From Pseudoflavonifractor phocaeensis (lineage in GTDB: Bacteria > Bacillota > Clostridia > Oscillospirales > Oscillospiraceae), in the NCBI RefSeq assembly GCF_021531815.1, contig NZ_JADYUM010000014.1, forward strand, positions 1 through 64,000: a stretch of DNA of 64,000 nt, in the 5' to 3' direction. The position numbers and the translations under genes were made by a program. Position 1 is the first letter of the stretch. Each line of letters starts with the position of its first letter. Positions 1 to 64,000 of the stretch are shown here, one piece after another. The notes beneath the pieces are model-generated. The model searched no databases, was not told where the DNA came from, and saw only the letters and a list, made by a program, of their open reading frames with translations.

Positions 1-253
1 CCCGCCCCCTGGGCTCATAGATCAGGGCGTTGACGAGGCCATCCACCTTCAGGTCCCCGCCGTCCAGCGACAGCTTCTCAATGTGCAGCCCCTCCCCCTG
101 TACTTCCAGCCCGCCCCGGGCGGTGGACAGCAGGATGGAGCTCTCGTCAAAGTTCTCCACCTCCTCCACCCCGGAGATGGTAAGCTGCTCCCGGTCCTCC
201 AGCACCACCCGGTGCGGCGCTCCGGGACGGAGCCGTTCTTCCTCGTATGCCAT
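1..253 (-). CDS. yabP: Sporulation protein YabP (partial, C-terminus beyond the window)
   Basis: YabP is a small spore-coat/cortex morphogenesis protein of endospore formers. About 84 residues are visible; the gene runs off the left edge. The readable protein starts MAYEEERLRPGAPHRVVLED, and ISGVEEVENFDE and LHIEKLSLDGGDLKVDG are typical of the family. The ATG at 253 follows a GGGGGAAGG ribosome site. An in-frame ATG nine codons upstream (280) has no clear site, so 253 is preferred. It diverges from the HAD phosphatase gene. The gene indicates that the host makes spores. Confidence 0.85.
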   Translation of the reverse strand, partial: MAYEEERLRPGAPHRVVLEDREQLTISGVEEVENFDESSILLSTARGGLEVQGEGLHIEKLSLDGGDLKVDGLVNALIYEPRGR

Positions 254-409
254 GGGCCTTCCCCCTTCCCGTTTTTCCATCTTATGGCCCGGCCAGTCCC
301 GTTTATGCTACTTTTTCCCGCTCCCGGTCAGGATTGTCCAATTCGCACATGGAAATCAGGCGGGCTTTGCTGTACAATAGAAATGACTTCATTGCAGGAG
401 GACTCTCCC

Positions 410-1183
410 ATGATCAAAGCCATCTTTTTTGACATCGACGGGACCCTGGTCAGCTTCCGGACCCACCGGGTCTCCCCCGCGGTGATAGCAGCTTTGGGCA
501 GGCTCCGGGAAAAGGGCATCAAGCTCTTCATCTCTACCGGGCGCCACCCCCATATGCTGTCTTACATCCGCTCTGTTTTCCCCTTTGACGGCTGGATCAC
601 GCTCAGCGGCCAGTATTGTTTCTGCGGCGACCGGGTGCTCCACCGCAATCCCATGGACCGTCAGACTGTATCCGGCCTGGTAGAAGCCACCCGAAACAAC
701 GACTTCTCCTGCATCTACCTGGAGGGGGAGGACATCTATATCAACTGCGTCGACGACCGCACCCGGGAATTTATGTGTGACCTGGACCTGCCCCTCCCCC
801 CGGTCCAAGACCCCCGCCGCGCCCTGGAAGGAGAGCTGTACCAGGCTATCGTTTTTCTGACCCGTGAGGAGGAGGCCTTGCTGCTGAACAAGGCCCCCAA
901 TTTGAATACTACCCGGTGGCATCCGTACTTTTTGGATGTAATCCCCTCCGGCGGCGGAAAAGATAAGGGGATGGACGCCATGCTGGACGCTTTCCACATT
1001 CCTCTGGCGGAATCCATGGCCTTTGGAGACGGGGAAAACGACCTCTCCATGCTCCGCCACGCGGGCATCGGTGTGGCCATGGGTACTGCCAGCGACCAGG
1101 TAAAGGCCGGGGCCGACTATGTCACCGGAACCGTGGATGAGGACGGCGTCCTTTCAGCGTTGATCCACTTTGGCTTGCTGTGA
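410..1183 (+). CDS. Cof-type HAD-IIB family phosphatase
   Basis: A 257-residue hydrolase of the haloacid dehalogenase superfamily, IIB (Cof) subgroup. These are cytosolic Mg-dependent phosphatases acting on sugar phosphates, FMN or similar small phosphoesters. The N-terminal motif FFDIDGTLV supplies the two catalytic aspartates (D8, D10), STGRHP is motif II, and AFGDGENDLSML near residue 205 is the C-terminal Mg-binding motif. Length fits the family. The ATG at 410 follows GCAGGAGGAC; the longer open frame to its left has no ribosome site and is low-complexity. The substrate cannot be deduced from the sequence. Confidence 0.9.
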   Translation: MIKAIFFDIDGTLVSFRTHRVSPAVIAALGRLREKGIKLFISTGRHPHMLSYIRSVFPFDGWITLSGQYCFCGDRVLHRNPMDRQTVSGLVEATRNNDFSCIYLEGEDIYINCVDDRTREFMCDLDLPLPPVQDPRRALEGELYQAIVFLTREEEALLLNKAPNLNTTRWHPYFLDVIPSGGGKDKGMDAMLDAFHIPLAESMAFGDGENDLSMLRHAGIGVAMGTASDQVKAGADYVTGTVDEDGVLSALIHFGLL

Positions 1184-1285
1184 TCAGCCCTTTACACATT
1201 ATTTACAATTTGCTGTGGAATTTCCTCCCCATCGGGTGTACAATAAGGACAACTTTTTCAATCTGAAGCTAGGAGGACACATCTG

Positions 1286-2884
1286 ATGAAACTGACCTTT
1301 TTTGGCGCTGCCCACGCGGTCACCGGAAGCTGCCACTGTCTGGAGGTAAACGGGAAAAAGATCCTCATCGACTGCGGCCTTCAGCAGGGCCGTGACGAGC
1401 ACGATGACAACGCCCTGGACTTCGCCCCCAGCTACATCGACTATGTGCTGGTCACCCACGCCCACATCGACCACTCCGGCCGCATCCCCCTGCTGGTCAA
1501 GGAGGGCTTCTGCGGCCAGATCTTCACCACCCGCCTCACCGGCCAGCTCATGTCCATCATGCTCCGCGACTCCGCCCACATTCAGGAGAGCGACGCCCAG
1601 TGGCAGAACCAGAAGGGCAAGCGCGCCGGACGGGAAGCCGTGGAGCCCCTGTACACCGTGGCCGACGCCGAGGCGGCGCTCCAGTTTATCCACACCTATG
1701 AGTACGGCGAGATTTTCGACCTGTGCGAGGGGGTCAAGATCCGGTTCAACGACGCGGGTCACCTGCTGGGTTCCGCCGCCCTGGAGATCTGGGCCACCGA
1801 GGGAGACGTGACCCGCAAGATCGTCTTCTCCGGCGACCTGGGCAATGTGGACCAGCCCATTATCCGGGACCCGGAGTTCGTGGACCAGGCGGACTATGTG
1901 GTCATGGAGTCCACCTACGGCGACCGGAACCACGAGCCTCCCGAGAGCTACACCGAGGCTTTGGCTGCCCTCATCGACGATGTATTTTCTCAGGGCGGCA
2001 ACATTATCATCCCCTCCTTCGCCGTGGGCCGCACCCAGGAGCTGCTTTACTTCCTCCGGGAAATCAAGAATGAAGGGCTGGTCAAGACCGCCCCCAACTT
2101 TACCGTTTGCGTGGACAGCCCCCTGGCCGCCGAAGCCACTAAGATCTACGCCGGCGACCTCCACGGCTATCTAGACGAGGAGGCCATCTCCGTCCTCCAG
2201 GGCGGCGACGACCTGTTCACCTTCCCCGGCCTGACCCTGTCCCAGACCTCCGAGGAATCCAAGGCCCTGAATGCGGACAAGACCCCCAAGATCATCATCT
2301 CCGCCTCGGGCATGTGCGATGCCGGCCGCATCCGCCACCACCTGAAACACAACCTCTGGCGTCCCGAGTGCGCCGTGGTCTTTGTGGGCTACCAGGGTGA
2401 GGGCACCCTGGGCCGCCGCCTGCTGGAAGGGGCCAAGTCGGTCAAGCTCTTCGGCGAGGAGATCGCCGTCCGGGCCCGGATCGTCAACTTCAAGGGCCTC
2501 AGCTCCCACGCCGACCGGGACCATCTGATCGCCTGGGCGGAGCACTTCTCCCCCAAGCCCCAGCAGGTCTTCGTGGTCCACGGAGACGCTCCCGTCACCG
2601 AGGTCTTCGCTGATACCCTCAACGAACGGGGCATCCCCGCCCACGCTCCCCTGTACGAGGAGGTCTATGACCTGGCCGCCAACACCATGCTGGCCAAGGG
2701 CGTGGTGCTGGAGACCAAGCCCAAGTCCGGAGGCGCTTCCGCCGCCTCCCCCGCCTATGTCCGCCTTCAGGACGTGTCCAAGGAGCTGGAGCTGCTCATC
2801 AGCCGCAGCCGCGGCCGTCCCAACAAGGATCTGGCCCGTCTGGCCGACCAGCTGCGCCAGGTCATGGACAAGTGGGACGCCTGA
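1286..2884 (+). CDS. Beta-CASP metallo-beta-lactamase-fold ribonuclease-like protein
   Basis: A 532-residue protein of the MBL-fold/beta-CASP group, related to archaeal and bacterial CPSF-like RNA endonucleases. THAHIDHSG near residue 63 is the metal-binding HxHxDH motif. GDLGN, ESTYGDR and the beta-CASP block with PSFAVGRTQELL follow, and SSHADRD and VVHGD provide late metal ligands. The C-terminal 60 residues resemble a short coiled tail. A strong AGGAGGAC site precedes the ATG. Family members process or degrade RNA in a Zn-dependent way; the target here is unknown. Confidence 0.88.
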   Translation: MKLTFFGAAHAVTGSCHCLEVNGKKILIDCGLQQGRDEHDDNALDFAPSYIDYVLVTHAHIDHSGRIPLLVKEGFCGQIFTTRLTGQLMSIMLRDSAHIQESDAQWQNQKGKRAGREAVEPLYTVADAEAALQFIHTYEYGEIFDLCEGVKIRFNDAGHLLGSAALEIWATEGDVTRKIVFSGDLGNVDQPIIRDPEFVDQADYVVMESTYGDRNHEPPESYTEALAALIDDVFSQGGNIIIPSFAVGRTQELLYFLREIKNEGLVKTAPNFTVCVDSPLAAEATKIYAGDLHGYLDEEAISVLQGGDDLFTFPGLTLSQTSEESKALNADKTPKIIISASGMCDAGRIRHHLKHNLWRPECAVVFVGYQGEGTLGRRLLEGAKSVKLFGEEIAVRARIVNFKGLSSHADRDHLIAWAEHFSPKPQQVFVVHGDAPVTEVFADTLNERGIPAHAPLYEEVYDLAANTMLAKGVVLETKPKSGGASAASPAYVRLQDVSKELELLISRSRGRPNKDLARLADQLRQVMDKWDA

Positions 2885-2970
2885 TCCCTTTTCCCACATA
2901 CTTTTCCGTCTGGCCGCGCCAGCGCGCCTGAGATTCCCAGACAGAAACACAGATTGGAGTTTTGCCGCCT

Positions 2971-3936
2971 ATGGAGATCGACCGCAAGGAACTGAAACGC
3001 CGGGCCCGGGAGGCCATGGGCCTCACCCGCCCCCGCTTCTGGGTGGTCGCACTGGTCTACTTTCTCATGACCACGGGTCTGTCCTACCTGCCAGACCAGC
3101 TGCTCTCGCTGCTGTCCAACGGAGAGACCGCGTTTACCCTCTCCCTGTTTTGCAGCATCCTCATGTCCCTCTATCTGGTCATCGTCCGATTCAGCTTCAA
3201 CCTGTGGTCCCTGTGGACCAGCCGCAACATGGACCCAGGCCTGGGTTCCCTGCTCCAGGGCTTCTCTGTGGCCGGGCGGGTTGTCATTATGGAGGTCCTC
3301 ATTTACCTGCGGGTCCTGGGCTGGTCCCTGCTGCTGGGCCTGCTGGTGGCCTCCCCCCTGGTTTACCTGCTCCTGATGGGTTCCTCCCTGCTGGCCCCCC
3401 TGCTGCTCCTGGTGATCGCGGGGCTGTACGCCGCCATGTGGGCCATTATGCTGCGCTACGCCCTGGCCCCTTACCTCCTGGCCGACAGTCCCGACGCCGG
3501 AGCCTCCGCCGCCGTCCGCCGCAGCGCCGAGCTTATGCGGGGCTGGAAATGGGAGTTGTTCAAGCTGGAGTTCTCCTTCATCGGCTGGGCGCTGCTCTCC
3601 CTCCTGCTGTCCGTGCTGGTGACAGCCGCGGCCCTGTGGCACGCCGGCTTCTTCCAGGCGCTGGCCGCCTTCCCCGTCTCAGAGCTGCCCGACCTGATCG
3701 CCAACTACTCCATCTGGCAAACGGGAACGCCCACAGACCTGCTGGAATTGACCCAGGCGCAGATTGAGCTGTTCACCCTGTACAGCTCCGCCTCCGGCGG
3801 ATTCTGGACCGCCCTCCTCACCGATCTGATCACCCTGCCCGTGTTCCTTTGGGTCACCCCATACCGCTCCGTGTCTGAAGCCGGCTTCTACGACGCACGG
3901 CTCCAGCTCCAGCGCGCCAGCGCTCCGCCCCTCTGA
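2971..3936 (+). CDS. DUF975 family integral membrane protein
   Basis: A 321-residue polytopic membrane protein of the DUF975 family, common in Firmicutes and of unknown function. It starts MEIDRKELKRRAREAMG, a typical DUF975 opening, followed by about five or six hydrophobic segments and the conserved SAAVRRSAELMRGWKWELFKLE stretch between segments. The ATG at 2971 is preferred. A TTG three codons upstream is closer to GGAG but less likely. It lies 86 bp downstream of the beta-CASP gene and is closed by a terminator. Confidence 0.8.
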   Translation: MEIDRKELKRRAREAMGLTRPRFWVVALVYFLMTTGLSYLPDQLLSLLSNGETAFTLSLFCSILMSLYLVIVRFSFNLWSLWTSRNMDPGLGSLLQGFSVAGRVVIMEVLIYLRVLGWSLLLGLLVASPLVYLLLMGSSLLAPLLLLVIAGLYAAMWAIMLRYALAPYLLADSPDAGASAAVRRSAELMRGWKWELFKLEFSFIGWALLSLLLSVLVTAAALWHAGFFQALAAFPVSELPDLIANYSIWQTGTPTDLLELTQAQIELFTLYSSASGGFWTALLTDLITLPVFLWVTPYRSVSEAGFYDARLQLQRASAPPL

Positions 3937-3943
3937 ACAAAGG

Positions 3944-3985
3944 AAACGCCGCCCGCCTCGGGAAATCAAGGTGGGCGGCGTTTTT
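3944..3985 (+). terminator. Intrinsic terminator after the DUF975 gene
   Basis: A G+C-rich inverted repeat (AAACGCCGCCCGCC paired with GGTGGGCGGCGTTT) is followed by a T run. It starts 8 bp after the stop codon. Confidence 0.85.
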
Positions 3986-4023
3986 CGCTGCGGCAGAAGA
4001 CAGATATTTTTTGTCCCAATTTA

Positions 4024-4063
4024 GGAACATTCGTTTGACATTCGTACAAATGTATGATAAAAT
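4024..4063 (+). promoter_or_regulatory. lexA promoter with two SOS-box-like operators
   Basis: TTGACA at 4035-4040 and TAAAAT at 4058-4063 are separated by 17 bp. Two sites resemble the Gram-positive SOS box CGAACRNRYGTTYG. GGAACATTCGTTTG at 4024-4037 overlaps the -35 element. CGTACAAATGTATG at 4043-4056 is a near-palindrome in the spacer. LexA bound here would block RNA polymerase, as expected for autoregulation. The match is by eye. Confidence 0.75.
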
Positions 4064-4112
4064 ACAACTATCCCAACCAACACCTTCCATCTGCGCCGAA
4101 AGGAGCCTCACC

Positions 4113-4730
4113 ATGGCCAAACTGACCGCAAAGCAGCAGCAGATTTACGACTATATTCTCGCCTTCACCGCTGACCACGGCTATCCCCCTTCCGTCCGGG
4201 AGATTGGGGCCGCAGTCGGGCTCAAGTCTCCCTCCACCGTCCACTTCCATATGAAGGGACTGGAGGAGGCCGGGGTCATCGTCAAAGCCGAGGGCAAGAC
4301 CCGGGCCATCTCCCTCCCCGGCGTTCCCATGGGGCCCGTGGCTGAGGAGGCGGACCCCCATGCCAACCAGGTGCCCATTCTGGGCAACGTGGCCGCCGGC
4401 GCCCCTATTCTGGCCCAGGAGTGCATTGAGGACTATCTTACCTTTGACACCAACGGACTGTCCGGAGAGCACTTCGCCCTCACCGTCCGGGGAGAGTCCA
4501 TGCTGAACGCCGGTATTCTGCCCGGAGATCTGGTGGTGGTCCACCGCCAGCAGGACGCCCATAACGGCGAGATCGTAGTGGCCCTGTTTGAGGATGAAGC
4601 CACTGTGAAGGCCCTGTCCCGCAAGGACGGTCATACCTGGCTGCTCCCTGAGAACCCCGCCTACGAACCCATCGACGGCACCTACGCCGAGATCATCGGC
4701 AAGGTAGTGGCCGTGGTGCGGCGGTACTGA
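4113..4730 (+). CDS. lexA: SOS transcriptional repressor LexA
   Basis: A 205-residue LexA. The N-terminal winged helix (MAKLTAKQQQIYDYI, then SVREIGAAVGLKSPSTVHFH) binds SOS boxes. The C-terminal S24 peptidase domain has the Ala-Gly self-cleavage site in VAAGAP (about residue 92), the catalytic serine in GESML (about 128) and the lysine in TVKAL (about 165). RecA filaments trigger the cleavage. The ATG at 4113 follows AAAGGAG; upstream in-frame sequence overlaps the promoter. The gene stands alone, under an apparently self-regulated promoter and followed by a two-way terminator. Confidence 0.96.
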   Translation: MAKLTAKQQQIYDYILAFTADHGYPPSVREIGAAVGLKSPSTVHFHMKGLEEAGVIVKAEGKTRAISLPGVPMGPVAEEADPHANQVPILGNVAAGAPILAQECIEDYLTFDTNGLSGEHFALTVRGESMLNAGILPGDLVVVHRQQDAHNGEIVVALFEDEATVKALSRKDGHTWLLPENPAYEPIDGTYAEIIGKVVAVVRRY

Positions 4731-4743
4731 TTGCACAGCACAT

Positions 4744-4778
4744 AAAAAGCCCTCCGCTTGAAAGCGGAGGGCTTTTTG
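4744..4778. terminator. Bidirectional terminator between lexA and the chromate transporter genes
   Basis: AAAAAGCCCTCCGCTT, a short loop and the complementary arm ending in CTTTTT form a stem with an A run on one side and a T run on the other. It can stop both convergent transcripts. Confidence 0.88.
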
Positions 4779-4783
4779 ATCCA

Positions 4784-5347
4784 TCACAGCTGAAACACCG
4801 CGCCGATCAGAGCGGAAATGCCTATAAAGACAATGGGATGAAGCTTTTTCAGCTTGGTGTACCGCATGCATACGAAGACGGCCACCGTCAGCAGGATCAG
4901 AGGCCAATGCACCGTAAAGGTGTGCTCCGAGACGCCGCCGATGGTCACCAGCACCGCAGTGGCCACACTGAGCCCCGCGGAAGCGATCAGGGCGGTGGAG
5001 GCGGGACGCAGGCCGTAAAATACGGCGTCCACCGTCTTGGACTGGCGGAATTTCTGTAAAAACCCGGCAATGATGATAATTACAATGATAGAGGGCGTAA
5101 CCAGACCCAGAGTGGCGATCACAGCTCCTGGAATCCCGGCGGTAGTGTAGCCCACATAGGTGGCCATATTCACTCCCATGGCGCCGGGCGTGGACTCGGA
5201 GACGGCGATCATGGTGGTCAGGTCCGCGTCAGTGAACCACTGGGTACGGGTTCCCAGGTCCCGGAGAAACGGAATGGTGGCCAGGCCGCCGCCCACGGCG
5301 AACAGGCCCGTCTTGGCAAACTCAAAAAACAGCCGCAGCAGGATCAT
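4784..5347 (-). CDS. Chromate transporter, second half-protein (ChrA/CHR family)
   Basis: A 187-residue CHR-family membrane protein. Bacterial short CHR proteins occur as adjacent pairs that together form the chromate/anion transporter usually made as one long ChrA. Typical family sequence is visible in KTGLFAVGGGLATIPFLRDLG and SESTPGAMGVNMATYVGY, with about five membrane segments. Its start codon overlaps the stop of the upstream partner by 4 bp, so the pair is translationally coupled. The substrate (chromate or another oxyanion) is not provable from sequence. Confidence 0.88.
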   Translation of the reverse strand: MILLRLFFEFAKTGLFAVGGGLATIPFLRDLGTRTQWFTDADLTTMIAVSESTPGAMGVNMATYVGYTTAGIPGAVIATLGLVTPSIIVIIIIAGFLQKFRQSKTVDAVFYGLRPASTALIASAGLSVATAVLVTIGGVSEHTFTVHWPLILLTVAVFVCMRYTKLKKLHPIVFIGISALIGAVFQL

Positions 5348-5901
5348 TTGCCCTCAGCCTCCTTTCCCAGCTTCAGCAACCGGCGGGTCACATAGCCGAC
5401 CACACCGGCGCAGACGATCAGGATGGCGGGAGACAGGCCCGCAAAGAAGGCCAGCCCCAGCACCACCAAGAAGATGGCCACAGTGACAGCATCTTTCACG
5501 GTGGACTTTCCCAGCTTGATGACACTGGAGGCGATCAGCGCCACCACGCAGGCGTTCACTCCGGTCAAGGCGTGCCGCACCACCGGGATGTCCGCGAAGT
5601 TGGTCAGGAAGGTGGCAATCAGGGTGATAATCACGATGGAGGGAAACACCACGCCCAGCGTGGCCAGCACTCCGCCCAGATATCCCTTGTACTTGTAGCC
5701 AATAAAGGTGGCTGTATTCACCGCGATGATGCCGGGGGTACACTGGCCAATGGCGTAGTAATCGGTCAGCTCCTCGTCGGTGGCCCACCCCTTTTTCTCC
5801 ACCACCTCCCGCTGGAGAATGGGGAGCATGGCGTAGCCGCCGCCAAAGGTGCAGGCGCCGATTTTGGCGAAGGTGAAAAACAGGTCAAAATAAGTGTTCA
5901 C
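5344..5901 (-). CDS. Chromate transporter, first half-protein (ChrA/CHR family)
   Basis: A 185-residue CHR-family half-protein, partner of the overlapping downstream gene. FTFAKIGACTFGGGYAMLPILQREVV and YAIGQCTPGIIAVNTATFIGY are the family signatures, and the same GGG and PG motifs recur in the second half, pointing to an old duplication. A GTG start at 5901 follows AAGGGAAC. It lies 18 bp downstream of ychF on the same strand, so a shared transcript is likely. Confidence 0.88.
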   Translation of the reverse strand: MNTYFDLFFTFAKIGACTFGGGYAMLPILQREVVEKKGWATDEELTDYYAIGQCTPGIIAVNTATFIGYKYKGYLGGVLATLGVVFPSIVIITLIATFLTNFADIPVVRHALTGVNACVVALIASSVIKLGKSTVKDAVTVAIFLVVLGLAFFAGLSPAILIVCAGVVGYVTRRLLKLGKEAEGK

Positions 5902-5919
5902 GTTCTGTTCCCTTCCCGC

Positions 5920-7008
5920 TCACACATTGAACCGGAACAGGATGATGTCCCCGTCCTGGACCACATATTCCTTGCCCTCGGAGCGGATCAGGCCCTTCTC
6001 CCGGGCGGCCGCCATGGTACCGCAGGCCATCAGGTCGTCGTAGGCCACCACCTCTGCCCGGATGAAGCCCCGCTCAAAATCGGAGTGGATCTTACCGGCG
6101 GCCTGGGGCGCTTTAGTGCCCTTGCGGATGGTCCAGGCGCGGCATTCGTCCTCACCGGAGGTCAGGAAGGAGATGAGGCCCAGCAGCGTGTAGCTGGCCT
6201 TCACCAGGCGGTCCAACCCGGACTCGGCGATGCCCAGGTCGTCCAAAAACATCTTTTTCTCCTCCGGCTCCAGCTCGGCGATCTCCGCCTCCAGCTTGGC
6301 ACAGACTGGGATGACCTGCGCGCCCTGCTCCTTGGCCCGCTGCTCCACCTGGCGGTAGTATTCCACGCCCTCGGGATCGGTAAACCCGTCCTCGTCCAGG
6401 TTAGCGGCGTAAATAACAGGCTTCAGAGACAGCAGCTCACAATCTGGGTACTCCTCGGCGATGTTCACCGCTTCATAGGCCCGGGCGGATTTGCCGTCGT
6501 TGAGCCAGTCCCGCAGGCCCTCAAAGTCAGCCGCCTCCTGGAGGAACTTCTTGTCCCCCTTGGCGGCCTTTTTGGCCTTGTCGATCCGGCGCTCCACCAT
6601 CTCCAGGTCGGCCATGATCAGCTCCAGATCGATGGTGTCCATGTCGCGGACAGGATCAGTGGACCCCTCCACATGGATCACATTTTCATCGTCGAAGCAG
6701 CGGACCACATGGACAATGGCGTCGGTCATGCGGATGTTGCCCAGGAATTTATTGCCCAGGCCCTCGCCTCTGGAGGCCCCCTTCACCAGGCCGGCAATGT
6801 CCACAAACTCAATGACCGCGGGAGTGGTCTTCTTCGGGTGGTACATCTCAGACAGCTTGTCCAGGCGGTGGTCAGGCACGGCCACCATGCCCACATTGGG
6901 GTCAATGGTGCAGAAGGGGTAGTTGGCGCTCTCGGCGCCGGCATTGGTAATGGCGTTGAACAGGGTGCTCTTGCCCACATTGGGCAGGCCCACGATACCT
7001 AATTTCAC
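5920..7008 (-). CDS. ychF: Redox-regulated ATPase / GTPase-like protein YchF (OLA1 type)
   Basis: A 362-residue YchF, a ribosome-associated P-loop NTPase of the Obg group that prefers ATP. GLPNVGKSTLFNA (residues 7-19) is the G1 motif, and DIAGLVKGASRGEGLGN is the G3/switch region. The C-terminal TGS domain ends with GEDECRAWTIRKGTKAPQAAGKIHSDFERGFIRAEV and the YVVQDGDIILFRFNV tail, near-invariant in this family. Length is typical. It has its own promoter and probably leads the chromate transporter genes. Confidence 0.97.
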   Translation of the reverse strand: MKLGIVGLPNVGKSTLFNAITNAGAESANYPFCTIDPNVGMVAVPDHRLDKLSEMYHPKKTTPAVIEFVDIAGLVKGASRGEGLGNKFLGNIRMTDAIVHVVRCFDDENVIHVEGSTDPVRDMDTIDLELIMADLEMVERRIDKAKKAAKGDKKFLQEAADFEGLRDWLNDGKSARAYEAVNIAEEYPDCELLSLKPVIYAANLDEDGFTDPEGVEYYRQVEQRAKEQGAQVIPVCAKLEAEIAELEPEEKKMFLDDLGIAESGLDRLVKASYTLLGLISFLTSGEDECRAWTIRKGTKAPQAAGKIHSDFERGFIRAEVVAYDDLMACGTMAAAREKGLIRSEGKEYVVQDGDIILFRFNV

Positions 7009-7052
7009 GGCAATTCCTCTTTTCCGCTGTCGTTTTATGGATTGGCCAAAAT

Positions 7053-7081
7053 ATTATATATGCTTTATCAAAAAGTTGCAA
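7053..7081 (-). promoter_or_regulatory. Predicted promoter of ychF
   Basis: On the minus strand TTGCAA (7081-7076) and TATAAT (7058-7053) are separated by 17 bp, and the -10 lies about 45 bp before the ychF ATG. Confidence 0.65.
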
Positions 7082-7252
7082 GTGGAAAGGCGGGATGTGG
7101 GCCCAGGAATCCAAAATTTATCGCGGACTTCGCAGATTTTCTGTTCTGTCTAGGAAAAGCCGCTGGCGCCCTTTCAACACAAAGCAGGCCCCCGTTTTAT
7201 TTTCAGGCCGCTCCACTGTACCGCCCTTACAATGCTCCGGATGTCCCGGGCA

Positions 7253-7286
7253 CAAAAAACGAACCGCGGATCCACCGCGGTTCGTT
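7253..7286 (-). terminator. Intrinsic terminator after the VOC gene
   Basis: AACGAACCGCGG and CCGCGGTTCGTT form a perfect 12-bp stem with a 5-nt loop. Read on the minus strand it is followed by a T run. It ends the leftward catabolic operon. The remaining 340-bp gap to ychF holds only this and the ychF promoter. Confidence 0.88.
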
Positions 7287-7349
7287 GAAGCTATGGAAAG
7301 ATAGCGCCCTCGCGCCGCGGGCAGCAGCCCTTTCGCGCCGTGGGAAGCG

Positions 7350-7742
7350 TTACAGCTTTTGGCAGAACTCGATCTTTTCAGCGTTGGGGCCCTCGATGGT
7401 AAAAAACCGGATCCCGTTTTCCCAGAACGGCAGGAACCGGATGCCCTCGTTGAGCATGTGGAGATCCAGCTCCTTGGCCAGGGCGTAGGTAGCCTCAATG
7501 TCCGTTGTGTTCAGCGCAATATGGTCGATGGCGCCGGGATGTCCGACCGCGCAGCCGTTTTCATAGCTTTCGATGATCAGGTTGCCCAGCTGGAGGAAAA
7601 TCGCTCTGTGCTTTGCGGCTTCATTGTAGGTCTCCAGGGCCGTGGTAAATCCCAGGCTGTGGTAAAACTCGGTGGTTTTGTCCAGGTCATTAGTGGGGAC
7701 CGCCACGTGCTGGACTCCGGTGATCAATTCCTGAAAAGACAT
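7350..7742 (-). CDS. VOC family protein (glyoxalase/dioxygenase fold)
   Basis: A 130-residue vicinal-oxygen-chelate fold protein with two beta-alpha-beta-beta-beta modules. VQHVAVPTNDLDKTTEFYHSLGF is a classic opening, and IDHIALNTTDIEATYALAKEL is the second module. Members include glyoxalase I, methylmalonyl-CoA epimerase and extradiol dioxygenases; histidines in the first and second modules and a late glutamate could bind metal. The ATG at 7742 follows AAAGGAGTG. It ends the operon with the antiporter and dehydrogenase, so an epimerase or lyase role in that pathway is possible but unproven. Confidence 0.82.
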   Translation of the reverse strand: MSFQELITGVQHVAVPTNDLDKTTEFYHSLGFTTALETYNEAAKHRAIFLQLGNLIIESYENGCAVGHPGAIDHIALNTTDIEATYALAKELDLHMLNEGIRFLPFWENGIRFFTIEGPNAEKIEFCQKL

Positions 7743-7758
7743 ATGAAACACTCCTTTT

Positions 7759-9144
7759 TTAATCAGTTCTTTTTTGTTGTCTGGCTTCCAGGGATACAAA
7801 AACATAGGAGAGGGCCGGCGTCAAAAAAGCGCAGAACGCAAATGGCGCCGCCTGCAAACTGCTGACCCCAAACAGGCCGGCAATATAGAGCCCGGAGACA
7901 TTCCAGGGAATGAGCGGGCATAATACCGTGGATGTGGCGGTAATGTCGCGGGACAAGCTGTACCGCTCCAGTCCCGCCCGGTCATAGGCGTTGACCATCA
8001 AGGAACCCGCCATTAGAATGGAAAAGGTGTTCGTCCCCAGCATATTGCCCACCACAGCGACCATCTGTGTCGCGGCGGTCAGGCGGGCCGGAGAACTTGC
8101 CCGCTGGGTGACGGGGGCGATCAGCGCCTCCATCATCCCTACCGTGTTGAACGCGCCGATCATGCCGAAGGTAAAAATCATGGTACAGACCGTGTTGACC
8201 ATGCTCCTGACTCCGCCGCGGCTGAGAAGCGCCTGAAGGAATTCGCCGCCGCCTTCTACGGAGGCGCCGTTCCAGAATACCGCGGCGATACTCTGAAGCT
8301 CCACACCCTGCACCCAAACAGCCACCGCGCATGCGGTGAGCACAGAGATCAGCATGGAAAACAGCGCCGGGATCTTGCAGATGATCAAAAGCAGCATGAC
8401 CAGCATGGGGAGAAAGGCTGCTGCACAAATGGTAAAATGGTCGGTGAGCTGACTGCACAAACCTGCAATCGACGCCTCCGGTAAACTGCCGGCCACGAAC
8501 TTCTGCCCCAGCAGAAAGTAGAGGACCGACGCGATCCCAGCAGATGGAATGGCGAGCTCCGCCGCTTTTTTGCAGTGCCGCATGGTCGGGACCCCGCAGA
8601 CGGCGGCGCTCACATTGGCTGTGGCAGCCATGGGAGTGCAGGTCTCCCCCAGAAACGCGCCGCTGAAGATCGCGCCCACTGTCAGCGCCGGCGTGATCCC
8701 GAAACTCTCACCCACCGCGAACATGGCAATGCCGACGGTCCCCAGCGTGCCCCAGGCGGTTCCGCAGGACAGGGACAGGACCAGGCTCAACAAAAAGGCC
8801 ACCGCCAAAAAAGTGTTCGGCTTGATATAGCGCAGGCCGTAGTAGATGATGGAGGGGACAGTTCCCGCCGCGGTCCAGGTGCTGATGGTCCCTCCGACCA
8901 CCAGGCTCAACAGGGCCGCGCTCATACCTTTTTTGATGTACTCCAGCGCCCCCTGTTCCAGTTCCCCGTAGCTGTAGCCCAAAGCCATACAGGCCGGAAA
9001 CACCAGCAGCCAGGAGAACAGGAACATCACTTCCAACCCGGCGTTCAGAAAATAGTATCCACCCAGGACGATGGCCAGCACACCGGTCAGGACCGCCAAG
9101 GAATACCCAAAGGACGGAGTTTGCTTCGGCTTATCTGAGCTCAT
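7759..9144 (-). CDS. Na+/H+ antiporter NhaC family protein
   Basis: A 461-residue polytopic membrane protein of the NhaC family. Visible hallmarks are LSLSCGTAWGTLGTVGIAM and GAIFSGAFLGETCTPMAATANVSAAVCG, with eleven or so hydrophobic segments. NhaC relatives exchange Na+ for H+ or take up organic acids such as malate against lactate. Gene order (6 bp after the 2-hydroxyacid dehydrogenase, 16 bp before the VOC gene) suggests organic-acid/cation exchange for this pathway rather than general pH control. That is inference from context. Confidence 0.85.
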   Translation of the reverse strand: MSSDKPKQTPSFGYSLAVLTGVLAIVLGGYYFLNAGLEVMFLFSWLLVFPACMALGYSYGELEQGALEYIKKGMSAALLSLVVGGTISTWTAAGTVPSIIYYGLRYIKPNTFLAVAFLLSLVLSLSCGTAWGTLGTVGIAMFAVGESFGITPALTVGAIFSGAFLGETCTPMAATANVSAAVCGVPTMRHCKKAAELAIPSAGIASVLYFLLGQKFVAGSLPEASIAGLCSQLTDHFTICAAAFLPMLVMLLLIICKIPALFSMLISVLTACAVAVWVQGVELQSIAAVFWNGASVEGGGEFLQALLSRGGVRSMVNTVCTMIFTFGMIGAFNTVGMMEALIAPVTQRASSPARLTAATQMVAVVGNMLGTNTFSILMAGSLMVNAYDRAGLERYSLSRDITATSTVLCPLIPWNVSGLYIAGLFGVSSLQAAPFAFCAFLTPALSYVFVSLEARQQKRTD

Positions 9145-9150
9145 CCAATA

Positions 9151-10134
9151 TCACTCCCAACGTGTCAGGAATGGTCCCAGAATGACTCCGCTGCACGTTT
9201 CTCCCCTTGAGACAGCCAAGATGTTTTCCGTGTTGATCCGTCCCATCTCCGCGATGGCTCCGACGGAAAGTCCGGCGCAATGGGGAGAGAGCACTGTATT
9301 CTCCAGGGCAAGCAGCGTACTGTTCCCAATGGGTTCCGTCTCGAACACATCCAGGGCCGCGCCGCGAATGGTGCCGTTTTTCAGCGCCTCGCACAGGTCC
9401 TCCTCTTGGACCAGGGCCCCCCGGGAGGTATTGATCAGATAGGCGGACGGCTTCATCATGCCCAGCGTTTTGCGGTTGATGATGCCCCGTGTCTCAGGCA
9501 GCACCGGCATGTGCAGGGTTACAAAATCGCTCTCCCGCAGGATCTGCTCCATACTGGCTTCCCGGACGGAATATTGCGCGGCAAACGCGTGGTCAAAATC
9601 CTCCGGCGGAGAATAGGCCAAAACCGTCATATCAAACCCCCGCGCCCGCTTCGCCACCTCTTTCCCGATGGCGCCGAAGCCCAAAATTCCCAGCGTCTTG
9701 TGGTTGACATCGTCGGCGACCCAGCCGCTCCAGCTTCCGGAACGGACCGAGCGGTCCACAGCAGGCAGGCGGCGGGCCACCGACAGCATCAGCGCCATGG
9801 TTCCGTCGGCCACCGCTTTTGAATTGGCTCCCCTTACGGCGGTGACCGCGATTTTCTTGTTCCGCGCTTCATTCAGATCGATGTTTTCATAGCTGACGCC
9901 GTTTCGCGCGATCAGCTTCAGGCTTTCCGGCGCGCAGGATAAAAGCTGGGCGTCGTAGTTCTCTGTTCCGGCGATGATCACATCGGCGCCGTCCCAAAGC
10001 TCCCTGATCTCCCCGCTGGTGAGCTTTCGTCCCAGGGGGTTGAGGACCACTTCTCCCAACCGCCCGGCGATTTGCGCCGCCGCCTGTCTTCCCGCTTCTG
10101 TGCAGTACATGGTATCCGTAATGAAAATACGCAT
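9151..10134 (-). CDS. D-isomer-specific 2-hydroxyacid dehydrogenase family protein
   Basis: A 327-residue NAD(P)-dependent dehydrogenase related to phosphoglycerate and hydroxypyruvate/glyoxylate reductases. GILGFGAIGKEVAKRA is the Rossmann glycine motif. The family catalytic residues are seen as Arg in VRGANSKAVADG, Glu in DVFETEP and His in SPHCAGLS. The true start is MRIFITDTMYC at 10134, after AAGGAGAACG; the longer frame lacks a site. An intrinsic-terminator-like hairpin sits directly before its ribosome site. It probably interconverts a 2-keto acid and a D-2-hydroxy acid from the sugar-acid pathway. Confidence 0.88.
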   Translation of the reverse strand: MRIFITDTMYCTEAGRQAAAQIAGRLGEVVLNPLGRKLTSGEIRELWDGADVIIAGTENYDAQLLSCAPESLKLIARNGVSYENIDLNEARNKKIAVTAVRGANSKAVADGTMALMLSVARRLPAVDRSVRSGSWSGWVADDVNHKTLGILGFGAIGKEVAKRARGFDMTVLAYSPPEDFDHAFAAQYSVREASMEQILRESDFVTLHMPVLPETRGIINRKTLGMMKPSAYLINTSRGALVQEEDLCEALKNGTIRGAALDVFETEPIGNSTLLALENTVLSPHCAGLSVGAIAEMGRINTENILAVSRGETCSGVILGPFLTRWE

Positions 10135-10147
10135 GATCGTTCTCCTT

Positions 10148-10184
10148 AAAAAGGGCATCCACCTCTCCGGTGGATGCCCTTTTT
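10148..10184 (-). terminator. Terminator or attenuator between the enolase-family gene and the dehydrogenase gene
   Basis: AAAAAGGGCATCCACC and GGTGGATGCCCTTTTT form a 16-bp stem with a short loop. The T run on the minus strand leads straight into the AAGGAG site of the next gene. No strong promoter is visible between hairpin and gene, so partial read-through is the likely way the downstream genes are expressed. Confidence 0.85.
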
Positions 10185-10257
10185 GTGATTCGGACCGGCA
10201 GGCTTCACCGTTTCGCGTCAATGGACCGGCTGGTCAGACAGATACGTTCCGCGTTTT

Positions 10258-11376
10258 TTATACGCCGTTTCTCTCGCGGCACTCCGCAAGATAATCCTGA
10301 TTCAGCTCCAGGCCCAGGCCGGGCTTCTCGGGGATCGTCAGGTAACCGTTGACCGGCTGCGGCGCATCCAGATAGACGTTATTGACCAGGTCCTCGAACA
10401 TGAACAGCCGCTCCAGCATAATGCCGTTAGGCGCGGCGGCCACCAGGTGCATATGGATATGCTCCATGCCGTGGGGAGCGTAGGCCTTATTCCACGCCTG
10501 GGTCATGGCGATGGCCCGCAGAGTCTCGGTGTAACCGCCGATCCGGGTGGAGTCGCACTGGACCACATCAGCGGCGTTATTCAGCAGCAGGTCCCGGATG
10601 CCATAGCGGGTGTACTCATGCTCGCCGGTGGCCAGAGGGATGTCGGTGCCGCGCTTGAACTCCGCCAGACCGGGTATATCATCCGCAAACACCGGCTCCT
10701 CAAAAAACTCAATGTTATACTCACGGATATTGTTGGCAAACTGGATGGCGGTGGCCGCTCTCCAGACGTTGTTCGCGTCCAGCATAAAGCCGATGTCGGG
10801 ACCGATGGCCTCGCGCACGGCGGCGACCCGGCGCACGTCCTCCATGGGATTGCGGCCGCCGTCCACGCCGACCTTCAGCTTGATTTTGGTATAGCCGCGG
10901 GCCACCATCATTTTGGCCTCCGCCACCAGTTCCTCGGTGGAATAGCTGGTCCAGCCGCCGGAAGCATAGATGGGGACCACGGGATTGTTGCCGCCCAGCA
11001 GGCGGTACAGGGGCATATTCAGGAGCTTGCCCTTGATGTCCCACAGGGCAATGTCCACGGCGCTGTACGCGCAGAAGGCCAGACCCTTGCGGCCGACACC
11101 GCGCATATAATGGAAGGTCTCCTCATAGAGCATCTCGGTCTCAAAGGGGTTGCGGCCGATGAACTTGGGCTTGATGGCGTAGCGGATGAACTCCCGGATG
11201 GCTTCGCCGCCCACCTCATGATAGGTAACACCGATACCGGTAACGCCCACATTGGTGTCCACCTCCACCACGGCAAAGCCGATGGTCTCGACCTGCCGGG
11301 TCGAATCGGCAAAGTTGCCCTTCACACGGGTGTCGCACAGGGTAACTCTGACATCTGTAATCTTTACGTCTTTCAT
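10258..11376 (-). CDS. Mandelate racemase/muconate lactonizing enzyme family (enolase superfamily) protein
   Basis: A 372-residue enolase-superfamily enzyme, probably an acid-sugar dehydratase. The capping domain is followed by the barrel with the KxK pair in YTKIKLKVG (about residue 160). Metal ligands are in FMLDANN, FFEEPV and TGEHEYTR, and a catalytic His lies in APHGMEH. This set, with the second KxK lysine and a HxD/His at the end of the barrel, fits the MR-type sugar-acid dehydratases. It follows the TRAP permease genes by 23 bp. The exact substrate (a galactonate, gluconate or similar acid) is not decidable here. Confidence 0.88.
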   Translation of the reverse strand: MKDVKITDVRVTLCDTRVKGNFADSTRQVETIGFAVVEVDTNVGVTGIGVTYHEVGGEAIREFIRYAIKPKFIGRNPFETEMLYEETFHYMRGVGRKGLAFCAYSAVDIALWDIKGKLLNMPLYRLLGGNNPVVPIYASGGWTSYSTEELVAEAKMMVARGYTKIKLKVGVDGGRNPMEDVRRVAAVREAIGPDIGFMLDANNVWRAATAIQFANNIREYNIEFFEEPVFADDIPGLAEFKRGTDIPLATGEHEYTRYGIRDLLLNNAADVVQCDSTRIGGYTETLRAIAMTQAWNKAYAPHGMEHIHMHLVAAAPNGIMLERLFMFEDLVNNVYLDAPQPVNGYLTIPEKPGLGLELNQDYLAECRERNGV

Positions 11377-11399
11377 GCAAGTAACCTCCTGCGGTCAAA

Positions 11400-12677
11400 T
11401 TATTTTACAAGGCTGGGGATAAACGTGACGATACCCGGGATCCAGGTGATCAGCAGCAAGACCACATAGCCCAGAATGACAAAGGGAATGATCGCTTTAA
11501 ACAAATCGGTCAATTTCACCTTTGCCACGTTGGCCGTCACAAAGAGGGTCATGCCAACCGGCGGAGAAATCAGGCCGATCGTCAGGTTAAAGCAGCACAG
11601 CACGCCAAAATGTACGGGATCGATACCGAACTTCATGGCGATGGGCAGCAGGATCGGGACCATCATCAGCAGCGCGGGGCTCTGGTCCATCACGCAGCCG
11701 ATGACGATCAGGATCACATTGGTGATCAGCAGGAACAACGCGGCGCTGTGGACATACTCCATACAGACGGCAACGATCGCCTGAGGGATCCGCAGAATGG
11801 TCAGGGCATAGCTCATCGCCGTAGCCACCGCAATGATAAACATGACGTTCGCGGTGGATTTCGCGGTGTTATAGCAGCAATCCACCAGGTCTTTCCAGGT
11901 GATGGCTTTTCGGGCCACCGCCACGATCAAGGCATAGAACACCGCAATGGCGCTGGATTCCGTGGCGGTAAAAACGCCGCTGACAATGCCGCCCAGAATG
12001 ATCGCCGGCAGGCCCAGCACAGGCAGAGACTCCTTCAGCGCATGGAGGATCTCGCGCAGGGAAGAACGCCGCGCCCTGTGGGGATGGTTATACTTGCGGG
12101 CCAGGCAATAGCACAGGAGCATTTCGCTGAGGCCCAGCAGGACCCCGGGGCCGACGCCGCCGAGGAACATATCAGAGATCGACACGTTTGCCGCGCACAC
12201 CGCGTAGATGATCATAATATTGCTGGGCGGGATAATGGGGCCGATGATGGCACTGGCGGCCGTGACCGCGGCGGAATATTCCTTGGTATAGCCCGCCTTG
12301 GTCATCATCTCCATCTCCACCCGGCCCAGGCCGGTGGCGTCCGCGGTGGCGGAACCGGAAATGCCGGCGAACAGCATGCTGGCCAGAATGTTTACATGGG
12401 CAAGTCCGCCGCGAATATGGCCCACCAGCGTATCGCAGAATTTCACGATGCTCATGGTGAGGCCGCACCGGCTCATGATCTCACCCGCCAGAATAAACAG
12501 GGGGATACAAAGATAAGTAAAGTTGTTGATGCCGGAATACATCTTCTGGGCCAGGGTGATCAGAGGGCCGTTGCCGACTTCGAAGCACACGATGGTCAGG
12601 AAGCCCATGGAAAACCCGATGGGCACGCCCAGGATAATGATGATCAGAAATACCGCAAATAATCCTGCTGCGAACAT
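11400..12677 (-). CDS. TRAP transporter large permease subunit (DctM family)
   Basis: A 425-residue DctM membrane subunit of a tripartite ATP-independent periplasmic transporter, which uses the Na+ gradient. Features include GVPIGFSMGFL near the start, FAGISGSATADATGLGRVEMEMM, GPIIPPSNIMIIYAV and GLISPPVGMTLFV, with about twelve membrane helices. The ATG at 12677 follows AAGGAGGGG. Its start is almost contiguous with the end of the small permease gene. Cognate proteins are the downstream DctP and DctQ of this cluster. Confidence 0.93.
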   Translation of the reverse strand: MFAAGLFAVFLIIIILGVPIGFSMGFLTIVCFEVGNGPLITLAQKMYSGINNFTYLCIPLFILAGEIMSRCGLTMSIVKFCDTLVGHIRGGLAHVNILASMLFAGISGSATADATGLGRVEMEMMTKAGYTKEYSAAVTAASAIIGPIIPPSNIMIIYAVCAANVSISDMFLGGVGPGVLLGLSEMLLCYCLARKYNHPHRARRSSLREILHALKESLPVLGLPAIILGGIVSGVFTATESSAIAVFYALIVAVARKAITWKDLVDCCYNTAKSTANVMFIIAVATAMSYALTILRIPQAIVAVCMEYVHSAALFLLITNVILIVIGCVMDQSPALLMMVPILLPIAMKFGIDPVHFGVLCCFNLTIGLISPPVGMTLFVTANVAKVKLTDLFKAIIPFVILGYVVLLLITWIPGIVTFIPSLVK

Positions 12678-12678
12678 G

Positions 12679-13311
12679 TTACCCCTCCTTCTCCCCTGTC
12701 CGGTCCTCTGCGTCCAATTCCCGCTGCATGGCGGCAAGCACGCGCTGCTCCTCCTCCGATATTTCTTCTTCCTCCATCTCGGGCTGCCGGCAGACAAAGG
12801 GAACCAGTTCGCCGCAAAGCACGCCCAGAATATCCACGACCACCTCGAAGGTGATCAGCAGACAGCCGAGGAAAGGAGCTCCATATAAGATCCAGCCGGG
12901 CAGATGCAGGCTGGGAGATGTCCAATTACTGACAGACAGGATGGAAGCCCAGCTGTACTTGATCCCGAAATACAGGAAGATAAACACCACCACGCGTGTC
13001 AACAGGTACAGCAAAAATTTCGGGAAGGGCTTCAACCTGTCATAGACCAGGTTGACGGCGGCCATAGAGTTGTTTTTGTAGCAGATACCCACTGCCAAAT
13101 AAGTCATCCAGACAATAAAATCCTGTGCGATCTCATTGGTCCAGGTCAGAGAAAAACTCACAAAATGCACCAGCACGAACCGGTACAGGACCTGTAGCAG
13201 CAGGTCAAAGGCACAGCCAAACGCCAAGAAGACCAAGATCACTTTCAGGATCTTTTCGATCATGTCGGATAATTTGCTGCCCCCATGATAGATTGTTTTC
13301 AGAACATTCAT
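12679..13311 (-). CDS. TRAP transporter small permease subunit (DctQ family)
   Basis: A 210-residue DctQ subunit with four membrane helices: VILVFLAFGCAFDLLLQVLYRF, then the TWTNEIAQDFIVWMTYLAVG region with the EIA(Q/R) motif, and two more. It scaffolds the large permease. A charged tail rich in glutamate (QPEMEEEEISEEEQR) follows the last helix and is longer than usual. The ATG at 13311 follows AGAGGAG. Confidence 0.92.
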   Translation of the reverse strand: MNVLKTIYHGGSKLSDMIEKILKVILVFLAFGCAFDLLLQVLYRFVLVHFVSFSLTWTNEIAQDFIVWMTYLAVGICYKNNSMAAVNLVYDRLKPFPKFLLYLLTRVVVFIFLYFGIKYSWASILSVSNWTSPSLHLPGWILYGAPFLGCLLITFEVVVDILGVLCGELVPFVCRQPEMEEEEISEEEQRVLAAMQRELDAEDRTGEKEG

Positions 13312-13352
13312 CGTTATAATCTCCTCTGGGCCCCAGCGCATGCCGAGCCCGG

Positions 13353-13393
13353 GAAAGCCCGCCTATCAATCACGGTATGATAGACGGGCTTTC
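13353..13393 (-). promoter_or_regulatory. Intercistronic hairpin between dctP-like and dctQ-like genes
   Basis: GAAAGCCCGCCTATCA pairs with TGATAGACGGGCTTTC, without a clear T run. It probably limits read-through or protects the upstream dctP message so that binding protein is made in excess. A similar hairpin occupies the same place in the second TRAP operon. Confidence 0.6.
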
Positions 13394-13431
13394 GGGCGTT
13401 ACTTATGGGTCAAATATGGACTTTGAATGGC

Positions 13432-14508
13432 TCAGGCAGCCTCGATAGCGGCCAGCAGCTCGTCAACGATCTCGTCGCCCAGCTGACCCTTCACATACTC
13501 GACGCAGGGATCACGCATGGCGTCGTGCCAAGCAGCCAGTTCATCCTCGGTGGGCTCATAAACGCTCATGCCCAGCTCCTCCAGCTTGGCAACGCCGTTG
13601 TCATTCAGAGTCTTACAAACGGCAGCGGCCTCGGGGGTGACAGTGGCGGCGGCGTCGGAAACGACCTTCTGCAGGTCCTCAGGCAGGCTCTGCCAGACAG
13701 ACTCGCTGATGTCAAAGGTAACGACGGAGGCCACGTGCTTATCCAGAACCAGATACTTCTGGACCTCGTAGGTCTTGTCGTTCAGAATGTTGACAGGGGG
13801 ATTCTCCTGGCCGTCAACGGTGCCGTTCTGCATGGCGGTGTACATTTCAGAACCGGGCATGGGCACGGGGTTGGCGCCGATGGCCTCCACCATCTTCTCG
13901 TAGACGGCGCTGGTCATAACGCGGAAGGTGACGCCCTTGGCAGAGTCAACAGTGGTCAGTTCCTTGTTGGAAGTGGTGAAGCTGCGCATGCCGTTGCAGA
14001 AGGCAGCCAGAACACGGATACCGGAATCCGCGGCCACATCGTCCCAGAACTTCTGGCCCCACTCGCCGGCCAGGACGGCGTCACACTGCTCCTCGTTGGC
14101 GAAGAGGGCGGGACAAGCCAGGACCATGGTGCGGGCGCTGACGCTGTTCAGGATGGTGGAGTTCACGCAAGTCATTTCCAGAGAGTTGTTGATCAGGCTG
14201 GTCACGTTATCCTCCTGGGAGCCCAGCTGAGCGGAAGGATAAATCTCCACGGTGATCCGGCCATTGCTGTTGGCCTCGACCTCTTCCTTGAAGCGCTCGA
14301 CCCAAGTGACCTCAGCGCTTTCAGAGCGGTCCACGTTGCCCTGCTGCATACCTAATTTCAGAACGAAGGTCTCCTCGGCGGCAGCGGCACCCCCGGAAGA
14401 AGCGCTTTTTTCAGCGGAAGTGGAGCCTTTGGAGGAAGAATTCCCGCCGCAGCCGACCAGGGCGAAGCACAGGGAGAGCGCCAGAGCAAATGCAGTCAGT
14501 CTTTTCAT
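13432..14508 (-). CDS. TRAP transporter substrate-binding lipoprotein (DctP family)
   Basis: A 358-residue extracytoplasmic binding protein. The signal peptide KRLTAFALALSLCFALVGC ends in a lipobox whose cysteine would be lipidated, so the protein is anchored outside the membrane. It is followed by a Ser/Gly-rich linker. The mature part has the DctP motifs GRITVEIYPSAQLGSQ, GVTFRVM and NGTVDGQENP. The Arg in TFRVM normally forms the salt bridge to the substrate carboxylate, implying an acidic ligand. The ATG at 14508 follows GGAGATC. It is first in the leftward operon. Confidence 0.93.
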   Translation of the reverse strand: MKRLTAFALALSLCFALVGCGGNSSSKGSTSAEKSASSGGAAAAEETFVLKLGMQQGNVDRSESAEVTWVERFKEEVEANSNGRITVEIYPSAQLGSQEDNVTSLINNSLEMTCVNSTILNSVSARTMVLACPALFANEEQCDAVLAGEWGQKFWDDVAADSGIRVLAAFCNGMRSFTTSNKELTTVDSAKGVTFRVMTSAVYEKMVEAIGANPVPMPGSEMYTAMQNGTVDGQENPPVNILNDKTYEVQKYLVLDKHVASVVTFDISESVWQSLPEDLQKVVSDAAATVTPEAAAVCKTLNDNGVAKLEELGMSVYEPTEDELAAWHDAMRDPCVEYVKGQLGDEIVDELLAAIEAA

Positions 14509-14561
14509 TTTTTGATCTCCTTTCAATCTTTCTGTAACATGGTCATACAATTTTAATTTTA

Positions 14562-14744
14562 TTGTCCGACATGCTAACCACGGTTTTAAGATACTACATT
14601 TCATCTTTTTTGTACAGTGTCAAAAAACACTAAATTTAAATTTATTTTTTGTGCGAAATACCTGTTTCTCTTAGAATATGAAGTTTTAAATTGTCAGACA
14701 CTTGAAGAACGGCGCCATTTATTTTTGCTCAGATTGTTTGACAA
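14562..14744. promoter_or_regulatory. Three FadR-type operator candidates in the divergent region
   Basis: TTGTCCGACAT (14562-14572), TTGTCAGACAC (14691-14701) and TTGTTTGACAA (14734-14744) fit the TNGTNNNACNA pattern bound by FadR-subfamily GntR regulators. The third matches exactly and overlaps the -35 of the regulator gene. The first lies before the dctP start. Confidence 0.6.
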
Positions 14745-14766
14745 TTGACCGTTCTTATTGTAATAT
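14738..14766 (+). promoter_or_regulatory. Predicted promoter of the FadR-type regulator gene
   Basis: TTGACA at 14738-14743 and TAATAT at 14761-14766 have a 17-bp spacer. A TTGTTTGACAA operator candidate overlaps the -35, which suggests autoregulation. Confidence 0.6.
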
Positions 14767-14807
14767 AATTCCATCCCAGCAAGCCAACATGGGGGGCGAT
14801 ATATAAT

Positions 14808-15542
14808 ATGCAAGCAATTGACAAGGTTTCGGTGGTCCAGCAGGCAGTGGAACAGCTGAAAACGTATATCATCTCAAACGACCTGGGGGTGGGGCAAAAG
14901 CTGCCCACCGAGAAGGAACTGTGCGCGCAGCTGGCCATTGGCCGGGGCAGCCTCAGAGAGGCTTTGCGAATTCTCGCCGCCACAGGATACGTCTCCCAGC
15001 AGCCCGGCCGGGGCGCCTTCGTCATGCGCACCAAAGAGGTCAACCACGACAAAGACGTGATCAATTGGTTTGAGACTCACGAAGTCCAAATGAAGGACTA
15101 TCTGGAAGTGCGCGCGGTATTCGAACCTCTGGCCACCAAGCTGGCCATCAGCCGCTGCACAGACGAGGATTACAAGAAACTCGAGGGCATCCATAAGCGT
15201 TTCAAGGAAGCCGTGGAGACCAATGACTTTGACCACATTTTGCTGGAAGAAGGCAATTTTCACGATACCATTATCAAACTGTCCGGCAACGAACTGCTGA
15301 TCAATATTTTCAAGCTGATGCAGCAGCCCATGATGAATTTCCGTTACAGAAGCCTGTCTCTCCCCAACGCGCCCCAGGACGCGCTGAAGCCACACACGCA
15401 GATCCTCCAGGCCTTCGACCTCCGCGATCCCGACTACGGGGAGGCCTGCATGCGCAACCACGTCACATTGGGCATCAAGAACCTGAATCTCTCCAAGGAA
15501 AACTACCACAGGGATACCACTCCCCCACCAACACAAGGATGA
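14808..15542 (+). CDS. FadR/GntR family transcriptional regulator (FCD domain)
   Basis: A 244-residue regulator. The N-terminal winged helix contains LKTYIISNDLGVGQKLPTEKELCAQLAIGRGSLREALRIL, the GntR signature. The FCD ligand domain after residue 85 has the helix EVRAVFEPLATKLA and conserved His positions (NFHDTI, PHTQIL) that usually bind a metal contacting an acid ligand. It diverges from the TRAP operon and overlaps the SDR leader, so it likely senses the transported acid or its product and controls both transcripts. Confidence 0.9.
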   Translation: MQAIDKVSVVQQAVEQLKTYIISNDLGVGQKLPTEKELCAQLAIGRGSLREALRILAATGYVSQQPGRGAFVMRTKEVNHDKDVINWFETHEVQMKDYLEVRAVFEPLATKLAISRCTDEDYKKLEGIHKRFKEAVETNDFDHILLEEGNFHDTIIKLSGNELLINIFKLMQQPMMNFRYRSLSLPNAPQDALKPHTQILQAFDLRDPDYGEACMRNHVTLGIKNLNLSKENYHRDTTPPPTQG

Positions 15543-15556
15543 CAGGAGGAATCCAT

Positions 15557-16285
15557 ATGTTACTACAGGATAAAGTCGCAGTTGTCACCGGAGCCAACCG
15601 CGGTTTGGGCAAGGCGGTTGCCCTCCGCTTTGCGGAAGAAGGCGCCAAGGTCATGCTGGTAGGCCGAAATGCGCAGGCCCTGCAGGCCGTCAAGGAGATG
15701 ATCGAAGAAAACGGAGGCGCCGCGGAAGTATTCCGCGTGGATGTCACGGATCCGGCGTCAGTCAATGAAATGGCTGCGCAGATCGACCGGTCCTACGGCA
15801 GGATCGATATTCTGGTCAACAACGCGGGGATCTCCATCGAACAGCCGCTGAACGACATGAGCATCGAGACCTGGAAACAAATCATTGACACGAATCTTAA
15901 CTCCGTTGCGGTGGTGACCAAGGCGTTTTTGCCCATGATGATCCGCCAAAACTCCGGCAATATCGTAAACGTCGGTTCCGGAGCCGGTCTGCGGGGTCTG
16001 CCCGGAAGCTGCGCATACTCCGCTTCCAAGGCCGGCGTCATCTGCCTGTCCCAGGCTTTGGGCGACGAAGTCCGCCGCTACGGCATCCGGGTCAACGTGA
16101 TTTGTCCCGGTCCCATTGATACCGAGTTGTTCCAGCTGTCCGAGCGGCGGGAGTACCTTTTGAAAAACGGCGGAGACGTCTTCTCGCCGGAAAGCGTAGC
16201 GAGCAGCATCCTCTTTTTGGCCTCGGATATGTCCGGCGGCATGAACAGCCAGATACTGACCATGCGCGGCGTGAACCGTTGGTAA
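15557..16285 (+). CDS. SDR family NAD(P)-dependent oxidoreductase
   Basis: A 242-residue classical short-chain dehydrogenase. TGANRGLG (residues 10-17) is the cofactor motif, DVTDP and NNAGIS follow, and the catalytic Ser-Tyr-Lys lies in GSGAG and AYSASKAG. VICPGPIDTELF is the usual PG motif. It is likely a sugar-acid or 3-oxoacyl-type dehydrogenase, and its co-transcription with the FadR-type regulator favours the former. The ATG at 15557 follows ACAGGAGGAATCC. The upstream ATG at 15539 overlaps the regulator stop but has no site. Confidence 0.9.
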   Translation: MLLQDKVAVVTGANRGLGKAVALRFAEEGAKVMLVGRNAQALQAVKEMIEENGGAAEVFRVDVTDPASVNEMAAQIDRSYGRIDILVNNAGISIEQPLNDMSIETWKQIIDTNLNSVAVVTKAFLPMMIRQNSGNIVNVGSGAGLRGLPGSCAYSASKAGVICLSQALGDEVRRYGIRVNVICPGPIDTELFQLSERREYLLKNGGDVFSPESVASSILFLASDMSGGMNSQILTMRGVNRW

Positions 16286-16334
16286 CCGGAAATAGATCTC
16301 CCCGTTTCAAAATCAGTTGCCGAAGATCGTAAAT

Positions 16335-16367
16335 GCCCCCGACCTTTAACAGGATCGGGGGCTTTGT
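16335..16367 (+). terminator. Intrinsic terminator after the SDR gene
   Basis: GCCCCCGA and TCGGGGGC form the base of a stem with CC/GG inside, followed by a short T-rich tail. No gene is seen from here to the tRNA-Arg promoter at 16615. Confidence 0.7.
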
Positions 16368-16614
16368 ATTGTGATTTGCAAAGCGGCGTTCTGCAAACCG
16401 CTGGCTCCGTAATGCGCTGAACTGTTAGGGACCGCTGTAAAACCAGTCGTGTGGATTCCGGCGTCTAATTTCACGATAGTTTTTCTTTTCCGTTGTGGTT
16501 TTATCGATTGGTGACATGTGGGAAAGCCGTAGGAGGCAAGGCCGTATGTGGGGCAAGAATTAAGGATTCGCTCCTTATCCTGTATATTTCCCACTTCCGC
16601 CCGCGGAAAAGCCG

Positions 16615-16643
16615 TTGACACCGCTCCCCTCCTAAGCTAAAAT
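16615..16643 (+). promoter_or_regulatory. Promoter of the disrupted tRNA-Arg gene and array
   Basis: TTGACA at 16615-16620 and TAAAAT at 16638-16643 have a 17-bp spacer, a strong stable-RNA-type promoter. It points into the tRNA-Arg 5' half and may also drive the intact tRNA-Arg 690 bp further on. The spacer itself contains CTCCTAAG (16629-16636), the same 8 bases as the recombination core. Confidence 0.7.
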
Positions 16644-16680
16644 AGAGGAGTCCATTTTGAAGGACATGTTTATACTTGAT

Positions 16681-16720
16681 GCGTCCGTAGCTCAGCAGGA
16701 TAGAGCGTCCGCCTCCTAAG
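16681..16720 (+). pseudogene. 5' half of the host tRNA-Arg(CCU) gene, cut at the anticodon loop
   Basis: Forty bases read as acceptor 5' strand GCGTCCG, D arm (GCTCAGC..GAGC), anticodon stem TCCGC and loop CTCCTAA plus G. The tRNA then stops and unrelated sequence follows. The missing 3' half, with matching anticodon stem GCGGA and acceptor strand CGGGCGT, lies at 52024-52068. Joined at CTCCTAAG the two give a 77-nt cloverleaf. The cut is explained by insertion of the 35-kb island. Confidence 0.85.
16713..16720 (+). other. Left attachment core (attL) of the island
   Basis: CTCCTAAG, the anticodon loop plus one base, is shared with 52024-52031. Host tRNA sequence lies to its left and element sequence starting AGAACGAGG to its right. 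The core occurs again in both extra tRNA halves and in the intact tRNA. Confidence 0.75.
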
Positions 16721-16774
16721 AGAACGAGGATCAGACACCTTTGGGGGCGGACCCTACCTTAAAATTTCATATAC

Positions 16775-16814
16775 GTCTCCGTAGCTCAGCAGGATAGCGC
16801 ATCCGCCTCCTAAG
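16775..16814 (+). pseudogene. Second tRNA-Arg 5' half in the left-end array
   Basis: Forty bases (GTCTCCG acceptor strand, D arm with GCGC, anticodon stem and CTCCTAAG) match the first half but differ at several positions. The normal 3' half is absent. GTTCGAG, a T-loop-like sequence, appears 47 nt after the core instead of 14, with no pairing stem around it. Probably a remnant of an earlier replacement tRNA broken by another integration. Confidence 0.7.
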
Positions 16815-17053
16815 AATATGTTAATCACGGGCCAAATGTTTTTTTGAAATCTGAAGTCCGGTTCGAGTGGAGTTGTGAATTCGGCGTTTTTCTAACGCCG
16901 GGGAAGAGGAACATTTTTAAGAAAAATGCTTTCATGAGGTAAAAATCCATTAGCAAAATGACCGTTTTTCTAATGGATTTTCCCTCTGAAATATAGATCG
17001 TCACCTTGGACGAAACGTGAAAAACCGCGTAAAATCAAGGAAATTTCATAGAT

Positions 17054-17093
17054 GTCTCTGTAGCTCAGCAGGATAGAGCGTCCGCCTCCTAAG
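17054..17093 (+). pseudogene. Third tRNA-Arg 5' half in the left-end array
   Basis: Forty bases with acceptor strand GTCTCTG, the same as in the intact tRNA, and anticodon region ending CTCCTAAG. It begins exactly 279 bp after the second half and 279 bp before the intact tRNA. GTTCGAG again follows at 47 nt from the core. It cannot fold as a tRNA. Confidence 0.7.
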
Positions 17094-17332
17094 GAAATGA
17101 TAAACAGAGAAATTTTGAAAAATTCATTTCTTGCTTGGAGTTCGAGTCATCGTTCACTTTTCACGGGTTTTGCTAAGACAGAACTCATGATACCGTGTTC
17201 GTTAGCAAAATCGCCTTCGAAATCCGATGCGAAAATCGACGGATCTGCTAATCCAAACAGAGTTCCAGAAGAACCCGGTTCCTTACCCGGAAGGCCGAAA
17301 AGCCTTGAAAAATAAGGGTTTTTTGAATAAAT

Positions 17333-17409
17333 GTCTCTGTAGCTCAGCAGGATAGAGCATTCGCCTCCTAAGCGAAAGGCCGTGGGTTCGAATCCCGCCA
17401 GGGACGCCA
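17333..17409 (+). tRNA. tRNA-Arg(CCU), intact, carried at the island's left end
   Basis: A 77-nt gene with acceptor stem GTCTCTG/CAGGGAC (two G-U pairs), anticodon stem TTCGC/GCGAA around loop CTCCTAA (anticodon CCU, reading AGG), T stem GTGGG/CCCGC with TTCGAAT loop, discriminator G and encoded CCA. Its stems differ from the split host tRNA, so it is not a simple duplicate. It would restore AGG decoding after the host gene was cut. A terminator follows. Confidence 0.92.
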
Positions 17410-17418
17410 GTCAACAAC

Positions 17419-17452
17419 CGCGGAAGATACGAAAAATGTCTTCCGCGTTTCC
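17419..17452 (+). terminator. Terminator after the intact tRNA-Arg
   Basis: CGCGGAAGA and TCTTCCGCG form a 9-bp stem, followed by TTTCC and a short T run. Confidence 0.8.
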
Positions 17453-17807
17453 TTTTTCAGAGATTTTTAGGCCGTTTTCCGCTAAAATAAAAAGGTGGTC
17501 TCTTGCAGAAATCCAAGAATCGGGTCGAAATGCTAACGGGCCGAAAATGCCCTTTCCGGGGCTTCTGCTAAATTCGGCGGCCTGTCAACTGTTCTCCGTT
17601 GTTTCTCTATGTATTTCTGTGCTGAAAAGGCTGTTTTCGGATCGGATTTTCCGAGAATTCCGAAATCAGCAGATCCTTCCGAGGATTATTTCTGCAAAGA
17701 AATTTGAGGAGCCTTTAGAGAGAAAAACGACGGATCTTTGGAAATCCAAAATCGCCCGCCTGGGTTAGATGGTGGGAAGTGAAATTTGAATTCATTGGAG
17801 AGATTCT
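17453..17807. other. 355-bp stretch without a gene near the island's left end
   Basis: No plausible coding region. It holds GCTAA-type repeats (TCTGCTAA at 17564-17571, another copy at 17244-17251 in the array, and one at 51821-51828 near the right end) that could be recombinase arm sites. Confidence 0.45.
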
Positions 17808-18539
17808 ATGCCTGAAAATCTATATGATAATCATGAATTTAATGAAAAATATGCACAGATGGAACGCAGTGTAATAGGCTTGGAGGCTGCAGGAGAATGG
17901 CCGCAGCTGAAGGAGCTGCTTGGTGATATGAAGGATAAAGACTTTATTGACCTGGGCTGCGGCTATGGATGGCACTGCGCTTATGCGGTTACGGCCGGCG
18001 CCAAAAGCGTTGTCGGTATCGACCAAAGCGAAAAGATGCTTTCAAAAGCAATGGAAATAAATGCGCACCCGCTGATTCAATATCGAAATGAAAGAATTGA
18101 AACGTTCATACCGGATTTCGAATGCTGTGATCTTGTACTAAGCAATCTTGTGCTGCATTACATTCGGGAGCTGACCGTGGTCTATCGAAATGTGTATGCT
18201 GCACTTAGAAAGAACGGTATATTTGTTTTCAATATAGAACATCCTGTATTCACGTCGGGGATCAGGCAGGAATTTGTTCAAGATGCGAACGGCAAGAATC
18301 TATACTGGCCAATCGATGATTATTTTATCAGCGGTCCTCGCGATACAGTATTCCTTGGTGAGCACGTGGAAAAGCAGCACCATACATTAACTGAGGTTCT
18401 GCAGGGACTTCTTGATACCGGCTTTGCAATTGAAGCAGTACAGGAAGTAAGGCCAACAGATGAAGTAATAGAAAGCAACGGATGGCAGGATGAACTGCGC
18501 CGACCGATGATGCTGCTTGTAAAAGCGAGAAAAGTATAA
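17808..18539 (+). CDS. Class I SAM-dependent methyltransferase
   Basis: A 243-residue small-molecule type methyltransferase. FIDLGCGYGWHCAYA (about residue 46) is the SAM motif I, VVGIDQSEKML is motif II, and FECCDLVLSNLVLHYI is motif IV. No DNA-methylase DPPY/NPPY motif is present. GGAGAG lies before the ATG. G+C is lower than in the chromosomal flanks. It precedes an alpha/beta hydrolase gene and looks like cargo, perhaps resistance or metabolism. Target unknown. Confidence 0.85.
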   Translation: MPENLYDNHEFNEKYAQMERSVIGLEAAGEWPQLKELLGDMKDKDFIDLGCGYGWHCAYAVTAGAKSVVGIDQSEKMLSKAMEINAHPLIQYRNERIETFIPDFECCDLVLSNLVLHYIRELTVVYRNVYAALRKNGIFVFNIEHPVFTSGIRQEFVQDANGKNLYWPIDDYFISGPRDTVFLGEHVEKQHHTLTEVLQGLLDTGFAIEAVQEVRPTDEVIESNGWQDELRRPMMLLVKARKV

Positions 18540-18577
18540 TTGCAGAATGAAATTCTAATTTGGCAGCGAGGTGAGGC

Positions 18578-19327
18578 ATGTTGCAATATAAAGAATATGG
18601 GAAAGAGAACCGCGATGTGATTATCCTCCTTCATGGTGGCGGACTGTCATGGTGGAATTATCGGGAAGTAGCGGAACGAATTCAAAATGAGTTTCGTGTA
18701 ATCATTCCGATGTTGGACGGTCATGCAGAGAGTGATAGAGACTTTACAACAATCGAAAGCAATGCTGCCGAAATTATCTCCTTTATCGATGCGGAATTGG
18801 GAGGCTCAGTGCTGCTGATTGGCGGATTGTCTCTTGGCGGTCAGGTGTTACTTGAACTTTTATCCCAACGAAAAGATATTTGCCGTTTTGCGATGATTGA
18901 AAGCGCATTGGTTATTCCGTCTAAGGTCACCCACTCCTTGATTAAACCGGCATTCGGAAGTTGTTATGGGTTAATTCGTCAGAAATGGTTCTCTGAATTG
19001 CAATTTCGTTCACTCCGAATGAAATCGGAACTGTTTAACGATTATTATCGAGATACCTGCCGCATTACCAAACAAAATCTGATTGCATTTTTACAGGAAA
19101 ACTCCATGTATTCTATGAAGGAGTCGCTTGTAAAATGTACCGCAGCAATTCATGTATATGTAGGAGAAAAAGAGAATAAAGCCATGCGGCGCTCTGCAAG
19201 GAAAATGCAGGAAAAGCTGCCGGGCAGCACCATTCATGTGCTCCCCAATATGTACCACGGAGAGTTTTCAATCAACCATGCCGATCGCTATGTGAATGAA
19301 TTGAGAGCAATTATAAAACAACGATAA
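18578..19327 (+). CDS. Alpha/beta hydrolase
   Basis: A 249-residue alpha/beta-fold hydrolase. LLHGGGLSWWNY forms the oxyanion region, GGLSLGG carries the nucleophile serine (GxSxG), and a late aspartate or glutamate and MYHGEFS supply the rest of the triad. It starts 38 bp after the methyltransferase and the two probably form a short operon ended by the terminator at 19372. Substrate unknown; no secretion signal is seen, so it should act in the cytoplasm. Confidence 0.85.
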   Translation: MLQYKEYGKENRDVIILLHGGGLSWWNYREVAERIQNEFRVIIPMLDGHAESDRDFTTIESNAAEIISFIDAELGGSVLLIGGLSLGGQVLLELLSQRKDICRFAMIESALVIPSKVTHSLIKPAFGSCYGLIRQKWFSELQFRSLRMKSELFNDYYRDTCRITKQNLIAFLQENSMYSMKESLVKCTAAIHVYVGEKENKAMRRSARKMQEKLPGSTIHVLPNMYHGEFSINHADRYVNELRAIIKQR

Positions 19328-19371
19328 ATTTCAGTTCGCTCTCTCTCACAACTAAATACGATATCTTACAT

Positions 19372-19409
19372 AGCCCCGTAGTGACGTAAAAATCACTGCG
19401 GGGCTTTTG
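19372..19409 (+). terminator. Terminator after the hydrolase gene
   Basis: AGCCCCGTAGTGA pairs with TCACTGCGGGGCT and is followed by TTTT. It separates the left cargo pair from the plasmid-like replication block. Confidence 0.88.
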
Positions 19410-19459
19410 TCGTTTCAGGACTTCCCTGAGATGTATCAACTTCAACGGAGGATATCGCT

Positions 19460-19735
19460 ATGAGTAAGACAAAGGTGATCGATGGTATCAGATACCATGC
19501 AGACCGTCCGGATAGCTGCCGCGCCTGTTACTTCTATAAGAACAGAAAGATCGGCTGCATTCTGGGCAAGGAGAACTGCTACTACCTGGCAGAGGTTGTG
19601 AAGACCGAACAGGAAAAGAAATGTGAAGGTTGCTGTTATGCCAAAGGCCAGCCCTGTGTCAGCGCCTGCTGTTACAAGGACCTGGACAAATGGCTTCAGG
19701 AAGGACGTAAGAAAGCAGGTGGTTCCCATGAGTAA
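19460..19735 (+). CDS. Cysteine-rich small protein of the element backbone
   Basis: A 91-residue protein of unknown function with ten or so cysteines arranged as CRACYF, GCILGKENC, CEGCCY, CVSACC, suggesting a metal-binding or disulphide-rich fold. An ACGGAGG site precedes the ATG. The last codons overlap the next small gene. It opens the replication/partition operon, so a regulatory or replication accessory role is possible. Confidence 0.6.
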   Translation: MSKTKVIDGIRYHADRPDSCRACYFYKNRKIGCILGKENCYYLAEVVKTEQEKKCEGCCYAKGQPCVSACCYKDLDKWLQEGRKKAGGSHE

Positions 19736-19952
19736 GGCCGAGGAACGCTTCCGTCATTACGAGAAGCTTGTGAAGAAGGCCGGTGATCAGGCCCCTGCAA
19801 GCTGCAGAAAGTGTCCTTACTACCAGCCGGATTTCAAGTACCGCTCCTGTCTGTATGTGCGTTGCCCTTTCGAGAAGCACCGCTCCACTCTTCGCGAGAA
19901 ACCTCTGAAGAAGGACAGTTTCGTGAAGGAGGTGGTGAAGATGGGTGTTTGA
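19728..19952 (+). CDS. Second cysteine-containing small protein, upstream of repA
   Basis: A 74-residue basic protein starting MSKAEERFRHYEKLVKKAG, with CRKCPYYQPDFKYRSCLYVRC forming a likely zinc site. It overlaps the previous gene by 8 bp and the repA GTG start by 8 bp, so translation is coupled across all three. Function unknown. The alternative longer frame has no ribosome site. Confidence 0.6.
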   Translation: MSKAEERFRHYEKLVKKAGDQAPASCRKCPYYQPDFKYRSCLYVRCPFEKHRSTLREKPLKKDSFVKEVVKMGV

Positions 19953-20820
19953 TTACTTTTACGGGGCGCAGTCAGATCAGTTTTCCTTCTATCGTGTCCC
20001 TAAGGTGATGTTTACGGATCCTGCCTTTCAGAATGTATCCGCAGAAGCCAAGATTCTGTACGGATTGTTCCTGGACCGCATGGGGTTATCTGCCAGAAAC
20101 AACTGGGTGGATGAGCAGGGCCGTGTGTATATCATCTACACCATCGACCAGATCATGAAGGCCATCGGCTGCAGTGATAAGAAGGTCAACCGGATGCTTC
20201 GTGAGCTGGAGGTGGTCGCAGGGCTGATCGAGAGAAAACGCCAGGGACTTGGGAAGCCAAATCTCATCTATGTGAAGAACTTTCTATCTGTCGGACAGAA
20301 TGGTCGGATCTTGAATCGTAAAATGGACGATTCTGGAGTCGTAGAAACGCAGTTTCTGGAATCTTCCGAAGTACGAGGAAGTAATACTGAGATAAATAAT
20401 ACTGAATATAGTGATACTGATCCTTTCTTATCGGCAGATAGGAATGAAGGGATGCGTGAGCATGCTCAGTATGAAAGCTATTTCAGAGAAAGTCTTTACT
20501 TCGACCTTCTGCTTCAGGAGCATCGCTTCGATGAGGAAACTCTGGAAGGTATTCTGGATCTGCTGGTGGACACCTGCTGTTCCAAACGAAAGACCATCCG
20601 TATTGCCGGAGATGATAAGCCAACCGAAGTGGTCAAGAGCAGACTTATGAAGCTCACTAAGGACCATATCGACTACGTTCTCATCTGCCTGCAGAAGAAT
20701 ACGACCGAGGTCCGCAACATGAAGCAGTATCTGCTGGCCACTCTCTTCAATGCCCCGACGACCATCAGCCCATACTACCAGGCATGGGTGAACAACGACA
20801 TGGCTTCCGGCAAGTTTTAA
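19945..20820 (+). CDS. repA: RepA_N-type replication initiator
   Basis: A 291-residue protein with the RepA_N domain (residues about 1-110). FYRVPKVMFTDPAF, SAEAKILYGLFLDRMGLSARNNWVDEQGRVYIIYT and ALGCSDKK-like winged-helix sequence (IMKAIGCSDKKVNRML) are typical of theta-plasmid and ICE initiators of Firmicutes. A GTG start at 19945 follows GGAGGTGG. ParA and ParB follow. It would support replication of the circular form of the element; the origin is often inside repA. Confidence 0.88.
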   Translation: MFDYFYGAQSDQFSFYRVPKVMFTDPAFQNVSAEAKILYGLFLDRMGLSARNNWVDEQGRVYIIYTIDQIMKAIGCSDKKVNRMLRELEVVAGLIERKRQGLGKPNLIYVKNFLSVGQNGRILNRKMDDSGVVETQFLESSEVRGSNTEINNTEYSDTDPFLSADRNEGMREHAQYESYFRESLYFDLLLQEHRFDEETLEGILDLLVDTCCSKRKTIRIAGDDKPTEVVKSRLMKLTKDHIDYVLICLQKNTTEVRNMKQYLLATLFNAPTTISPYYQAWVNNDMASGKF

Positions 20821-20838
20821 GGAGGTGGTTACAAAGAA

Positions 20839-21666
20839 ATGCAGAACAAAGCAACGGTTATCGCCTGTGTAAACCAGAAAGGCGGAACCGGTAAGACCTG
20901 CACAGCTGAGAATCTTGGTATCGGCATGGTGCAGGAAGGTAAGAAAGTCCTTCTGGTGGATATGGATCCGCAGGCCAGTCTCACGATTTCCTTAGGTTAT
21001 CCGAGGCCGGATGACCTGCCGGTGACGGTATCCGATCAGATGGCAAAGGTCATGCAGGATATCCCTATCCCCCTAAAGGAAGGTATCTTGACTCACGAGG
21101 AAGGCGTGGACCTGATGCCTGCGAGCATTGCACTGTCAGGATTAGAGGTTTCTCTGGTAAATGCTATGAGCCGCGAGTCGGTTCTGAAGCAGTACCTGGA
21201 GCCTCTGAAAAAGGAATACGACTTCATTATCCTGGACTGTATGCCTTCCCTTGGAATGCTAACGGTCAATGCACTGGCTGCAGCGGACCAGCTGGTGGTG
21301 CCGGTTCAGGCACAGTATCTGTCCGCAAAAGGTCTGGAGCAGTTACTTCAGACAGTCAACAAGGTGAAACGGCAGATCAATCCAAAGCTTCGGGTGGAAG
21401 GGATTCTTCTCACAATGGTGGACTCCCGAACAAACAACGCCAAGGAGATCGCATCTCTTATCCGAGAAGCCTATGGCAGTAAGCTGAAGGTGTTCGATGT
21501 GGAGATACCAAGGTCTGTCCGTGCAGCCGAGATCAGTGCCGAGGGCAAGAGCATCTTTGCTCATGATCCCGGCGGAAAGGTAGCTGATGCCTACAGGCAG
21601 CTTACAAAGGAGGTGATCCATGATGCCGAAAAAAGGCGCAAACATCAGCTTGAGCAGTTACGATGA
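20839..21666 (+). CDS. parA: ParA family partition ATPase
   Basis: A 275-residue Walker-type ATPase with the deviant P-loop [14 protein letters not shown] (residues 14-27), the DMDPQASLT Walker A' region and [13 protein letters not shown] as Walker B. With ParB it segregates the episomal element. AAGGAGG precedes the ATG. It overlaps the ParB-type gene by 47 bp. The fold resembles the Soj/MinD group; the C-terminal [18 protein letters not shown] is basic. Confidence 0.93.
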
Positions 21667-23014
21667 TATCTTCGAAACAGATGCGAGCCGCGCTGAGGCA
21701 AAACAGGAACGCATTCAGAGTATTTCGATACTTGATTTGGTTCCTTTCGAGAATCATCCGTTTAAGGTAGTCGATGATGAGGCGATGCTGAGGACGACCG
21801 AAAGTATTGCCCAGTACGGTGTGCTGACTCCCATCATCGCAAGACCTTTGGAAGATGGCGGTTATGAGATCATCTCCGGGCACCGGCGAGTTCACGCAGC
21901 TGAAGCTGCAGGGTTGGATGAGGTTCCGGTCATTGTTCGTGATATGACGGATGATGAAGCGACGGTCCTCATGGTAGACAGCAACCTGCAGCGAGAAAGC
22001 ATTCTGCCTAGTGAGAGGGCTTTTGCTTATAAGATGAAGCTGGATGCTTTGAATCACCAAGGTCAGCACACTTCTGTTCAAGTTGAACAGAAGCAGAATT
22101 CGCGAAGCAAGGTGGCACAAGAAACAGGACAAAGTGAGGCTACGGTATTTCGTTTCATCCGTCTTACCAACTTGATCCCCGACCTTCTGGAGATGGTGGA
22201 TCAGAAGCAGATATCCTTCAATCCTGCGGTGGAACTGTCTTACCTGAAACCCGAAGAGCAGGAAATCTTTATGGAGGCCATGGACATGGCGCAGACAGCT
22301 CCCTCCCTTTCCCAGGCACAGCGTATCTCCAACATCAACCCTGATGGCAGCTTCAATATCACTATCGATCAGGAAGCTTTGAATGGCTTGATGGATCTGG
22401 CTATGGGACTGTTCTTCAAGGACACTTCCACCCCGCCCCTCACTCCCGATGGTAACCTGACTCTTCTGGATGATGTGGGAAGTCCTACTGGTGCAGGAAA
22501 GCAGTTCATCACCATGGTCACTAAGTCAGGAAACACTTTCTATCTCATCATCGATCGTGATGATAAGGGCGAGGAAAATGTCCACTTCCTGAACCTGGTT
22601 GATGAAGCGGATCTGTTTGCACTTCTGGATGAGGACCAGCAGGCAGCTTATCAGAAGCCTACCGTAACCGCTCCTGTTGAGCAGACTCCGACTGAAGAGA
22701 AGCCTGCAGATGAGACTACTACCGAGAAAGAACCGGAGGCAAAGCCTGAAAAGAAGGGCATGAATCCCATGCCAATCCTTCTGGTCATACTCCTGATGGC
22801 TGGTGCAGGTGGCGGTTATTTCTATCTGCAGACCAAGAAGAAAAAGACTGCCGAACAGCAGCGTCCTGATCCCGATGCAGACTACAGCGAGGATGATGAC
22901 GATGAGGATGTCTACGATATTCCTGAGGAGGACGAAGTAGATGATGCTGAGGCAGATCCTGAGGGTGATGATGACTATACTGAAAGCTATCAGCCTGATG
23001 ACGAGGACGAATAA
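21620..23014 (+). CDS. ParB N-terminal part fused to a CD1107/DUF4366-type membrane protein
   Basis: A 464-residue chimera. Residues about 30-230 are a ParB/Spo0[18 protein letters not shown]-like box, [25 protein letters not shown] and a helix-turn-helix ([18 protein letters not shown]). From about 240 on it matches the mobile-element protein CD1107 (DUF4366): [42 protein letters not shown], a Pro/Glu linker, one membrane helix ([19 protein letters not shown]) and an acidic tail. In intact Tn1549-like elements these belong to separate genes with the conjugation block between them, so the fusion marks an in-frame deletion. The chimera would tether ParB to the membrane. Confidence 0.82.
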
Positions 23015-23137
23015 GCAATAAGGGCGATGCCCGGGCGGCCGAAAGGCTGCCTGATACATAAGAAGTCCTTTATTTTGGACACCATGAGTCGTATAATAGT
23101 AATATAAAAAGATTGGAGATTGGAGAATGGTTGTAGA

Positions 23138-23830
23138 ATGAAAAATATGTCCAAACACGAAAAATTCACTATTGGTACTGCCGTTTTAGCCGTGGCTCTT
23201 CTGATTATTTCATGTTGTCCTGGGGGCTATGAAGAGGCAACGGGTATTCTGCAAGGAATTGCAACAGGTTTGTTGTCAGGCGTTGTTCTTCTATTTGTGG
23301 CTGGAATTAAAAACAGAGAGGTCGATGAGTTAAATAAGACGCTTTCTTTTTATCGCGAATTAACTCGAGGACTGGCTGATATTGAGCATGCGTACAGCAC
23401 CTATTATCACAATATATACCATGGGAAAATTGATAAGATGACTGCAAAAGAGTACGTCCAAGTATTCTTTGATCTATATCATGAGTTTCGGGATGCATAT
23501 GCAAATCTAGACAACATAGAACAATATAACACCAGAAAAGAAGACGCAGAAAAAATCGCGTCGCTAGTTCCTGTATTACTAGAAACCGTAAATGATACTT
23601 GGAAAAAACTATTAGAATTTACTGGATGTAGTGAAAGAACTTTAGACGATACCGTTAGAAAGGCTATTTTAGAACAACATGAAAAACAAGAAATAGTCGA
23701 TTTTTTATCACCACTAGCGGAAAAGTATTATGAAATATCGAAAAAAGCTATGAACGCTGAAGGAACGATGTATAGATACGAACTAGAGCAAGAAAACAAA
23801 CTCAACCATATAATGAAGTCATACATTTGA
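23138..23830 (+). CDS. Small membrane protein of unknown function (two membrane segments, helical cytoplasmic part)
   Basis: A 230-residue protein, not recognised. It starts with two hydrophobic segments (FTIGTAVLAVALLIISCC and ILQGIATGLLSGVVLLFVAG) and continues with about 160 residues of charged helical sequence rich in Glu and Lys. The start is uncertain: ATG 23138 is chosen, while TTG 23120 is also open. Its A+T content exceeds that of its neighbours. It sits between the CD1107 part and the topB remnant, where intact elements have no such gene, so it is probably an inserted cargo gene, possibly a defence or exclusion factor. Confidence 0.6.
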   Translation: MKNMSKHEKFTIGTAVLAVALLIISCCPGGYEEATGILQGIATGLLSGVVLLFVAGIKNREVDELNKTLSFYRELTRGLADIEHAYSTYYHNIYHGKIDKMTAKEYVQVFFDLYHEFRDAYANLDNIEQYNTRKEDAEKIASLVPVLLETVNDTWKKLLEFTGCSERTLDDTVRKAILEQHEKQEIVDFLSPLAEKYYEISKKAMNAEGTMYRYELEQENKLNHIMKSYI

Positions 23831-23838
23831 TCCTTACA

Positions 23839-23884
23839 TACCTCTCCCTTCTCCCATCCCGGAGATTGGAGAGGTAATTTTTAT
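23839..23884 (+). terminator. Terminator after the membrane protein gene
   Basis: TACCTCTCC and GGAGAGGTA enclose a 20-nt loop and are followed by ATTTTTAT. Confidence 0.7.
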
Positions 23885-23900
23885 GTAAGGAGGACTCGTC

Positions 23901-23993
23901 TTGAGCAAACTTGTTTTGGCTGAGAAGCCGTCTGTGGCCCAGAGCATCGCCAAGGTTCTGGGTGCGAACAAACGCTGCGACGGATATCCATAA
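23901..23993 (+). pseudogene. Topoisomerase III (topB) N-terminal remnant
   Basis: A TTG start after AAGGAGG is followed by 30 codons reading SKLVLAEKPSVAQSIAKVLG, ANKRCDGY, the start of a TopB of the Tn1549 type, and then a stop at 23991. The frame is lost at GGATAT (about 23983-23988), where relaxase sequence begins. The rest of topB is absent. Confidence 0.85.
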
Positions 23994-25023
23994 CCATGTC
24001 ATTTTTAATTCCACTGCACTGGACGGAGCCAGGAAATTTCAAGATTTTCATCTGTCCGGACTGGCACTTCAGAGACTCAGTGATGTGCTCTGCCTGGAGA
24101 ATGGTCTGTCGATTATTGCGCCAAAGCCCTACAGCGAACGGCAGAAACGAACCGTCTTCCCTCGCCGTCCGAAGCTCAGAGATCAGCTCTGCGAAGATAT
24201 CGACCGCATCTTAAATGCAGAAAAGAAGCCAAAGGATTTCAATGAATTTCTGCAGCTGCTGGAAGCTGCTGAGTATGAAATCAAGCAAGGCAAGAATGTA
24301 TCTGTCCGAGGAAAAAATCAGAAACGGTTTATCCGGCTGAGCTCACTTCCGGAAGGTTACCGGGAAGCGCAGCTGCGAAAAGTTCTCGATGGTACTGCCG
24401 AGCATACGCCTATTGTTATACCGAAAGCCGAAAAGCGGTTCAGCCTTGTTATCGATATTCAGGCAAAGCTTCAGGAGCGTGGCGCCGGTTATGAACGCTG
24501 GGCTAAGAAATTCAATCTGAAGCAGATGTCCCAGACGCTGCTCTTCCTCAGAGATAAAGGCCTGGACTCTATTGATGATCTGGATGCTGCAGCTGCGGCC
24601 GGTGTTGCTAAGCGGGATGCTCTGCTTGCCGACATCAAGAAGGCAGAAACCAGACTTGTCGAGATCGGTGTGTTGAAAAAACACATCGTCAACTACTCGA
24701 AGACCAGGGCTGTCTATGAAGAATACCGCAGGTCCGGCTACAGCAAACGCTTCCTGAAAGAACACCGGGAGGCCATCACCCTTCATAAAGCAGCGAAGAA
24801 AGCCTTCGATGAACTTGGCGTAAAAAAGATTCCCAAAGTAAAAGACCTGAGCACCGAATACGCCCAGGTCCTTACTGACAAGAAGAGAATGTATGCAGAA
24901 TACCGACAGGTCCGCGATGAGGTGCAGGAGCTTCTGATCGCACAGAGAAACATCGCAACGCTCTATGCTGAAGATCATGGCGAGGAGGAATCTCAAAAAA
25001 AGAAATCGACAAAAGACAGATGA
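23985..25023 (+). pseudogene. Relaxase (Tn1549 type) lacking its N-terminus
   Basis: About 346 codons match the body and C-terminus of the Tn1549-family relaxase/mobilisation nuclease: IHNHVIFNSTALDG (the last part of the HxHxH metal motif), FQDFHLSGLALQRLSDVLCLENGLS, PKPYSERQKRTV and the coiled C-terminal domain. The N-terminal catalytic tyrosine region and the first histidine of the motif are gone, replaced by out-of-frame topB sequence. There is no proper start codon, so no active relaxase is expected. Confidence 0.85.
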
Positions 25024-25028
25024 TTGTA

Positions 25029-25071
25029 ACCGGATAGTGGCCCATTTGGCTGCTATCCGGTGTCTTTTTTT
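25029..25071 (+). terminator. Terminator after the relaxase remnant
   Basis: ACCGGATAG and CTATCCGGT with a 15-nt loop, then a seven-T run. It isolates the defence operon from the backbone genes. Confidence 0.88.
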
Positions 25072-25223
25072 GTATAGCGTTTCGAAGAAATGCGTAGCCA
25101 TCGCTTGCGATGATCAAGAAGGGATTGGGATTATCCCAACAAGTTTTCGGAATAGAAATTCTGAAAAGGGCGCCCGCGCACCCTGCTTGCGAATTACTGA
25201 TTTTTGGTGAGGTGACAAAAAAA

Positions 25224-25250
25224 TTGGGCAATAGACGCGCATGTTATAAT
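25224..25250 (+). promoter_or_regulatory. Possible promoter of the defence operon
   Basis: TATAAT at 25245-25250 with TTGGGC at 25224-25229 (15-bp spacer). The -35 match and spacing are weak, but it is the best -10 element before the operon and lies 74 bp before the small HTH gene. Confidence 0.4.
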
Positions 25251-25323
25251 TGATTTTCCGCGAGGTTTAGAGTAGAATAAATAGTTGGAGTAGTATGCCC
25301 TTTTGTAATGAATGGAGATTTGT

Positions 25324-25560
25324 ATGAGTTATTTATCGATCAGACAAACATCAGAAAAATGGAATATATCGCCCAGATGGATTAATGATCTCTGCGCAGA
25401 TGGAAGAATTCCCGGTGCGATGAAAATAGGCTCCTACTGGGCAATACCTGAAGACGCAAAAAAGCCTAAAGATGGACGCGTTAAAAGCGGAAGATACATA
25501 AAAACAAACACTTCGGATAAACCTGAAACCCAAGAACGAAATACGTCTTTTAAGAAGTAG
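25324..25560 (+). CDS. Small helix-turn-helix protein at the head of the defence operon
   Basis: A 78-residue MerR/excisionase-like DNA-binding protein: YLSIRQTSEKWNISPRWINDLCADGRIPGAMKIGSYWAIPEDAKKP is one winged HTH, followed by a basic disordered tail. The ATG at 25324 lies 7 nt after GGAG. It probably regulates the operon that starts 46 bp downstream; a recombination directionality role is less likely because the integrase is 25 kb away. Confidence 0.7.
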   Translation: MSYLSIRQTSEKWNISPRWINDLCADGRIPGAMKIGSYWAIPEDAKKPKDGRVKSGRYIKTNTSDKPETQERNTSFKK

Positions 25561-25605
25561 TAATCAAGAGCCACAGGTCTAATCTTAAGAAACGAGGATA
25601 CTATT

Positions 25606-27867
25606 ATGGCAATTCGCTTATGGCCACAGGACTATGAGAGAAAAGATCATATTACAAAAGCCGAAAAGGCTTTGTTGAGAAATGCTGCTCGAAATTTCAA
25701 GAGCGGCCATATTGCGGTTGGCATTGATCCTTTGGGTATGAGTACTGCCTCTGTAAAAATGGGCATGTATATTTCTTCAACAGAAGGCCTTCTTACATAT
25801 TCGCTTTATGAGGGTAAACTGGATCCCGCTAAGATCGACGCATATCTCATGTATGTAAAGATGGTTGAAGACCAGATTTATGCACGTTTACTCGATTCCA
25901 AAATGCTAATCGTGCGTAATGGAGACTATAAGGTATTGAAGTTCCCGTACAAGCATATTGTCATGTTCCCTGATGAGAAGCTGGGAATGGCTTCTGGCTC
26001 AAAAGCCCAATTGCAGAGATTGTACTCCTATGCGACATATGGCTTTTTTCAGCCAATCACCTCTGAAGGTAAAGAGAAACTTGTAAAAGATCTCCAAATG
26101 TTTGGGGATATCCGAAAATCCTACGACAAATCCTTCTCTGAAATATCGGATTTAGAGTGCCGTGCTATTTTCGAGCGCCTAGCGCCGGAATATACGGTCG
26201 TAATGAATGAGACTGAAAATGTCCGTATTGAATCGAAGAAGGTAGCAATATCCGATGAGGATTTGAGAATCACCGGACGCGAGCAAGAATACAAGACTTT
26301 CTTCCTGGATGAGTATCAGGTTGCTGTTGTCAACGACATGGGTAAAGGCCACAGGGTCATTCTTGCAAACCCAGGTGCAGGTAAGAGCGTTTTGCTTTTA
26401 TCCAAAGCGTTCAAGTATGCCAGTATGTATAAAGACTCAAATGTGCTGCTTACATGCTTTAACAACAACCTGGCCGATTCCTACAACTTCAAAAAAAGCT
26501 GTGCAAACTTCGGTAAGAACCATCACCTCTACATTATGACGCTTCACAAACTTGTGAAAAAGATCTATGAGGAGTGTTTGCATACTCGGTGTGCCACAAA
26601 CATAGCTACCGATGAAGAGATTCAAGCGTGTATAGAGCTTGTTCGTTCAGGCAAGGTTAAGCTGCGTTTCAAAGCTATTTTTATCGATGAAGTGCAGATA
26701 TTTGACCCTTTGTATCTGCAACTTTGTTATCTGCTTCTTGAACCAGGAGAAGACAGCGTTTTTCTCATGGCTGGAGACCTTAATCAAGCGGTTCGATCCC
26801 TTAGCCGTAAAGGTGATGCTCCCTGGAAACGTATTCCTGATGTCAAGCTCGATTTCACCGGCCGTGTTAGATACATAGAAAAGAATTATCGCAACAGTAA
26901 GGAAATCGGTGAGTACATCCGAAATATGCTCACCCTGATGAATAACCGTCTTTCCATGCTGGATATGATTAATTCTATGGAGTACGAGTATAACTCCTTT
27001 AAGGTTGGAGATAATCCGACAGTTGCTCTTAAGGTTAAAACCGCTGTAAACCGGATGGATATCCAAAAGGAAGTAATCGCGGCTGTAAAGGAAATTGCTA
27101 TCAAATATAAAATCGGATATTCCGATATTGCTGTGCTGTTTCCATATAAGCAGCATAAAATCATTAAGTATTTCTTCATGTATTGGCTGACAAAAGCTTT
27201 GGATGAAGAAGGTATACCGTATTCCCTAATCACATCTTCAGATGACGATCCTTTTGCAAAGAAAAAGTACAGTGAAACCTCGGGAGTTGTTGTATCAACA
27301 ATCGATTCTTCTCTTGGGTTGGATTTCAAGGCAGTTATTTTTACCGGTCTGTATCCATACAACTATGTTTTTGGCGAAAAGTCGAAGAAAGAAATCAAGT
27401 CTTGGTCTGCTATCAAAAAAATGGATGAAGACGACCAATCCAAGGTTCAGAGCCAGATGCGTTCAATGTACACGGCTTGTTCAAGAGCACGTGATGTATT
27501 GTATGTTATCAGTGATCTTACTCCAGGGTCACCTATGGAAGAGATCATTAATTGTGCGGGAATGAAAGTGGCTCCTTCTTCTGTCCCTACACCCGTTCAT
27601 AGAGGTCCCAAGACGACCGACGGGCAAAATACACCTAAAACAATCTTAAGAACCGCTTCATCCAACCGTTCAGATTCACTTCCGGCAGTTACGGATAAAG
27701 TGATTATTACAGCCAAGGTGAAAGAAACTGGAGCTACGGCCAAAATACAGGTTGATTTGAAAAAATATCCTTTGCAGAAGGGGATTATCGGCAAAAAAGT
27801 TGGAGAGTCATTTTCTTTTGGCCCTAATTCAAAAACATACACCATCCTCAGCATTGCTAAAGGATGA
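25606..27867 (+). CDS. SF1 (UvrD/DUF2075-like) helicase of the defence operon
   Basis: A 753-residue protein. The N-terminal 200 residues are not recognised and may hold a nuclease-like fold. LANPGAGKSVLLL (about residue 255) is Walker A, AIFIDEVQIFD (about 358) Walker B, KNYRNSKEIG an SF1 motif IV region, and TIDSSLGLDFKAVIFTG plus YTACSRARDVLYV motifs V and VI. The last 130 residues carry a Thr/Pro linker and a small beta domain. It is not the SNF2-type DrmD of class 1 DISARM. It stands 32 bp before the DrmA-like gene. Confidence 0.8.
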   Translation: MAIRLWPQDYERKDHITKAEKALLRNAARNFKSGHIAVGIDPLGMSTASVKMGMYISSTEGLLTYSLYEGKLDPAKIDAYLMYVKMVEDQIYARLLDSKMLIVRNGDYKVLKFPYKHIVMFPDEKLGMASGSKAQLQRLYSYATYGFFQPITSEGKEKLVKDLQMFGDIRKSYDKSFSEISDLECRAIFERLAPEYTVVMNETENVRIESKKVAISDEDLRITGREQEYKTFFLDEYQVAVVNDMGKGHRVILANPGAGKSVLLLSKAFKYASMYKDSNVLLTCFNNNLADSYNFKKSCANFGKNHHLYIMTLHKLVKKIYEECLHTRCATNIATDEEIQACIELVRSGKVKLRFKAIFIDEVQIFDPLYLQLCYLLLEPGEDSVFLMAGDLNQAVRSLSRKGDAPWKRIPDVKLDFTGRVRYIEKNYRNSKEIGEYIRNMLTLMNNRLSMLDMINSMEYEYNSFKVGDNPTVALKVKTAVNRMDIQKEVIAAVKEIAIKYKIGYSDIAVLFPYKQHKIIKYFFMYWLTKALDEEGIPYSLITSSDDDPFAKKKYSETSGVVVSTIDSSLGLDFKAVIFTGLYPYNYVFGEKSKKEIKSWSAIKKMDEDDQSKVQSQMRSMYTACSRARDVLYVISDLTPGSPMEEIINCAGMKVAPSSVPTPVHRGPKTTDGQNTPKTILRTASSNRSDSLPAVTDKVIITAKVKETGATAKIQVDLKKYPLQKGIIGKKVGESFSFGPNSKTYTILSIAKG

Positions 27868-27899
27868 GTTTTGAAATCATAGATACAAGGAGATAGCGT

Positions 27900-30800
27900 A
27901 TGGCAAACAATTATAACATTATGGCAGACTACATTGTCTCCAAGTACATTGAACGCGTTTCCGGAAGTGATATTGGAGATACTTTTGTAGACGAGGACCC
28001 TGCAGAGCGTGTAATGGTAGGTATGCTGGCAGAAAATCGTGTAGACGACAGTTTTGCCGGAGGATATGTTGAAAACAACAGCACTCGTTTTGAAAGCGTT
28101 CCGTCTATTAGCCTCTCTTTTATTGTGAAAAAGAATCAGACTGGAGTTCTTAACATTTGTCCTCAAGGTCTTCTTTTCTATTCTGTCGAACCAGACTATC
28201 AAAAGACCGTTGAGTATATGCTGACCAAATATCGCGAAAAAGATAACTTCCATTACGAGTCGATAGATCAGTTATGTGAGCGTTATCCGAAAGAGAAATT
28301 CTACCTTCCTTTGACTTATAAAAAGATAAGTATCGCGGATGTGATGGGGGGTGGTATTCAAATCCATTTAGATGCTCTTCCGGGAAGGACTTTTCATCTG
28401 GAAGATCTGATAAACGAAAGGCTTTCAGAGTTATCAGATCGGATTGCAAATGAAATCGCCATTATCCAGGCAGATCGCGTAACTTTTTTTGATCTTGCGG
28501 ACGAGACTGCCTTTAAGCTGAAAACTGCAGTAAGGGAAGAAAAGGTTCAGCCTCGTTGGAATATAGATATTTACTGCACTGTGATTGATGAGGGTGAATG
28601 CCTGAGGTTCCTTCTGCAAATGGTCAATAAGACTCCTGTAGAAGGAAAGAAGAATATAGGATACCTTCCTAAAGTTTTTAACGCAGGGATGCTTGTTAGA
28701 GGAAATGAAGGTATTGTATTCCAGGATATCAAATTGGACTATTTCAAGAGCAGCTACAAAGAGCGTTCGCTTGTTTATGCTGTTGCCGAAAATACTTCAG
28801 CCAGATATATCCCTGAAGAAAACGCCATCTGTACTGATAATATTCCCAAGTACTATCAGATGCGGTTAAAGACCAAGGATGATTACAATCAGTATGTTAC
28901 ATTCGACAATTTAATCGCGGACCCGATTGGCAATCTCACTTTTATCTATAATGCCATGAGAGAGGATTATTCTCGCTGTGAGGCAGAATTGCGCTCTACT
29001 TCTTTTGCGTCTGATATTGCCAAGGAAAAATTTGTTGAAGCTTTAAGAGAATACCAGCGTGAAATCAATCGTTTCAAGAACGGAATTGATCAGATCAAAT
29101 ATAAAGACAATGTAAAGAGAGCATTTCTTTACATGAACCAGACCTTCAGGCACAAAATGGAGGGCGAGCATCGCACAATCGTTGGATGGAGACTTTTCCA
29201 GATTGTTTTTATTGTGTCTTTGATTTGCGAAGTTATTCGGAGTGAATATCCGGATGATACAACTATCGCAGAAGTCGATATCGAAGTGGCAAATTTACTA
29301 TACTTCCCAACCGGTGGTGGTAAAACTGAGGCCTTCTTGGGTGTCAGTGTATTTGCTATGTTCTTTGATCGCCTCAGAGGAAAGAACGATGGTATTTCTG
29401 CTATTTTGAAGTATCCGCTTCGTCTGTTGGCAGTGCAGCAGTTGGACCGTGTTCTTACCATTGTAATGAAAGCAAACATTATCAGGGAACGGAGCGATGA
29501 CCTGTGCTTCACAAATCCTTTCCAGGTTGGCTTCTTTGTTGGAAAAAGCAATACGCCGAACAAGATTAACGCATATGAAATGTTGAGTGACCGCGGAGAA
29601 AAAGGAAAGTCAAAGAGCTTAATTCTTGAAAGTGATCAAGATACATTAAACGACTACTACCGCTTTATTGATACCTGTCCATGCTGTGGGAAAAAGATGG
29701 TTAATGTCCGCTTTAACCGAGACACATGGAAACTGGAGCATATCTGTGACAATCCAGAATGCAAAATTGGCGTATTCCCGCTATTGATAGTCGACAGTGA
29801 AATTTACAGATACCTCCCTTCGATTGTTGTAAGTACAATCGATAAGATGGCAATGTTGGGAACCAGTAATGAATTCCGTACCCTTTTCGGCCAGGTAAAA
29901 AAACGCTGCCGCATTCACGGATTTTCCAGTAGCTCCTACTGTGCTTGTGATGCATGCAAGAACCGTAACACCTTAGAAACTGTAGGCTTACTGAAAGATC
30001 CTATTCCTACGCTGTTTATTCAGGATGAGATGCATCTTGTTAAAGAAAGTCTGGGTACTTTCGATGCTCATTACGAATCCTTTATCAGTTATTACGCAAA
30101 AAAACTTGTTCCTCATTCTCAGAGAAAGCAGGTTCGTTTTATTGGAGCAACGGCCACTATTTCTATGTACAAGGAACATATTCATAATCTGTATCATATG
30201 GCAGGCAGACGCTTCCCTTGTGAATATCCGTCTGTTAAGAGCGGTGAAGATTTCTACTCCTATACGGATAAGAAAGACATAACAAGAATTCTGCTAGGAT
30301 ATGCACCCTATGGCCGTTCTATTACTGATGGCATGTGGGAATCTGTCTATATTATGCGCCTTGTTGTTTATCGGATGATTCAGTTCTTCGAAGAAGGCTA
30401 TAAGGAAATATGTGCAAATGGGTTTGACGGAACACTAGAGCAGTATAAAGACATGCTCTATGACTACTGGATCGAGCTTGTGTATAACAACCGCAAACAA
30501 GATGCAATGGAACTGGAAAATGCCTTCCAAAACCAGGGTAACAACTATCTGGAAGCCAAAGGCGTTCCTAGGTTTGTTATTAAACAGATGACAAGTGATA
30601 TTGATTTCCAGGATGTTAGAAAAACGCTCTTTGATATCCAGGCTAATCATAAAAATCATGAAAGCACAAATCTCATTTTGGCAACCAGTACGATTTCGCA
30701 TGGTGTCGATGAAGATTCATTTAATGTGATGTATTTCTTCGGAATGCCTAATAATAATGCGGAGTATATTCAGGCCTATTCCCGAACCGGCCGAAAATAC

Positions 30801-31301
30801 ACCGGCATTGTTATTGATATCATTAGGTTGATGCGAGTTCGCGATCGCTCCTACCTCAAGAATTTTGTGGTATTCCATCAAAACAGAGATGATCTGGTTG
30901 AATCAGTGCCGATTAACCGATGGGCTAAAAATGCTATTTATAGCACCCTTCCTGGCCTCCTTGCTGGACTGATCATGCAGTATTACACAGTACAAGTTGG
31001 TGAGGATAATCTTTATTCGGTTGTGAAAGTTAAAAAGCTGCTTACCGAAGGAGCTATTGATATTGAAGATGCTATTGAGAAATTGATTGCAATATACGGT
31101 TGCAATCCTCAGGAAAAGCTTTCTCTCGCCTACGAGGAAACTATTCGTGAAGAAGTGACCAATATCCTCACTGGCATCCGTAATGGAAACTTCGACAAGA
31201 ATGAATTCCTTTCTGATGCCATCGCAAAATTCTCAAGAGGTAAGAAAAAGCCGATGACTAGTCTTCGTGATACCGAAGAGCAGATTGAGATTAAGATCTA
31301 A
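27900..31301 (+). CDS. DrmA-like SF2 helicase (DISARM core)
   Basis: An 1133-residue helicase resembling DISARM DrmA in length and motif layout. YFPTGGGKTEAFLG (about residue 470) is Walker A. TLFIQDEMHLVKESLGTFDAHYE (about 706) is the DrmA-type motif II with DEMH and the following LG. SHGVDEDSFNVMYFFGMP and AEYIQAYSRTGRK (932-965) are the helicase C motifs. A four-cysteine zinc ribbon (CPCCGKK..CDNPEC, about 593-620) lies in the insertion. In DISARM, DrmA with DrmB forms the core complex that recognises unmodified or invading DNA. The DrmB-like gene follows by 12 bp. Confidence 0.82.
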   Translation: MANNYNIMADYIVSKYIERVSGSDIGDTFVDEDPAERVMVGMLAENRVDDSFAGGYVENNSTRFESVPSISLSFIVKKNQTGVLNICPQGLLFYSVEPDYQKTVEYMLTKYREKDNFHYESIDQLCERYPKEKFYLPLTYKKISIADVMGGGIQIHLDALPGRTFHLEDLINERLSELSDRIANEIAIIQADRVTFFDLADETAFKLKTAVREEKVQPRWNIDIYCTVIDEGECLRFLLQMVNKTPVEGKKNIGYLPKVFNAGMLVRGNEGIVFQDIKLDYFKSSYKERSLVYAVAENTSARYIPEENAICTDNIPKYYQMRLKTKDDYNQYVTFDNLIADPIGNLTFIYNAMREDYSRCEAELRSTSFASDIAKEKFVEALREYQREINRFKNGIDQIKYKDNVKRAFLYMNQTFRHKMEGEHRTIVGWRLFQIVFIVSLICEVIRSEYPDDTTIAEVDIEVANLLYFPTGGGKTEAFLGVSVFAMFFDRLRGKNDGISAILKYPLRLLAVQQLDRVLTIVMKANIIRERSDDLCFTNPFQVGFFVGKSNTPNKINAYEMLSDRGEKGKSKSLILESDQDTLNDYYRFIDTCPCCGKKMVNVRFNRDTWKLEHICDNPECKIGVFPLLIVDSEIYRYLPSIVVSTIDKMAMLGTSNEFRTLFGQVKKRCRIHGFSSSSYCACDACKNRNTLETVGLLKDPIPTLFIQDEMHLVKESLGTFDAHYESFISYYAKKLVPHSQRKQVRFIGATATISMYKEHIHNLYHMAGRRFPCEYPSVKSGEDFYSYTDKKDITRILLGYAPYGRSITDGMWESVYIMRLVVYRMIQFFEEGYKEICANGFDGTLEQYKDMLYDYWIELVYNNRKQDAMELENAFQNQGNNYLEAKGVPRFVIKQMTSDIDFQDVRKTLFDIQANHKNHESTNLILATSTISHGVDEDSFNVMYFFGMPNNNAEYIQAYSRTGRKYTGIVIDIIRLMRVRDRSYLKNFVVFHQNRDDLVESVPINRWAKNAIYSTLPGLLAGLIMQYYTVQVGEDNLYSVVKVKKLLTEGAIDIEDAIEKLIAIYGCNPQEKLSLAYEETIREEVTNILTGIRNGNFDKNEFLSDAIAKFSRGKKKPMTSLRDTEEQIEIKI

Positions 31302-31313
31302 GAGGGCGAAAAT

Positions 31314-33227
31314 ATGAAGAGAAGCAAAAATCAGGCTGTATATCGTTTTTTGCCGGAGATGTGGGTCTCTGAGAAGACAGAATCAAACGATGCTGTAACC
31401 GCCCGGATTCGAAACTGGAATCATATTAGAATGACGGGTATTTATGAAAACTTTATAGAAGGTGAAATCAAGCGCCAGATCCGCCTCTTTGGTAAAAGGG
31501 AAGGTGACATCAGCGCCTTTAACGTTGAGGATGGAGCACATTCTTTCTGCATTGTCGAACCTGCTTGTAATGAGGGTATTCCAGACATTATTGGTGAAAT
31601 CTCTCCCTTGGTGTTTTATTGCAGCTCTTGCGGAAAAGCTTTTGAAGAACGTGGAGCAAACGAGGTTGATAAATACACATGGAAGTGCCCTGATTGCGGA
31701 AAGCGTTCTGTAAAGCAGTTACAGATGATCTATTCTTGCGAGTGCGGATATGCACAGCCGGTTAAAATTCCCTTTGTGCGCGGAGTTAAGGATTTCAAAT
31801 TCAGACCTAACGAATCTCAGTACAAGATGTTCTATCGTAGTGGAAATAGTGAGAAGCCTGCAGAATTTGTGCAGATGTGCCCGAACTGCAACTCGAGGCT
31901 TGTTCCAGACAACGCCAGTTCTGGTCGAAACTATAAGCCATTTACATTGAGAATTATCAATCTTGTTGATGCCGGAAGCGGTCAGTTCTATGAAAAAGGA
32001 TTGGAAGCGCAAAAAACTATTGTTGCACGGTGGTTTGGCAAAATATCGACTGAAGACTTTGAATATATTCTGAACAATATTGAGCTGGCGTTCAGTGATG
32101 CATTTAGAAGTGACTCCAGAAGAAAGGAAGCTGAAGACCAGGTTCGTGGCCTAATTGCTATCGGCTTAGTACCTGAATCTGGTTTTGAAACGGCCGTTAA
32201 TAAAATTCTGGAGACAAACGCAAGTGGCCAGAGCTCCAGAAGCGTGGAGCAGTATGTAGCTGCGTGCGATGAACTGTTTGCAAAAAAGAAAGCTGAGAAT
32301 TTAATTGTCTATAACGAATGGTTGAATAACTTCTCTTTTAAGTTGATGCAGTACAATACCATCAAATATGCAAAGAGAACCATATCTCTACAAGATTCCA
32401 TTCAGCGTCAGTTAGATATGGAGTTCATCGATTCTGCTGATGAAATTTTGCAATTGAACCGGCGTATGGGAATCGCAAATATGCAGGTGTCCTGCGATAT
32501 TCAAATTGTGAATTGCACATATGGATATTCCCGTAAAGTTGCGGATCCTAAAAATTCAAATAACAGAAACTGCCGCTTAAAACTGAATGCATATGATCGT
32601 ACTAAAGATGGCACGGCTAACTTGGTTTACGGTGCGAAGCTTGATACAGAAGGAATACTTTTTGAAATTAGTCAGAGAAGAATCATTGAGTGGCTTTTCA
32701 GGAACGGAATCATTAGAGAAGAAATCCTTCCCGATATGGATGATGAACTGGCGATAAAAAAGTGGTTCTCTGAGTATGTGCATAGTGATGTCATATCTAT
32801 GTTTGGTGACATTGATGCACAGGAAGTCATTACCAAAAATGTTTTTGCACTGCTTCATTCCATGTCACATGCCTTTATCAATGCAGCTGGTGAAATAAGC
32901 GGCTTATCTAGTAATTCACTTACTGAAATTATAATTGCAGAAACCGCAAGTATTTTTATTTATGCGCAAACCAGTCAGGGCATCCCTCTCGGAGCGCTGT
33001 CTGGCATGGCTGAATCTAGCTATGCTTATTTCCTGAGGAAGGTTCTTGACGAGTCAAAAAATTGCGTGTTTGATCCGATATGTACAGAGCGTGATGATAC
33101 TGCTTGCAGTGCATGTCTGATTATTCCTGAGATTTCCTGCAACCATTTCAATGCAGAGCTTGGTCGTAAGTATCTGTATTCGATAGATGGTGTATCAACC
33201 CCTACTATTGGTTTTTGGGAGATGTAA
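31314..33227 (+). CDS. DrmB-like protein with DUF1998 (DISARM core)
   Basis: A 637-residue protein. Zinc-ribbon pairs occupy residues 100-200 (CSSCGKAF, CPDCGKR, CECGYAQP, CPNCNSR). The C-terminal DUF1998 is clear: LLHSMSHAFINAAGEISGLSSN-type sequence, YAQTSQGIPLGALSGMAES, and ACSACLIIPEISCNHFNAELGRKYL with its conserved cysteines. DrmB partners DrmA in every DISARM class. The tight spacing to the DrmA-like gene and to the NERD helicase gene (3 bp) supports a complex. Confidence 0.85.
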   Translation: MKRSKNQAVYRFLPEMWVSEKTESNDAVTARIRNWNHIRMTGIYENFIEGEIKRQIRLFGKREGDISAFNVEDGAHSFCIVEPACNEGIPDIIGEISPLVFYCSSCGKAFEERGANEVDKYTWKCPDCGKRSVKQLQMIYSCECGYAQPVKIPFVRGVKDFKFRPNESQYKMFYRSGNSEKPAEFVQMCPNCNSRLVPDNASSGRNYKPFTLRIINLVDAGSGQFYEKGLEAQKTIVARWFGKISTEDFEYILNNIELAFSDAFRSDSRRKEAEDQVRGLIAIGLVPESGFETAVNKILETNASGQSSRSVEQYVAACDELFAKKKAENLIVYNEWLNNFSFKLMQYNTIKYAKRTISLQDSIQRQLDMEFIDSADEILQLNRRMGIANMQVSCDIQIVNCTYGYSRKVADPKNSNNRNCRLKLNAYDRTKDGTANLVYGAKLDTEGILFEISQRRIIEWLFRNGIIREEILPDMDDELAIKKWFSEYVHSDVISMFGDIDAQEVITKNVFALLHSMSHAFINAAGEISGLSSNSLTEIIIAETASIFIYAQTSQGIPLGALSGMAESSYAYFLRKVLDESKNCVFDPICTERDDTACSACLIIPEISCNHFNAELGRKYLYSIDGVSTPTIGFWEM

Positions 33228-33230
33228 TTA

Positions 33231-34823
33231 ATGGCCATTATGTATCCGAAGAGCATATCAGAATATATGCCTACCGATTCAGAGAGAATTGTATATCATG
33301 AATTGAAAACCCAGCTTCCGGACACATTCGAAGTCTTCTATTCTGTCAAATGGACAGACTCTGAAGATGGAAAACTAATAAAGTCTGAAGCAGATTTCAT
33401 CGTGACGAGCCCTGAATATGGGTTTCTTTGTCTTGAGGTAAAAGGTGGCAGCAATATTCGTATCGAGGATAATGTCTGGTATGTCGGGGATGATACTCAT
33501 GGCGAGCGAAAATTGAAACGTTCTCCATATGACCAGGCTGAACGTAGCATGTATTATTTCACGCAAATGTTCTCCAATAAGTTCAATATGGATTATCAGG
33601 GGATTTTTGGTGCAGGTGCAGTCTTCCCTTTTTATCCAATCGGACCGGATGTTACGCTGGACAAAAGACATCGTGATTGCACGATAGACAGTAATGACTT
33701 GAACTCCATTCACAGCAAGATTAAATCCATGTTTCGCCTGTGGAAAGGTAAAAAATACCGTTGGTTTTATCCTAGCGGGCAGCATGCGGCTTTGATGGAA
33801 TTGATTCGTGAACGTTTGGCTATTTCTGCAGCAGCAGGAGCGTTGGTAAAATATAAGGACCAGCAACTTGACGTTATAAATCGTGTTCAGGACGGGTACG
33901 TTTACTTTTTGAAAAACATGAACCGTTTTTATATCAGAGGTGGCGCTGGAACCGGAAAGACCTGGATTGCTATGAAGATGGCGGAGGAGTCTTATTCACA
34001 GCATCAAAAAACATTATTCATGTGTGCATCTCCTCATCTCGCAAAGAAGGTGCGAGCCTCGCTGTCGCAAGGAATAGATGTATATGATCTTGCAGACCTT
34101 TTAGATCAATGTGTTGAGGAGATTGGTTTGTTGGCTCCACCTTTCTATGCAGGCGTAATGGAGCATCTTCGGGAGGTCTATCCACACTATGATGCAATAT
34201 ATGTTGATGAAGCGCAGGATCTTACTGAAGAATTAGCTCGATTTGTAAACACCTTGTTGGTTGATACGAACTCCAGACTGGGTGTGTTTTATGACGATGT
34301 TCAAATATTGCGGCAGGATAGTTTTAATAACGGATTTGCGATAGAATCACGCCCTTACCTGCTTCATGAAAATATTCGTAATACTGCGAATATCTATAAT
34401 TGGACTGCTGAAAAAACGCAACTCGGAACAGATGTAATATCTAATCCGGTTGAAGGCCCGATGCCAGTTACAGAATATATAACAGAAAAAGGTCAGATGA
34501 CCCACCGACTTGAAATGCTGTTTAGGAAGTATTTAGACGATGAGTATTTGCCTAATTCTTCACTGGTTCTGATCATCGATGATGTTGAGGCTTTTCAGTC
34601 AGAATATCCTGATGGAATTGCTAAGTGGAACTTCGTTCATCGTGAAGTGGCGATGGATAACGAAATCCAGATTGCATCCGTGGCGGAATATAAGGGATTA
34701 GAAACAGATATGGCTGTTTATATCCACTCGCGCGATGCGTCAGAGAATCTTAATTATATAGCATACACGAGAGCCAAATACTATTTGATTGAACTTGTGA
34801 GGGAATACGAATGGCACCGATAA
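33231..34823 (+). CDS. NERD-domain nuclease/SF1 helicase
   Basis: A 530-residue protein. Residues 15-130 are a NERD domain, a nuclease-related fold, with EADFIVTSPEYGFLCLEVKGG giving the E-D-ExK type active residues. The helicase part has RGGAGTGKTWIAM (about 236) as Walker A, AIYVDEAQDLTEE (about 324) as Walker B, and VAEYKGLETDMAVYI and YIAYTRAKYYLIEL as late motifs. It is short for UvrD. It overlaps the methylase gene by 13 bp. It could be the DNA-cutting arm of the DISARM-like system, which has no DrmC PLD protein. Confidence 0.82.
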   Translation: MAIMYPKSISEYMPTDSERIVYHELKTQLPDTFEVFYSVKWTDSEDGKLIKSEADFIVTSPEYGFLCLEVKGGSNIRIEDNVWYVGDDTHGERKLKRSPYDQAERSMYYFTQMFSNKFNMDYQGIFGAGAVFPFYPIGPDVTLDKRHRDCTIDSNDLNSIHSKIKSMFRLWKGKKYRWFYPSGQHAALMELIRERLAISAAAGALVKYKDQQLDVINRVQDGYVYFLKNMNRFYIRGGAGTGKTWIAMKMAEESYSQHQKTLFMCASPHLAKKVRASLSQGIDVYDLADLLDQCVEEIGLLAPPFYAGVMEHLREVYPHYDAIYVDEAQDLTEELARFVNTLLVDTNSRLGVFYDDVQILRQDSFNNGFAIESRPYLLHENIRNTANIYNWTAEKTQLGTDVISNPVEGPMPVTEYITEKGQMTHRLEMLFRKYLDDEYLPNSSLVLIIDDVEAFQSEYPDGIAKWNFVHREVAMDNEIQIASVAEYKGLETDMAVYIHSRDASENLNYIAYTRAKYYLIELVREYEWHR

Positions 34824-35641
34824 CATCTTTTATACGATGGGCTGGCGGTAAATCCTGGCTTATTCCATTTGTCCAAGACTTGACGGCAGACTTGAAATAT
34901 AACAATTACTTTGAGCCTTTCATGGGTGGAGCTTCCATTTTTTTTGCTCTTGATATAAAAAACAAAAGTTTTCTTTCTGACATTAACGAGGACTTGATAA
35001 ACGCATTCACTGGCGTGAGAGATAATGTTGAAAGCGTCATCGACTGCCTGAAAAATTGCAGCACGGACTCGGATAGCTACTATAGGATTCGTGCATTAGA
35101 GCCCACGGACCCCGTGGAGAGAGCAGCTCGCTTTCTTTATCTTAATGCCACTTCCTTCAATGGATTGTACCGAGTTAACAAGCTTGGGAAATACAATGTT
35201 CCTTATGGCCAAAGGTCTGTTTCATTCAACTATGACCGGCTGACGGACGCAAGTAAAAAGCTTTCAAATGCCGATTTGAGTTGTCATGACTTTGATAGTA
35301 TTAGAGCGTTATTATCGCCAGAAGATCTAGTCTTTTTAGATCCTCCCTATGCTGTTACAAAGGGAGACAACGGTTTCCTCGGCTATAATCCTAGATTTTT
35401 TTCACTAGAAGATCAGTACCGTCTTGGCGAGCTGATTGATTATATCAATTCCATTGGAGCGTATTATATTCTAACAAATGCGGCTCATGAAAAAATCGAA
35501 GAAATATTCTCTTCTAGAGGCCGCATGGTTTCATTAGAAAGAAATAGCTTGATTGGCGGGAAAAAAGCTTACCGCGGAAAAATCAAAGAGTACATTTTTA
35601 CAAATATTCCGGAAAGGAGCACCAATAATGGAACGGACTGA
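34811..35641 (+). CDS. D12-class DNA adenine N6-methyltransferase
   Basis: A 276-residue Dam-like methylase. FIRWAGGKSWL (residues 7-17) is the SAM motif I of the alpha D12 class, YFEPFMGGASIFF follows, and LVFLDPPYAV (about 175) is the catalytic DPPY. It would protect host DNA by methylating adenine in the system's recognition site, as DrmMI does in class 1 DISARM, although DrmMI itself is a different, larger methylase. The ATG overlaps the helicase stop region; its own end overlaps the DGQHR gene by 14 bp. Confidence 0.88.
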   Translation: MAPITSFIRWAGGKSWLIPFVQDLTADLKYNNYFEPFMGGASIFFALDIKNKSFLSDINEDLINAFTGVRDNVESVIDCLKNCSTDSDSYYRIRALEPTDPVERAARFLYLNATSFNGLYRVNKLGKYNVPYGQRSVSFNYDRLTDASKKLSNADLSCHDFDSIRALLSPEDLVFLDPPYAVTKGDNGFLGYNPRFFSLEDQYRLGELIDYINSIGAYYILTNAAHEKIEEIFSSRGRMVSLERNSLIGGKKAYRGKIKEYIFTNIPERSTNNGTD

Positions 35642-37934
35642 TTGGACTAAGATGGTATCCGAACGAGCATTGTCCACAGAAAAGAGTTTACGCAAAAAAA
35701 TCTTTGTATCAATGAAGATTGCTGCTTCTGACCTTCCGGCAATGATTGATCAGGGATGGGAAAAATCGAAAGAATATAAGAGCCCCAAATTTGTAGGCAT
35801 CACCAAGGAAAAACCAGCAAATGAACAATTCGAGGACCTAGTATGGCTTCTTTTTGCTAATATGGGCTTTTCAGAAATGAATGCAGGAAGCCCTTTCGAA
35901 GTTAGCTATGATTTTCATGATGACAGTCTGAAGTATCCTGTCAGTGTCGTAGCGGTTGACGATGAAACTATTTTGGTCGTTGTTTGCCAGGCGACTGACG
36001 AGGTGACTGAAAGAAGTTTCGCTGATGAAATCCAAGAATTTAGTTCTAAGATCTCCGGAATTCGAAAAGAAATATTGAAACAGTATCCTGGTCGAAAAAC
36101 AAAGTTCATCTGGGCTACACATAATTATATTACCAATCGGAGAGATCTTGCTCTTCTGGACAAGGCAGGCATTGCATACTTTAATGATTCAGCTATTGAG
36201 TACTATAGCGAATTGGCAAAGCATCTTGGTTCATGTTCTAGATATCAGCTTCTCGGTAATTTGTTTGCGAACCAGGAAATTAAGAACATGGATGACAGAG
36301 TCCCTGCAATCCAAGGCAAGATGGGAGGATATACATACTACTCCTTTTCTATAGAGCCGGAAAAGTTGCTGAAAATTGGATATGTGCTGCATCGATCTGA
36401 GGCCAATCAAAATATGATGCCGACATATCAGCGAATTATTAAAAAGAAGCGTCTTCAGGATGTTCGCGCTTTTATTAATGATGGTGGATACTTCCCGAAT
36501 TCAATTATCATCAGCATTGATTCAAACGGAAAAGGTCTAGCATTTGACCAATCCTCAACTAAGATTGATGGGACTATATCCAAGATAGGAATATTACATA
36601 TCCCGAAGAGATATCGTTCAGCATACATTATTGACGGACAGCACAGACTTTACGGATACTCTGACTCAAAATATGCAGCAACCAATACTATTCCCGTTGT
36701 CGCATTTGTGGATTTGGAAAGAACAGAACAGATTAAACTGTTTATGGATATTAATGAGAATCAAAAAGCGGTTCCGAAATCTCTGCGAGTTACCTTGAAT
36801 GCAGATATGCTGTGGGAGTCTCCTGATTTTAGCGAGCAGCGACAGGCATTGCGTTCTAAAATTGCTCAGATGCTCGGTGAGGAACCCACTTCTCCTCTCC
36901 ATGGCAGGGTTGTTATTGGTGAGAATGAGTCCACACCGGAAAGATGTATTACCGTAGAAGCGATTCAGTCTGCATTAAAAAAATGCCGGTTCTTTGATAC
37001 CTATGGGAAAAAGAACGCCCTCCAGAAATCAGGCACTTTTGATTGCCAGAATAATCAAGAAACCTGTGACCTTTTCTATCCGTTTATAGAAAAATGTCTT
37101 TTATACATTCGAGAGGCCTGCCTTGATGAATGGAATAAAGGTGATCGCGACAGTGGAATGCTGACTATGAACCGTGGTATTCAAGGTGTTATCCGTGTGA
37201 TTGACGATATTGTGAACATGCTAGTTGACAAAGCTATGATTTCACCGAAGTCGCAGGACCTTGATGACATGTTTGGTCTTATTCGCTACTATTTGAAACC
37301 TCTTGCAGATTATATAAACAACCTTACTGCTGAGCAGAGAAAAGATCTTAGAGGATATTTCGGTGGTGGCGCAGACACCCGTTTCTGGCGAGCATATCAG
37401 AAAGCTGTTTCTGATGCGAGACCTGATTTTAATCCGGAAGGCCTGGAAGAATACTGGCAGAATGAGACTAAGGTATATAACGAAGAAACCAAGAGTATGC
37501 TTCGTGAAATTGAGTCTAAAATTAAACTTATAGTTTCATCCAGACTTGAAGAGTATTATGGCGACAGCTGGCTCGTCAAAGGTCTGCCTAAAGCCATTTA
37601 TACGCGTGCCAAGGGTGAGGCTGATGAGGCTCGGTATGAACAGATCAGTAATGATGATGAGGATGTTGAGATTCCTATTTGGGATTATGTGACCTTGGCC
37701 GAATGCAAACCTATAATCCTTAATGGTAAGAACTGGTCCCTTCTTTTTGAGGATTCCATGGTGAGACCTGAAGAAGCAAATATGGTAGGTGGAAAAGACC
37801 CTAAAACAGATTGGATCTTAAGGGTTAATAGCATTATCAATAAACTAGCCAAAGATAGTTACAGTGTGCCGGTAGATGAATATAGCTATGTCAAAAGTGT
37901 ACATGAATGGCTGATGGGCATCCTTGTTTTTTAA
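35628..37934 (+). CDS. DGQHR-domain protein (DndB-like)
   Basis: A 768-residue protein. YIIDGQHRLYGYSDSKYA (about residue 336) is the DGQHR signature, and DLERTEQIKLFMDINENQKAVPKSL is the neighbouring ParB-fold part, as in DndB and related modification-system regulators. Residues 50-190 (FEDLVWLLFANMGF, IWATHNYI) may be a nuclease-like or REase-fold N-terminal domain. DndB controls phosphorothioate modification; DGQHR proteins in other islands are of unknown role. The ATG at 35628 follows GGAAAGGAGC, 14 bp inside the methylase gene. Confidence 0.8.
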   Translation: MERTDWTKMVSERALSTEKSLRKKIFVSMKIAASDLPAMIDQGWEKSKEYKSPKFVGITKEKPANEQFEDLVWLLFANMGFSEMNAGSPFEVSYDFHDDSLKYPVSVVAVDDETILVVVCQATDEVTERSFADEIQEFSSKISGIRKEILKQYPGRKTKFIWATHNYITNRRDLALLDKAGIAYFNDSAIEYYSELAKHLGSCSRYQLLGNLFANQEIKNMDDRVPAIQGKMGGYTYYSFSIEPEKLLKIGYVLHRSEANQNMMPTYQRIIKKKRLQDVRAFINDGGYFPNSIIISIDSNGKGLAFDQSSTKIDGTISKIGILHIPKRYRSAYIIDGQHRLYGYSDSKYAATNTIPVVAFVDLERTEQIKLFMDINENQKAVPKSLRVTLNADMLWESPDFSEQRQALRSKIAQMLGEEPTSPLHGRVVIGENESTPERCITVEAIQSALKKCRFFDTYGKKNALQKSGTFDCQNNQETCDLFYPFIEKCLLYIREACLDEWNKGDRDSGMLTMNRGIQGVIRVIDDIVNMLVDKAMISPKSQDLDDMFGLIRYYLKPLADYINNLTAEQRKDLRGYFGGGADTRFWRAYQKAVSDARPDFNPEGLEEYWQNETKVYNEETKSMLREIESKIKLIVSSRLEEYYGDSWLVKGLPKAIYTRAKGEADEARYEQISNDDEDVEIPIWDYVTLAECKPIILNGKNWSLLFEDSMVRPEEANMVGGKDPKTDWILRVNSIINKLAKDSYSVPVDEYSYVKSVHEWLMGILVF

Positions 37935-37964
37935 TTATCCAGCCATTTCCATGAGGTAAACAGT

Positions 37965-38945
37965 ATGGAAAACGGAACAAAACTCAGAATTCTATATCTT
38001 TACCAGCATCTAATCCAGAATACGGATCCGGATCATCCTGAGTCAACGGTCGAGCTGATGAAGATGCTGAAAGAAAAATATGATATCAAAGTCAGCCGCA
38101 ATACAATCAGTGATGATCTTCTTATGCTGAGTGACTGCGATTTGCAGGTAGAAGTCATCCACTCAACTCAGAACAAGTATTACTTTGACGGTCAGCTTTT
38201 CAGCGTACCGGAATTGAAGATTCTGATTGATGCGGTCTCTTCTTCCAAGTTCATTACCGAGCGTAAGAGTGAGGAACTTATCAACAAGCTTCTCACTCTC
38301 GTGCCCCGGCATAGTGCGGTGAAACTTCGCCGTCACATCTATGCATCAGACCGTGTTAAGTCTGATAATGAGCGAGGATATTACATTGTTGATGCTATCA
38401 ATGAGGCCATCGATACCAAGAGAAAGATATCATTCTGCTATACTGACTATGACATCAACAAGAAGCGTCAGCTGACAAATGATGGTATAGCCTATACTGT
38501 CAGTCCATATACGATGATGTGGGATGGCGATTACTACTATTTACGAGGGTACTGTGATGAACGCCAGGCCATGAGAACCTTCCGCCTGGATCGTATAGAA
38601 AAGCAGCCGGACATTCTCCGGGATCCTGCAGTTCCGAAGCCGGAAAATTACAGCATCGCAGAGTACAGCAAATCCGTATTCCGGATGTACGATACCGATG
38701 AGCCGCAGGAAGTTACCCTTCTCTGCAAAGCATCGACCATGAAGGTGCTGATCGATAATTTTGGCTTGGATGTAGATACCACTCCGGTGGATGAAGATCA
38801 CTTCCAGGCTAAAGTCATGGTTTGCACCAGCCCGACTTTCTACCGTTGGGTATTTGGCTTTGGTGACAGTATTAAGATCATTGGACCGATCAAAGTGGTC
38901 GAACAATATAGAACTATGTTAAATAATGCCTTAGAAAATCTTTGA
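37965..38945 (+). CDS. WYL-domain transcriptional regulator
   Basis: A 326-residue regulator. An N-terminal winged helix (LRILYLYQHLIQNT, VSRNTISDDLLMLS) is followed by the WYL domain, with SPYTMMWDGDYYYLRGYCD and FRLDRIEKQP, then the WCX C-terminal extension. WYL regulators such as BrxR control defence islands by binding nucleic acid or nucleotides. It lies in the middle of the operon, 30 bp after the DGQHR gene and 36 bp before the PLD-helicase gene, and may mark the join of two modules. It probably represses the operon until infection. Confidence 0.88.
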   Translation: MENGTKLRILYLYQHLIQNTDPDHPESTVELMKMLKEKYDIKVSRNTISDDLLMLSDCDLQVEVIHSTQNKYYFDGQLFSVPELKILIDAVSSSKFITERKSEELINKLLTLVPRHSAVKLRRHIYASDRVKSDNERGYYIVDAINEAIDTKRKISFCYTDYDINKKRQLTNDGIAYTVSPYTMMWDGDYYYLRGYCDERQAMRTFRLDRIEKQPDILRDPAVPKPENYSIAEYSKSVFRMYDTDEPQEVTLLCKASTMKVLIDNFGLDVDTTPVDEDHFQAKVMVCTSPTFYRWVFGFGDSIKIIGPIKVVEQYRTMLNNALENL

Positions 38946-38981
38946 TTAACTGAAACAGCAACAAGAAAGAAGGTACTTCGC

Positions 38982-41900
38982 ATGCTTTCAAATGGCATCT
39001 ATGAGCAGATCGTGAATACACGCATCAGCAATGAGCTGGCTCTGCTTGATAAAGAAAAATACGATATTGAGTTGGAGAATCTTTCTGCCGATGATGCCAG
39101 ACGAATTCTGACTATTTACATTTCCTATGTTATCGGTCAAGGTCTAAAGGTCATTCGTGAAAGCTATCCAAGTAGCAAGGATTCAGAGGCACTTCTGGCA
39201 CAGATAAAGCTGTGCAATGCCATTGTCAGGGATATCGCTGCGCATGCAGAAGAGCCTGATTTTGAGGATAATATCATTCTTGAAAAGGGCGAGGTGCTTA
39301 CCTCTCTCTATCAGAAGCTGGATTCTGCCCGAGGTATTGCAGCAATGAAAGCGGTTCGCCCGGAGACATCTCTGGTGGAAAATGCACTGTTTACCGGTGC
39401 CAAAAGCGAGCCTAGCATGTTATCAGAGCTCAAGCGGGAGATCGTTACTTCAGATACGATCGATCTTCTGGTCTCCTTTATTAAATGGAGTGCGATCCGT
39501 CCGCTTCTTTCGGAACTTACAGAGTTCACAAAGCGTGAGGGTACTCGTCTTCGCGTGATTGCGACAACCTATACACAGGCGACAGACTACAAGGCTATTG
39601 AGGTCCTCGCATCGCTCCCGAATACGGAGGTCAAGATCAATTACGAAACAAACCATGCTCGTATGCACGCTAAGTCCTACCTTTTTAACAGAAATACCGG
39701 CTTCACAACGGCCTATATTGGTTCATCGAATCTTTCTAATCCTGCCCTTACCGGTGGCCTAGAATGGAACGTGAAGGTCACAGAACAGGAATCCTTTGAT
39801 ATTGTTCGGAAGTTTTCCGTAGCCTTTGAAAGCTACTGGAACGATGCATCCTTTGAGACCTTTGACCCTAACGATCCGGAGTGTTGTAAGAAGCTTCGTG
39901 AGGAACTGACGAAAACACCGTTCCATACGGGGACTGACCGTAGGCTCCTGGTAGAGATCCGGCCATATGCTTACCAGCAGGAAATTCTTGACCAGCTTTC
40001 TGCGGAACGAGAAATTTATGGACATTATAAAAATCTGATCCATGCTGCGACCGGAGTTGGTAAGACAATTATTGCCGCCTTTGACTATAAACGATTTAAG
40101 GAGACTCATCCAAGAGCCAGACTGCTCTTCGTTGCACACCGTAAGGAAATCCTGGAGCAGAGTGTCCAGAAATTTCAGGAAGTCTTAAATGACTTCAACT
40201 TCGGAGAGCTCTACGTGGACGGCCACAAACCGACAGACATTGAGCATCTCTTTGTCAGCATTCAGTCCTTTAATTCTGCGAAATTTACAGAATGGACCTC
40301 TAAGGATTTCTACGATTACATTGTCATCGATGAATTCCATCATGCCGCAGCCGATTCGTATCAGGCACTTCTGTCCTACTATGAGCCTCAGATCCTTCTG
40401 GGCTTAACGGCAACACCGGATCGAATGGATGGCAAGGATGTTCTGGGATATTTTGATGGGCGTATCGCCTCCAAGATGCTTTTAGGCGATGCCATCGACC
40501 GGAATCTTCTAAGTACCTTCCAGTACTATGGTGTATCCGATGATGTGGACTATTCCCATGTAAATTGGGTTCGCGGCCGCTACGATACCAGTCAGCTGGA
40601 AAAGATATATACTGCGGATACTATCCGCTGTGCGTTGATCTTAAACAGCGTAAAAAAATATGTGACGGATATTCATTCTGTGAAGGGCCTTGGCTTCTGC
40701 ATCAGTGTTGCGCATGCGGAATACATGGCGAAGTATTTCAATGATCACGGAGTTCCGTCTATTGCGTTGTCTTCTAAGAGTGCAGATGATATTCGAACGG
40801 ATGCGAAGGAAGCGCTGGTCAGTGGTAAGATCAACTTTATCTTCGTTGTGGATCTGTACAATGAGGGCGTTGATATTCCGGTGATCGACACCGTGCTTTT
40901 CCTTCGTCCTACAGAAAGTGCAACCATCTTCCTGCAGCAGCTTGGCCGTGGCCTTCGATTGGCTCCCGGTAAGGAGTGTCTGACTGTACTGGATTTTATT
41001 GGCCAGGCAAATAAGAAGTATAAATTCGCCATGAAATTCGAGGCCATGGTTGGCAAGGGCCGGAAGTCCCTGCGTAAGCAGGTTGAGGAAGGCTTCTCCA
41101 ATCTTCCGAGAGGCTGTTATATCGAGCTTGAAAAATACGCAAAGAGCTATGTCTTGGAGAATCTGAGACAGACCGATAACAATAAGACTGCGCTCATTGA
41201 GCAGGTAAGAACCTTCGAAGAGGATACTGGTCTTCCGCTTACCCTGGATAACTTCCTGACCGAATATAATCTGTCTCTTTATGATTTCTATCAGAACACC
41301 GGCGCTCGTTCCCTTCATCGACTGAAGAAATGGGCCGGACTGACCGAGAATACTAGGGATGTTGATGACAAGGTCTACAGCATGCTGACGGGCCTGTTCC
41401 ATATTGATTCCGCAAAGCTTCTGGATTATTGGATCCGGTATATTGAGGGGGATACAGCACCCGCTTCTGAAGAAGAGCGTCTGATGCGGAACATGCTGTA
41501 TTACACCTTTTACAAAAAACACCCGAAGCAGCTGCATTTTGCAGATATCGATGCCGGTATCAATGCAGTACTTGGAACTGATTTTGTACGAGACGAGGTT
41601 CTGCAGATCCTGCGCTACAACCGCAGTCATCTGGGTTTTGTATCACGCCGAAATGAGTATGGTTTTACCTGTCCTCTTGAGATGCACTGCCGGTATAACA
41701 CCAATCAGGTCATGGCCGCATTCGGACTGTTTTCTGAAACGGATTCGCCGGAATTCAGAGAGGGTGTAAAGTACTTTGAAGATAAGAAGACGGATGTCTT
41801 CTTTATCAACCTGAATAAATCCGAGAAAGACTTCTCTCCGTCTACCATGTATGAGGATTATGCGATTAATGCACATCTTTTCCATTGGCAGACGCAAAGC

Positions 41901-42143
41901 AGAGACAGACAGGCAAGTCCTAAAATCCAGCGATACATTCATCATCGCGAAAGCGGAAATGCCATCTCGCTCTTTGTTCGTGAGTATAAGAGAAATGGTT
42001 CTTATACAGCACCGTTTACCTTCCTTGGCAACGCTGATTATGTGAGCCATAACGGAGAGCAGCCGGTAAACTTTATCTGGAATCTCCATACTGCAATCCC
42101 GGCAGAGCTTCTGCCTCAGGCAAACAAGAGCATTGCATTATAA
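38982..42143 (+). CDS. PLD-nuclease/SF2-helicase/DUF3427 protein
   Basis: A 1053-residue multidomain protein. An N-terminal helical domain is followed by a phospholipase-D-type nuclease motif HARMHAKSYLF..GSSNLSNPALTGG (about 224-260). An SF2 helicase follows: HAATGVGKTIIAA (about 353), VIDEFHHAAAD (447), LGLTATPDRMDG, and LFLRPTESATIFLQQLGRGLRL. The C-terminal 350 residues form DUF3427. The layout suggests a DNA translocase that cuts. A single HKD motif per chain means a dimer would be needed. It begins the second half of the operon, before the NUDIX-methyltransferase gene (26 bp). Confidence 0.87.
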   Translation: MLSNGIYEQIVNTRISNELALLDKEKYDIELENLSADDARRILTIYISYVIGQGLKVIRESYPSSKDSEALLAQIKLCNAIVRDIAAHAEEPDFEDNIILEKGEVLTSLYQKLDSARGIAAMKAVRPETSLVENALFTGAKSEPSMLSELKREIVTSDTIDLLVSFIKWSAIRPLLSELTEFTKREGTRLRVIATTYTQATDYKAIEVLASLPNTEVKINYETNHARMHAKSYLFNRNTGFTTAYIGSSNLSNPALTGGLEWNVKVTEQESFDIVRKFSVAFESYWNDASFETFDPNDPECCKKLREELTKTPFHTGTDRRLLVEIRPYAYQQEILDQLSAEREIYGHYKNLIHAATGVGKTIIAAFDYKRFKETHPRARLLFVAHRKEILEQSVQKFQEVLNDFNFGELYVDGHKPTDIEHLFVSIQSFNSAKFTEWTSKDFYDYIVIDEFHHAAADSYQALLSYYEPQILLGLTATPDRMDGKDVLGYFDGRIASKMLLGDAIDRNLLSTFQYYGVSDDVDYSHVNWVRGRYDTSQLEKIYTADTIRCALILNSVKKYVTDIHSVKGLGFCISVAHAEYMAKYFNDHGVPSIALSSKSADDIRTDAKEALVSGKINFIFVVDLYNEGVDIPVIDTVLFLRPTESATIFLQQLGRGLRLAPGKECLTVLDFIGQANKKYKFAMKFEAMVGKGRKSLRKQVEEGFSNLPRGCYIELEKYAKSYVLENLRQTDNNKTALIEQVRTFEEDTGLPLTLDNFLTEYNLSLYDFYQNTGARSLHRLKKWAGLTENTRDVDDKVYSMLTGLFHIDSAKLLDYWIRYIEGDTAPASEEERLMRNMLYYTFYKKHPKQLHFADIDAGINAVLGTDFVRDEVLQILRYNRSHLGFVSRRNEYGFTCPLEMHCRYNTNQVMAAFGLFSETDSPEFREGVKYFEDKKTDVFFINLNKSEKDFSPSTMYEDYAINAHLFHWQTQSRDRQASPKIQRYIHHRESGNAISLFVREYKRNGSYTAPFTFLGNADYVSHNGEQPVNFIWNLHTAIPAELLPQANKSIAL

Positions 42144-42169
42144 AACAGCCTTAAGGAGTCTCATAGCTT

Positions 42170-43171
42170 ATGAAAACGATCCGTGTTGTCGCTGCGGTGA
42201 TAAAAGAGAATAATCGTATCTTTGCCACAGCCAGAGGTTATGGTGATTATAAGGGGATGTGGGAGTTCCCTGGCGGAAAAATCGAACCAGGAGAAACACC
42301 ACAGGAGGCGCTGCGTCGTGAAATTCAAGAAGAACTTACCGCCGACATTGATGTTGGAGAATTGATCTACACGATTGAATATGATTACCCGGCATTCCAT
42401 CTGTCCATGGACTGCTTCTGGTGCACGGTGAAATCCGGTGAGTTAACGCTACTGGAAGCGGCGGACAGTCAGTGGCTTTCAAAGGATGAGCTCTATAGTG
42501 TGGACTGGCTACCGGCAGATCTGGAGCTGATTGAGCAGATCAAGCTGGGATGGGATAAGCAGTTTGAAGATATCGAACATAAGACGCTGTCTTATTACAA
42601 TCAAAATGCTGCTAGTTTTATTGCTGGAACCCAGTCCGTCGATTTCCATGATACACAGGACTTATTTCTCTCTTTCCTCCCGCAGGAATCTTCTATATTG
42701 GATTTTGGTTGTGGATCCGGACGCGATACCAGATATTTCCTTGAAAAAGGGTATCATGTTGTGGCAACGGATGGTTCTGAAGAACTTTGCAAAGTAGCGT
42801 CAGCATATACCGGCGTTCAGGTCCGTAAGTTGCTGTTTCAGGAACTGCAGGATGAGAATTGCTATGATGGTATTTGGGCCTGCTCTTCTATCCTTCATGC
42901 AGGAAGAACGGAACAACCGGACATTTTCCGGCGGATGATATTGGCATTGAAGAAGCAGGGTTATATCTATACGTCCTTCAAGTATGGCGCATTTGAGGGC
43001 TTCCGTGGAGAACGGTATTTTACAGACTTTGATGAAGCTGCCTTTAGAGATTTTATCAGAGCCTTCCCAGAATTAACGATTGAAAAGATGTGGGTGTCTG
43101 CGGATGTCCGACCGGAACGGAGTAATGAGAAATGGCTGAATATTATCCTTCACAAGTCGATTATCAGCTGA
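42170..43171 (+). CDS. NUDIX hydrolase fused to a SAM methyltransferase
   Basis: A 333-residue fusion. Residues 1-130 are a MutT-like NUDIX domain with the box GGKIEPGETPQEALRREIQE, followed by EL, complete for GX5EX7REUXEEXGU. Residues 140-333 are a class I methyltransferase: SILDFGCGSGRDTRYFLEKGYHVVATDGS (motif I and II, about 175), then YDGIWACSSILHA as motif IV. No DNA-methylase catalytic motif is seen, so a small molecule or nucleotide is the likelier target. Both halves are in one frame with no internal ribosome site. The HNH gene overlaps its end by 40 bp. Confidence 0.85.
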   Translation: MKTIRVVAAVIKENNRIFATARGYGDYKGMWEFPGGKIEPGETPQEALRREIQEELTADIDVGELIYTIEYDYPAFHLSMDCFWCTVKSGELTLLEAADSQWLSKDELYSVDWLPADLELIEQIKLGWDKQFEDIEHKTLSYYNQNAASFIAGTQSVDFHDTQDLFLSFLPQESSILDFGCGSGRDTRYFLEKGYHVVATDGSEELCKVASAYTGVQVRKLLFQELQDENCYDGIWACSSILHAGRTEQPDIFRRMILALKKQGYIYTSFKYGAFEGFRGERYFTDFDEAAFRDFIRAFPELTIEKMWVSADVRPERSNEKWLNIILHKSIIS

Positions 43172-44304
43172 CAATAAAAGGCGATTATATCAATACGCTG
43201 GATATTGAGAGCTTCTCCCTCATGATGAAGGATCCTTCCTACTGCTATAAGTTCTACTGGCTAGAGGCATTGGTGATCCTGATTTCAGAAGGTCGTCTGG
43301 AAACAACCTTTGATGAGATCATTGATGAGATGATCTCAAATGCCTGGTATTCCGTCAGAGAGTTCCATATTCACCTTAGCGGAATACAGGCTGGCGCTGT
43401 TAGGGATGGTCTGGAAAGGGCGGTTATACTGCTGGCAGAGCTCAGTGATCTGCCTTCGAATGCATCAAAGACGGAGATCCGAAACGCAATTCGCGAGCAC
43501 AACAAAGATCTCAAAGCCGCAAAAGAGCAGCTCACCAATATGGTTCCCTATAGGGCACTGGCGGGATTTTTTCATCGCAGTGATGAAGTTGCAAACTGGA
43601 ATAGTACCGTGCGAATGGTGGAGTATATTCAGCGTATCAATAACACGGTGATAACTCTGCCCTATACGCTGGGAGAAAGCAGCAAACTGAAAAAGGAAGT
43701 CCACATCAGTCCTGTTTGGGCAAAGATGATCCAGGACAATACAGTTTCTATTCTTGGATGGATTCAGTACGAGAAGGTTAAGTGGCTGCAGATGAATAAT
43801 CCGGAAGTTCCCGGATTGGTATATAAGCTGGCACCTTTGGATGAAAGGATGCGTAAACTGCAGCATGTACATAAGCTTTGGGATGCGATTATTGAAATCC
43901 AGCCGGTCAGAGATGTGTTTACAGATGAGTTTATACAGAGGAAAGCTTATGATGTAGACCATTTCATCCCTTGGAGTTTTGTGATGAATGACGAGCTTTG
44001 GAATTTAATGCCGATGGATTCCTCGCTCAATTCCTCCAAGAGCAATCGACTGCCTAAGTGGGATCCGTTTTTCCTACGTTTTGCAGGTAATCAGTATTTA
44101 TTATACAAGATGGTTCAGGAAAAGCCTGGCATCAGAAGATTATATGAGGCATGTTTTCGGGATAATCTGCATTCTATCTGGGCTGGCCAGGAATTGTACA
44201 GGCCTGGAAACACAAGAGAAGAATTTACTTTTATCCTGCAGAAGAATATGCAGCCAGTTTATGACTCTGCCAGACGGCAGGGATATGAGCTGTGGAAGTT
44301 ATGA
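43132..44304 (+). CDS. HNH endonuclease
   Basis: A 390-residue protein whose C-terminal third carries an HNH nuclease: YDVDHFIPWSFVMNDELWNLMPMDSS (about 271-296), with NSSKSNRLP following, so the His-Asn-His/Lys metal finger is complete. The first 250 residues are helical and unrecognised. The ATG at 43132 follows GGAGTAATG and lies 40 bp inside the NUDIX-methyltransferase gene, a long overlap that implies tight co-expression. Probable effector nuclease of the second defence module. Confidence 0.82.
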   Translation: MAEYYPSQVDYQLTIKGDYINTLDIESFSLMMKDPSYCYKFYWLEALVILISEGRLETTFDEIIDEMISNAWYSVREFHIHLSGIQAGAVRDGLERAVILLAELSDLPSNASKTEIRNAIREHNKDLKAAKEQLTNMVPYRALAGFFHRSDEVANWNSTVRMVEYIQRINNTVITLPYTLGESSKLKKEVHISPVWAKMIQDNTVSILGWIQYEKVKWLQMNNPEVPGLVYKLAPLDERMRKLQHVHKLWDAIIEIQPVRDVFTDEFIQRKAYDVDHFIPWSFVMNDELWNLMPMDSSLNSSKSNRLPKWDPFFLRFAGNQYLLYKMVQEKPGIRRLYEACFRDNLHSIWAGQELYRPGNTREEFTFILQKNMQPVYDSARRQGYELWKL

Positions 44305-44394
44305 TGAAAAGATGGCGTTTAGTCCCAGGTATAAATTATAAAGCGATGTGAGGTGCACGCTATTTTATGCACCTGCGTTCCGTTAAAATTGTCA

Positions 44395-44422
44395 CCCCTT
44401 GATTTTCGGATCAAGGGGTTTT
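44395..44422 (+). terminator. Terminator of the defence operon, overlapping the next promoter
   Basis: CCCCTTGAT and ATCAAGGGG form a 9-bp stem with a 6-nt loop followed by TTTT. The same bases contain the -35 and spacer of the LexA-like repressor promoter. Confidence 0.82.
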
Positions 44423-44451
44423 ATAATGTAGTCAATGGAACGAGTCGTTCC
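44399..44451 (+). promoter_or_regulatory. Promoter and palindromic operator of the LexA-like repressor gene
   Basis: TTGATT at 44399-44404 and TATAAT at 44422-44427 are 17 bp apart. GGAACGAGTCGTTCC, a 15-bp palindrome, lies at 44437-44451 over the expected start of transcription. A related half (CGTTCCG) occurs near 44376. This fits autorepression that ends when the repressor is cleaved. Confidence 0.68.
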
Positions 44452-44477
44452 GTTGTCAAATGAAAGGAATTAAAACC

Positions 44478-45113
44478 ATGAAGAAAATGAGCATTGAAAC
44501 GATGGAGAACATCATTTCCTACGTTGATCTATACTTCTGCGATAAGCATACAACGCCCTCTGTGAATGAAATTGCTCTGGGTGTAGGTATCCCTAAAACA
44601 ACCGCCTTTCGCTACCTGGTTGAAATGGATAGTCGTGGAATGATCGAGTATGATGGTAAGTCTCGTACCATTCGTACACCTATGATCAATAAGTTTGCTC
44701 CCGAATCTGCCCCCTGTCCTCTCGTTGGATCCATTCCGTGTGGTACAGCAGAGGAGGAAGTAGAAAGTATCAGAGAGTATATAAGCCTTCCTGTTTCCCT
44801 TTTCGGGAAGGGCAAATTTTATATTCTTGAGGCGTCCGGTGATTCCATGGTTGATGCGGGCATCGATGACGGAGATATGGTCGTTATCAGAACTGATTGT
44901 GATGTAAAGGTTGGCGATATTGTTGTTGCCCTTACCGGCGATAACGAAAATACGCTTAAGGTTTACGGCGGCATAGATGAAGAGACGCTTGAAGCACGTC
45001 TTCTGTATCGAAATGAAGCGGTATATCCTGGCGAGGAGATCAGGGTGAAATATCTGACTGTCCAGGGCGTAGCCAAGCATGTCATCAAGGCACTTGGGCC
45101 AAATAATCCATGA
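44478..45113 (+). CDS. LexA-like S24-peptidase repressor of the element
   Basis: A 211-residue repressor with an N-terminal HTH (PSVNEIALGVGIPKTTAFRYLVEM) and a self-cleaving S24 domain. The Cys-Gly cleavage site is in SIPCGTA (about residue 85), the serine in SGDSMVD (about 119) and the lysine in NTLKVYG (about 159). Phage repressors such as P22 c2 also use Cys-Gly. DNA damage would inactivate it through RecA and release the element genes. It differs strongly from the host LexA at 4113. The ATG at 44478 follows AAAGGAATT. Confidence 0.88.
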   Translation: MKKMSIETMENIISYVDLYFCDKHTTPSVNEIALGVGIPKTTAFRYLVEMDSRGMIEYDGKSRTIRTPMINKFAPESAPCPLVGSIPCGTAEEEVESIREYISLPVSLFGKGKFYILEASGDSMVDAGIDDGDMVVIRTDCDVKVGDIVVALTGDNENTLKVYGGIDEETLEARLLYRNEAVYPGEEIRVKYLTVQGVAKHVIKALGPNNP

Positions 45114-45130
45114 AAGGGAGTGTTTGAGTA

Positions 45131-45319
45131 TTGAGAACATATGATGTTAAATGTCCCATTTGCGGCAAGGTAAACCGTGCCCTCTACTTAGAGGAAACGG
45201 AAGGCTGGATGGAATGTGACCACTGCCGCAATGCTACAAAGGTCCAGCTTACAGAAGAACACAAATTGATCCCGGTCTATGCCGTTAAACGGCTGAAACC
45301 GCAGCTCGCTACATTCTGA
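45131..45319 (+). CDS. Small zinc-ribbon protein
   Basis: A 62-residue protein with CPICGK and CDHC, a rubredoxin-like zinc ribbon. A TTG start at 45131 is the only possible start because a stop codon lies two codons upstream; GGGAG is 12 nt away. It follows the repressor gene by 17 bp. Function unknown; such proteins are common in Clostridia ICE backbones. Confidence 0.6.
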   Translation: MRTYDVKCPICGKVNRALYLEETEGWMECDHCRNATKVQLTEEHKLIPVYAVKRLKPQLATF

Positions 45320-45339
45320 TACATATAAGGAGAACTTGG

Positions 45340-45552
45340 ATGGCTGTATTCGAAGACAATTCATGGCGTCCTCTCTCCTGGTACTGTTCCAACTGCGGAC
45401 AGCTTGTCACAGCATATCAGAACAGCAAAGGCGAATTCAAAGTCGCATGCCCCAAGTGCAGATCCGTCATGGTTCGCACACCTAAGGGACGACGCCGAGA
45501 CACAATCGAGCTTTATGCTCCCAAGGGACAGGAACATGTCCCTACGCTCTGA
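45340..45552 (+). CDS. Small zinc-ribbon protein
   Basis: A 70-residue protein with CSNCGQ and CPKCRS zinc pairs and a basic patch (KGRRRDT). AAGGAGAAC precedes the ATG. It is 20 bp after the other zinc-ribbon gene, probably in one operon with the repressor. Function unknown. Confidence 0.65.
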   Translation: MAVFEDNSWRPLSWYCSNCGQLVTAYQNSKGEFKVACPKCRSVMVRTPKGRRRDTIELYAPKGQEHVPTL

Positions 45553-45680
45553 GTCTTAGAGGCTCATTACAATTGAACGGTATAACGACGGAATGGCTGA
45601 GATGAAACAGACTGCATAAGACCATCTCCAGGTCACATACTTAGAATATTCGGCTGGTTACACCAGATATATTACATGAG

Positions 45681-45749
45681 AGGCCACCGACAAACACAGG
45701 GAAACCATACCCATTGGTAACCCGTGCTTGCCGGTGGTCTTTTCTTTTT
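45681..45749 (+). terminator. Terminator after the zinc-ribbon genes
   Basis: AGGCCACCGACAAACACAGG pairs imperfectly with CCCGTGCTTGCCGGTGGTCT across a 20-nt loop, followed by TTTCTTTTT. The 430-bp gap to the XRE gene holds this, the hairpin at 45847 and no coding region. Confidence 0.65.
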
Positions 45750-45846
45750 GCTCTTTTCCGCCGGTCAGGCAAATCAAATCCCCAGACTAACAAAATATCG
45801 AAAGCCTGACATGCATTAAGGGCCGAGGATACATATACTGCTCACT

Positions 45847-45878
45847 CCCGAAAAACGTGATTTTTATCATTTTTCGGG
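45847..45878. promoter_or_regulatory. A/T-rich hairpin upstream of the XRE regulator gene
   Basis: CCCGAAAAA and TTTTTCGGG flank GTGATTTTTATCAT-like sequence. It may be a terminator read from either side or an operator of the XRE regulator that begins 105 bp downstream. Confidence 0.45.
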
Positions 45879-45982
45879 AATGCAGTATCGGTACCCTTTC
45901 TTTAGTGCACCCTTTTGCAGGCTGCCGGATCCGGTCCCGAGTATATGTATCTTCTGCTCCGCACAGGCGGAAAGGAAAAGAA

Positions 45983-46273
45983 ATGTATTTCGATCTGACT
46001 GAATTTGGCAAGAGACTTCATGACATCCGTGTTCTTCGTGGCCTTACCCAGGAGGAGCTGGCAAATAAGCTTGGCGATATCAATAAGCAGCATATCAGCC
46101 GTATGGAGCGTGGCGTAAATGCCTGCTCTATCGATCTTTTGATCGAACTGTCCTGCGTGCTCGGAGTCAGCACGGATTATCTGCTGACCGGAAAGGATTC
46201 TCAGAGGGAGAAAATCAAAAATATCCTCATGGACATCATCGGAAAGCTTATGGAACTTCTGAAAATGCTTTAA
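45983..46273 (+). CDS. XRE family HTH regulator
   Basis: A 96-residue Cro/CI-type DNA-binding protein: FGKRLHDIRVLRGLTQEELANKLGDINKQHISRMERGVNACSIDLLIELSCVLGVSTDYLLTG is a single HTH_3 domain, followed by a short helical tail. GGAAAGG precedes the ATG; the longer frame starting at 45857 has none. It probably regulates the accessory genes downstream. Confidence 0.85.
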   Translation: MYFDLTEFGKRLHDIRVLRGLTQEELANKLGDINKQHISRMERGVNACSIDLLIELSCVLGVSTDYLLTGKDSQREKIKNILMDIIGKLMELLKML

Positions 46274-46743
46274 GTGGCCCCACGAGGGCTACCAAAATGG
46301 CCCTGCCAGGCCCACGGCAAAACATCACTTCAAAGATAGAATAAGCATGTACCGATCAAAAGGTACATGAACTTTGAAAACCGAATATACATTCTTCAGT
46401 CACGAACCCGTGATGAGCAGCAACCTCCGTTGTAAATGCGATGAACTCCCACTGAGGGAACGAGCGGTACACAGCGGTAAGTGCAGGACAGCTTCCGGCA
46501 TAGCTTAAACATCACGGCATAATGAGACTTCCGCCTGTGGGCGGCTCGGTGAGAACCACGGAGGGGTGAGATTCCCATGGACCCGGTAAGCTGCCGGACG
46601 ACTGAATGTATTCCCTGTTTTCGGGGGTGTCGAGGACAAATACGAAAAGATCATATAACGAAACTTACATCCGGGGAGACTCGGAGTTTGATAGTAGGGC
46701 TGGTAATCGTACCAGCCGTTTACATACGAAGGAGGAATGCACA
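46274..46743 (+). other. 470-bp non-coding, hairpin-rich leader before the ParB-like gene
   Basis: No convincing gene. Several short perfect stems occur: ATGTACC/GGTACAT near 46348, TCACG/CGTGA near 46400, CCGCC/GGCGG near 46532, and GGCTGGTA/TACCAGCC near 46699 just before the next ribosome site. Purine-rich segments between them and the lack of stop-free frames suggest a structured RNA leader or an origin/oriT region. It is not identified with any known RNA family. Confidence 0.5.
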
Positions 46744-47685
46744 ATGCTTGAGAACCTGATTGTGGATCCTGAATTTGAGGAGAAGATACCGAGGCTTTCG
46801 GAGGATGAATTCCAGCTCTTAGAGCAGCTGATCCTGGAAGAAGGCCGGATCAAGGACCCGATCGTTACCTGGAACGGTATCATCGTGGACGGTCATAACC
46901 GGTATCGGGTCATGTTGAAGCATCCTGAGATTCAGATCCCATTTGATATTTATGAGAAGGAATTCCCAGACCGATTTGCTGCAATCGCCTGGATCTGTAA
47001 GAACCAGTTGGGGCGAAGAAATCTTACACCAGAGGATCGCAAGTATCTGATTGGAAAACAGTATGAGGCTGAGAAGCAATCTGTTGGAGCACCTGAAGGA
47101 AACCAGAACAGATCATTTCAATGGTATCAAAATGACACCATTGAAAATCGACGCACAAGTGAACGTATTGCAAAAGAGAACAATGTAAGCAGAAGTTCTG
47201 TTGTCAGAGCAGAACGATTTGCTCAAGGTGTTGATGCTGCAGAGGAAGCCGTTCCCGGTGCCCGCAAAGAGATCCTTTCCGGTCGAGTCAAGGCAACTGA
47301 TAAAGCTATTGCTTCTATAGCAAAAGCAGATCCGGAGGAACGACCTCAAATGGTAGATCTGATTTTACATCCACCGGAGAAAACAAAGAAAACCGATGAG
47401 GATGAGGAAGAATCTGATGAATCTCCTCCCGTCACTCCCCTTGAAGAAGCTGAAGACGAACCTGATGAAACGGCGACGCCCATCTTACTCGCTCCCACCA
47501 CTGAGGAGGACATGCTTTATGAGATGGAGGATGCCTTAAGCGCTGCCATCTGGCGCTGGAACAATTGTAAATCTACATATCCTGAACACTTGAAGAGTCG
47601 GTCCGGCCAGCAGCAGGTTAAGAAGCTGGCGGACGAGGCCATGAAGTTTTTCAGAGAAGTTAAACAAGGAGGACTTTGGAAATGA
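46744..47685 (+). CDS. ParB-like nuclease-domain protein
   Basis: A 313-residue protein of the ParB/Srx fold. LILEEGRIKDPIVTWNGIIVDGHNRYRVMLKH is the N-terminal box with DGHNRY in place of the usual GHRR. A helix-turn-helix-like part (RIAKENNVSRSSVVRAERFAQG) follows, then an acidic linker and a C-terminal helical piece. Not the partition ParB, which is at 21620. GAAGGAGG precedes the ATG. Its stop overlaps the next gene by 4 bp. Probably a DNA-binding accessory protein. Confidence 0.78.
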   Translation: MLENLIVDPEFEEKIPRLSEDEFQLLEQLILEEGRIKDPIVTWNGIIVDGHNRYRVMLKHPEIQIPFDIYEKEFPDRFAAIAWICKNQLGRRNLTPEDRKYLIGKQYEAEKQSVGAPEGNQNRSFQWYQNDTIENRRTSERIAKENNVSRSSVVRAERFAQGVDAAEEAVPGARKEILSGRVKATDKAIASIAKADPEERPQMVDLILHPPEKTKKTDEDEEESDESPPVTPLEEAEDEPDETATPILLAPTTEEDMLYEMEDALSAAIWRWNNCKSTYPEHLKSRSGQQQVKKLADEAMKFFREVKQGGLWK

Positions 47686-48464
47686 AATTACAGGAACGTA
47701 CTTATCGTGAGATGACCATTAACAGCTCCCAGCTGATCATCCCGAGAGAAACCTATCAGAGAGAACTGAACCCGGAGCGTGTCAGAAAAATCGTGAAGGA
47801 GTTCGACGAGCGAGTGGCCAATGAGCCGAAGGTCAGCTGCCGCAACGGCAAGTATTACGTGTTCGATGGTCAGCATACCATCGCCGCCAGAAAGATCCTG
47901 AACAGAGGTCACGATCTTCCCATCACCTGCAAGGTGTATTACGGAATGACCGAAAGCGAAGAAGCAACGCTCTTCGCAACCCAGACCGGTGCTTCTGCTC
48001 CTCTCTCTGCAGGTGCTAAGATCCGTGCTCTGGTTTATGCCGGAGATCCGGAAGCCATTGCATTCATGAAGGCAACGGAGTCAACCGGCCTGGCCCTTGA
48101 TTATGAGCTAAAGCGCGGCAGGAAAAAGCTGGCCTGTGTCAGCACTGCTTTCACTCAGTTCAAGAAGCTTGGGGCTGAGCGATATAAGGAAGCTCTGGAG
48201 ATCCTGGTTACTGCCTGGGGCGGTGACATGGAGTCCCTGAGAGGGGAAACCGTTCAGGGCATCTGCCGTTTCGTTGATCTTTACTATGGAGAGTTTGATC
48301 CTCACAGGCTGGTCTTGAGACTTCGCCGGGTGGATCCCTTGACCATCTACCGTGAGGGCAAGGCCATGGGTGTGAACATGCCTGCCAGTCAGAAGTACCT
48401 TTATCAGGTGTTCCGTATTTACAACGGGTCCAGCAAGGTCCACTCTCTTCCCCTGAAGTTTTAA
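47682..48464 (+). CDS. DUF6551-type ParB-fold protein
   Basis: A 260-residue protein with KYYVFDGQHTIAARKILNRG, a DGQHT box resembling ParB and DGQHR proteins. The residues YQRELNPERVRKIVKEFDERVA before it are typical of the DUF6551 family of mobile-element proteins. The ATG overlaps the previous stop (ATGA) and AAGGAGG precedes it. Function unknown. Two ParB-fold genes in a row are unusual and may work together. Confidence 0.72.
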   Translation: MKLQERTYREMTINSSQLIIPRETYQRELNPERVRKIVKEFDERVANEPKVSCRNGKYYVFDGQHTIAARKILNRGHDLPITCKVYYGMTESEEATLFATQTGASAPLSAGAKIRALVYAGDPEAIAFMKATESTGLALDYELKRGRKKLACVSTAFTQFKKLGAERYKEALEILVTAWGGDMESLRGETVQGICRFVDLYYGEFDPHRLVLRLRRVDPLTIYREGKAMGVNMPASQKYLYQVFRIYNGSSKVHSLPLKF

Positions 48465-48474
48465 GGAGGTGCCC

Positions 48475-48873
48475 ATGAGACAGAACAAAGATGTGCTGCA
48501 GCCCGGATGGCACTTCAGACGAGGCGATATCTATATGGCCAACCTGAACCCCTTCACCGGTTCTGAGCAGGGCGGCACCAGACCGGTGCTGGTCCTGCAG
48601 AACAATGACGGCAACTTCTACTGCCCGACCCTGATAGTAGCGCCCATGACCACGCAGTTAAAAAAGCTGAATCAGCCGACGCATTTCCTGATCAAGCACA
48701 ACAGGGCGCTGGCAGCTCCCTCCATGGTAGAGTTCGAGCAGATTAAGACCATCGATAAAAGCAGGGTGATGAGCTACCTTGGAAAGCTCACCAGAGAGCA
48801 GCTGGCTCAGGTAGATGATTACCTGAAGGTCAGCCTGGGAATGTATATTCCGGAAACTGTTGAGGCTCCTTAA
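48475..48873 (+). CDS. MazF/PemK-type endoribonuclease toxin
   Basis: A 132-residue toxin of the MazF fold: RRGDIYMANLNPFTGSEQGGTRPVLVLQNN is the characteristic start, with Arg and Thr of the active site in GGTRPV, and YCPTLIVAPMTTQ follows. MazF proteins cut single-stranded RNA at short sites. AAGGAGG precedes the ATG. No partner antitoxin of the MazE or AbrB type is seen next to it, so the neighbouring ParB-fold or HTH proteins may serve that role, or it is an orphan. Confidence 0.87.
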   Translation: MRQNKDVLQPGWHFRRGDIYMANLNPFTGSEQGGTRPVLVLQNNDGNFYCPTLIVAPMTTQLKKLNQPTHFLIKHNRALAAPSMVEFEQIKTIDKSRVMSYLGKLTREQLAQVDDYLKVSLGMYIPETVEAP

Positions 48874-48937
48874 GAGCCGAACAAAGAAAATGCCCCGCAG
48901 GCAAAGGTCTCGGGGATCTACATAGGAGGAAATGAAC

Positions 48938-49174
48938 ATGGAAGCATGTGAAGTATTTGAGATGGATGCAGCTTCTAAGGAAGCTGTCCCGGAAAAGAAG
49001 ACCTATAGGGTTGAAGATATTCAGATCATTCTGGACATCGGCAGAGGCACTGCCTACAAGCTGTTAGAGCAGAATGAATTCCGCTGGTTTAAGATCGGCG
49101 GGATCTACCGGATCTCCAAGGAAAGCTTTGATGAATGGCTAAACGGTAAGCTGAATGGTTGTCAAGGATGTTGA
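48938..49174 (+). CDS. Excisionase-like small HTH protein
   Basis: A 78-residue protein with one HTH_17-type domain: TYRVEDIQIILDIGRGTAYKLLEQNEFRWFKIGGIYRISKESFDEWL. The ATG at 48938 is 8 nt after GGAGG; an ATG at 48932 is too close. It may be a recombination directionality factor or the regulator of the MazF gene 64 bp upstream. Confidence 0.75.
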   Translation: MEACEVFEMDAASKEAVPEKKTYRVEDIQIILDIGRGTAYKLLEQNEFRWFKIGGIYRISKESFDEWLNGKLNGCQGC

Positions 49175-49216
49175 TGGCAGATTGACATCCTAACAATTTT
49201 AAGCATCATCCGCTAC

Positions 49217-49248
49217 TTTTTATCCAGGTCATCAGACCTGGATAAAAA
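49217..49248. terminator. Perfect two-way terminator before the four-repeat HTH gene
   Basis: TTTTTATCCAGGTC and GACCTGGATAAAAA form a 14-bp perfect stem with loop ATCA. It lies 18 bp before the next start codon and could attenuate transcription into the recombination genes. Confidence 0.75.
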
Positions 49249-49266
49249 CATTTTAAGGAGGGCAAC

Positions 49267-50136
49267 ATGGAAGAAAAAGCAAAAACGACGATGTCCGTTC
49301 CCGAGATGCAGCGGATGTTGGGGCTTTGTAAGACGGAGTCTTACTGGCTGGTACATAGGGGCTACTTTGATACGATCCTTGTGGAAGGAAAAATGAGGGT
49401 TGTTATTGAAAGCTTCGAGAAGTGGTATGCGAATCAGATCAAATGGCATAAGGTAAACGGCGATCCGCCCGGACAGGAATTAAAATCCTATTCGTACTCG
49501 ATCAAAGAGTTTGGTGAGCTGTTAGATGTGGATGATTCTGTCGCATATGACATCGTCAAACGCTGCAGGATCGAGACCTTCACGGCCGGATCCTGGAAGC
49601 GGATACGAAAAGATGTATTTGAGGCCTGGTATAACAGCCAGTCCCGATACCGTACTCCCGAGGATCGGGAGCGGGATGTCGAACGTGAGGAGGCAACCAT
49701 CACCATGCCAGAGATGGCACGGCTTCTGATGATCTCCCGTAAGGAGGTTTACAACATCCTCGCTTCTCCGAAGAATGAGGGAGTCTTTGAATATGAAGTG
49801 ATTGCGGACCGCAAGCGAATTACCAAGGACAGCTTCTGGCGCTGGTACACCGGACAGGATGTGTATCACACCTTCGAAGATCTTCCGGCCGAGGAGCAGT
49901 TCCGCATCGAACGACTGAAACAGGAGGCGGTTATGCCAAGATTAAAAGTTGCAGTGGATAAACCATCCTATGATCTTCAGGAGACAGCAGTTCTTCTGGA
50001 TATGTCTTACCGTGAGGTTCGAGCCCTGATCAAGGATGGATACCTGGAAGCAAGACAATTCGGAAATAAAAAATACGTCCTCAGGGACGACCTGCAGTGG
50101 TTTCTGCTTCAGCAGAAATTAAACTGCGAATCTTAA
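49267..50136 (+). CDS. Protein with four tandem excisionase-type HTH units
   Basis: A 289-residue protein built from four Xis/MerR-like winged helices: MSVPEMQRMLGLCKTESYWLVHRG, YSIKEFGELLDVDDSVAYDIVKRC, ITMPEMARLLMISRKEVYNILASP and YDLQETAVLLDMSYREVRALIKDG, each followed by a beta wing ending near W-Y or FGNKKYV. Excisionases normally have one such unit. It sits 16 bp before the integrase gene, so a DNA-bending directionality factor that spans several sites is plausible. AAGGAGG precedes the ATG. Confidence 0.78.
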   Translation: MEEKAKTTMSVPEMQRMLGLCKTESYWLVHRGYFDTILVEGKMRVVIESFEKWYANQIKWHKVNGDPPGQELKSYSYSIKEFGELLDVDDSVAYDIVKRCRIETFTAGSWKRIRKDVFEAWYNSQSRYRTPEDRERDVEREEATITMPEMARLLMISRKEVYNILASPKNEGVFEYEVIADRKRITKDSFWRWYTGQDVYHTFEDLPAEEQFRIERLKQEAVMPRLKVAVDKPSYDLQETAVLLDMSYREVRALIKDGYLEARQFGNKKYVLRDDLQWFLLQQKLNCES

Positions 50137-50152
50137 GGAAGGAGGCTCCAAC

Positions 50153-51559
50153 ATGGCTTCGATCGTATCAAGAAATAACAAATTCAGCGTTGTCTATCTG
50201 TATGACGCTGAAGATGGCAAGAGAAAGCAGAAATGGGAAACCTACAAGACCCTGGCCGAGGCCAAGCGCCGTAAGGCTGAGATCGAGTATAAGACAGAGA
50301 TCGGAACCCTGGCGGTTCCCACCTGCAAGACGCTGAAGGATCTCCTGGACGAATATATTGTCCTTTACGGAAAAACCACCTGGGCCATTTCCACCTATGG
50401 CAGTAATATCTCCATGATCAACAACTATATCCTTCCGATCATCGGCTCCATGAAGCTGACGGAGATCACGGCCAGAGTCCTTGAGAAGTATTACATGTCT
50501 CTCCTCAAGACACCGGCGGTCCATAAGATCACCCAGAAAAAGGGGTCCAAGAAGGTCGAGTATGTGACTCCGGCGACTGTAAAAAAGATACATAACATTC
50601 TGCGCAGCGCTTTTCATCAGGCCGTAAAATGGGAACTGATGGAGAAGAACCCGGCGATCTACGCAACGGTTCCGAAAGCAGAGTCCAAGAAACGTGATAT
50701 CTGGGATGCGCCAACGCTCTTTCGGGCCCTTGAGGTATGCGAGGATGAGCGGCTGAAAATCGCCATCAACCTCGCTTTTGCCTGCTCCCTTCGAATGGGG
50801 GAGCTTCTTGGGCTGACCTGGGACTGCGTAGATATCTCTCCGGAGAGTATCGCAGCCGGAAAAGCCTATATTTACGTGAACAAGGAGCTTCAGAGAGTGG
50901 ACAAGAATCATATGGCCACGCTGGAGAAAAAAGATGTGCTCCGTATATTTCCGGAGGGCAAGGTAAATAACCGCACGGTCCTGGTTCTAAAGAAACCCAA
51001 GACCGCAACCAGTACCCGTAAGATATTCCTTCCGAAGACAGTTGCGGAGATGCTTGTTGATTGGAAAAAGAGTCAGGATTTTGCCAAGCTGGCGCTGGGA
51101 GATGAATACCAGGATTACGATCTTGTCATGGCCAATGGTACGGGAATGCCTACAGAGGATTCCCGTATTACGGCTATGTTTAAGGAGCTGATCCACAAGC
51201 ATGATTTTCCCGAGGTTGTCTTCCACAGCCTGCGTCACTCCAGCATTACCTATAAGCTGAAGCTGAATGGTGGCGATATTAAGGCCGTTCAGGGAGACTC
51301 CGGTCATGCACAGGCCACCATGGTCACCGACCAGTATTCACACATCCTGGATGATGACCGCAGGGTCAATGCAGAGCTCTTCGAAAATGCCTTCTATAGT
51401 GGCAAGGTTGTTGCACCGGAGGCTGCGCCTACAGAGGAGCCTGAATCGGTAGCGGAAGCGACCATACCTGCCGGTGTAAATGCCGAGCTTCTGATGAAGA
51501 TTCTCGCAAATCCGGAGATGGCAGCACTTCTGAAGACACTGGCACAGACATTACAATAA
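50153..51559 (+). CDS. int: Tyrosine site-specific integrase
   Basis: A 468-residue phage-type integrase. An N-terminal arm-binding region and the SAM-like core-binding domain are followed by the catalytic domain: Arg in FACSLRMGELLGL (about 212), HSLRHSS (about 358, HxxR), GDSGHAQATMVTDQYSHI with His (about 383) and the nucleophile Tyr (about 393). The C-terminus is extended and helical. It lies next to attR and would recombine at CTCCTAAG in the tRNA-Arg anticodon loop. All catalytic residues are present, so it looks active. Confidence 0.94.
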   Translation: MASIVSRNNKFSVVYLYDAEDGKRKQKWETYKTLAEAKRRKAEIEYKTEIGTLAVPTCKTLKDLLDEYIVLYGKTTWAISTYGSNISMINNYILPIIGSMKLTEITARVLEKYYMSLLKTPAVHKITQKKGSKKVEYVTPATVKKIHNILRSAFHQAVKWELMEKNPAIYATVPKAESKKRDIWDAPTLFRALEVCEDERLKIAINLAFACSLRMGELLGLTWDCVDISPESIAAGKAYIYVNKELQRVDKNHMATLEKKDVLRIFPEGKVNNRTVLVLKKPKTATSTRKIFLPKTVAEMLVDWKKSQDFAKLALGDEYQDYDLVMANGTGMPTEDSRITAMFKELIHKHDFPEVVFHSLRHSSITYKLKLNGGDIKAVQGDSGHAQATMVTDQYSHILDDDRRVNAELFENAFYSGKVVAPEAAPTEEPESVAEATIPAGVNAELLMKILANPEMAALLKTLAQTLQ

Positions 51560-52023
51560 GCTCATTCATGGATGAGCACTTACATAGAGAGTATTGTGAT
51601 TTGGGATAATAGCCCGGATAGCAGTGCTCTCTTTTTCTATTTCCGGCAGGCTTTTACACGTTTTGTTATGGGTGGATGCACGGAGCCCTATCGGTTCTCC
51701 GTCTCTTCCCGGTAGTTGTTCCGTCGTTTCCCTGTCGGTGTTCCGTAGGAGTTCTGTCGGTGTTCCGGAGAGCCTTCGCTGCTCTGCCGGCCGGTCCCTC
51801 CGGTAGATTTTTTCTCGAAAATCTGCTAATATTGGGGGGCGATGTCAAAGCATCCTTTGTTCTTTTTTAGAAACCGCTAAAAACAGGCTAAAAGAACTGC
51901 ACGATACGCCAAATACACAGAGGTACACAGACGAGCAAGGATGAACTTTGAATGCGAAAGATCCTCGGAAAATAGAGACATACACGTACATACAGAGGCT
52001 TGTATGATAAAGGGTTGGTCATT
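51560..52023. other. Right-end non-coding region of the element with recombinase-type repeats
   Basis: No gene is seen in 464 bp. CTGTCGGTGTTCCG occurs twice (51732-51745 and 51754-51767, 22 bp apart) with weaker related copies just before. TCTGCTAA (51821-51828) matches two copies at the left end. These may be arm-type binding sites for Int or Xis. The last bases GGTCATT abut the core. Confidence 0.55.
51732..51767 (+). repeat. 14-bp direct repeat near attR
   Basis: CTGTCGGTGTTCCG is present twice with 22-bp period, two helical turns, on the same face of the DNA. Candidate integrase arm sites. Confidence 0.6.
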
Positions 52024-52031
52024 CTCCTAAG
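52024..52031 (+). other. Right attachment core (attR) of the island
   Basis: CTCCTAAG identical to 16713-16720. Element sequence GGTCATT lies to the left; host tRNA 3' half starting CGGAAGGCC lies to the right. Confidence 0.75.
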
Positions 52032-52068
52032 CGGAAGGCCAGCGGTTCGAATCCGCTCGGGCGTACCA
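52024..52068 (+). pseudogene. 3' half of the host tRNA-Arg(CCU) gene
   Basis: Anticodon loop CTCCTAA, stem GCGGA, T arm AGCGG-TTCGAAT-CCGCT, acceptor 3' strand CGGGCGT, discriminator A and CCA. Its 5' counterpart is at 16681-16720. A host-type terminator follows immediately, as expected for the native end of the gene. Confidence 0.85.
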
Positions 52069-52106
52069 CGTCGTCGCGGACTCCATATCGTTCGCGGCGG
52101 CTTTTT
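52069..52106 (+). terminator. Terminator of the original tRNA-Arg gene
   Basis: GTCGTCGCG and CGCGGCGGC form a G+C-rich stem (with one G-U pair) followed by TTTTT, starting at the CCA end. Confidence 0.75.
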
Positions 52107-52111
52107 ATGCC

Positions 52112-52159
52112 CAGAAAAACATCCCGGGGATTCCTTGAATCGTCAAGGGTCCCCGGGAT
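52112..52159 (-). terminator. Terminator after gltS
   Basis: ATCCCGGGG and CCCCGGGAT enclose a second stem CCTTGA/TCAAGG. On the minus strand a GTTTTTC tail follows. Confidence 0.8.
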
Positions 52160-52239
52160 ATTCTGTATGCATATGGCCGCATGCTCAAGCTAGAGCCTGA
52201 TGCCGCGGTCAGCGGTTGCCCACCAGTGCGGTCACAGAA

Positions 52240-53427
52240 TCAGACAATGTTCAGGAAGACCGTGATGATGGCGGAGTTGACCAGATTGATGAACAGACTG
52301 CCCACCAGGGGGACGATAAAGAATGCGCTGGGAGAGGAGCCGTACTTGGAGTCGATGACCTGCATATTCGCCATAGCCGTCGGCACGGCGCCCAGGCCGA
52401 AGCCGGTCTGTCCCACTGTCATGACCGCCGCGTCAAAATTCTTACCCATGACACGGAAGGTGATGAAGATGCCAAACAGGGTCATCAGGATCATCTGAGC
52501 CACCAGGATGACGATCATGGGCAGAGCCAGGTCGATCAGCTTCCACAGCTTCATGGTCATCATGGACAGCGCCAGGAACACCAGCAGGGAGATATTGGAA
52601 ATCATAGACAGCTCAGGCAGCTTGAGGTCGAGCTTCTCCGTGTGGTCCGCCACATTTCTCAGGATGGCGGCGGCGGTCATCACGCCCACGGAGGCGGGGA
52701 ATTCGATCCCGGTCTTCTTGAGGAGGTAAGAGATCAGGGTGCCGATACCTACGGTCAGGAGCACCTGATACGCGGCCGCAGTCATCCGCTTTTCATCCAC
52801 AGGAACCTTCTTCTCCTCGTTGCCGAACTTCATATCCATGGCTTCCGGATTGGGCTTCAAATTGTTATGCTCAATCAGGTAACGGCCGATGGGGCCACCC
52901 AGCAGAGCGCCGCCCACCAGGCCGAAGGTCGCGGCGGCAGTGGCGATGGTCGTTCCCGCTTCCAGGCCGGCGCTTTCCAGAATGGGACCCCAGGCAGCCG
53001 CGGTTCCGTTGCCGCCCACCATGGGGATCGAGCCGCAGGCCAGACCCACAAGGGGGTTCACGCCCATGAGTTTGCACACCACAACACCCAGTCCATTCTG
53101 GAATACCACCAGGATGCTGGAGAGGATCAGGAAAACGATGACCTGGGGGCCGCCCTTCTTCAGCAGCTTCCAGCTTGCGGTGTAGCCGATGCCGGCATAG
53201 AACAGCAGGCTGAAAAATTCATTGAAGGAGCTGTCCAAAGACACCTTGCAGATGCCGGACATATTCAAAACAGTGATCAGGATTGCGAACAGCACGCCGC
53301 CGACAACCGGGGTCGGGATACAGAATTTCCGCAGTACCGCCATGCGGCTTTTGATAAAATCGCCGAGCATGAGGACCAGAATGGACAGCGCTATGGTGTA
53401 GTATACGTTCAGACTGATTTCTAACAT
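52240..53427 (-). CDS. gltS: Sodium/glutamate symporter (GltS family)
   Basis: A 395-residue ESS-family transporter with ten or so membrane segments. Signatures include IPTPVVGGVLFAI, GSIPMVGGNGTAAAWGPILE with the GGN-type hairpin, GLVGGALLGGPIGRYLI and GQTGFGLGAVPTAMANMQ, the second inverted repeat. It imports glutamate with Na+. The gene follows a peptidase gene by 84 bp on the same strand, which suggests peptide or amino-acid scavenging. Confidence 0.93.
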   Translation of the reverse strand: MLEISLNVYYTIALSILVLMLGDFIKSRMAVLRKFCIPTPVVGGVLFAILITVLNMSGICKVSLDSSFNEFFSLLFYAGIGYTASWKLLKKGGPQVIVFLILSSILVVFQNGLGVVVCKLMGVNPLVGLACGSIPMVGGNGTAAAWGPILESAGLEAGTTIATAAATFGLVGGALLGGPIGRYLIEHNNLKPNPEAMDMKFGNEEKKVPVDEKRMTAAAYQVLLTVGIGTLISYLLKKTGIEFPASVGVMTAAAILRNVADHTEKLDLKLPELSMISNISLLVFLALSMMTMKLWKLIDLALPMIVILVAQMILMTLFGIFITFRVMGKNFDAAVMTVGQTGFGLGAVPTAMANMQVIDSKYGSSPSAFFIVPLVGSLFINLVNSAIITVFLNIV

Positions 53428-53511
53428 TGTAGTTTCCCCTCTCGTTATATGTTCGCTCTTGGCTTTCCCTGGGGCAATGTACCAAATGTTCTCCCTGGGC
53501 GTCCGATCCGT

Positions 53512-54480
53512 TTAAACCTTGGGAACTCCATTCTCCATCAGGACCTTCCCATCCGCGACGATGGTGCCGTTTTTCATGATCACATCATAGTGGCAGGAGG
53601 CTTTTACCGTTCCGCCGAGGGTAATACTGGTCCCAATGCCAATATGGCAGCTTCCGAACACGCCCTCGTCCTCCAGCATGAATCCGCAGAAATGGCACCT
53701 GGGGTTGAGGCCCACGCCGTGCTCCGCCACGTTGTAGACATTCGGATCATTCTTGGACGCCAGGTTGTCCGCCAGCATCTTGGCCTGATAGCCGCCGGAG
53801 ATGTCCACGATCCGTCCGTTTTCCACCTTCAGGGTAACAGGCTCCTCCAAAACGCCGATGCCGATATAGGGAATACTGCCGTCGGCTACGATGACGCCGT
53901 TTGCCGTTCCCTCCAGCGGGGAGACATTGGCCTCCACCGTGGGCAGAGTGGAAAACTGTCCCGGCTCCACCATGCAGTAGAGCTTATTGCCGCGGCGACC
54001 CTTGGCGGAATACTCCAGGTGCGTACCGCCGGGCGATGTGAGGACGATCTTTTCCGCACCCGCCATTCCCTCGGCCATGGCAGTACAGACCCGCTTCGCC
54101 TCTTCAAAATCCCCTTCGATCCCGCCGTGGATCATCATTTCCTCAGTAAAATGGGTGAGTACCAGTCCGCGGGAGCCCGCGGCGATGGCGTCCTTTACCG
54201 CGTGGGTATGGGTAATGGATTTGCCCACCACGCTGAGGAAGGCATCACTGGCCTTCATGGCCGCCGCGATCTCCTTCGGGGGTTCCTCGCTGTCCTGCTT
54301 CCGGGGCTCCATGATGCAGATCGCGGGCTCGGCGCCCACGCGGTACACCTCCGTGGCCAGTGCCTGGGCGATGCTCAGTCGGGATAACTCAGTCACGATC
54401 AGGACCTGCTCTCCGGGCTTGATCTTGGCACACACGTTGACGACCTTGCTTGCCCCCCTGGACATATAAATGTTCTCCAT
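53512..54480 (-). CDS. Aminopeptidase-like protein (M29/NicX superfamily)
   Basis: A 322-residue protein of the thermophilic metallopeptidase M29/leucyl-aminopeptidase superfamily, which also includes dihydroxypyridine dioxygenases. Metal-type residues are in VEANVSPLEGTANG, NVAEHGVGLNPRC and FGSCHIGIGTS. Its length is shorter than classic AmpS/AmpT proteins (about 410), so it could be a related hydrolase. It probably forms an operon with gltS, which would take up the product. Confidence 0.7.
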   Translation of the reverse strand: MENIYMSRGASKVVNVCAKIKPGEQVLIVTELSRLSIAQALATEVYRVGAEPAICIMEPRKQDSEEPPKEIAAAMKASDAFLSVVGKSITHTHAVKDAIAAGSRGLVLTHFTEEMMIHGGIEGDFEEAKRVCTAMAEGMAGAEKIVLTSPGGTHLEYSAKGRRGNKLYCMVEPGQFSTLPTVEANVSPLEGTANGVIVADGSIPYIGIGVLEEPVTLKVENGRIVDISGGYQAKMLADNLASKNDPNVYNVAEHGVGLNPRCHFCGFMLEDEGVFGSCHIGIGTSITLGGTVKASCHYDVIMKNGTIVADGKVLMENGVPKV

Positions 54481-54546
54481 GTCTCATCCTCCCATGATCA
54501 CAATTTTCACATGTTCAAAATATGGGCCTGCCTTCTGCCTCTTTCC

Positions 54547-54577
54547 ATATTCTATATTTAATATTCTATAGAATATT
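54547..54577. promoter_or_regulatory. Palindromic operator candidate of the GntR regulator
   Basis: AATATTCTATAGAATATT at 54560-54577 is an 18-bp perfect palindrome. ATATTCTATA is repeated at 54547-54556, 14 bp upstream. It lies about 70-100 bp before the aminopeptidase start, where the promoter should be. FCD-type GntR proteins bind such A/T-rich dyads. Confidence 0.6.
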
Positions 54578-54619
54578 TTCTTGAAGTCAAGTCCTTTTTC
54601 AATTTTATCTGTTTTAGAC

Positions 54620-54658
54620 AAAAATTCGGAGCGGCTTTTGTGCAGCCGCCCCGAATTC
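54620..54658 (-). terminator. Terminator after the GntR gene
   Basis: AATTCGGAGCGGCT and AGCCGCCCCGAATT form a long stem with one mismatch; on the minus strand a five-T run follows. Confidence 0.8.
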
Positions 54659-54672
54659 TCTGGGATTCCATC

Positions 54673-55323
54673 TTATCCCTTGTTCTCGATAAATTTTCTG
54701 CCGTTGCGGATATGCTTCGAGACCGCTTCCTTGGCCTTTTCCACATCCCGTTCCTCCATTGCCCTTATGATCTCCTTGTGCTCGTTATAGATCTCCACTC
54801 TCCGCTCCACGTTGGCGGCAGAGTACTTCTTGTCCCGGCTGATGGTCCCCTTCAGCATACCCAGCAGATTGTGCAGCGTCTGGTTGTGCGACAGGCCGTA
54901 AATATAATCGTCAAACTTTTGGCTGCTCTCGTAGATGTCGGTGGGGTCGTCCATGGACTGATAGGAGTCCACCAATTCATTCAAGTTCTTGATGTCCTGA
55001 TCCTGCAGATGGCCGATGGCCTCGACGATGGCCAGCCGTTCCAGTGCCTCACGGCACGCGTAGGCCTCCGTGATCTCCTGCTGGTTGAGCATCCGGACCA
55101 CAGAACCCCGGTATGGGACCGTCTCCACAAAGCCCTCGCTGGCCAAACGCCTGATCGCCTCCCGGACGGGAGTGGCGCTCACATTCATCTGTTTTGCCAG
55201 GTGCTGTTCTTTCAGTTCTGTCCCCGGTGCAATGCTGCCATTGGTAATGAGCTCCACAAGGGTGCGGTAAACCTGCTCGTTCAGGGGAAGCTTTGATACG
55301 CCGTTAATATTCTTATAATTCAT
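54673..55323 (-). CDS. GntR family regulator (FCD domain)
   Basis: A 216-residue regulator. The winged helix has LNEQVYRTLVELITNGSIAPGTELKEQHLAKQMNVSATPVREAIRRL, the GntR pattern. The FCD domain contains CREALERLAIVEA and NEHKEIIRAMEERDVEKAKEAVSKHI. The start is taken as MNYKNING at 55323; an ATG nine codons upstream is also open. It probably controls the aminopeptidase-gltS operon through the AATATTCTATAGAATATT site. Confidence 0.88.
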   Translation of the reverse strand: MNYKNINGVSKLPLNEQVYRTLVELITNGSIAPGTELKEQHLAKQMNVSATPVREAIRRLASEGFVETVPYRGSVVRMLNQQEITEAYACREALERLAIVEAIGHLQDQDIKNLNELVDSYQSMDDPTDIYESSQKFDDYIYGLSHNQTLHNLLGMLKGTISRDKKYSAANVERRVEIYNEHKEIIRAMEERDVEKAKEAVSKHIRNGRKFIENKG

Positions 55324-55520
55324 GTCATTCCACTTTTCCACCGTAATCATTGATATGATTATATGGCACCCGGGCAGACAAAGTCAATCACTTTTGTGAA
55401 GTCCGGCACGGTCCCCTTCCGCCAACAGTACGAATTGCCCATGTCCGGCACAAGCCTTTCCTGCCAACCATCCCACCCCGGAACGGTTGAAAAACGCCTG
55501 CGGCTTCCATTCGATTTTTG

Positions 55521-55549
55521 TTGATTCCCTACCAAACACGTTGTATAAT
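55521..55549 (+). promoter_or_regulatory. Promoter upstream of the hairpin array
   Basis: TTGATT at 55521-55526, a 17-bp spacer and TATAAT at 55544-55549. It is a strong match pointing into 300 bp of non-coding, hairpin-rich DNA ahead of the Rrf2 gene. Confidence 0.7.
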
Positions 55550-55602
55550 AGTATTTACTAAATGAAACGCTTTGCGGTTTATTCGTGGAGCGGTGGCCGC
55601 AC

Positions 55603-55799
55603 AATTCCATAAAAACGGCTCCTTTGAGCCGTTTTCATGGAATTCAGATATTGTTACAATGCGTATTTCCACTGGAGCGCCGCGGCGCTCCAGTGGAAGG
55701 TGCAAGATTTTTTGGACAATTTAGTCCAAAACCCTTGCGCCTGAACAAAGCCACTGAACCTTAAAAGCCTTGGCTTTCAAGGCTTGCGGCTTTGTTCAG
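55603..55799 (+). ncRNA. Array of four consecutive hairpins, candidate structured RNA or DNA element
   Basis: Four inverted repeats follow each other with little space: 55603-55644 (AATTCCAT..AAACGGCTC/GAGCCGTTT..ATGGAATT), 55667-55698 (a 32-bp perfect palindrome of G+C-rich sequence), 55702-55738 (GCAAG..TTTGGAC/GTCCAAA..CTTGC) and 55741-55799 (CTGAACAAAGCC..AAGCCTTG/CAAGGCTT..GGCTTTGTTCAG). They lie between a strong promoter and the Rrf2 gene, so they would be transcribed. Not matched to any known family; it could also be a non-coding repeat element. Confidence 0.5.
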
Positions 55800-55812
55800 C
55801 ACGCAGTATAAT
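55784..55812 (+). promoter_or_regulatory. Proximal promoter of the Rrf2 gene
   Basis: TTGCGG at 55784-55789 and TATAAT at 55807-55812 with a 17-bp spacer, partly inside the last hairpin. Confidence 0.55.
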
Positions 55813-55840
55813 GGGGTTATCATTGGATGGAGGGATGCAA

Positions 55841-56272
55841 ATGCTGATCTCAACAAAGGGCCGCTACGCACTGCGGGTCATGATCGATTTGGCAGAGCAT
55901 CAATCGGAGGGATTCATCCCCTTGAAGCTGATCGCGGACCGCCAGGGGATCTCTGAGAAATACCTGGAGAGCATCATTAAACTGTTGGTAAAGGCCAAGC
56001 TGCTGAACGGCCTCCGGGGCAAGGGAGGCGGCTACCGGCTGACCAAAACGCCGGATCAATACACCGTGGGCGAGATCCTCCGTCTGACCGAGGAATCCCT
56101 CGCCCCCGTCGCCTGCATCGAGCAGGGGCCGGAATCCTGTCCCCGCATGGCGGAGTGCCGCACGCTTTCCGTGTGGCAGGGACTGGACCGGGTCATCAAT
56201 GACTATCTAGACCAGATCACCGTTGCGGATCTGACCCAGGGGTATGACCCCGGCAACAATTACGTCATCTGA
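55841..56272 (+). CDS. Rrf2 family transcriptional regulator
   Basis: A 143-residue Rrf2/IscR-type regulator. MLISTKGRYALRVMIDLAEH, then LKLIADRQGISEKYLESIIKLLVKAKLLNGLRGKGGGYRL is the typical winged helix. Cysteines in VACIEQGPESCPRMAEC match the IscR/CymR region that can bind an Fe-S cluster. The ATG at 55841 is 6 nt after GGAGGG. The regulated genes are unknown; it stands alone. Confidence 0.92.
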   Translation: MLISTKGRYALRVMIDLAEHQSEGFIPLKLIADRQGISEKYLESIIKLLVKAKLLNGLRGKGGGYRLTKTPDQYTVGEILRLTEESLAPVACIEQGPESCPRMAECRTLSVWQGLDRVINDYLDQITVADLTQGYDPGNNYVI

Positions 56273-56282
56273 ATAGGAACCA

Positions 56283-56315
56283 AAACGGCCGGCGGGACAC
56301 ACCCGCCGGCCGTTT
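56283..56315. terminator. Terminator shared by the Rrf2 gene and the convergent rbsD-like gene
   Basis: AAACGGCCGGCGGG and CCCGCCGGCCGTTT form a 14-bp perfect stem with a 5-nt loop. T or A runs are short on both sides. Confidence 0.82.
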
Positions 56316-56347
56316 GATTGTTGTTTGGAATTGTCGGCGTCCGCCGC

Positions 56348-56755
56348 TCAGGCCACGCCCACTGTGATGAGCAGGTTAGCAAAGACCCGCCCCTCGCCGG
56401 TGGAGATCGCCAGCTTCACGCCCTCCTGGCAACAGGCGTCATAAAACTCATAGCGCCCCAGCTTATGCAGCTCCATGCCGCCCAGCATGGTCTGGAACTC
56501 TCCGAAGATCTCGGGAGTGGTGCCGTCGGCGGGGTCCATGACTTCCGCCTTTTCAATGTTGATGACGCTCTGAAGGGCGGACAGCACATCGGTGACGGTG
56601 GGCAGGCCGGGGGTAACCCCCAGGTACACCTTCTCCGCGTCCCCACTCTTAGAAGCCAGAGGGTAGTTTCCGTCGGCAATCAGGACCTTGTCCCCGTGGC
56701 CGCACAGGGAGAGCACCCGGATCAGCTCTGGATGGATACATTTTCCAGTCAGCAT
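56348..56755 (-). CDS. RbsD/FucU family sugar mutarotase-like protein
   Basis: A 135-residue RbsD/FucU protein. GHGDKVLIADGNYPLAS is the family motif with catalytic His and Asp/Asn, and RVFANLLITVGV ends the protein. RbsD interconverts ribose pyranose and furanose forms; FucU does the same for fucose. Its ATG directly follows the SIS stop codon (TAAATG), so it is the last gene of the second sugar operon. Confidence 0.88.
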   Translation of the reverse strand: MLTGKCIHPELIRVLSLCGHGDKVLIADGNYPLASKSGDAEKVYLGVTPGLPTVTDVLSALQSVINIEKAEVMDPADGTTPEIFGEFQTMLGGMELHKLGRYEFYDACCQEGVKLAISTGEGRVFANLLITVGVA

Positions 56756-57370
56756 TTACTTCTCCCCCTCCCGCAGCTGGCCCAGCTTTCCGCCGGGATG
56801 GCAGCGCACATAGCGGATGGGGTCCCAGTCCTTCTCGGCCTGGAGGGCCACGGACAGGGTCTGGAGGGTGAGCATCTCCGCCAGCACGGAGTTCCGGGGG
56901 GCCCGGTTCAGAGGACCGCCCTCGGCCTTGACGCCGGCAAAGAGGAAGGCGTCGGTATTCTTGGCCAGCCAGCTGTCCGGATTGCCGGACACACCGATGA
57001 CCTTGCAGCCGTTGTTCTTCACAGCCAAAACAGTGGCCTTCAGTTCTCCGGTCTCGCCGGAGTTGGAGATGGCGATGACCACGTCTCCGGCCACCAGCTG
57101 ACCGCAGGAGCCGTGGACGGCCTCGGTCCCATGGAGGTAGTAGGCGGGGTTGCCGGTGGAAGACAGCAGGGAAGCCACATAGGTGGATACATGGCTGCAT
57201 TTGCCGATACCGGTGACATGGATGCGGCCGCCCTGGGCCTGGGACTCCAGGATGATCTGAGCCGCCTGCTCATAGGCCTCGGGGGTCAGGCCTTTCAGGA
57301 AGGCGTTGAACTCAGTATCCACCGAAGCCAGGAAATTGGTCACGGCCTGTTTGCTTTCAGGCTTGAGCAT
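56756..57370 (-). CDS. SIS-domain sugar-phosphate isomerase-like protein
   Basis: A 204-residue SIS protein resembling the isomerase part of KpsF/GutQ or HPS-isomerase (phosphohexulose isomerase). GRIHVTGIGKCSHVSTYVASLLSSTG and AISNSGETGELKATVLAVKNNG are the SIS phosphosugar motifs with catalytic Ser and Glu. No CBS domains follow. It would act on the phosphorylated intermediate made by the neighbouring kinase or lyase. Confidence 0.85.
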   Translation of the reverse strand: MLKPESKQAVTNFLASVDTEFNAFLKGLTPEAYEQAAQIILESQAQGGRIHVTGIGKCSHVSTYVASLLSSTGNPAYYLHGTEAVHGSCGQLVAGDVVIAISNSGETGELKATVLAVKNNGCKVIGVSGNPDSWLAKNTDAFLFAGVKAEGGPLNRAPRNSVLAEMLTLQTLSVALQAEKDWDPIRYVRCHPGGKLGQLREGEK

Positions 57371-57396
57371 GGGTATTTCCTCCTTGAATCATATTT

Positions 57397-57423
57397 AGGC
57401 GGTCCCCATGAAGGGGACCGCCT
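57397..57423 (-). promoter_or_regulatory. Intercistronic hairpin between the kinase and SIS genes
   Basis: AGGCGGTCCCC and GGGGACCGCCT form an 11-bp stem with a 5-nt loop and no T run. It may tune the level of the last two genes. Confidence 0.55.
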
Positions 57424-57432
57424 GAAAATCAG

Positions 57433-58428
57433 TTACTTCAGCGCGTCCAGGATCTGGGGATCAAAGCCCTGATAGCCACGCTCGGTCAGCAGGGTCTGTA
57501 CCTCCGCCACGGTGGGCAGGCTGGGCATGGCGCCCATCCGGGAGACCGTGATGGCGGCAGTATGGCTGGCGAAGGCCAGCGCCTCGCCCTGGGGCAGTCC
57601 GGCGGTCAGGCCGGTGCAGAACGCGGCCACAAAGGAGTCGCCGGCGGCAGTGGGATCAGCCACATGGGGCATCTTCACACAATGGGTGTGGTGGATACCG
57701 TTCTTGCCGGCCACGACGGATCCGTTCTCGCCCATGGTGATGATGAGGTTCTCCACGCCGCGGGCCTGGAAGGCCTTGGAGACGATGTCCACGTCCTCAA
57801 AGTTGATGCCGTTGGACACGTCAATGGAGTGGTTGGCCAGAATGGCGGCCTCATGCTCGTTGGGGGAGATATAGGTGGCACAGGACAGCAGCTTGTCGGA
57901 CATGGGGGCGGCGGGGGCGGGGTTGATCATGACGATGACCCCGGCGTCGTGGGCCCACTGGGCCACAGCCTCGATGACCTCCATGGGCAGCTCAAACTGC
58001 ATCATCACCAGGTCGTAGTTCCCGATCTCATCCTTCAGCCAGGCCACGTCCTCCACGGTCAGAGTGAAGTTGGCGCCGGGGCAGACGGTGATACGGTTCT
58101 GGGCGCCGTGCTCCGTGACCTCCAGGGTGATATGACCCACGCCGGAGGACTCGTTGGGGTCCACGGAGACATGGGACACGTCCACGCCGGAGGCGGCGGC
58201 GGTATCGGTCATGATCTTGCCGAAGGCGTCATCGCCCACCTGGCCCACCATGGTGACATGGGCGCCCAGACGGGCGCACTGGACCGCCTGGTTGGCGCCC
58301 TTTCCGCCGGGGGCGGTCTGGAATTTCAGGCCGATGACAGTCTCGCCGGAATTGGGAGCCCGCTTGGTGGAGGCAATCAGGTCCATCATGAAGCTGCCCA
58401 CGACCAGGATCTTGGGTTTTTTCAGCAT
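57433..58428 (-). CDS. PfkB family carbohydrate kinase (ribokinase-like)
   Basis: A 331-residue kinase. APGGKGANQAVQCARLG (about residue 40) is PfkB signature 1, and DPTAAGDSFVAAFCTGL holds the anion hole and catalytic Asp of signature 2. INPAPAAP is also typical of ribokinases. It phosphorylates a sugar or keto-sugar acid. In this cluster a keto-deoxy acid or a pentose is likely. The ATG at 58428 follows GGAGG. Confidence 0.92.
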   Translation of the reverse strand: MLKKPKILVVGSFMMDLIASTKRAPNSGETVIGLKFQTAPGGKGANQAVQCARLGAHVTMVGQVGDDAFGKIMTDTAAASGVDVSHVSVDPNESSGVGHITLEVTEHGAQNRITVCPGANFTLTVEDVAWLKDEIGNYDLVMMQFELPMEVIEAVAQWAHDAGVIVMINPAPAAPMSDKLLSCATYISPNEHEAAILANHSIDVSNGINFEDVDIVSKAFQARGVENLIITMGENGSVVAGKNGIHHTHCVKMPHVADPTAAGDSFVAAFCTGLTAGLPQGEALAFASHTAAITVSRMGAMPSLPTVAEVQTLLTERGYQGFDPQILDALK

Positions 58429-58518
58429 AGGGAATTCCTCCTTGTCACGTCTTGATCCACTTGGTTGAAGAAATTGTATTACAATCCAAGAGGAAAATCA
58501 AGCGGGATGCGTATTTTC

Positions 58519-59445
58519 TCAGATGATCCCCAGCTGCTTGCGGACGTAGTTCTCCAGATTGATGAGGCTCTCCACCTCGCCCTTGGCGTTCTTGTCCAAC
58601 TTGGTGCAGTCGGCGCTGCGGGCGAAGACGTTCATGGGCACGTCCACCAGATTCTGGTGATACTTGGCGTTGCAGGGATAGATGCGCATCTCGATCATGG
58701 CAGCGGCGGTGAGGAAGTCAGCCACCAGACGGGCCTTCTCAGGCTGGTCGTCCTTGTGGTCGAAGCACCACTTGTACAGGTCGGGATGGAAGTTGGCCAT
58801 AACGCCGTTGTAGCCGGCGGAGCCGTGCTGATAGCTGTCGAACCAGGACTGGGCGTTGGCGTTGAAGATCTTCAGGGGAGTACCCTCCACGGCCTTCAGG
58901 CGCTCACGGATCAGCTCGTAATCGCAGCAGGTGTCCTTCAGGAAGACCATGCGGCCCTCGGGAGCCACAGACTTCAGGAAGTCCAGGCTGACCAGGCGCT
59001 TCCAGGGCATGGGGCACTCGTAGATGCCGAAGTCGATCTCGGGGAACTTCTCGAAGATCTCGCGGGCGTTGGCCTCGAAGACGGCCTCGCCCTCGTGCTT
59101 CTGGTCCAGGCGGTTGGACACCAGCACGTAAGCGCCGATGCCGGGGATCTTCATCATGTTCTCGATCTCCCGGAACTGGGTGGCCTTGTCGTCGGCGGTG
59201 TGGCCGGAGGCCACCACCTGGATGCGGCCGTCCACCGCCTCGGTAACAGCCTTGGCGATGTCCAGCTTCTCCTGCTCGGTCAGGTAAGCCATCTCGCTGG
59301 ACTGGCAGACGGCGAAGATGCCGGTGCAGCCCTTCTCGATGTACCAGTTGCACAGGCCCTCAATGGCCTTGAAATCAGGCTTGTTGTCATCGGTCCAGGG
59401 GGTGATCATGACCGGCCAAACGCCGGGAGCGATAGAAAATGCCAT
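58519..59445 (-). CDS. Dihydrodipicolinate synthase/N-acetylneuraminate lyase family protein
   Basis: A 308-residue class I aldolase of the DapA/NanA family. The Schiff-base lysine is in MVFLKDTCCDYE, and the tyrosine in FGIYECPMPW takes the place of the usual YNxP. VMITPWTDDNKPD and GCTGIFAVCQSSEMAYLTEQEK are the N-terminal signatures, with CQSSE in place of GTTGE. These lyases split 2-keto-3-deoxy acids or sialic acid to pyruvate. The nearby TRAP transporter suggests an acidic sugar substrate. Confidence 0.9.
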   Translation of the reverse strand: MAFSIAPGVWPVMITPWTDDNKPDFKAIEGLCNWYIEKGCTGIFAVCQSSEMAYLTEQEKLDIAKAVTEAVDGRIQVVASGHTADDKATQFREIENMMKIPGIGAYVLVSNRLDQKHEGEAVFEANAREIFEKFPEIDFGIYECPMPWKRLVSLDFLKSVAPEGRMVFLKDTCCDYELIRERLKAVEGTPLKIFNANAQSWFDSYQHGSAGYNGVMANFHPDLYKWCFDHKDDQPEKARLVADFLTAAAMIEMRIYPCNAKYHQNLVDVPMNVFARSADCTKLDKNAKGEVESLINLENYVRKQLGII

Positions 59446-59482
59446 GGTAAACTCTCCTCACTTTTATAATAATCAATCAGAT

Positions 59483-60826
59483 TTAAGCGATCATGCCAAA
59501 CATCTTAGGCAGGAACAGCACAGACTGGGGGACGAAGGTGATGATCAGCAAAACTGCCAACATAACCACGATGGGGCCCCAGATCTCTTTGATGACATCC
59601 TTCAGGGGGGTGCCGGAGATGCCGGAGGTGATGAACAGGCACATGCCGAAGGGCGGGGTGGACAGGCCCAGCATCATGTTGAAGATGATGATCAGACCGA
59701 AGTGGATAATGTCGACGCCGAACTGCTGGGCCACGGGCCACAGAATGGGGATCATAACCAGCTGAATGACGGAGGTATCCACGAACATGCCCAGCACCAG
59801 GATGATGACGTTGACCATCAGCAGGAAGACCACCTTGCTGTCGGTAAAGGACATGATCCAGTTGCCCAGGCGAACGCCGATCTGCTCCTTGGCGAAAATA
59901 AAGGAGATGGCGGAGGCGGCGCCCACCATGACGGAGACGGAACCGGTACCCTTGACGGTATCGATCAGCACCTGCTTCAGGCCGTCCCAGGACAGGATGC
60001 GGTACACCAGGATGGAGACGATCAGGGCGTAGGCGCCGGCGATGGCGCCCGCCTCAGTGGGGGTCATAATGCCGGTGTAGATGCCCACCAGCAGGATGAC
60101 GGGGGTCAGCATGGCCCAGATGGCCTTAAAGCAATACCGCAGATAGGCGCCCAGTCTGGGAGGAGCGGACCTGGGGTAGTTGCGCTTCTTGGAAACGATG
60201 GCCACATAGATACACAGGCCAACGGCCAGGATCACGCCGGGCATCATGCCGGCCATGAACAGGGCGCCCACGGAGGCTCCGGTCAGCATGGCGTAAATGA
60301 CAGCGGGAATGGAGGGGGGGAAGATGGGGCCGATGGTGGCAGAGGCGGCGGTAATGCCGCAGGAGAAACCGTCGTCAAAGCCCTCGGCGCGCATGGCGTC
60401 GATCTCCATCTTGCCCAGGCCGGAGGCGTCGGCCACAGCGGAGCCGGTCATGCCGGAGAACACCAGGGAGGCCAGTACGTTCACGTGAGCCAGACCGCCG
60501 GGGAACCGGCCCACCAGGCCTTTACAAACGCCGAACACATATTCGGTGATCTTGCCGGCGTTCATGACGTTGGCGGCAAAAACGAACAGCGGCACGGCGA
60601 TAATCGTCGTATTTGTAAAAATTGCTTCGATAGTTTTTTGAGCCACCAGATGCAGCTGGCCCTGCTGGCCTGTGATCATGCCAATAAAGCTGTTGCCCTT
60701 CAGAAGGCCGTCCACCAGGAAATACATGGTACAGGCTGCGATCATACCGGTAGGGATGGGCATACGCAGGACGAACATCAAAACAAAGCAAATCAGGAAG
60801 ACGATCAGAGGCAGATTGTCCAACAT
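59483..60826 (-). CDS. TRAP transporter large permease subunit (DctM family), second system
   Basis: A 447-residue DctM protein with about twelve membrane helices. VFSGMTGSAVADASGLGKMEIDAM, GPIFPPSIPAVIYAML and GLSTPPFGMCLFITSGI match the family. The ATG lies directly against the DctQ stop codon. It shares family but not close sequence with the permease at 11400, so the two systems likely carry different acids. Confidence 0.94.
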   Translation of the reverse strand: MLDNLPLIVFLICFVLMFVLRMPIPTGMIAACTMYFLVDGLLKGNSFIGMITGQQGQLHLVAQKTIEAIFTNTTIIAVPLFVFAANVMNAGKITEYVFGVCKGLVGRFPGGLAHVNVLASLVFSGMTGSAVADASGLGKMEIDAMRAEGFDDGFSCGITAASATIGPIFPPSIPAVIYAMLTGASVGALFMAGMMPGVILAVGLCIYVAIVSKKRNYPRSAPPRLGAYLRYCFKAIWAMLTPVILLVGIYTGIMTPTEAGAIAGAYALIVSILVYRILSWDGLKQVLIDTVKGTGSVSVMVGAASAISFIFAKEQIGVRLGNWIMSFTDSKVVFLLMVNVIILVLGMFVDTSVIQLVMIPILWPVAQQFGVDIIHFGLIIIFNMMLGLSTPPFGMCLFITSGISGTPLKDVIKEIWGPIVVMLAVLLIITFVPQSVLFLPKMFGMIA

Positions 60827-61441
60827 TTACTTCCCACTCCCTTCACCGTAGTCAATGTGGCTGAGATCAAGCTGCTCCTGAGCCAGGGACTCCTCAATGG
60901 CGAGCTCCGCCTCGCTCTTGGACTCCTGCAGCATCTTTTCCGTATACTTTTTATCGCCCTTGAGTACCATGATCTCCTCATAGATCTCCATCAGGGCATA
61001 GGCAAGGATAATAACCAAAAAGACCACATAGGGGAAAAACACCACGGTCTTGGGCCACTTCAGCAGGGTAGTCACCTGCTGGCGCTCCATCAGGCCCCAG
61101 ATGTAGTTCAGGGAAGGCAGGAAGGTGATCAGGAAGGTAAAGGTGATCAAAATATTGCCCAGCATGGCGGTGATCGCCTTGCCCTTGATCCCCAGATTGT
61201 CATAGACCAGAGTAAACGTAACGTGGCCCTTCACCCGCTGGGCATAGCAAGCGCCCAGCATGACCAGCCACAGGAAGCAGGACTGCTCCACTTCGGTGGT
61301 CCAGGCCTGGGGAGCGCGCATGACATAGCGCATGCATACCTGGAATACAAATACCACGAACAGGATCACAAATGCGGCGGCGGGGATGTATTGTTCCACG
61401 CAGTTGCGGATAAATCCGCCCACCTTTTTCATCAAATTCAA
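60827..61441 (-). CDS. TRAP transporter small permease subunit (DctQ family), second system
   Basis: A 204-residue DctQ. Four membrane helices are visible (YIPAAAFVILFVVFVFQVCMRYVM first), with TTEVEQSCFLWLVMLGACYAQ as the conserved loop. It ends with a charged tail and touches the DctM gene. Confidence 0.92.
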   Translation of the reverse strand: MNLMKKVGGFIRNCVEQYIPAAAFVILFVVFVFQVCMRYVMRAPQAWTTEVEQSCFLWLVMLGACYAQRVKGHVTFTLVYDNLGIKGKAITAMLGNILITFTFLITFLPSLNYIWGLMERQQVTTLLKWPKTVVFFPYVVFLVIILAYALMEIYEEIMVLKGDKKYTEKMLQESKSEAELAIEESLAQEQLDLSHIDYGEGSGK

Positions 61442-61461
61442 CTCCTCTCAGCACAAACAGA

Positions 61462-61490
61462 CTGGGGACCGGGGAATGCCCGGTCCCCAG
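61462..61490 (-). promoter_or_regulatory. Intercistronic hairpin between dctP-like and dctQ-like genes (second system)
   Basis: CTGGGGACCGGG and CCCGGTCCCCAG form a 12-bp perfect stem with a 5-nt loop and no T run, in the same place as the hairpin at 13353. Confidence 0.65.
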
Positions 61491-61503
61491 CGGAGGTAAG
61501 CAA

Positions 61504-62586
61504 TTACGCCATAGCCTGGATCTCAGCCAGCAGGTCCTTATCCCAGCTGTCGGAGATGGGGTCGTTCAGGTAGGTCTCCAGGACGTGGTCAGCGAAGGCG
61601 GGCACATCAGCCTCATAGATCTTCAGGCCCTGCTCCTTCAGGAAGTCCTGGACCTCGGCCTCCACCTTCAGGTTCTGGTCGTCGCAGGTCTTGCGGGCGG
61701 CCTCAACGGCCTCCATGACCCAGCCCTTCTGGGTGTCGGTCAGCTTGTTCCAGGTGTTCAGGTTGATGGTGGGCCACACAGAGTCCACCAGGTGGTTGGT
61801 CAGGGAGATGGACTTCTGGACCTCATAGAACTTGGCGGACTTGACGGTGGGCAAGGGGTTGTCCTGGCCGTCAACGGTGCCGGTCTGCAGGGCCAGATAC
61901 AGGTCATTGAAGCCGATGGCGGTGGGGTTGGCGCCCATGGCCTTGCCCAGGAACACCCAGGCGTCGGAGTTGGGCATACGCAGGTTGATGCCGTTCAGGT
62001 CCTCAGGGGTCTTGATCTGCTTGTCCTCGGACAGGGAAACCTCGCGGGTGCCCAGGTAGAAGGCGCCCAGGGGCAGGATGCCCTGCTCGTCGGCGATCTT
62101 CTGGAAGACCTGCTTGCCGATGTCGCCGTTCAGCACCTTGGTCATGTGCTCATAGCTCTGGAACACATAGCCGGCGGTGAACATGGAGACCCAGGGGGAG
62201 CCGTCGGTCAGCCAAGAGGCGGAAGAGTAGATCATGTCCACGTCGCCGTTCTTCAGGGCGTCGTGCTCGGTGTCCTGGCCGTACAGGGTACCGGAGTCGT
62301 AGCAGTCCACAGTGATGTTGCCGCCGGAGATGGACTCCAGGGTCTCCTTGAAGGTCTTCTGGGCCATGCCGTGGGCATCGGTGGGCACGGCGGCGATAGA
62401 GAAGGTCAGGGTGATGGGATCGCCCACATCCTCACCGGCGCTGGCGGAACCGGCGCTGGCAGCGGAGCCGGTGCTGGCGGCAGCGCCGGAGTTAGAGGCG
62501 GTCTTATTGCCGCCGCAGGAGGCCAGCAGGCCAACCACCATAACGGCGCTCAGGGCGAGGGCAAGAGTTCTTTTCCAGGATTTCAT
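61504..62586 (-). CDS. TRAP transporter substrate-binding lipoprotein (DctP family), second system
   Basis: A 360-residue binding protein. The signal peptide (KRTLALALSAVMVVGLLASC) ends in a lipobox cysteine, followed by a Ala/Ser/Gly-rich linker. GGNITVDCYDSGTLYGQDTEH, LNGINLRMPNSDAW (Arg of the carboxylate site) and LQTGTVDGQDNPLP are DctP motifs. AAGGAGG precedes the ATG. First gene of the second catabolic operon, downstream of the IclR gene. Confidence 0.94.
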   Translation of the reverse strand: MKSWKRTLALALSAVMVVGLLASCGGNKTASNSGAAASTGSAASAGSASAGEDVGDPITLTFSIAAVPTDAHGMAQKTFKETLESISGGNITVDCYDSGTLYGQDTEHDALKNGDVDMIYSSASWLTDGSPWVSMFTAGYVFQSYEHMTKVLNGDIGKQVFQKIADEQGILPLGAFYLGTREVSLSEDKQIKTPEDLNGINLRMPNSDAWVFLGKAMGANPTAIGFNDLYLALQTGTVDGQDNPLPTVKSAKFYEVQKSISLTNHLVDSVWPTINLNTWNKLTDTQKGWVMEAVEAARKTCDDQNLKVEAEVQDFLKEQGLKIYEADVPAFADHVLETYLNDPISDSWDKDLLAEIQAMA

Positions 62587-62688
62587 TGTCGTTTTTCCTC
62601 CTTGATTCTCAGATCAGATTGGGGTATCTATTTCCAGCCGCGGCAGGTCTGCCTCGGCAATTGGAACAAATTTTCATACGCGCCGCGC

Positions 62689-63459
62689 TCAGTGGTAGAT
62701 ACGCTCTTTCATTTGAAGGGCAATATTCTTCAGAATACCCGCACACTCCAACAGCTTCTCATCTGTCATCACGTCGCAGGGGCCGGAGGTGCTGATCCCG
62801 GCTACCAACTGCCCCGACCCGTTATACACCGGAACTCCCACGCAGCGGATGTTGGTGTGGTGCTCCATGTTGTCAATGGCAAAGCCCCGCCGTTTGATGT
62901 TGCGCAGCTCGTCAATGATGTCCTCCCGGTCAGTCAGGGTATTGGGGGTATATTTGATGGGGTGTTCCGGGATCCGGTCCATCCATTCCTCCTCCGGCAT
63001 GGCGGCCAGGATCGCCTTCCCGATTCCGGCGCTGCACAGGGGGACATTCTCCCCCAGGATCTCCCGGTAGGGAATCTCGTGCATCCGGTCCACCGGATGG
63101 GCCACATATAAGTACAGGACCTTGTCTCCGTAGGGCACGCCGAAGTAGACGATCTGGTCGGTCAGATTGGCGGCTTTCAGGACCAGGTCATAAATCGCCT
63201 TGGGATAACCCAGGTTCTGGTTGATGATAAAGGCAAATTCCAGCAGCTTGAGCCCCAGGGTATATTTCTTGTTGGGGAGCTGGATAATATATCCCATCTG
63301 CTCAAAGGTGGAGATGATGCTGTGGGCATTGGACTTGGCCATATCCAGCTTTTCCGCCAATTCCGTGACACCCCACTCCGGTTCCTGAATGGTAAAACAC
63401 TCCAGCAGGCGCAGCGCTTTTGCCAGCGATTTCACCTTGGGAACCTGTCCGTTTGCCAC
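62689..63459 (-). CDS. IclR family transcriptional regulator
   Basis: A 256-residue regulator. The N-terminal winged helix (SLAKALRLLECFTIQEPEWGVTELAEKLDMAKSNAHSIISTFEQMGYI) and the C-terminal ligand domain (PLCSAGIGKAILAAMPEEE, GVPVYNGSGQLVAGISTSGP) are typical. A GTG start at 63459 follows AACGAGGTG; an ATG at 63492 is open but lacks a site and would swallow the operator. It probably controls its own gene and the TRAP operon 100 bp downstream. Confidence 0.9.
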   Translation of the reverse strand: MANGQVPKVKSLAKALRLLECFTIQEPEWGVTELAEKLDMAKSNAHSIISTFEQMGYIIQLPNKKYTLGLKLLEFAFIINQNLGYPKAIYDLVLKAANLTDQIVYFGVPYGDKVLYLYVAHPVDRMHEIPYREILGENVPLCSAGIGKAILAAMPEEEWMDRIPEHPIKYTPNTLTDREDIIDELRNIKRRGFAIDNMEHHTNIRCVGVPVYNGSGQLVAGISTSGPCDVMTDEKLLECAGILKNIALQMKERIYH

Positions 63460-63473
63460 TGTTTTTTCACCTC

Positions 63474-63535
63474 GTTCTGTAATGCAGAACATTTTTCTTT
63501 TTATTTATTTTATCAAATCTTCGCAAAAATCGCAA
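63474..63535 (-). promoter_or_regulatory. Promoter and operator of the IclR gene
   Basis: TTGCGA (63535-63530) and TAAAAT (63512-63507) with 17 bp between. Downstream GTTCTGTAATGCAGAAC (63474-63490) is a 6-bp inverted repeat around 5 bases, placed to block the start of transcription. No gene lies between here and 63817. Confidence 0.65.
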
Positions 63536-63756
63536 GTTTTTTGTGCGAGTTTCACAATTTTTGTTGATTGTTTACATGCAATATGTCTTTTTTCTTCTTC
63601 AGATTCTCTATGAGCGAATTTCAAAATCCTATTTTTGTGCGATTACATCTCCCTTTCAAAACGGAACCTTTTCCCGTTTTTGACACCTCCATACCGCGGG
63701 GAAAGAGGGCTGGAAGACGCCCCGGCCAAGCCAGCCATTCCGGGTATAAACGTCAA

Positions 63757-63785
63757 CAGGACGCAGCAAAAGATGCCGCGTCCTG
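63757..63785 (-). terminator. Hairpin after the VWA-like gene
   Basis: CAGGACGC and GCGTCCTG with GC-rich inner pairs form a stem about 32 bp after the stop codon at 63817. The minus-strand tail is not T-rich, so termination is likely but not certain. Confidence 0.6.
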
Positions 63786-63816
63786 TTCGCGAATGCAGAT
63801 GGTATCCCGCGTGGAA

Positions 63817-64000
63817 CTACCTGGTGAGCAGTTTCTTCATTCCATCCTCCAGGCCCTCCACGGTAAGCGGATACATGGGGAACAGGTCCGCGATGGTATC
63901 ATAGCTGTAGCTCCACTCCTCGCCCCACTCGGGACGGTCTCCGGGGTTGAGCCAGATAATATTCCGGTACTGCTCCCGGAACAGCTTCAGCCACTCCAGG
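63817..64000 (-). CDS. VWA/CoxE-like protein, C-terminal part (continues beyond the window)
   Basis: Sixty-one codons are visible. They include NIIWLNPGDRPEWGEEWSY, then DTIADLFPMYPLTVEGLEDGM, and end KKLLTR. WLNP..W followed by the FPMYPLTxEGL motif is the end of CoxE-like VWA-domain proteins that pair with MoxR ATPases. The rest of the gene is outside. Confidence 0.65.
   Translation of the reverse strand, partial: LEWLKLFREQYRNIIWLNPGDRPEWGEEWSYSYDTIADLFPMYPLTVEGLEDGMKKLLTR

Follow-up and report, generated by a model that had tools for sequence, protein, structure and literature searches.

A putative DISARM-related immune cassette of Pseudoflavonifractor phocaeensis with a NERD-SF1 helicase and an exchangeable modification module

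In PADLOC, according to the legend of Fig. 1 in PMC9252829, DISARM is defined by the joint presence of DrmA, DrmB, DrmC, DrmD, and DrmMI (type I) or of DrmA, DrmB, DrmC, DrmE, and DrmMII (type II). PMC9142583 adds that DISARM usually comprises a methylase, that DrmC is reported to be dispensable and frequently absent, and that Serratia DrmAB restricts phages, prefers DNA with a 5' overhang, and is damped by methylation. YprA-family helicases also form the ARMADA, BRIGADE, and TALON systems (Bell et al. 2025; PMC12458937); TALON consists of a YprA helicase, a NERD nuclease, and TPR-CSD and TBP proteins, ARMADA type II has a GajB-like UvrD helicase, and a separate DUF1998 gene marks the DISARM branch. 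The main text of that paper mentions neither "DndB" nor "Clostrid." The structure of the DISARM helicase pair has been solved; how self is discriminated from foreign DNA and which protein is the nuclease are questions that the lineage described here could help to address. Our analysis of a 64,000-nucleotide stretch of the P. phocaeensis genome (the window) confirmed a six-gene cassette that is related to DISARM and lies outside both published class definitions; it probably represents an immune system of a type not yet described.

The cassette (positions 25606 to 37934) encodes, in this order, an SF1 helicase, DrmA, DrmB, a NERD-SF1 helicase, a Dam-like methylase, and a DGQHR protein (Table 1). 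Gaps of 32, 12, and 3 bp are followed by overlaps of 13 and 14 bp, the order and spacing given in the original prediction. The second overlap holds for a DGQHR protein that starts at ATG 35628, within a reading frame open from 35553; this ATG has an AAGGAG site 5' of it, and the orthologues in the related loci L006, L007, and L008 start at the equivalent position. The locus lies in a mobile-element region of low GC content (0.41). As for attachment repeats, the 3' end of a tRNA has no second copy in the window, no direct repeat of at least 14 bases links 16.8-18.0 with 51.4-53.5 kb, and a wider scan found none joining the ends.

Table 1. Features of the cassette and its flanks in the window
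Feature	Position	Strand	Evidence	Remark
Terminator-like hairpin	25029..25061	+	14-pair stem, then T run; consensus match only	5' of the unit
HTH_17 protein, 78 aa	25324..25560	+	Pfam HTH_17 1.2e-6, above gathering score	Possible regulator, just before core gene 1
SF1/UvrD-like helicase (P0001, 753 aa)	25606..27867	+	Pfam UvrD_C, UvrD-helicase	Core gene 1; N-terminal domain of ~220 aa
DrmA, SF2 YprA-family helicase (P0002, 1133 aa)	27900..31301	+	PADLOC DrmA 1e-134	Core gene 2
DrmB, zinc ribbon and DUF1998/MZB (P0003, 637 aa)	31314..33227	+	PADLOC DrmB 4.4e-44	Core gene 3
Fusion of NERD nuclease and SF1 helicase (P0004, 530 aa)	33231..34823	+	Pfam NERD 5.9e-10	Core gene 4, at the place of DrmC in DISARM
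Dam-family D12 class N6-adenine methyltransferase (P0005)	34811..35641	+	TIGR00571 198.3 bits, cut-off 114.85	Tail module
DGQHR/DndB-type protein (P0006, 768 aa from ATG 35628)	35628..37934	+	TIGR03187 171 bits, above cut-off	Tail module
WYL-domain regulator	37965..38945	+	Pfam WYL 9.7e-16	Neighbor outside the core count
PLD-ResIII helicase-DUF3427 protein (type IV restriction-like)	38982..42143	+	PADLOC mREase_IV 3e-220	Neighbor
Terminator-like hairpin	44394..44419	+	11-pair stem and T run; consensus match only	3' of the HNH gene; the co-directional run may end here

The window has the DISARM core pair, an SF2 DrmA and a DUF1998 DrmB in separate adjacent genes. Both identities had been proposed from motifs and length, and the profile search that could have placed them below noise placed them far above it. 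DrmA carries GGGKTE, QDEMH, and SRTGR and matches the solved DrmA structure 7s9v_A at 1.7e-51, and DrmB matches 7s9v_B at 1.2e-6 and Pfam MZB at 6.2e-5, marginally below the gathering score. The alignment of DrmA covers residues 429-1025, which pair with 567-1190 only; the trigger loop comprises Serratia residues 176-232. Since the NCBIfam DISARM models are matched below their curated cut-offs (DrmA, 353.6 versus 950 bits; DrmB, 76.5 versus 240 bits), both proteins are divergent relatives. In a tree from a short search, the DrmA sequences of 10 rows with an SF1 gene formed one side of a branch with SH-aLRT support of 100, and a more careful tree that left out L083 supported the 9-row set of the window at 100/100. 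This branch is separate from the sampled loci with DrmD or DrmE.

How does the cassette relate to the described systems? A membership scan of ten proteins (23911-43171) found only DrmA and DrmB of type I and no match to DrmE or a cytosine methylase of type II. The class 1 loci L030-L034 share DrmA and DrmB with the window but differ in having DrmD and a PLD DrmC (by PADLOC in L030, L031, and L033, by custom profiles in the others), and genes for SF1, the NERD helicase, Dam, and DGQHR were not found in any of them. The class 2 loci L036 and L039 have in common with the window DrmA, DrmB, an adjoining NERD-SF1 helicase, and a DNA methylase. They encode DrmE (Pfam DrmE_C) and a methylase that is Dcm-like (custom profile only), whereas the methylase of the window is a Dam-type adenine methylase, accompanied by an SF1 helicase and a DGQHR protein. 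Having no DrmC match, these two loci are not complete class 2 systems either. Dpd also combines a DpdB-like DGQHR protein with a YprA-family helicase, but in the window the helicase is split into two genes, the DGQHR protein stays under the NCBI DpdB cut-off (86.7 versus 300), and the ten scanned proteins gave no match to a DpdA-type transglycosylase or preQ0 genes. The other partners of ARMADA, BRIGADE, and TALON are absent from the six cassette genes; in contrast to TALON, the NERD domain is fused to an SF1 helicase, and no TPR-CSD or TBP match occurred among the ten proteins. BrxH-type systems, as defined in PMC12458937, differ from the split DrmA/DrmB with a Dam-type methylase, and BrxH models match weakly (DrmA, 5e-4; PLD helicase, 4e-4).

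The two helicases flanking DrmAB retain their catalytic motifs. GAGKS, DEVQ, and GDLNQ are present in 7/7 SF1 sequences compared, the window included, and the equivalents in L083 are GSGKS, DEVQ, and GDKSQ. Away from DrmA, none of 12 plasmid records reached 80% coverage of the SF1 protein; among 196 genomes of the class, 5 had matches, full length in the window's own genome only. A cryptic DrmE was considered and rejected, with an hhalign probability for the two alignments of 0.34 on a scale of 100 (few sequences, at this sensitivity). The strand and helix order of a weak AlphaFold model (mean pLDDT 49), judged by eye, had given the idea that the N-terminal SF1 domain is a degenerate NERD; profile comparison gave a probability of 0.11 of 100, and the idea was dropped.

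The NERD-SF1 protein matches PADLOC RTasNERD-Hel at 1.5e-46, and its nuclease residues (D and ExK) are conserved in all nine sequences compared, the window counted. In a sample of 28 DrmA loci, nine had a NERD helicase and none of these a separate DrmC/PLD gene, and nine others had DrmC/PLD and none a NERD helicase. These counts, like those of co-occurrence, hold for this sample, with profiles partly built from the same loci; seven of the nine NERD loci belong to one clade, and in two of the nine (the window and L007) a PLD-domain helicase that the profiles missed lies directly 3'. Position and mutual exclusion support the suggestion, made in the original prediction, that the NERD-SF1 protein may stand in for DrmC. 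The same prediction had reported no drmD, drmE, or PLD drmC. This is correct for the six genes, none of which matches the PADLOC DrmC, DrmD, DrmE, or DrmM models at 1e-3, but a PLD-domain protein adjoins beyond the range then considered and weakly matches DrmC models (21.8 bits).

Pfam and NCBIfam confirmed the NERD, D12 methylase, and DndB/DGQHR assignments. The methylase belongs to the Dam family, and the closest solved structures are M.DpnII 1 (2dpm; 7.7e-43) and then the DNA adenine methylase 2g1p (1.5e-27). YRVN and NVPYG, which we take to be the residues reading the target site, occur in 5/5 cassette copies and in M.DpnII 1, a similarity that suggests a target probably within GATC. The DGQHR protein matches DndB (7e-18) and PADLOC DpdB (1.4e-25). 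Pfam assigns no family to its N-terminal domain, which, judging from a motif and a low-confidence model (pLDDT 45), may resemble the restriction endonuclease fold without the catalytic lysine.

Related loci came from a contig scan with one pattern set (9 loci; L010, a DrmA-Dam fragment, was left out of the counts) and from DrmA searches that hit 7 of 199 genomes at 1e-3 and 8/391, 9/394, and 16/398 at 1e-20, in sets that overlap and all contain the genome of the window. Neighborhoods from these searches cover 15 places in 14 genomes; three weak matches of the first search, five more genomes of the 9/394 search, and twelve of the 16/398 search, with DrmA identities of at most 37%, were left out. 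Of 85 plasmid records with DrmA, 4 were examined. The identical six-gene order was found in four further Bacillota genomes (L003, with its SF1 gene cut by the contig start, L006, L007, and L008), that is, in 4/4 other loci with a DrmA 67-74% identical to that of the window and a contig of sufficient length; the close loci L002, L004, and L005 are interrupted by contig ends. The recurrence of the six families together, on which the original prediction staked itself, was thus observed. Only the first four genes are present in L028 (60% DrmA identity), and this four-gene core is retained down to 28-36% identity in L083. The tail varies: Dam-DGQHR in the window, radical SAM and GHKL ATPase genes in L083, and a 1375-aa orphan in L028 and L044. 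Across the five full sets (10 nonindependent pairs), pairwise identities of DrmA correlate with those of DrmB (r = 0.94) and DGQHR (0.91). SF1 is uncorrelated with the other genes (-0.43 to 0.12; the L003 SF1 is partial), and correlation with the non-SF1 genes is weak for Dam (0.43-0.52) and moderate for NERD (0.52-0.63); therefore, the gene set is not clearly inherited as one.

As an alternative, two systems may adjoin: a DISARM-like nuclease system of four genes, and an independent Dam-DGQHR pair that serves in restriction or regulation and does not gate DrmAB. We consider this unlikely, though it accounts for several observations: L052 has a Dam-DGQHR pair without DrmAB in 19.9 kb (in that genome, DrmB is found only on the L007 contig), the L028/L044 and L083 cores lack such a tail, and Dam identities correlate weakly with those of the core genes. 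Against it stand the overlaps from NERD through Dam to DGQHR, the unchanged order in the window and all four close loci with sufficient sequence, and the methylase, which is typical of DISARM according to PMC9142583.

Conversely, the unit might be larger, reach the HNH gene at 44304, and use the WYL regulator and the PLD helicase as its nuclease arm. On the plus strand from 25061 to 44394, no terminator-like site approaches the two hairpins of Table 1 in strength (the longest, of 10 pairs, falls within drmB), the intergenic gaps are 30, 36, and 26 bp, and in L007 a PLD helicase (47% identity) likewise directly follows DGQHR. We nevertheless regard this extension as improbable. Different genes occupy that place in L003 and L006, with no PLD helicase in the available sequence 3' of DGQHR; no WYL gene follows DGQHR in L003, L006, or L007, and the L008 contig ends just past it. 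WYL relatives accompany DrmD-type DISARM in L030 (a 66% identical copy 3' of it) and L033, and the GC content rises from 0.41 to 0.44-0.46 at the cassette boundary. That the locus is a decayed or incomplete class 1 or class 2 DISARM would fit the presence of both DrmA and DrmB, but this reading is already contradicted and highly improbable: the six proteins lack matches to the DrmC, DrmD, DrmE, and DrmM types at 1e-3, the profile comparison of the SF1 protein with DrmE was negative, and the identical composition recurs with open frames in other genomes.

We favor, as the probable explanation, a DISARM-like system directed against phages or plasmids in which the four-gene core carries an attached self/non-self module, here the Dam-like methylase and the DGQHR protein. 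The original prediction of one functional unit outside classes 1 and 2 holds in that neither class definition applies and the six families recur; a core with an exchangeable tail describes the locus better, and the six proteins would act jointly. The cassette most likely works like DISARM, as a modification-gated helicase-nuclease against foreign DNA. The methylase would mark host adenines, probably within GATC, and DrmAB would load onto foreign DNA with single-stranded 5' ends, as described for Serratia DrmAB (PMC9142583). The SF1 helicase could then assist unwinding, and the NERD-SF1 protein might cleave the exposed strands and so take over the function suggested for DrmC. A relative of ParB/Srx-type NTPases, the DGQHR protein may read or gate the modification state. 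The analysis itself established the gene content, its conservation, the exchange of modules, and the intactness of the catalytic motifs, whereas the defense role, the GATC site, the division of labor, and the sequence of steps are deduced. Several points count against this explanation: the identity patterns of SF1 and Dam; L009, which by DrmA falls within the clade and has SF1-DrmA-DrmB without a NERD helicase and with broken SF1 and DrmA frames; the Dam-DGQHR pair alone in L052; the PLD helicase in two of nine NERD loci; the low pLDDT of both AlphaFold models; and L045 and L046, two alphaproteobacterial plasmid loci with a large DGQHR protein and none of the other five cassette proteins.

In L045 and L046, radical SAM and GHKL genes accompany this large DGQHR protein, which is related to that of the window over its full length (30% and 27.5% identity), and seven other proteins of the window, DrmA and DrmB included, have no match at 1e-3 in the ~34 kb of either. 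Their radical SAM proteins are 43-44% identical over ~430 aa to that of the L083 core locus. The connection is double, because both the radical SAM and the GHKL proteins of L083 are homologous to proteins accompanying the DGQHR relative. Speculatively, the DISARM-like helicase/nuclease core could be a platform that plugs into interchangeable DNA modification modules. One lineage would combine adenine methylation and a DGQHR protein as its reader, and another would use a radical SAM-GHKL module that might install or read a DNA modification not yet described. An intact NERD nuclease-helicase at the place of DrmC and a modification module exchanged on a constant core make both questions about DISARM testable by swapping parts, and large DGQHR proteins, whose genes in these loci adjoin those of a methylase or a radical SAM protein, would gain a place in a defense pathway. 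No phage record contained DrmA, and viral contigs held no relative of DrmA or DGQHR within the reach of the patterns, which covers close relatives only; partial DGQHR matches were present in four phage records.

The six-gene cassette of Pseudoflavonifractor phocaeensis is a recurring DISARM-like system of new composition with an exchangeable modification module. The original prediction placed the six genes correctly, all on the plus strand, and its spacings hold (gaps of 32, 12, and 3 bp; overlaps of 13 and 14 bp, the last counted from the DGQHR ATG at 35628). Pfam, PADLOC, and NCBIfam identify an SF1/UvrD helicase, DrmA, DrmB, a NERD protein with an SF1 helicase, a D12/Dam methylase, and a DGQHR/DndB protein. 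The proposed DrmA and DrmB identities were confirmed with PADLOC (1e-134 and 4e-44, respectively), and at the sequence level both also match the Serratia DrmAB complex, whose structure is solved (7s9v; 1.7e-51 for DrmA and 1.2e-6 for DrmB). Because neither reaches the NCBI cutoffs for DISARM proteins, we regard them as relatives of DISARM and not as close members. The SF1 helicase ends in a short GreA/GreB-C-like stretch (E-value 0.076, under the Pfam cutoff); this extension occurs only in the window and L007 among 7 sequences compared.

Does the gene set recur? A DrmA scan of genome contigs gave 9 loci, with which the window proteins were then compared by tblastn. The expected co-occurrence was found, with the identical six-gene order in L003, L006, L007, and L008, all Bacillota MAGs by title (the contig start truncates SF1 in L003). 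The five full sets, counting the window, share protein identities of 54 to 81%, and all five retain the helicase motifs of DrmA and the NERD-SF1 protein, the NERD D and ExK, the Dam DPPY, and the DGQHR motif; the SF1 motifs are intact in 7 sequences compared. L002 (Lachnospiraceae) and L005 (a Spirochaetaceae MAG) carry SF1-DrmA-DrmB up to the contig end, and the 3.6-kb contig of L004 holds DrmA-DrmB alone. L009 is distantly related, and its SF1 and DrmA frames are broken. The DrmA-Dam fragment L010 is either a cassette deletion remnant or an assembly chimaera. DGQHR-type proteins are rare, the window's own being the sole one to pass 1e-20 across 398 genomes of the phylum.

As a control, 28 DrmA loci were scanned with profiles derived from the loci, 11 in the window's clade (the window, L002 to L009, L028, and L083) and 17 outside (L030 to L043 and L084 to L086); L004, with a 77% identical DrmA, was counted in the clade and is absent from the trees. 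SF1 of the window type was present in 10/11 loci inside (L004 is cut) and 0/17 outside (L084 is truncated ahead of this position), the NERD helicase in 7/11 and 2/17, and the Dam-DGQHR pair in 5/11 and 0/17 (L028 has Dam upstream only). L009 is without the NERD helicase, and the L002, L004, and L005 contigs end before its place. DrmC/PLD was found in 0/11 and 9/17 loci (the window and L007 PLD helicases did not score) and DrmE in 0/11 and 4/17. DrmD occurred in 5/17 outside loci; inside the clade, the one match (133 bits) is a distinct protein, a HEPN-SNF2 protein encoded after DGQHR in L006. In a DrmA tree from a short search, a branch with SH-aLRT 100 separates the 10 rows that carry SF1 from the others, and a careful tree of 23 rows gave 100/100 for the window's 9-row set; deeper relationships are unsure because several outside rows are long-branched. 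Full-length SF1 was confined to the window's own genome among the 5/196 class genomes with a match, and none of 12 matching plasmid records covered 80% of it. L084, L085, and L086 represent another DrmA-DrmB lineage, beside apparent type I restriction genes in L084 (judged from size and order) and after a sigma-70 factor in L085 (Pfam) and L086 (sequence likeness).

The view that the window cassette falls outside DISARM class 1 and class 2 as defined is upheld, and it belongs to neither; a DISARM-like mode of action is most likely. As for a NERD helicase in place of DrmC, NERD-bearing (9/28) and DrmC/PLD-bearing (9/28) loci do not overlap in this small, phylogenetically clustered sample, and the nuclease residues D and ExK are intact in 9/9 NERD sequences. 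The NERD-bearing set includes two DrmE-type loci, L036 and L039, and a PLD-domain helicase lies downstream in two NERD loci.

The core also occurs with other tails. In G501, the genome of L028 and L044 (DrmA, 60%), SF1-DrmA-DrmB-NERD is followed directly by a 1375-aa protein, without a match in Pfam or PADLOC, in place of Dam-DGQHR; a type II methylase (33% identity to the window Dam), a restriction enzyme, and an AIPR protein lie upstream. In G1227, the genome of L083 (DrmA, 36 to 39%; SF1, 28%; DrmB, 30%; NERD, 34%), a radical SAM protein and a GHKL ATPase follow the core, a second GHKL ATPase precedes it, and a 424-aa protein with weak FapA/bactofilin-like matches separates SF1 from DrmA. 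This radical SAM protein is 43 to 44% identical over ~430 aa to that of Novosphingobium and Rhizobium plasmid cassettes, in which it accompanies GHKL proteins and a protein related to the window DGQHR over its full length (30% and 27.5%); the window's other proteins were not found in these cassettes. The L045/L046 cassette is possibly an undescribed DNA modification or defense system. The Dam-DGQHR pair also occurs on L052, another contig of the L007 genome (48% and 39% identity), where the window's other proteins were not found within 19.9 kb; DrmB is present in that genome only on the L007 contig.

The solved structures nearest the window methylase are M.DpnII 1 and DNA adenine methylases, and YRVN and NVPYG are common to 5/5 cassette methylases. 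GATC is its predicted site, from residues that we take to govern recognition. The N-terminal 240 residues of the DGQHR protein may resemble a restriction endonuclease fold minus the catalytic lysine, as motif and a weak model suggest; the corresponding sequence is VVVCQA in the window, ECHA in L006, and ECRQ in L045. DndB relatives are ParB-superfamily proteins, according to the Dnd survey (PMC10853773).

We found no description of this gene set in the open-access literature; supplements and most subscription papers fall outside that scope and may list it. The nearest published work is that of Bell et al. 2025 (PMC12458937), and the available parts of the CoCoNuT paper (PMC11090510), the Dnd and BREX (PMC12839542) surveys, and a domain review (PMC10952713) do not describe the set.

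Coordinates of features in the window and in the loci compared
Sequence	Position	Strand	Feature
Window	17054-17079		Repeat of first 26 bases of tRNA-Arg(CCT), 279 bases upstream
Window	17333-17409		tRNA-Arg(CCT)
Window	25029		Terminator-like hairpin
Window	25324 (start)	+	HTH_17 protein, 78 aa, first in run
Window	25606-27867	+	SF1 helicase
Window	37965-44304	+	WYL regulator, PLD-helicase-DUF3427, NUDIX-methyltransferase fusion, HNH protein
Window	44394		Terminator-like hairpin
L006; L053	20195-23405; 2941-7722		HEPN-SNF2 helicase, TmtA-like 1593-aa protein, after L006 DGQHR
L010	2032-3153		Two DrmA pieces in one frame into Dam gene end, then short DGQHR match
L044	7851-11978		1375-aa protein
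L045; L046 (alphaproteobacterial plasmid)	15899-26301; 12182-22570		Two DGQHR, radical SAM, GHKL-type ATPases, PIN-like protein (as annotated)
L083	2724-18069		Core with radical SAM and GHKL genes

How far does the unit extend? Terminator-like hairpins stand on either side of the whole co-directional run, and co-transcription of the six genes with genes further downstream is therefore possible; no strong terminator-like site lies between the six genes and the end of the run. Against a larger unit, L003 and L006 have different genes after DGQHR. The GC content is 0.406 to 0.416 in the six genes and 0.44 to 0.46 in the downstream WYL, PLD helicase, NUDIX-methyltransferase, and HNH genes. In the region of the locus it drops from ~0.60 to 0.41, and the low-GC region carries RepA_N, ParA, ParB, relaxase-like, and integrase genes, with a tRNA-Arg gene nearby. 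The 26-base repeat is perhaps a trace of insertion at this tRNA.
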